DNA from: a virus
DNA: 20,778 nt
Direction: 5' to 3' (one strand)
Virus record (IMG/VR): IMGVR_UViG_3300013132_000322
Coordinates: 1 to 20,778 of that record
This document shows, one piece after another, positions 1 through 20,778 of the stretch. Every line of letters starts with the position of its first letter. The stretch's first letter is position 1. The notes under the pieces were generated by a model. That model saw nothing but the letters and a program-made list of their open reading frames with translations. It ran no database searches and was not told the DNA's origin. The position numbers were made by a program, and so were the translations under genes.

Positions 1-1
1 G

Positions 2-1546
2 CATATTCCACAAACTATAAATTTAATCAAGACCGGATTAATCAGCGATCAAATACGTGGGGCAATTAGTAGCAGTAGTCAAAGAGATCCTATAAGTGCT
101 GTGTTTGGATTTAGTACTCCTGGTAGACCTTGGCAAAATCAAGATCCGGCAAATGATCCGGGACTTAGAAACAAATTATTATCGGGTGATTTTAATCCAC
201 AAGATTTTAACGTAACAACAAGAGTGGGGGGTCATAGTTTAACTTTAGATGATGGCGATATCTACGGCAAAAACAACATGGTAAGATTGCGGACCGCGGG
301 TGGCAATCAAATCATAATGAGCGATAGCGAAAATTTAATTTATGTCAGTAACAGTCAAGGTACTGCTTGGATAGAACTAACAGCGCAAGGTGACGTTCTT
401 GTATATGGGGCTAAAGATTTAGCTGTAAGAACTCAAGGCAACATACAAATGCACAGTGATCGAAGCATTAATTTTAATGCAGGCGGTAACTTTAGTATAA
501 ATGCCGAAGCAAGTGTCAGGATTCAAGCTCAAATTATTCAAGCAAGCGCAGAAACATTTTTAAATTTATATGGTAAGCAAACGCAAATAAAAGGTCAAAG
601 CAGCACGGGTATAGTGTCTGGTGGGTCGATGCAAATAAAATCCGGCGGGGCTATGTTGTTAAATGGAGCAAAAATTGCATTAAATGGCGAAGGCGGCGGC
701 GGCGCTGTAGGTGCACCTCAACCTATTAAGCAATATAATTTGCCTGACACGATTATTAATAACAATAGGTGGGAAGCATATCCAGATTTAATTCAATCTA
801 TTAACAGTGTTGTTCCTACTCACGAACCTTACATCAGAGGTAACATTGCAGTTGAAGCTGCCACACAAACTGCAATTCAGGAATCATTAGCTTTTGATAT
901 TAATGGGAGGCCCATTAGCCCACCAGTTAATTTAAAAAATATAGGTCCCAAACAAGCAGAAAATAATTTGATAAACAATCCTGCTCCCAGTGGGGAATTC
1001 ATTTCACAACCTTCCCCTACTGCTGGAATAGGTGAACTAGGTACATCAGACGTGCAGGCTTTTATGGCACAGTATGGGTATAGTTCTTCAAACAACGATT
1101 ACACAGCATTAGATTCTACAGGACAGGTAGGAAAATATGCTTTGACTACTTCGGATCTCGTGTCACAAGGATACCTAATAGAAGGCACTCCGCAAACTAA
1201 AGAAGCATTGGAAAACCCCAATAACTGGATTGGAAAAAACGGAGTAAACAGTGTTGAAAACTTTTTAAATAGTCCTGCACTGCAGGAAAGAACTATGTAT
1301 GATGTTACAAGGCAAACTTATGCTGATTTAGAATCGTCCGGATTAATTTCTGCCTCAACATCAAAAGAGGATGCTGCGGCACTATTAGGTGCGGCAAAAA
1401 AATCAAATGTAGACACAGTTTTTCAATGGGTTACACAAGGAACGGCAGTGGACAATTCGATTATAAATTCTTATAACTCATCTAAGTACAGCATCACTCA
1501 AGTTCCCGTAATAGAAGAAAGCAATCGAAGTAAAATAGGAAATTAA
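2..1546 (+). CDS. gp5: gp5-like baseplate hub / tail spike protein (5' end outside window)
   Basis: The reading frame is open back to the left edge, so the true start lies upstream; the GTG at 101 is internal. Window residues about 38-45 contain FGFSTPGRP, a block I associate with marine T4-like gp5 proteins. Residues about 97-225 hold the VgrG/gp5-type segment (RTAGGNQIIMSDSENLIYV, then IELTAQGDVLVYGAKDL), followed by short alternating strands expected of the triple-stranded beta-helix of the membrane-piercing spike. From about residue 343 a C-terminal domain resembles phage lysozyme/transglycosylase-like domains (GKYAL, NWIGKNGVNS, FLNSPALQERTM), but the usual catalytic Glu appears to be Ser. 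The product should sit at the centre of the baseplate, under the tail tube. gp25 follows after 4 bases, so the two are probably co-transcribed. The gp5/VgrG assignment is good; enzymatic activity is doubtful. Confidence 0.82.
   Translation, partial: HIPQTINLIKTGLISDQIRGAISSSSQRDPISAVFGFSTPGRPWQNQDPANDPGLRNKLLSGDFNPQDFNVTTRVGGHSLTLDDGDIYGKNNMVRLRTAGGNQIIMSDSENLIYVSNSQGTAWIELTAQGDVLVYGAKDLAVRTQGNIQMHSDRSINFNAGGNFSINAEASVRIQAQIIQASAETFLNLYGKQTQIKGQSSTGIVSGGSMQIKSGGAMLLNGAKIALNGEGGGGAVGAPQPIKQYNLPDTIINNNRWEAYPDLIQSINSVVPTHEPYIRGNIAVEAATQTAIQESLAFDINGRPISPPVNLKNIGPKQAENNLINNPAPSGEFISQPSPTAGIGELGTSDVQAFMAQYGYSSSNNDYTALDSTGQVGKYALTTSDLVSQGYLIEGTPQTKEALENPNNWIGKNGVNSVENFLNSPALQERTMYDVTRQTYADLESSGLISASTSKEDAAALLGAAKKSNVDTVFQWVTQGTAVDNSIINSYNSSKYSITQVPVIEESNRSKIGN
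1028..1345 (+). other. Degenerate lysozyme/transglycosylase-like domain in the gp5-like protein
   Basis: The order of motifs (xxYGYSSSNNDY, GQVGKYAL, SQGYL, NWIGKNG, FLNSPALQERTM, Y.DLESSGLI) matches, from memory, the C-terminal murein-hydrolase-like domain of some phage spike proteins, where the first motif normally reads ESxxNY and the second GKYQFG. Here the expected Glu codon (1085-1087) encodes Ser and the Q of KYQ is Ala. The fold is probably retained and catalysis probably lost. Alignment was done by eye only. Confidence 0.5.
1537..1541 (+). promoter_or_regulatory. Ribosome binding site for gp25-like gene
   Basis: AGGAA lies inside the last codons of the gp5-like gene, 9 bases before the ATG at 1551. 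This supports that ATG over the second in-frame ATG at 1557, which would be too far away. Confidence 0.45.
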
Positions 1547-1550
1547 CGCT

Positions 1551-1928
1551 ATGGCAATGTATAACGGTTTTAGTACAGTAGATAATATAAAAAAATATCG
1601 TTTAACTGATTTTGATCTGGTAAAACGTGACATTCAAAATCATTTTGCGATTCGAAGAGGCGAAAAACTTATGAATCCTGAATTTGGCACTATTATATGG
1701 GATATGTTGTTCGAACCATTGTCCGACGAAACTAAAAATGTTATCATTCAAGACGTGAAAAAAATTATCGCTAATGACCCCAGAGTAGCGGCCAATAATG
1801 TTTTAGTAACCGAGTTTGATAGAGGAATTCAAATTGAAATTGAGTTAATTTACATATCAACCAGTCAAGTTGGGACCATAATAGCAAAATTTGATCAAGC
1901 TAATTCCCGTCAGTCTTTATTGGCATAA
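1551..1928 (+). CDS. gp25: gp25-like baseplate wedge protein / sheath initiator
   Basis: The 125-aa product is close to the length of T4 gp25 (132 aa). It matches the GPW/gp25 family along its length: RRGEKLMNPEFGT at residues 35-47, WDMLFEPLSDETK at 50-62, an alpha-helical stretch, then NDPRV at 75-79 where the family has its conserved EPR (here D76-P77-R78), and a final beta region (IQIEIELIYIS). In T4, gp25 sits at the junction of wedge and tube and templates the first ring of the contractile sheath; the same role is expected here. The gene starts 4 bases after the gp5-like stop and is followed by a 44-base gap with a late-promoter-like motif before gp6. Nothing in it looks truncated. The family call is very secure. 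Confidence 0.93.
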   Translation: MAMYNGFSTVDNIKKYRLTDFDLVKRDIQNHFAIRRGEKLMNPEFGTIIWDMLFEPLSDETKNVIIQDVKKIIANDPRVAANNVLVTEFDRGIQIEIELIYISTSQVGTIIAKFDQANSRQSLLA

Positions 1929-1945
1929 AACTATTAGATTATTAC

Positions 1946-1959
1946 CCAATAAATATTAA
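1946..1959 (+). promoter_or_regulatory. Putative T4-type late promoter upstream of gp6
   Basis: CCAATAAATATTAA lies in the 44-base gap between gp25 and gp6. Its AATAAATA core (1948-1955) differs by one base from the T4 late promoter element TATAAATA, read by the gp55 sigma factor. The same 14-mer occurs before the fibre gene at 19205-19218. Sequence identity is seen; promoter function is inferred. Confidence 0.5.
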
Positions 1960-1960
1960 T

Positions 1961-1966
1961 AAAGAG
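1961..1966 (+). promoter_or_regulatory. Ribosome binding site for gp6-like gene
   Basis: AAAGAG lies 6 bases before the ATG at 1973. It is a moderate Shine-Dalgarno match in an otherwise AT-only gap and supports this start. Confidence 0.45.
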
Positions 1967-1972
1967 ATTATA

Positions 1973-4900
1973 ATGGCAGGCACAACACGACAAAACAGTT
2001 TATTAGTCAATCAAGATTGGACAAGAGTATACGAAAGTTTTAGAAACGCTGACTTTCAAAGCTATGATTTTCAAACTCTGAGAAAGTCGATGATAGATTA
2101 CATCAAAATCTATTATCCTGAAAATTTCAATGATTACATAGAATCCAGTGAGTATATAGCATTAATAGACTTAATTGCATTTTTAGGCCAAAGTTTAGCA
2201 TTTAGGACTGATTTAAATGCAAGAGAAAACTTTTTAGATACTGCAGAACGTAGAGACAGTGTTCTGAAATTAGCCAGACTAATTAGCTATAGCCCTAAAA
2301 GAAATCAACCCGCCACAGGTTTTATAAAATTTGATAGCATACAGACTACAGAAAGATTAAAGGATAGCAACGGAATTGATTTAACTAATCTTATCGTAAA
2401 ATGGAATGATCCAACCAATGTTAATTGGTATGAACAATTTGTGACTATTATTAATTCGTGTTTGCCAAGAAATCAACAAATAGGAAAACCTGCAAATAGC
2501 CAAGTTATTGCCGGCGTGACTAATGCAGAGTACAACATTAACCTACCCTCGAATGCATTACCAGTTATCCCATTTAGTTCATTGGTGGACGGGGCAGCAT
2601 TAACTTTTGAAGCAGTCAGTGGTACTAGCATAGGTAGAGATTACATGTATGAAGCTAGTCCGGGTCCAGGCGTTCCTTTAAACATCATATATAAGAATGA
2701 TAACTTAGGAAATTCCAGCAACAACACTGGGTTTTTCTTTTATTTCAAACAAGGTATATTACAAAATCAGGATTTTGTATTTGATGAAAGCGTTCCTAAT
2801 AATTTAGCAAGCATTAATGTAGACAACATTAACAATTCTGACGTTTGGTTATATCAAACAAATAATTTTGGAATTTTGTTAGACGAGTGGAATAAAATAC
2901 CTGCGGTTGTGGGCACAAACATCATATACAATAATAATGCACCTAAAAAGAGTTTTCAAATTAATTCTCGTGCAGGGGATCAAATTGATTTGGTATTCGG
3001 TGATGGCACGTTTGCCGAAGTTCCAGTGGGCAGTTTCAGAACTTATTTTAGAACAAGTATAGGATTAAACTATACAATTACGCCGGATGAAATGTCTAAT
3101 ATTAGTTTATCTATACCATATATCAGTAAATCAGGTAAAATTGAAACTATTACAGTTGTAGCAAGTTTAAAGTATACTGTAGCAAACGCAATTGCTAGAG
3201 AAAGTTTGACTGAAATAAAAACAAAAGCTCCGCAACTTTATTACAGTCAAAATCGTATGATAAATGGGGAAGATTATAACACTTTTCCATATAGCAATTA
3301 TAGTACCATCAGTAAAGTTAAAGCAGTTAACAGAACTAGTAGCGGTGTTAGTAGATACTTGGATGTTCTTGATACAACCGGAAAATACAGTAGTACTAAT
3401 ATTTTTGCTGAAGATGGTATAATTTATAAAGAAGATTTTTTGCCTAGTTTTACTTTTACATTCACAACTACTTCAGACATTAATAGAGTTATCGAAAATC
3501 AAGTTTTGCCTTTAGTGCGTGGAAAACCTATCCTTCATTTTTATTATGAAAATTTTTCTAGGTTTAATTTAAATTTGGCGTGGACTAAGATAACCACAGG
3601 ATCTAACTCATCTACAGGATATTTTGGAAATCAAGTTGCCGTCGGTATAGGTGTAGCGCCGCCAAATAATTATATTACTGAAGGCAGTGTAGTTATTTTT
3701 AGCCCAGGCACGGGTAAGTATTTTAATTCAGCAAACGAAATAGTAGATTTACCCGCAAATGGACTCATACCTCAAAATGGGCAATCTTTGTTGTATGCTA
3801 CTGTGGTGCAACTTGTGGGATCAGGAAATCAGGGAGTATTATCAAATGGGCAAGGTCCGGTGACACTGAGTGAAAACATGCCAACTGGAGCTATTGCTAT
3901 AAATGTTTTTCCTGCGTATAACAACAGTTTTACTAGAGATTTTAAAACTAAACTTATTAGTAATATTCAAAATTATTTAAATTTTGGTATCAGATACAGT
4001 CAAAATACAAAAACCTGGGAAATAGTTGATAATGTAGACTTAAATTTAACAAGCCCATTTAGCTTAGAATTTCAAGGTGATACCACAGGGCAATCAAGAG
4101 ATTCCAGCTGGTTATTGGTGTTTACCGTTAATAGTGCTACATATACTGTTCAATCTCGGGGATTAAACTTTATATTTGAAAGTGTTAGAGAAACACAATT
4201 TTATTTTGAAAATCAAAATAAAATTTTTGATCCAGTAACGGGATTTACAGTAAATGATAGTATCAACGTATTAAGGATAAATGGCAATGCTAACACTGGA
4301 CAACCGTTGCCAGAAAATTATCTTTGGTTTGTGTATGATCAGATTGTAGAAAGTGATGGGTTTGTTGATGCTAGTAAAGTATTAGTGACTTATAGTGATC
4401 AAAATGATAATGGTGTTCCAGATGATCCTGATATTTTTCAAAATCTTGTTATGCCTATAAAAACTGTACTCGCTACTGCTGTTCTATTTACTACCGTCTC
4501 CGGACAACGAGTTTATACACAATATTTGAAGCTTTTTCAAAACGGGCAAATTTTTTATGATTCCAGCACTGAAATCTACTATGAATTAAGTATTAACCCA
4601 AATATTTCGTTGTCTGCTATTACTGAAGCAGAGGCAACTAGAAAATTTGTGTTTTTTAAATCTGTAAATGGATATAATAATTTTATCACCTATGAACCTA
4701 TTGAGCCTGGAATTGTAAACGTAAGTTTTTCTATTAGATCAACCATAGTGGCAAATATTAATAATTACGAAATAGGGCAAGTATTTTATGCTTGGAAAGA
4801 TAACGCTTTTTATCAAATACAAACAACAGGCACTAGTAAAAATTTAGTAACAATTACAGACTATAGAGTAAGAATTGGTAGACCAGATTTATATTTTCAA

Positions 4901-5530
4901 TACAAACATAATGCTCCCGGAAATAGAAGAATCGATCCTAGTCCCAGTAATCTAATAGATTTGTATATTTTAACCAAGGAATATGAAACAGCATATAGAT
5001 CTTGGGCCATAGACACTACCGGCACAGTGCAGGAACCGGAAAAAGAAACATCAGAAACTTTGAAATTATCTTTTGGCGATTTAGAAAATTATAAAGCACT
5101 AAGTGATGCATTGATTTACAATCCTGCCAAATTTAAACCTTTATTTGGTAACAAAGCAATTCCTGAATTACAAGCAACTTTTAAAGTTGTTAAAAATTCT
5201 AATATTAATTTAACTGACAGTGAAATACGCAGTCAAGTTCTCACATATATTAATGCCTTTTTTGCTTTGGGAAATTGGGATTTTGGAGAAACATTTTATT
5301 TTACTGAACTGGCTACCTACATTCAACAAGGGCTAGCTCCTAATATAAGCAGCATATTAATTGTCCCCAATAGCACTAATCAAATTTATGGATCTTTGCA
5401 GCAAATAAGCTGTGAACCAAATGAAATATTAATCAGTGCTGCAACTGTGGAAAATATAGAAATAATTCCTGCAATTACTGCATCCTTGTTAAACCTCCAA
5501 ACAAACGCGGTAAATAGTATAATTACTTGA
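1973..5530 (+). CDS. gp6: gp6-like baseplate wedge protein, enlarged
   Basis: The product is 1185 aa against 660 aa for T4 gp6. The N-terminus (residues about 20-115) carries the gp6 block FRNADFQSYDFQTLRKSM, IYYPENF, EYIALIDLIAFLGQ, RRDSVLKLARLISYSPKR. A baseplate-J/gp6-type core follows: DLVFGDGTFAEVPVGSFRTY near 340-360 and NRMINGEDYNTFPYSNYS near 427-445. The C-terminus (about 1050-1160) has FKPLFGNKAIPELQATFKV and FALGNWDFGETFYFTEL, typical of the gp6 dimerisation end. The extra length lies in the middle and includes an Asp/Asn cluster (809-818, DQNDNGVPDD) resembling a calcium-binding loop. gp6 forms the ring of wedge heterotrimers that holds the baseplate together. The gene follows gp25 and is 9 bases from the giant gene. 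Family call secure; the role of the insert is unknown. Confidence 0.92.
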   Translation: MAGTTRQNSLLVNQDWTRVYESFRNADFQSYDFQTLRKSMIDYIKIYYPENFNDYIESSEYIALIDLIAFLGQSLAFRTDLNARENFLDTAERRDSVLKLARLISYSPKRNQPATGFIKFDSIQTTERLKDSNGIDLTNLIVKWNDPTNVNWYEQFVTIINSCLPRNQQIGKPANSQVIAGVTNAEYNINLPSNALPVIPFSSLVDGAALTFEAVSGTSIGRDYMYEASPGPGVPLNIIYKNDNLGNSSNNTGFFFYFKQGILQNQDFVFDESVPNNLASINVDNINNSDVWLYQTNNFGILLDEWNKIPAVVGTNIIYNNNAPKKSFQINSRAGDQIDLVFGDGTFAEVPVGSFRTYFRTSIGLNYTITPDEMSNISLSIPYISKSGKIETITVVASLKYTVANAIARESLTEIKTKAPQLYYSQNRMINGEDYNTFPYSNYSTISKVKAVNRTSSGVSRYLDVLDTTGKYSSTNIFAEDGIIYKEDFLPSFTFTFTTTSDINRVIENQVLPLVRGKPILHFYYENFSRFNLNLAWTKITTGSNSSTGYFGNQVAVGIGVAPPNNYITEGSVVIFSPGTGKYFNSANEIVDLPANGLIPQNGQSLLYATVVQLVGSGNQGVLSNGQGPVTLSENMPTGAIAINVFPAYNNSFTRDFKTKLISNIQNYLNFGIRYSQNTKTWEIVDNVDLNLTSPFSLEFQGDTTGQSRDSSWLLVFTVNSATYTVQSRGLNFIFESVRETQFYFENQNKIFDPVTGFTVNDSINVLRINGNANTGQPLPENYLWFVYDQIVESDGFVDASKVLVTYSDQNDNGVPDDPDIFQNLVMPIKTVLATAVLFTTVSGQRVYTQYLKLFQNGQIFYDSSTEIYYELSINPNISLSAITEAEATRKFVFFKSVNGYNNFITYEPIEPGIVNVSFSIRSTIVANINNYEIGQVFYAWKDNAFYQIQTTGTSKNLVTITDYRVRIGRPDLYFQYKHNAPGNRRIDPSPSNLIDLYILTKEYETAYRSWAIDTTGTVQEPEKETSETLKLSFGDLENYKALSDALIYNPAKFKPLFGNKAIPELQATFKVVKNSNINLTDSEIRSQVLTYINAFFALGNWDFGETFYFTELATYIQQGLAPNISSILIVPNSTNQIYGSLQQISCEPNEILISAATVENIEIIPAITASLLNLQTNAVNSIIT

Positions 5531-5539
5531 TGAAATAAT

Positions 5540-8500
5540 ATGGCCAACACTAAGACAGTAAATTTTTTACCAGCAGTTTTTCAGACTGAAACAAATAAAA
5601 AGTTTTTAAATGCTACCTTGGATCAGTTAGTAACTGAGCCCAATCTTGTAGCTATAAATGGCTATGTGGGAAGAAAATTTGCTCCTGGATTTGAAAATAT
5701 ATCTACGTATATCATTGAACCCACTGCAACAAGAGCAGATTATCAATTAGAACCTGCTTACATTGTTAAAAATTCTGTCACAGACACCGTAGAATATGTA
5801 GTTACCTATCAAGAACTATTAGATAAAATTAACTATTTCGGTGGTAATGTAGACAATCAAGACACTTTATTTCAAAGCGATTACTACAGTTACAATCCTC
5901 GAATCAATGCAGATGCTCTTATAAATTTTGGAGATTACTATTGGATACCTAATGGTCCTACTCCGGTGTTAGTGGGAGCAGGTCAGGTTCAAATTGAGAG
6001 AACATTTTATGTTTATCCAGAAGCAAGTTTAAATGTTTACAATCTGAGTGGATTTGGAACTACACCTAATCCTGACATAATTTTAGCCAGAGGGGGGAAT
6101 TATCAATTTAAAATTAATCAGCCTGGTAAAAAGTTTTACATTCAAACTTCGCCAGGATTATCGGGAGTCAGTGATCTAACAAACTTAAGTACCAGAGAGA
6201 TTTTAGGTGTAGACGTTAACGGAGTTGAAAACGGTACACTGTACTTTAATGTTCCTATAGCAACTGCGCAAGATTTTTATATAAACATGCCTGTAGTGCA
6301 AACTATAGATTTAGTTAGTCCTGTTGCGTATAAAGATCTACAAGGTAAATTTTTATCAGAAATTAAAAGTTTATATAATGGAATCGACGGGCAAGTCTCT
6401 AATCTTAACGGCAAATTTGTAATTTTTGCAGTGTCAGGCAACAGTGATGCAGACTGGACTGCAAATAGTGTGACCGTTCCCACATCGCAGCGATACGGTA
6501 TTTGGAACATTATATTAACACCGTCGGGTAATGATTTTATAATTAATCTTGCATATTATGCAAATATTCCAGTAAACAATAAAGTCATTGTTTTATCGGG
6601 AATTGAATATGGTAATACTGAATGGTTTAAAAATATAGATATAGTGTTAGAAAAAATTCCAGTTATAACTGCCCCGTTAGATACCCTTTACTATCAAGAC
6701 AGCGAAGATGCAGCTCAATTTGGAATTATAAGAATCGTTGATTCTTCGACTAGTTTAATTAACATTAATACAGAAATTTTAGGTAAAACTAATTATGTAA
6801 GCCCTAATGGTGTAACATTTACTAACGGTCTTAAAGTACGATTTGATGATAAAGTTTTGCCCGCGGACTATCAAAATAAAGAATATTATGTAGAAGGGGT
6901 AGGCACTGCAATAAGATTAATAGCAGTAGACGATCTTATAGTAGGGTATTCGGGAACTATCACAACTTTTGAACCCAGTAATTATTTTACTTTGTACAGT
7001 AATGTATCATTGAATTCTGCAAGAGATCAACTTAGAATTAAGTCAACGGATTTGGCTAGTCAACCTAATCTTGCAATTGGCAATTTTCCAAATAACATTA
7101 ACAATAATTATATAGTTGAGCAGCAAATTGATGTTACAATACCTCTGAGAGCAGGAAAAAATCAACCAGGCGAACATGAAGATTTTACTTTTAGTAATGC
7201 CACAGTGGCAGTGACGCTACCAGGTATTCCAATCAAAGCAATTAGTAATGGAGCTTATGTTCCTGCCAGCGACGGATCGAAATGGTATTATGATACAAAT
7301 ACAGTAAATATAAATGGTCGAGACCAGTATGGTGGAAATGTTTTTGACTTTGGAGAATATGCTTACACCAATGGCAACTTTATTAGTGGTAATGCTTGGG
7401 CTAACGTATCGGGGTTTGAAAACGGATTTGTTGGCACAAACGGTCACAGTAAAATAATAGGCATAGCTTTAGACGGGTATCCTATTTATGGTCCTTATGG
7501 GTACACTAGTCCGTTAGATAGCACAAGTGGTATAAGAAAATTAAATAGTGGATACATTTTTAGTGATTCAATCAATTCAATTTATAGACCCCCTTCAATA
7601 AAGGTAACTTTAACAGCAGAAATAGTCAATAGTTCAACTATTAGTGTTTCGTCTACTAACGGACTTAATCCTGGAATGTCTATTAGCACTGTTATCATTA
7701 ATGGTATAATTCAATCACTGCCTAATAGATATATCATAAACAATGCATTAAAAACTGCCGAAGGTTTATCGAATTATCCTGGTAATTTCACGGTCTTGTT
7801 AAACGGAAACGTGACCTATCCAGCAGGAACTGAGATAGTATTTTCTTTTGCACCAGGTTCTTTTATTCAAGACTATATTCATCAGACACTTGTAGATCCG
7901 TCGGCAGTCACGGATTTAGATATTTACAATGGTAGATATTGTGTTACTCCTGAATTTCCAAATGGTACCTATGCTTATTTTGTGACTGATTTTTATCCAT
8001 ATGTTGTTGGGCCGAAATTTTACGGTAGTACATTTTTAGATATAGATCCATCTCTGGCAGATCCGGATTATATTCTTATTAGCAGAGCAAGTATTGATTT
8101 AAACCCTTGGACAAGACGCAATCGTTGGTTTCATAAATCTGTGTTAGAAGCTACAACTGCTTATACAAACATTGAACAATCTATTATACCCCAAGCAAGA
8201 GCAAAACGCCCTATTATTGAATTTGACGCAGACTTGCAATTAATAAATTTTGGAAGGAAAAGCAAGCAACCGGTTGATTTATTTGACACTCAGTTCACTA
8301 ATCCATTTCTTAGTGTCCAAGGCCAGTTAGAAGGATTTTTTATAGACGGTATCAAATTAATTCAAGGAATGAGAATAATTTTTTCTTTAGATCAAGATCC
8401 TTTGTCTAAAGGTAAAATTTATGTAATTGATTTTGAAAATATCGATGATACTGGCAATAAAATAAAATTAATTGAAGCAAATGACACAGTTGTCGATGAA

Positions 8501-11500
8501 TTTTATGCGGTTAGTGTTCTAAATGGCAGAAATAATCGAGGAAAAACTTATTGGTATACCGGTGCTGTTTGGAATTTAGCACAGCAAAAAACTAGTTTGA
8601 ATCAACCTCCTTTGTTTGATGTATTTGATGAGGACGGAGTTAGTTTCAGTGACATTTCAAAATATCCATTAATTAATTCAGAATCTAATTTTACAGGCAC
8701 TAAAATTTTTAGTTATAAAATTGGCTCAGGGGCGGCGGATCCAATTCTGGGGTTTAGTTTAGCATACAAAAATTTTAATAACATTGGCGACATTGAGTTT
8801 TATAATGATTTTGATAATCAAATATTTGAATATAAAATTGATAAAACAAATTATAGAAAAAACGTCAATGTAGGTTTTTTACATAAAAATAATGACGATG
8901 CGGGATTTTCAAAAGTCAATGGTTGGACTAACAGTAACAGTCAAACAAGACAAATGCAAAATTTTGCATTTACATTTGATGGTATTAATAATAATTTTCT
9001 AATAGATGTTAGCCCGGAATTGCCAACTACCAGACCTAATTTTACGGTTTATATTAATTTTAAAAAACTAGATTCGAATAGTTATCAACTTTACAACATA
9101 CCTGGCAATCAAATTCAGTTAATTATTAAACCCAATCGCATGACTAAAGGCAGTCGTGTCGATGTATTAGTCTATAGCAATCAAGTTAGTAAATTTGCGT
9201 TTTATCAAACTCCGGTTAATTTAAATCTTAATGCACAAAATCAAAAACTAGAATCGCCAACTTTAGGCGAAATGAGAAACCATATAGGTGAATTAGCACA
9301 AAACAATTTACGATTTTTGGGGGATTATCCTGGAACAAGTAACCTCAGAGACTTGTTTGTTGAAAATCAACCTGGCACAATTTTAGAACAAAGTGCCCCG
9401 TTAAGTTATGCTATGTTGTTTTTATGCAGTGAAAAATTTAATTTTTATAATGGGTTAAATTACGCATTACTTGAATACACTAGATTTAAAAACAAATTTA
9501 TTAGCCTTGCAGGATTAATGCAGAATATAAATTCAGCTGATCCAATTGGTGCAGTTGATACTATTATTAAACAAATCAATATCATTAAGGATAAAACTTT
9601 TCCATGGTATTATAGTGGAATGGTTCCTTACGGCGACAATAAAACAACTATTCAATATCAAATTTTTAATTCGTTACAAAGAAATTATGAAATATCTACA
9701 ATTTATGATCCAACCGAATTAAACAATAAAGCAATACTTGTTTACTTAAATAGCGAACAATTATTGTATGGCCGAGATTATGAATTTTTAACTACAGGGC
9801 CCGGCATCACAATTAAAGATAACGTAGTGTTAACCATTGATGATGTTTTAGATATAATAGAATATAATAACACCGACGGAAATTGGATTCCCGAAACTCC
9901 AAGTAAGTTAGGCCTTTATCCGAAATTTCAACCTGAAATTTATATAGATTATACATATTCTCAACCTACTACATTTATTAAAGGGCATGACGGAAGTTTG
10001 ACTCCTAGTTTTGGAGATTTTAGAGATCAAATATTACTAGAACTTGAAAAAAGAATTTACAACAATATCAAAACTGAATACAGTGATAAACTGGTAAATT
10101 TATATGATAGTATACCTGGCAAATTTAGATCTACCGGTGTTAATTTAAATGAATTCGATCAAATTTTAAGTAAATTTTATTTAAGATGGGCATATCTTAA
10201 TAATTTTAATTATACTAACAATGTCAGTTATGAAAACGATTCTCCCTTTACTTACAATTATTCTGGAAGTTTAGACATAATTGACGGTGATAATTTACCA
10301 GGGTCCTGGAGGGCTTGTTATAGATATTTTTACGACTGTGAAACTCCACATTTAACACCATGGGAAATGTTAGGATTTAGTGAAGAACCAAGTTGGTGGC
10401 AAGACGAATACGGACCATCTCCATATACTTCTGGTAATAAGATTCTTTGGACTGACTTACAAAATGGTTATATTGCACAGGGAAGCAGACAAGGTACCGA
10501 TCGACGATTCGTTCGTCCTAATTTACTAAATTTTATTCCTGTCAATGACAACGGGCAACTACTAACACCGTTAGGTGTTATTACAAACAGATTCGATTCT
10601 AGTACATTTGATAGAAGTTGGTCTGTTGGGCAAATGAATCCTATAGAAACTGCATGGCGTAAAAGTAGTGAATACCCTTTTGCAGTTCAATTTGCAATGG
10701 CACTGATAAAACCAGCAAAATATTTTTCCTACGGTATTAACACAAACAGTTATCGGTATAATGCGGATCTTGATCAATATTTAATTAATATTAACAATCA
10801 AAGGTTAAATCAACAACTAATTGCTGTTAATGGACCAATTGAAAACGGTGTTGTGAACAGAAATACAGGATATATTAATTGGATTGGCGATTACCTAATA
10901 GGCCAAGGTGCTAATAATTTGTCAGAGTTAACACATTTTGTAAAAGATTATAATTTGCAATTAACTTATCGTATAGCGGGATTCAGTGGAAAACAATATT
11001 TAAAAGTTTTAGCAGAACAAAACAGTCCTTCTAGCACCAATACAAATATTATAATTCCTGATTCAAATTTTGATTTAGTATTGCATAAATCTGCGTCATT
11101 CCAAAATGTAAGATATAGTGCAATGATCATCGAGAGGGTTCAGAATGGTTTCAGAATTTCGGGTTATGATCCTGAAAATTCCTTTTTTACTATAGTCCCT
11201 CCGATGACAACAGGTAAAAAATCTGCTATTAAGGTGTTAGACCGCGCAGTTGATTATTATTCAGAATTCACAAATTTTAAACTTGATATTCCTTATGGAA
11301 CAGAGGTACAAACTTTGCAACAAATTGCAAATATCATCTGCGGATACGAAAGATATTTGTTATTGCAAGGATTCAGATTTGGATTTTTTGATGATACGTT
11401 AGGACAAATCAAAAACTGGAGTCTTAGTGTTAGAGAATTTTTGTTTTGGGCTCAACAAGGGTGGAGCAATAATAGCGTAATAACATTGAGTCCTGCGTCG

Positions 11501-14500
11501 AATTATTTAAGTTTTTACAATTCTACCGCTGCGGTAGACACCATTTCTAATCAAGTTAATGGTAGTAAAATAATAGATCAAAATTTTAAGATCGTGGACT
11601 CTGGAAAATTTTCAGTAAATAGGGAAAACGGTTATTTGTGGTTACAATTAGCAAGCACAACCGATTTAATTGGTTTTGTTTCCCTGGACGTGGTGCAGTA
11701 TGAGCATGCACTAGTATTTGATAACAAAACCGAATTTAACGATATAATCTATGATCCTATTTCTGGACAACGACAATACAGATTAAAATTAGTGGGATAT
11801 AAAACCGGAGATTGGACAGGCGCACTAAATCCCAATGGTTTCATATATAGTCCGCCAACCGTAGATTTATGGCAAATGAATAAAGATTATCTCCGCGGAG
11901 ATCTAGTAGAATATAAAAGTTTTTATTATACAGCCAGTTCTAACTTACCCGGATCCCCCACATTTGATTTCAAATCTTGGATCCCAGTAGATAAAAACAA
12001 AGTTAAATCTGGTCTTTTGCAAAACTTTGCCAAAAATGCACAAGTTGGCGAAACTTTTTATCGAGTCGAGGGAATAAATTTAGAAAGCGAATTTGACAAA
12101 TATTCATTGAGCCTAATAGGGTTCAGGAATCGTAGTTACTTGTCTGATTTAGGATTAAATGATTCCAGTCAGGTGCAATTTTATCAAGGATTCATAAAAG
12201 AAAAAGGCACTTTAAACTCTATCAATGCCTTAGGTAGTGTATCGTTAGGAAGACAAGATTCAAGAGTTGATGTGTTTGAGGAATGGGCTTTCAGAGTAGG
12301 AAGCTACGGAAGTTTAAACACAAATCAATCTGTTGATATTGTATTATATGAAAATTATACATTAAGTAATCCTACAAGTTTACAAGTCAATGATAGCACA
12401 TCTGTAATTTACAATTCGTTACAAGAAGAAAAAAATGGACTATACAAATATACTAAATTGCCCTGGGGAAGTCCATTTTTAATTAACAGAAACATTAATA
12501 GTAATTATATAGGCGATATACAGACAGCAGGTTATGTGAATTTAGAAGATATCGATTATACAATATTTGATTTAAATGATACTGCTAAATTAAATGTAAG
12601 TTTGTCGTCTATAGGAACAGGGTCTGTAATTTGGGTAGCCAAAGATTATAATCAAAGATGGAATGTTTATCGAGTAAATGAATCTTCTGCAAAAATAATA
12701 AGCGTAACTAATGCGTTGAATCAAAGAATTTTAATCACAACTGACAGGTCTCATGGGCTATCCTTAGATGACACAGTAATGCTATCAAATTTAAAAAGAT
12801 TTAATGGATTTTATAGAGTTACTGCTGTAAACGGTTTAACACAGTTCACAGTAACCGTAGTAGTTAATTTGTCGGGTTTTAGTACCAGTTCAGAAAATGG
12901 TGTTTTACAAAAACTTGTTAGCTTGAAAATTGAAAGGCAAACAGATATTGATTCTATTAAACCACTTGCAGGGTGGGTAACAGAAGATAAAATTTGGGTT
13001 AATCAATATAACTCTGACAAAAACTGGGCTGTATATGAAAAATCTCAACCCTGGGTTTACGATATTGCACTTCCTAAATCTATTTTAGAAAATAACAGTG
13101 CTTTTGGAACAGCAGTTGCAATTAGTAGTGATAATAAATTTGTAATTGCAGGCATGCCAGGATATAACAATAATGTTGGCGCTATTACTAACTATGCTAT
13201 TAATTATGCAGACGATCTAGTAGAAAATTTAACACTATCTACATTTGCAAATAATGCTTTGGGGTTAGGATCTAGCGTAGATACCGGTATTGATTTTGTA
13301 GTATCAGGTGCGCCCGATAGTGATAATTCCATTGGTTATACTTTTGTTTATATCAAAGATGAATTTGGATCAATAACTGAAACTCAAATTTTACGACCAA
13401 ATGTAAACACTACAGGAAAGTTTGGTTATAGTATATCAATGAGTAATGATGATCGTTGGTTATATGTAGGTGCACCACAAGACGATAAGATTTATGTTTA
13501 TGCATTGAATGTAAATCGTTTAGTTGCTAACACAAGTTTTGTAGCAGATGGTACATCGTCAAATTATATTTTATCTTTCGCACCAGACGACGCAGAAAGT
13601 ATTATTATTAATTCTGCAACACAAACTTTTGTTCCGTATAAAGATTATTATGTAAATGAGTCTGAAATAATATTTCAGACTGCGCCTGCAGCAGGGACTA
13701 TGACCGTAGTTCAAAAAGTTGGGTATAAGTATTTCACAGAATTAAATGGGACACCAGGATCAGAATTTGGTAAAAGTATAACTACCACAATAGCAGGTGA
13801 TCAAGTAGTTATAGGGGCACCCAAAGCAAACATCACAATAGCTGCAAATACTTATGTGAACACTGGTGAAATACAAATTTATGATCGCAGTATTGATAGT
13901 TTTTTAGTACAAACCGACGATCAAATTAATTTTCAAATAAGAAATACTATTTCTGCATTTACAAGAGTATTCATTGACAATGAAGAAAAGTATAATGGAG
14001 TTGATTGGGTATCTTTTGGTCCTTCAGTGATACAATTCATAATACCTCCTGGCATTGGAAAAATTGTGTCAATTGAAACAAATATTTTCAGTTTAATAGA
14101 AAAAAACAATTCTTCAAACCCTACACAACTACAAGAATTTGGATTTAGTGTGGATATTTGTAATAATAGCTGCAGCATTTTTGTAGGAGCACCATTTAAT
14201 TCTTCTGTTAACTTGTTTAATGGTTGTGTATATCGATTAGTTAATAAAGGCAAAGCATACGGCAATGTGACAGGAACTATACAAAATCCTACTATTTCTA
14301 GTGGCGATAGTATAAGAATCAATAATTTTCTTGTTAGTTTTTCAGGCACAACTTTAACTAGTGTGGTTAATTCTATTAATGAGTTAAACATACCAGGTGT
14401 TATTGCCAGTAATGTAAACGGATATTTGACATTGTCTAGTGCTAGTGTAATCAGTGCAGATAAATTAAAAATATTACCAGGTCAAGGAAATGTACTGACA

Positions 14501-17500
14501 AATCTGGGAATAACAGTTTTCGAACAAGTTGAGGTTATTAACAATCCTTCTATCAAATCATATGACTATTTCGGAAAAATAGTAAAAAATAGTAACAATA
14601 CACAAACATTAGCAGTAGCAAGTGATAGCGCAGCTACATTAGAGACTACTACATTTGATATAACATTGGATTTAGAAACACTTTTTGATAGCAACAGTAC
14701 AGAATTTAAAGAAATAGTGTCCGACAGTGGCGCAGTTTGGATTTTTTCATATTTAGGCGATAATAGGCAGTCTATCGCACATCCTGGAATTTATACATTT
14801 ATTCAACAGCTTACACCGACGGTAGTAGGATCGTCATTAAAAACAAATGACAGATTTGGTAGTGCAGTTGATTTTGTTAATACCAAAATGATTGTTGGTA
14901 GTAAACACAATAGCAGACAAGGATTTAACACTGGACGAGTGTTTAAGTTTGACAATCCCAATGCGTTGTTGGGTTGGGACATAATCAGATCGCAACAGCC
15001 AAAAGTAGACATTGATTCTTTAGTTAAAGCTTACATTTATAGTCGAACTAATCAAACAATAACGTATAATTTAGATTTTATAGATCCTGCAAAGGGTAAA
15101 ATATTAGGATTGGCTGAACAAGAAATTGATTATAAAACAGATTACGATCCTGCAGTTTATAATAATGTATCATTAAATTCTTTAGCAAAAAATAATACGT
15201 TGTATTGGTCGAATGAACAAACGGGCCAAGTTTGGTGGGATCTGAGTACTGTAAGATATATAGATTACGAACAAGGGTCTATAGAATATCGTGCAAATAA
15301 TTGGGGACAAACTTTTCCTGGTAGTTCGATTGATGTTTATGAATGGGTTGAAAGTTTATATCCACCTAATCAATATATTGCCAACGGTGGCAACGGGGAG
15401 CCTAAATATCCCAATAACGAAGCATACGTTACGGTTACGTATGTGGATCCTACTAGTAATTTTACAAGCGTAAAATATTATTTTTGGGTTAAAGATAAAA
15501 ACATTGTAACAGATTTTAGTAAACAGCAATTACCAATATCAGCAGTTGCTAGTTATATCAGAGATCCCAAATCTAGTGGTGTAAAATTTTATGCTGCATT
15601 AAGGGACGACAGTGTTGCAATTTTTAATATGGTGAATGAAACAGTAGGAGATGAAACAATATTTCATTTAGATTATGCTACTTTATTAAACAGTAACATA
15701 ATACATAATGAATATGCATTAGTTTCTGAAAAAGGATCTAAGTCAAAAGAAATTCCTTCATCGATATACAATAAATTAGTAGATAGTATTAGTGGAGTAG
15801 ACCTGTTCGGAAATCCAGTCCCAGATCCTACTTTAGCAGTACAAAATAGATATGGAACTGCATTTAGACCGAGACAAAGTTTAATTGTTAATAGAGATCA
15901 AGCAGCAAAAAATATTTTTGACTATATAAATAGTATCTTAAAGAAAAATTTAATTGCACAAAATTTTAATATTTCAGGTTTGAGTAGTGGTGAACCTATT
16001 CCGTCTGCTAATTCAGGTGAGTATAATTTAGCAGTAGAAAATCTTGAAAGTTTAAGTTTTGTTAATATTCTATTAGAACCTATCGGCTACAAAGTTTTAG
16101 TAAAAAATGATAGTTCAGTGGATAATTTGTGGACCATTTATATTAAAGACAGAGAAGTCGTTAATTGGACAGCAAACACATTTTTCAAAAAAGGTACTTA
16201 CTTATTTTATCTACAAAGGGCTTGGCTAGTTGATCAGGATTTTACTAGTGGTTTAGAATTCAACAGCGAAAATTTAACTACTTACCGCCCTCAAAATGTT
16301 TGGAATTTGATTCGTGTTCAAAGTTATAATTTGACAGAATATTGGCAATATATAGATTGGTATGCAGATAATTTTGATAATACTGTACAACCAACATATA
16401 CTATAAACAATTCTGCAGAAATTTCCAAACTTACTATGCGTTCGGGAGACTTAGTTAAGATTTTAGATAATGGACGTGGTAATTGGTTTATTATACAAGT
16501 TTTTCCAAATCAAGTTAATACTGTAGCAATTCAAAACGGTACCATACAATTCACTGAAAATCTTTGGGAACTAGCCAAATACAACATGGGATTTGGTCAG
16601 GATGACTTTGATACTGGAAGATTTGATCAAAATCCCAGTATTGAAACAAGAGAAATTTTTAATATAATTAAAAATAATATTTTCATTGATCAACTTGACA
16701 ATAATTTTGTTAAATTGTTTTTTGTTATTATAAACTATATCCTGACAGAACAAAAATATGTAGATTATGTATTCAAAACAAGTTTTGTTACAGTTTTGCA
16801 AAAGATATTAGGATTAGTTCAACCTCAGATTTATAACAGAGAAAATCAAAATTTCTATGAACAATATATATCTGAAGTAAAGCCTTATAGAACCAGTATT
16901 AGGGAATACATTGTTGATTATGAAGGTTACGATAATTGGAATGGCTATGTCGCAGATTTTGATGTACCACCTTACTATGATCCAGTATTAAGATTAAGTA
17001 GAAGTCCTAGCGGGGAATTTATAGAAGATGCAAATGCATTACAGTTACCCCAATATAGAGACTGGTTATTAAACTACAGTTATTATATCGAAAGCATTGA
17101 TATTGTAAACGGCGGTTCTGGTTATACTTTACCCCCAGTGGTAATAATTACCGGTAGTTCAATTGGAAATGATGCTGTAGCTAAAGCTTATATAACTGAT
17201 GGAGTAGTAAGTAGAATTGACTTATTATATCCGGGGTCAAATTATATTAGCACTCCTGTTGTAACTTTAAAGGGCGGGAACGGAATAGGAGCAACTGCCC
17301 GTGCTAATTTACAAAATGATTTAGTGCGCAATCTTAAACTTAACATTTTGTACGACAGATATACCTACAGTACTTCAGTATTAGAATGGCAACCTAATAC
17401 TGCATATAACCAAGGACAAGTCCTTAATTATAACGGTACAGCCTATATTGTTAATTCAACAAATTATGTGTCTGACAGTGCTTTTAATCTCAGTGATCTT

Positions 17501-19195
17501 ACTGTATACACCGTGGATAAGTTTTTAACAGCCAATGATAGAATACAGGCCTATTATCAACCTGAATTAGGAGAACCTGCAAAAATATTTTCTCTTTTGC
17601 AGCAAGGCATAGACTATCCTGGAGTACAAGTGCAAGGGCCATTGTATACGGATAGTGGTGGCTTTGACACTTCAGGTTTTGATAGCATTATTTTTGATCC
17701 ATTTGAATTAGATTCAGATGGTACTTATGTTATCAGTGATGCGATTCTAGATGCAAAAATTAGCAGCGATTTCAATGATACCAGTTTAGGTATAAGACCC
17801 GAGGATATCGTTGTTGATGGTGGCCCGTATGTATATGACACATTCCGAGATTGGACTGCTAACACAGCATATCAAAAAGGCGATTTAATTACCTACAATA
17901 ATACTGTTTATTATACTATACAAGATTATACTAGCAATACTTCGTTTGCTACAGCTAATTTGGCAGTATATGATGTAGGGCCATATGCGAGTCATGCACC
18001 CGAAGAATTAATTCCTGGCAGAGTGTATGATACTTTAGAAATGACAGTTTACACCATAGCTGCAGATCCTATTTCGAATGTCTATATACAATGGCAAGCT
18101 AACAGTGGTATTGCTGTGGATTACATTCAAATAGCCTACGTCGGCCTAGGCTATGATCCTGGCAATGTATTTGTAACTGTGTCGGGCGGCGGCGCAGCAC
18201 TAGATGCACAAGCACAAATTTTATTAGACAGTAACGGTAGTGCCGTAAGTTTTGAAGTTTATGAACCTGGTTACGGATACACAACCACACCAAATATTGT
18301 TATTGTAGGATCTAATTTAGAACCTATTATCGCAACGGCAGTAATGAAATTAACTAATGCTCCTTCCAGTTCGGATCCATATCCTTTAATGACTTATAAA
18401 ATATTCAAGGATATGAATGATAACTATACATACCTAAGAGTAGATCAATCGGCAGCTACAACATTATCTGCTAATTTAGGTTTAACTGATCCCTTAATAT
18501 ACGTTTCAGACGCAAGTAAATTACCTGAACCTGCTGCAGCAGGCGGTGAACCCGGTGTTGTGTTTATTAACGGTGAACGTATTGTTTATTATTATAAAGA
18601 TAACGTATCCAATACTTTAGGACAATTACGAAGAGGAACTAATGGAACCGGGGCAATAAATCATTACATTGGTAATGTAGTTTATGATGCAGGGCAAAAT
18701 CAGACAGTAATACAAAGTGATAATTATCTTTGGTATCCAGGATTAACTGCTACAGGAACCGTAAATTTATCAGCTACCAGTAATTTAATGATTGGTACAG
18801 GCACTGCATTTACAACTGAACTAACTGTTGGTGCTAATGTTTTTGTCAGTGACGGCAGATATATCGGCCAAGTTTCCAGAATTAACAGTGATACTTCGGC
18901 AAGAGTGATTAGTCCTGTTGGATTTAACGCTAACACAGTAAGTTTTGAATACGCTGCTAATATCACAAAAACTACCACTTCGTCAAACACATTCACTTTT
19001 TATAGTAATACAGGGTATGTACGTAGTAACTTATGGTATAGTAGGTCTAATGCTGCTATCACAACTGAAGATAATGATATTTTAACAACAGAATCTGGAA
19101 ATATATTAATTATTGATGGAGAATATCCTACTAACGGATCTGGCTTGTTTAACAGTAATACCATACAAGTTAATTTCTTAAAACAAGGATTATAA
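5540..19195 (+). CDS. Giant multidomain virion structural protein (4551 aa, gene 7 position)
   Basis: One uninterrupted frame of 4551 codons (about 500 kDa) starts 9 bases after the gp6 stop; the start is fixed by MANTKTVNFLPAVFQTE, though the ribosome site is weak. Visible modules in order: N-terminal block (FLNATLDQL); YHYH-family domain about 550-830; repeated beta modules near 1140-1215 and 1373-1440; a Trp/Tyr-rich block (ACYRYFYDCETP, PWEMLGF, PSWWQDEYGP) near 1590-1680; a block near 1905-1990 (DIPYGTEVQTLQQ, REFLFWAQQGW); CBM5/12-like module near 2110; KEKGTLNSI and EEWAFRVGSYG near 2210-2265; FG-GAP propeller about 2520-3145; RYGTAFRPRQS; EVKPYRTSIREY near 3780; GSGYT-type repeats from 3855; two more CBM-like modules (3950, 4105); C-terminal GVVFINGERIVYY and IGTGTAF modules. 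Several blocks resemble large structural proteins of marine T4-like phages. T4 gp7 is 1032 aa; similarity to gp7 itself is not evident. No transmembrane or enzymatic motif was recognised. Likely a peripheral baseplate or host-contact component. Confidence 0.85.
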   Translation: MANTKTVNFLPAVFQTETNKKFLNATLDQLVTEPNLVAINGYVGRKFAPGFENISTYIIEPTATRADYQLEPAYIVKNSVTDTVEYVVTYQELLDKINYFGGNVDNQDTLFQSDYYSYNPRINADALINFGDYYWIPNGPTPVLVGAGQVQIERTFYVYPEASLNVYNLSGFGTTPNPDIILARGGNYQFKINQPGKKFYIQTSPGLSGVSDLTNLSTREILGVDVNGVENGTLYFNVPIATAQDFYINMPVVQTIDLVSPVAYKDLQGKFLSEIKSLYNGIDGQVSNLNGKFVIFAVSGNSDADWTANSVTVPTSQRYGIWNIILTPSGNDFIINLAYYANIPVNNKVIVLSGIEYGNTEWFKNIDIVLEKIPVITAPLDTLYYQDSEDAAQFGIIRIVDSSTSLININTEILGKTNYVSPNGVTFTNGLKVRFDDKVLPADYQNKEYYVEGVGTAIRLIAVDDLIVGYSGTITTFEPSNYFTLYSNVSLNSARDQLRIKSTDLASQPNLAIGNFPNNINNNYIVEQQIDVTIPLRAGKNQPGEHEDFTFSNATVAVTLPGIPIKAISNGAYVPASDGSKWYYDTNTVNINGRDQYGGNVFDFGEYAYTNGNFISGNAWANVSGFENGFVGTNGHSKIIGIALDGYPIYGPYGYTSPLDSTSGIRKLNSGYIFSDSINSIYRPPSIKVTLTAEIVNSSTISVSSTNGLNPGMSISTVIINGIIQSLPNRYIINNALKTAEGLSNYPGNFTVLLNGNVTYPAGTEIVFSFAPGSFIQDYIHQTLVDPSAVTDLDIYNGRYCVTPEFPNGTYAYFVTDFYPYVVGPKFYGSTFLDIDPSLADPDYILISRASIDLNPWTRRNRWFHKSVLEATTAYTNIEQSIIPQARAKRPIIEFDADLQLINFGRKSKQPVDLFDTQFTNPFLSVQGQLEGFFIDGIKLIQGMRIIFSLDQDPLSKGKIYVIDFENIDDTGNKIKLIEANDTVVDEFYAVSVLNGRNNRGKTYWYTGAVWNLAQQKTSLNQPPLFDVFDEDGVSFSDISKYPLINSESNFTGTKIFSYKIGSGAADPILGFSLAYKNFNNIGDIEFYNDFDNQIFEYKIDKTNYRKNVNVGFLHKNNDDAGFSKVNGWTNSNSQTRQMQNFAFTFDGINNNFLIDVSPELPTTRPNFTVYINFKKLDSNSYQLYNIPGNQIQLIIKPNRMTKGSRVDVLVYSNQVSKFAFYQTPVNLNLNAQNQKLESPTLGEMRNHIGELAQNNLRFLGDYPGTSNLRDLFVENQPGTILEQSAPLSYAMLFLCSEKFNFYNGLNYALLEYTRFKNKFISLAGLMQNINSADPIGAVDTIIKQINIIKDKTFPWYYSGMVPYGDNKTTIQYQIFNSLQRNYEISTIYDPTELNNKAILVYLNSEQLLYGRDYEFLTTGPGITIKDNVVLTIDDVLDIIEYNNTDGNWIPETPSKLGLYPKFQPEIYIDYTYSQPTTFIKGHDGSLTPSFGDFRDQILLELEKRIYNNIKTEYSDKLVNLYDSIPGKFRSTGVNLNEFDQILSKFYLRWAYLNNFNYTNNVSYENDSPFTYNYSGSLDIIDGDNLPGSWRACYRYFYDCETPHLTPWEMLGFSEEPSWWQDEYGPSPYTSGNKILWTDLQNGYIAQGSRQGTDRRFVRPNLLNFIPVNDNGQLLTPLGVITNRFDSSTFDRSWSVGQMNPIETAWRKSSEYPFAVQFAMALIKPAKYFSYGINTNSYRYNADLDQYLININNQRLNQQLIAVNGPIENGVVNRNTGYINWIGDYLIGQGANNLSELTHFVKDYNLQLTYRIAGFSGKQYLKVLAEQNSPSSTNTNIIIPDSNFDLVLHKSASFQNVRYSAMIIERVQNGFRISGYDPENSFFTIVPPMTTGKKSAIKVLDRAVDYYSEFTNFKLDIPYGTEVQTLQQIANIICGYERYLLLQGFRFGFFDDTLGQIKNWSLSVREFLFWAQQGWSNNSVITLSPASNYLSFYNSTAAVDTISNQVNGSKIIDQNFKIVDSGKFSVNRENGYLWLQLASTTDLIGFVSLDVVQYEHALVFDNKTEFNDIIYDPISGQRQYRLKLVGYKTGDWTGALNPNGFIYSPPTVDLWQMNKDYLRGDLVEYKSFYYTASSNLPGSPTFDFKSWIPVDKNKVKSGLLQNFAKNAQVGETFYRVEGINLESEFDKYSLSLIGFRNRSYLSDLGLNDSSQVQFYQGFIKEKGTLNSINALGSVSLGRQDSRVDVFEEWAFRVGSYGSLNTNQSVDIVLYENYTLSNPTSLQVNDSTSVIYNSLQEEKNGLYKYTKLPWGSPFLINRNINSNYIGDIQTAGYVNLEDIDYTIFDLNDTAKLNVSLSSIGTGSVIWVAKDYNQRWNVYRVNESSAKIISVTNALNQRILITTDRSHGLSLDDTVMLSNLKRFNGFYRVTAVNGLTQFTVTVVVNLSGFSTSSENGVLQKLVSLKIERQTDIDSIKPLAGWVTEDKIWVNQYNSDKNWAVYEKSQPWVYDIALPKSILENNSAFGTAVAISSDNKFVIAGMPGYNNNVGAITNYAINYADDLVENLTLSTFANNALGLGSSVDTGIDFVVSGAPDSDNSIGYTFVYIKDEFGSITETQILRPNVNTTGKFGYSISMSNDDRWLYVGAPQDDKIYVYALNVNRLVANTSFVADGTSSNYILSFAPDDAESIIINSATQTFVPYKDYYVNESEIIFQTAPAAGTMTVVQKVGYKYFTELNGTPGSEFGKSITTTIAGDQVVIGAPKANITIAANTYVNTGEIQIYDRSIDSFLVQTDDQINFQIRNTISAFTRVFIDNEEKYNGVDWVSFGPSVIQFIIPPGIGKIVSIETNIFSLIEKNNSSNPTQLQEFGFSVDICNNSCSIFVGAPFNSSVNLFNGCVYRLVNKGKAYGNVTGTIQNPTISSGDSIRINNFLVSFSGTTLTSVVNSINELNIPGVIASNVNGYLTLSSASVISADKLKILPGQGNVLTNLGITVFEQVEVINNPSIKSYDYFGKIVKNSNNTQTLAVASDSAATLETTTFDITLDLETLFDSNSTEFKEIVSDSGAVWIFSYLGDNRQSIAHPGIYTFIQQLTPTVVGSSLKTNDRFGSAVDFVNTKMIVGSKHNSRQGFNTGRVFKFDNPNALLGWDIIRSQQPKVDIDSLVKAYIYSRTNQTITYNLDFIDPAKGKILGLAEQEIDYKTDYDPAVYNNVSLNSLAKNNTLYWSNEQTGQVWWDLSTVRYIDYEQGSIEYRANNWGQTFPGSSIDVYEWVESLYPPNQYIANGGNGEPKYPNNEAYVTVTYVDPTSNFTSVKYYFWVKDKNIVTDFSKQQLPISAVASYIRDPKSSGVKFYAALRDDSVAIFNMVNETVGDETIFHLDYATLLNSNIIHNEYALVSEKGSKSKEIPSSIYNKLVDSISGVDLFGNPVPDPTLAVQNRYGTAFRPRQSLIVNRDQAAKNIFDYINSILKKNLIAQNFNISGLSSGEPIPSANSGEYNLAVENLESLSFVNILLEPIGYKVLVKNDSSVDNLWTIYIKDREVVNWTANTFFKKGTYLFYLQRAWLVDQDFTSGLEFNSENLTTYRPQNVWNLIRVQSYNLTEYWQYIDWYADNFDNTVQPTYTINNSAEISKLTMRSGDLVKILDNGRGNWFIIQVFPNQVNTVAIQNGTIQFTENLWELAKYNMGFGQDDFDTGRFDQNPSIETREIFNIIKNNIFIDQLDNNFVKLFFVIINYILTEQKYVDYVFKTSFVTVLQKILGLVQPQIYNRENQNFYEQYISEVKPYRTSIREYIVDYEGYDNWNGYVADFDVPPYYDPVLRLSRSPSGEFIEDANALQLPQYRDWLLNYSYYIESIDIVNGGSGYTLPPVVIITGSSIGNDAVAKAYITDGVVSRIDLLYPGSNYISTPVVTLKGGNGIGATARANLQNDLVRNLKLNILYDRYTYSTSVLEWQPNTAYNQGQVLNYNGTAYIVNSTNYVSDSAFNLSDLTVYTVDKFLTANDRIQAYYQPELGEPAKIFSLLQQGIDYPGVQVQGPLYTDSGGFDTSGFDSIIFDPFELDSDGTYVISDAILDAKISSDFNDTSLGIRPEDIVVDGGPYVYDTFRDWTANTAYQKGDLITYNNTVYYTIQDYTSNTSFATANLAVYDVGPYASHAPEELIPGRVYDTLEMTVYTIAADPISNVYIQWQANSGIAVDYIQIAYVGLGYDPGNVFVTVSGGGAALDAQAQILLDSNGSAVSFEVYEPGYGYTTTPNIVIVGSNLEPIIATAVMKLTNAPSSSDPYPLMTYKIFKDMNDNYTYLRVDQSAATTLSANLGLTDPLIYVSDASKLPEPAAAGGEPGVVFINGERIVYYYKDNVSNTLGQLRRGTNGTGAINHYIGNVVYDAGQNQTVIQSDNYLWYPGLTATGTVNLSATSNLMIGTGTAFTTELTVGANVFVSDGRYIGQVSRINSDTSARVISPVGFNANTVSFEYAANITKTTTSSNTFTFYSNTGYVRSNLWYSRSNAAITTEDNDILTTESGNILIIDGEYPTNGSGLFNSNTIQVNFLKQGL
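7187..8029 (+). other. Split YHYH-family domain within the giant protein
   Basis: Residues 641-655 read GIALDGYPIYGPYGY and residues 795-829 contain YNGRYCVTPEFPNGTYAYF then FYPYVVGPKFYG. This is the motif order of the YHYH family (DGYPIYGP, NGR, P-GTYHYH-T, YPY-GP). The eponymous YHYH reads YAYF (811-814). Between the halves lies an extra beta-rich segment of roughly 100 residues (about 675-775). The family's function is not established. Homology call good; metal or ligand binding doubtful. Confidence 0.72.
11864..11995 (+). other. CBM5/12-like module 1 in the giant protein
   Basis: Residues 2109-2152 read W-x5-Y-x2-GDLVEYKSFYYTA and end in SWIPVD. This is the W...Y..GD.V.Y....Y.A...W pattern of family 5/12 carbohydrate-binding (chitin-binding type 3) modules. 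Two more copies occur near the C-terminus. Pattern seen by eye; sugar binding is inferred. Confidence 0.55.
13097..14974 (+). other. Seven-bladed FG-GAP-type beta-propeller with inserted domains
   Basis: Seven repeats each start with FG (once LG) plus a short strand and continue to a V-G-A-P-like turn: F2522 (FVIAGMPG), L2576 (FVVSGAPD), F2628 (WLYVGAPQ), F2743 (VVIGAPK), F2867 (IFVGAPF), F3011 (TLAVASD), F3106 (KMIVGSKH). Most end in a G-x-V/I-x-x-Y/F strand (GEIQIY, GCVYRL, GAVWIF, GRVFKF). The first three begin 52-54 residues apart; the others are spread to 95-144 by inserted modules. This matches integrin-type FG-GAP propellers, which usually mediate binding. Calcium loops are only partly preserved. 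Confidence 0.7.
14261..14518 (+). other. Flagellin/hook IN-motif-like insertion between propeller blades 5 and 6
   Basis: Residues 2908-2993 contain SGDSIRINNFLVSFSG, then SVVNSINELNIPGVIAS, NGYLTLSSAS and GNVLTNLGIT. This is the layout of the IN motif of flagellin and hook-associated proteins (short strands, a helix ending in IN, G-V-x-A-S, G-x-L-x-L-x-S, then L-x-x-L-G-I). Recognised by eye; may instead be convergent beta structure. Confidence 0.45.
17096..17299 (+). repeat. GSGYT-type protein repeat pair A in the giant protein
   Basis: Residues 3853-3920 carry two tandem units: IVNGGSGYTLPPVVIITG then LLYPGSNYISTPVVTLKGG, each followed by an Ala-rich strand (DAVAKAYI, GATARANL). A second pair lies at 18122-18334. 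Probably structural beta repeats. Confidence 0.65.
17381..17509 (+). other. CBM5/12-like module 2 in the giant protein
   Basis: Residues 3948-3990 read W-x4-AYNQGQVLNYNGTAYIV and end SDLTVY. It is the best match of the three copies to the W..nTaY..G..V.YnG..Y pattern and is clearly paralogous to the copy at 17846-17970. Confidence 0.6.
17846..17970 (+). other. CBM5/12-like module 3 in the giant protein
   Basis: Residues 4103-4145 read DWTANTAYQKGDLITYNNT, then VYYTIQDYTSNTSF and LAVY. It shares NTAY, the GD/GQ turn, the YN(G/N)T strand and the closing (L)xVY with module 2, so the two look like a local duplication about 155 residues apart. Confidence 0.6.
18122..18334 (+). repeat. GSGYT-type protein repeat pair B in the giant protein
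   Basis: Residues about 4195-4265 carry IAYVGLGYDPGNVFVTVSGG and VYEPGYGYTTTPNIVIVG, each followed by an Ala-rich segment. These are diverged copies of the pair at 17096-17299; each pair lies next to a CBM-like module. Confidence 0.6.
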
Positions 19196-19234
19196 ATGTC
19201 ACAGCCAATAAATATTAAAAAGGGTAAAAAATGA
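19196..19234 (+). CDS. Possible 12-aa leader peptide upstream of the fibre gene
   Basis: ATG at 19196 directly follows the TAA of the giant gene and encodes MSQPINIKKGKK. Its TGA overlaps the ATG of the next gene (ATGA). It covers the late-promoter-like 14-mer and the ribosome site of the fibre gene, and has no ribosome site of its own beyond the end of the giant gene. It may be translated by re-initiation, joined to the next frame by a -1 slip on the A-run before the stop, or be chance. I do not recognise it. Confidence 0.2.
   Translation: MSQPINIKKGKK
19205..19218 (+). promoter_or_regulatory. Putative T4-type late promoter upstream of the fibre gene
   Basis: CCAATAAATATTAA is identical to the 14-mer before gp6 (1946-1959), with AATAAATA as the T4-late-like core. 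Just upstream, TATAAATG (19191-19198) is another one-mismatch match to TATAAATA. Position in a short intergenic gap supports promoter function; this is inferred. Confidence 0.5.
19221..19224 (+). promoter_or_regulatory. Ribosome binding site for the fibre-like gene
   Basis: AGGG, preceded by a run of A, lies 6 bases before the ATG at 19231. It is one of the clearest Shine-Dalgarno sites in the window and fixes the start. Confidence 0.55.
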
Positions 19235-20046
19235 TCAAGTTTACAGAATTAGAAGAAATAAGCTCGTCGCTACTTTTGGCAAATACCACTGCTATTATTC
19301 CAGTTACTACAGGGAATGCCAGTTTTGATACTTATAAAGCTAATCTTTCTTCCATTGGGACATATATTCTTGCAAATGTCAGTTCTGTAAATGCAAATAA
19401 TATTACATTTACATCTACCTTAACTGGGAACAATATAAGTTCGAATACCATCGCAATTTCGGGAAATATAACCGCAGGAAATATCAGTGTTGTGACAGAT
19501 ATAACGACGGGTACAAGCACCGTAACTCAAAAAATTACTACAGCAAATATTGAAACTACTGCCCTTACTGTAACATCTAATGTGTCTGCTGGGAATATCG
19601 TAAGTCAAACAGCAAACATCACTTCTACTTTATCAGCAAATGTAATCGCTGCTTCTGGTAATGTAAGTGCAGCAAATTTAAGTGTAAATTCTAATACTGT
19701 TGTAGGTAATTCATTTTTTACTAACAAATTATTATTAGGTAATTCTACCACTGACACCATTAATAGTTCCGATACTACAGCAGACCCCACAGTTACAGTG
19801 ACAATCATTGATACCACCGGAGGAGCTCTATCTGCTACTTTGGGCTCCGCGACTACAAATGGAATGATTAAAACTTTTCATATGGTAACCGACGGTGGAG
19901 ATTTAACGTTGACAGTTACTAATGCAGGGTGGAACGGCGGTGCAAGTGGAACAATTACTTTTGATAGGGAAGGTGATGGCTGTATTTTAATATTTCTTTC
20001 CGGTAGATGGTTTATGATTGGTAATAATGGAACAGTAACCGCTTAA
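19231..20046 (+). CDS. Tail-fibre-like structural protein with Asn-rich repeat stalk
   Basis: The 271-aa product has three parts. Residues 1-50 (MIKFTELEEISSS, AIIPVTTGNASFDTYKANLS) look like the short N-terminal adaptor common in phage fibre proteins. Residues about 57-160 form a low-complexity repeat in which N-I/V-T/S and SGN-I/V-T/S-A-G/A-N recur, as expected of a trimeric beta-helical or solenoid shaft. Residues about 195-271 (DTTGGALSATLGSATTNGM, GWNGG, TITFDREGDGCILIF, GRWFMIGNNG) look like a compact C-terminal beta domain seen at the tips of viral fibres. No chaperone or enzyme motif was recognised. A good ribosome site and the preceding late-promoter-like motif suggest strong late expression. 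The fibre role is inferred; another surface or neck appendage is possible. Confidence 0.7.
   Translation: MIKFTELEEISSSLLLANTTAIIPVTTGNASFDTYKANLSSIGTYILANVSSVNANNITFTSTLTGNNISSNTIAISGNITAGNISVVTDITTGTSTVTQKITTANIETTALTVTSNVSAGNIVSQTANITSTLSANVIAASGNVSAANLSVNSNTVVGNSFFTNKLLLGNSTTDTINSSDTTADPTVTVTIIDTTGGALSATLGSATTNGMIKTFHMVTDGGDLTLTVTNAGWNGGASGTITFDREGDGCILIFLSGRWFMIGNNGTVTA
19399..19710 (+). repeat. Degenerate repeat in the fibre-like gene
   Basis: The shaft has related units SGNITAGNIS (77-86), SNVSAGNIVS (116-125) and SGNVSAANLS (142-151), plus NITFTSTLTGNNIS (57-70) and NITSTLSANVIAASGN (129-144). Offsets of 39 and 26 residues hint at a period near 13. The DNA copies have diverged, so the repeat is old or held by protein structure. 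Confidence 0.6.
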
Positions 20047-20048
20047 CC

Positions 20049-20052
20049 AGGA
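20049..20052 (+). promoter_or_regulatory. Ribosome binding site for the 48-aa gene
   Basis: AGGA in the 12-base gap after the fibre gene lies 6 bases before the ATG at 20059. This clear site supports translation of the short frame. Confidence 0.55.
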
Positions 20053-20058
20053 AAAAAC

Positions 20059-20205
20059 ATGATAAATACTGACAACGAAAACAATTTGGAAAAGCAATCT
20101 GAGAAAAAAGAAAAACCGGACGATTTTTCCAGTATGTATATTAGAAATTTTTTAAAAATTTCAGATCCCGAATCGGGCGAAACAATTTTAGAGACTGCAA
20201 ATTAA
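20059..20205 (+). CDS. Small hypothetical protein, 48 aa
   Basis: The frame starts at ATG 20059 with a clear AGGA ribosome site and ends at TAA 20203-20205. The first 22 residues are highly charged and probably disordered (NENNLEKQSEKKEKPDD). The rest reads SMYIRNFLKISDPESGETIL and ends ETAN. The segment KISDPESGETIL resembles KIWNPETGQIFV near the start of the following gene, so the two may share a small N-terminal or capping motif. It lies 12 bases after the fibre-like gene and 9 bases before the next start, consistent with one late transcript. I do not recognise the protein; a small virion or assembly accessory role is possible but unproven. Confidence 0.65.
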   Translation: MINTDNENNLEKQSEKKEKPDDFSSMYIRNFLKISDPESGETILETAN

Positions 20206-20214
20206 TGGATTATT

Positions 20215-20778
20215 ATGTTAGATAAACAAAATACAATTGCCCAAGGCCATGTAAAAATTTGGAATCCAGAAACTGGACAAATTTTTGTAGATAAAAACAA
20301 TGCTATCCATTATGAAAATATGAGTGAAGCATTGGCCCAAAGTATCGCAAACAAAGGTATAGGATTCATTAATCAAATGGCTTTTGGAAATGGTGCAACA
20401 GCCGTAGATAGTACCGGTGTTATAACATATCTACCAACAAACACATTTGGGCAAAGTGCTAGTTTATACAATCAAACCTATGCTAAAGTGGTGGACAATA
20501 CCAGTGCATTGAATATTGATCCAGCAAGAAATTTTATTGAAATAAGACACACTCCTGGAACTATATATTCGGATATTTTTGTAAGTTGTTTACTGGATTA
20601 TACTGAGCCTACAGGACAGCAGGCATTTGATAATAGTGCTACCATGAATGGAACGTATGTTTTTGATGAATTGGGTTTATTAAGCGAAAGCGGAAGATTA
20701 TTAACACATGTTATTTTCCATCCTGTTCAAAAAGCTTTAAATAGACTTATTCAAATTGATTATACAATAAGAATTCAA
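20215..20778 (+). CDS. Putative virion protein of unknown function (3' end outside window)
   Basis: The frame is open from ATG 20215 to the right edge, giving 188 residues with no stop. The start (MLDKQNTIAQGHVKIWNPET) is followed by DKNNAIHYENMSEALAQSIA, FINQMAFGNGATAVDSTGVI, FIEIRHTPGTIYSDIFVSC and FDELGLLSESGRLLTHVIFH. The beta-rich texture and placement directly after fibre-like genes resemble conserved virion proteins of marine T4-like phages, but I cannot name a family. The ribosome site is weak (GGA 5 bases upstream), so translation may be coupled to the 48-aa gene that ends 9 bases earlier. A shared KI-x-[DN]-PE-[ST]-G motif links the two. Confidence 0.72.
   Translation, partial: MLDKQNTIAQGHVKIWNPETGQIFVDKNNAIHYENMSEALAQSIANKGIGFINQMAFGNGATAVDSTGVITYLPTNTFGQSASLYNQTYAKVVDNTSALNIDPARNFIEIRHTPGTIYSDIFVSCLLDYTEPTGQQAFDNSATMNGTYVFDELGLLSESGRLLTHVIFHPVQKALNRLIQIDYTIRIQ

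Follow-up and report, generated by a model that had tools for sequence, protein, structure and literature searches.

The window analysed here, a stretch of 20,778 nucleotides from the virus record IMGVR_UViG_3300013132_000322, encodes a 4551-residue protein directly downstream of the baseplate wedge gene gp6. The protein is one intact chain kept under selection. Its scaffold lies right after gp6 in most relatives, its counterparts in PA5oct and CBB are virion products, and the scaffold carries optional adhesin-type modules and a fast-evolving tail. On balance, the frame probably encodes a giant baseplate structural protein of a jumbo myovirus family of the PA5oct/Atu_ph07/RaK2 type, which would dock on the wedge and display binding modules.

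An intact frame of 4551 codons follows gp6

The frame runs from ATG to stop with no internal stop codon, and the remaining five frames of the same stretch hold 266-587 stops each. At the base composition of the region, an open frame of this length is expected by chance with a probability of about 10^-163. The predicted product has a mass of 508.9 kDa and a pI of 4.66. As reference for dN/dS in 250-codon blocks, we used the relative L009, which is 77% identical to the giant. Every full block had a dN of 0.10-0.25 with saturated dS, indicating purifying selection, and dN was highest (0.35) in the last 150 residues. An earlier note, made from the sequence alone, had described an intact frame after gp6, a chain of about 500 kDa and strong selection on it, and all of this agrees with what we found, including the order gp25-gp6-giant (table 1).

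Extreme length is the sole point in favour of reading this frame as several genes fused by assembly. Against it, contig L008 shows 100% identity across 13,716 bp. An IMG/VR scan returned 89 matching stretches, complete homologous frames (3,115-4,998 aa) are present in 48 fetched viral contigs, and the same continuous scaffold recurs in these contigs and in several isolate genomes; purifying selection in every full block also argues against a fusion. Because of the identical contig and the 48 complete homologous frames, we rejected an assembly artefact as extremely improbable.

Around the giant, homologues of the gp5-like hub of approximately 700 aa occupy the same place in relatives, and phrog_11259 homologues are found downstream of the giant in PA5oct (gp357, ESI-MS/MS), Atu_ph07, Phosso and SCTP-2. 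Both adjacent proteins in wedge position are enlarged, gp6 having 1185 aa in the window versus 660 in T4. Directly downstream of the giant lies a 271-aa frame (19231-20046) that matched no Pfam or PHROG family and nothing in the listed relatives.

Table 1. Genes of the window and segments of the giant protein (aa, residues of the giant).
Feature	Position	Strand	Support
gp5-like baseplate hub/tail lysozyme	2..1546	+	phrog_13211, phrog_27932; 5' end beyond window
gp25 baseplate wedge protein, 125 aa	1551..1928	+	PF04965 E=7.7e-10
gp6-type baseplate wedge protein, enlarged, 1185 aa	1973..5530	+	phrog_10646 E=2e-301; phrog_219 E=4e-23
Giant structural protein, 4551 aa, 509 kDa	5540..19195	+	phrog_10938, 1082 bits; intact frame; conserved in relatives
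N-terminal signature block, aa 1-145, proposed wedge dock	5540..5974	+	in 8/8 jumbo genomes/contigs, 0/7 T4-type genomes
Remainder of scaffold block A, aa 146-455	5975..6904	+	occupancy 85-95%, 33-member alignment
YHYH adhesin-type insertion, aa 456-840	6905..8059	+	PF14240 E=4e-24
Scaffold blocks B and C, conserved body, aa 841-2500	8060..13039	+	occupancy; many invariant columns
FG-GAP repeats, seven blade motifs, aa 2522-3150	13040..14989	+	PF14312 E=5.5e-11; motif positions
Scaffold blocks E and F, aa 3151-3843	14990..17068	+	occupancy; invariant K3781/P3782 near end
GSGYT double repeat 1, aa 3845-3930	17072..17329	+	widely spread phage tail module
Two CBM5/12-type carbohydrate-binding modules, aa ~3950-4000 and 4105-4150	17387..17989	+	PF02839 E=1.2e-10, best 4105-4134; motif positions
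GSGYT double repeat 2, aa 4196-4285	18125..18394	+	motifs at 4202, 4244
Conserved block G, aa 4290-4400	18407..18739	+	occupancy; hhalign to insertion, not core, of cyanophage gp7
Hypervariable C-terminal tail, aa 4401-4551	18740..19192	+	lowest identity to close relatives; dN 0.35
Conserved downstream neighbour, phrog_11259	20215..20778	+	cut by window end; homologues in relatives

The giant belongs to a family widespread in jumbo phages

By sequence, the giant is not unique and belongs to a known, widespread family, PHROG 10938 ('virion structural protein'). With tblastn we detected its scaffold in PA5oct-like, Atu_ph07, Phosso, SCTP-2 and RaK2/CBB-like jumbo phages. The same conserved scaffold makes up PA5oct gp355 (3857 aa), Atu_ph07 gp180 (4449 aa), Phosso XYS97451 (4555 aa), RaK2 ORF070 (3326 aa), CBB_236 (3340 aa) and SCTP-2 gp140 (3807 aa), and these isolate members align with the window giant over the full length at 26-31% identity. 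It is a single gene right after gp25-gp6 in PA5oct, Atu_ph07, Phosso, RaK2 and CBB, the order seen in the window; SCTP-2 is the exception. There, gp141 (L006:15272-24562; 3096 aa) adjoins the giant where gp6 would be expected. It gave no phmmer match to gp6 or gp25 of the window, and the fetched SCTP-2 stretch contained no recognisable gp6 or gp25.

The earlier note had proposed virion proteomics of a related isolate as a check, and such data place relatives in virions. PA5oct gp355 is marked ESI-MS/MS in its GenBank record, and CBB_236, the CBB copy of the giant gene, was detected in purified virions with 21 peptides (7.72% coverage; PMC5259590). Our literature searches returned no function, structure, copy number, baseplate location or host-receptor binding data for any PHROG 10938 member, and no paper on the giant gene and the baseplate. 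A cryo-EM paper on the jumbo phage phiKp24 makes no mention of gp7 or the wedge (PMC9700779).

A conserved scaffold carries optional modules

Scaffold and module occupancy were derived from a 33-member alignment. Near-universal were aa 1-455, 841-2500, 3151-3560, 3590-3843 and 4290-4400, and minority or variable were aa 456-840, most of 4101-4290 and the C-terminus. A search for PDB counterparts of blocks B and C gave nothing beyond a small beta-barrel, and the N-terminal block alone was modelled with low AlphaFold confidence.

Three domains of surface- or carbohydrate-binding type in the giant, YHYH, FG-GAP and CBM5/12, exceeded the Pfam curated cut-offs, and GxGY (GSGYT) motifs were located at aa 3859, 3899, 4202 and 4244. 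The mosaic of binding-type modules described in the earlier note is supported and is set on a scaffold. The FG-GAP region, which is missing from some family members, probably forms a seven-bladed propeller, judging from its repeats. Among 11 diverse members, Pfam recognized CBM5/12 in eight, FG-GAP in five and YHYH in two. The window giant differs from the PHROG 10938 isolates in having YHYH at all, and from RaK2 and PA5oct in having the FG-GAP motifs.

In an IQ-TREE scaffold tree, the YHYH insertion was confined to one clade comprising seven of the 33 members, including the window, with support of 100/100. This distribution indicates that YHYH was gained once in the window's clade; deep branches of the tree are long, and the inference uses the supported clade only. 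YHYH is common to the window and cyanophage structural proteins. We did not conclude a recent transfer from a cyanophage (85% DNA identity over 74 nt), since in-family copies reach approximately 79-84% in the same conserved motif.

GSGYT is spread more widely, occurring also in cyanophage giants and in gp7 of phages X1 and phiM19. In the tail sheath of the small phage ECOO78 (L094:4554-5981), a GSGYT-type module is inserted at residues ~146-226. Because a tail sheath is a structural context, the presence of the module does not imply receptor binding. A match of the giant to phrog_460 ('head closure Hc2') was discarded, as this promiscuous module accounts for it.

The gp7 core was not detected in the giant or its family

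The giant shares with T4 gp7 (1032 aa; PHROG 964) its gene position directly after gp6. T4 gp7 is, however, 4.4 times shorter and has no detectable similarity to the giant in sequence or in the predicted folds of the two slices compared. When four blocks of the giant family were aligned by HHalign with six T4 gp7-family sequences, the probabilities were at most 1.4%, indicating no homology. We then used a profile of the gp7 core region (motif LPxF..YY ... DFYxSKGT..LFxxLY) built from 13 sequences, namely T4, K491, S13, phi1, AM101, avDM3, phiM19, X1 and cyanophages. In a sliding scan with 350-aa profiles, the core was found nowhere in the window's family; a single match near the C-terminus was rejected because it fell on a segment inserted in the cyanophage sequences of the profile, outside the core. 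In searches of complete genomes, the core profile matched T4, P-HM2, Xanthomonas X1, phiM19 and S-ShM2, the last of which had been held out of the profile. It gave no match in PA5oct, Atu_ph07, RaK2, SCTP-2 or Phosso, nor in three viral contigs, one of them of 329 kb. Most of the matched genomes fed the profile, so that the positive results are partly circular; this does not apply to S-ShM2 or to the negative results.

PDB sequence searches returned only weak matches to chitinase and tail-fibre CBMs. AlphaFold models were of medium confidence for aa 1-1190 of L077 (mean pLDDT 70, with the N-terminal 115 residues poor) and aa 1501-2500 of the window giant (pLDDT 68), and Foldseek with both slices showed no gp7 among the listed PDB matches. 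The L077 slice had no PDB match at E<0.001. The window slice had only a local match of approximately 100-150 columns, shared with Uba1 and endosialidases, which we regard as uninformative. Against BFVD, the best ten matches were giant-family or unnamed phage proteins.

The gp7 homology suspected in the earlier note was found in none of the HHalign, core-profile, PDB sequence, two-slice Foldseek and genome searches. Its statement that the frame fills the gene 7 position stands for the position after gp6 and not for descent from gp7: for the giant, 'gene 7' is a positional label, and position is the whole basis of a gp7 identity.

Cyanophages have giants of another scaffold in the same slot

Cyanophages also encode very large proteins at this place. 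P-HM2 has an annotated gp7 of 4454 aa between gp6 and gp8; Bellamy 111 (4067 aa), the S-CAM1 protein (3032 aa) and P-RSM4_106 (6603 aa) directly follow gp6, and S-ShM2_093 has 6198 aa. These proteins, annotated as 'gp7', 'baseplate wedge initiator' or 'structural protein', are similar to the window giant in size or larger, and have YHYH and GSGYT modules in common with it. They carry the T4 gp7 core near the N-terminus; a 498-aa protein of X1 and a 1007-aa protein of phiM19 carry the core as well. It was not detected in the window family, and the two scaffolds do not match. Cyano- and pelagimyophages have been stated to lack gp7 (PMC7029224); for cyanomyophages, this is qualified by their giant 'structural proteins', in which the T4 gp7 core lies close to the N-terminus.

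S-ShM2_094 (L005:7940-9661), annotated as gp7, was rejected as a gp7 reference, as its overlap with the window family is the YHYH region alone. That label appears misplaced, the T4 gp7 core lying in the neighbouring S-ShM2_093.

As far as sequence comparison reaches, two unrelated scaffold types fill the slot after gp6 and share YHYH and GSGYT modules: giants with the T4 gp7 core in cyanophages, and core-less giants in jumbo phages of the PA5oct/Atu_ph07/RaK2 type.

Proposed role of the giant and alternatives

We propose that each virion would contain about six copies of the giant, one for every wedge. With its N-terminal ~145 residues, the giant would dock on the gp6 wedge and take the structural place of gp7, and the scaffold of ~3000 residues would form the outer baseplate. 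The YHYH, FG-GAP, CBM5/12 and GSGYT modules and the tail would point outward and touch the cell surface at adsorption, glycans being the likeliest partners, such that a single chain would link surface contact to the contractile wedge. During evolution, the scaffold would be kept and modules inserted at its boundaries. The suggestion of the earlier note that receptor-binding functions were absorbed into this chain is plausible, given the module content, the single YHYH gain and the faster change of some modules and the tail.

The absence of a detectable gp7 core can be read in two other ways. The giant may be an extremely diverged T4 gp7 orthologue, with the N-terminal block as its core bundle and the rest as accretion. 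The shared position is consistent with this, as are the cyanophage giants, with a gp7 core close to their N-terminus. By eye, both N-termini open with an LP-x-F-type helix, and gp7 is known as a highly divergent protein; according to Sullivan et al. 2010, it and other large proteins fall into as many as nine clusters (PMC3037559). No profile or fold search at any sensitivity tried supported this reading, however, the DFYxSKGT..LFxxLY motif is absent from the giant, and the N-terminal signature was found in none of the seven T4-type genomes searched. Because the N-terminus was modelled poorly and the models reached only to aa 2500, orthology keeps some probability, and we hold it to be doubtful. 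Alternatively, the giant could be a peripheral baseplate or tail decoration outside the wedge, the role of gp7 being met elsewhere or lost. The undetected core in the window family and its complete genomes, the many adhesin-type modules and the several large module-rich proteins that S-ShM2 encodes as separate genes beside gp8 would fit such a decoration. We consider it rather unlikely, since the giant adjoins gp25-gp6 wherever those genes were found and its long scaffold is kept from PA5oct to RaK2, as expected of a core part.

A further question is whether the modules contact the host. They could serve as structural spacers and play no part in receptor binding, with separate fibres responsible for adsorption. 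For adsorption, the family member RaK2 uses gp526-534, which are separate fibre proteins, and gp098 of the baseplate (PMC10253068), which we count against a module-displaying giant, and GSGYT modules are also found within a tail sheath and in short gp7 proteins. Yet CBM5/12 and YHYH vary in presence and absence, and no part changes faster than the C-terminal tail, both as expected of a host-contact surface. Modules acting purely as spacers are thus somewhat unlikely in our judgement, and we retain the wedge-docked, module-displaying protein as the preferred reading.

Implications for the contractile tail

In T4-type contractile tails, the gp6-gp7 wedge is regarded as a conserved core. Many aquatic and jumbo phages fill the gene slot of gp7 with a family of proteins of 3,100-5,000 residues that has no assigned function and in which gp7 is undetectable. 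Among the virion components of the well-studied isolates PA5oct, RaK2 and CBB that still lack an explanation, the giant ranks with the largest. The PHROG 10938 family and annotated giants in this slot were already known; what we add is that two giant scaffolds unrelated in sequence occur there. We tentatively suggest, as a possibility somewhat short of an even chance, that the slot after gp6 is a hot spot of gigantism, reached at least twice on unrelated scaffolds from a common pool of adhesin-type modules, and that in jumbo phages the wedge organiser has been replaced by a non-homologous surface-contact chain of 350-560 kDa. If the giant does replace gp7, the wedge organiser would be exchangeable; if it is instead a hidden gp7, it would be among the most enlarged known.
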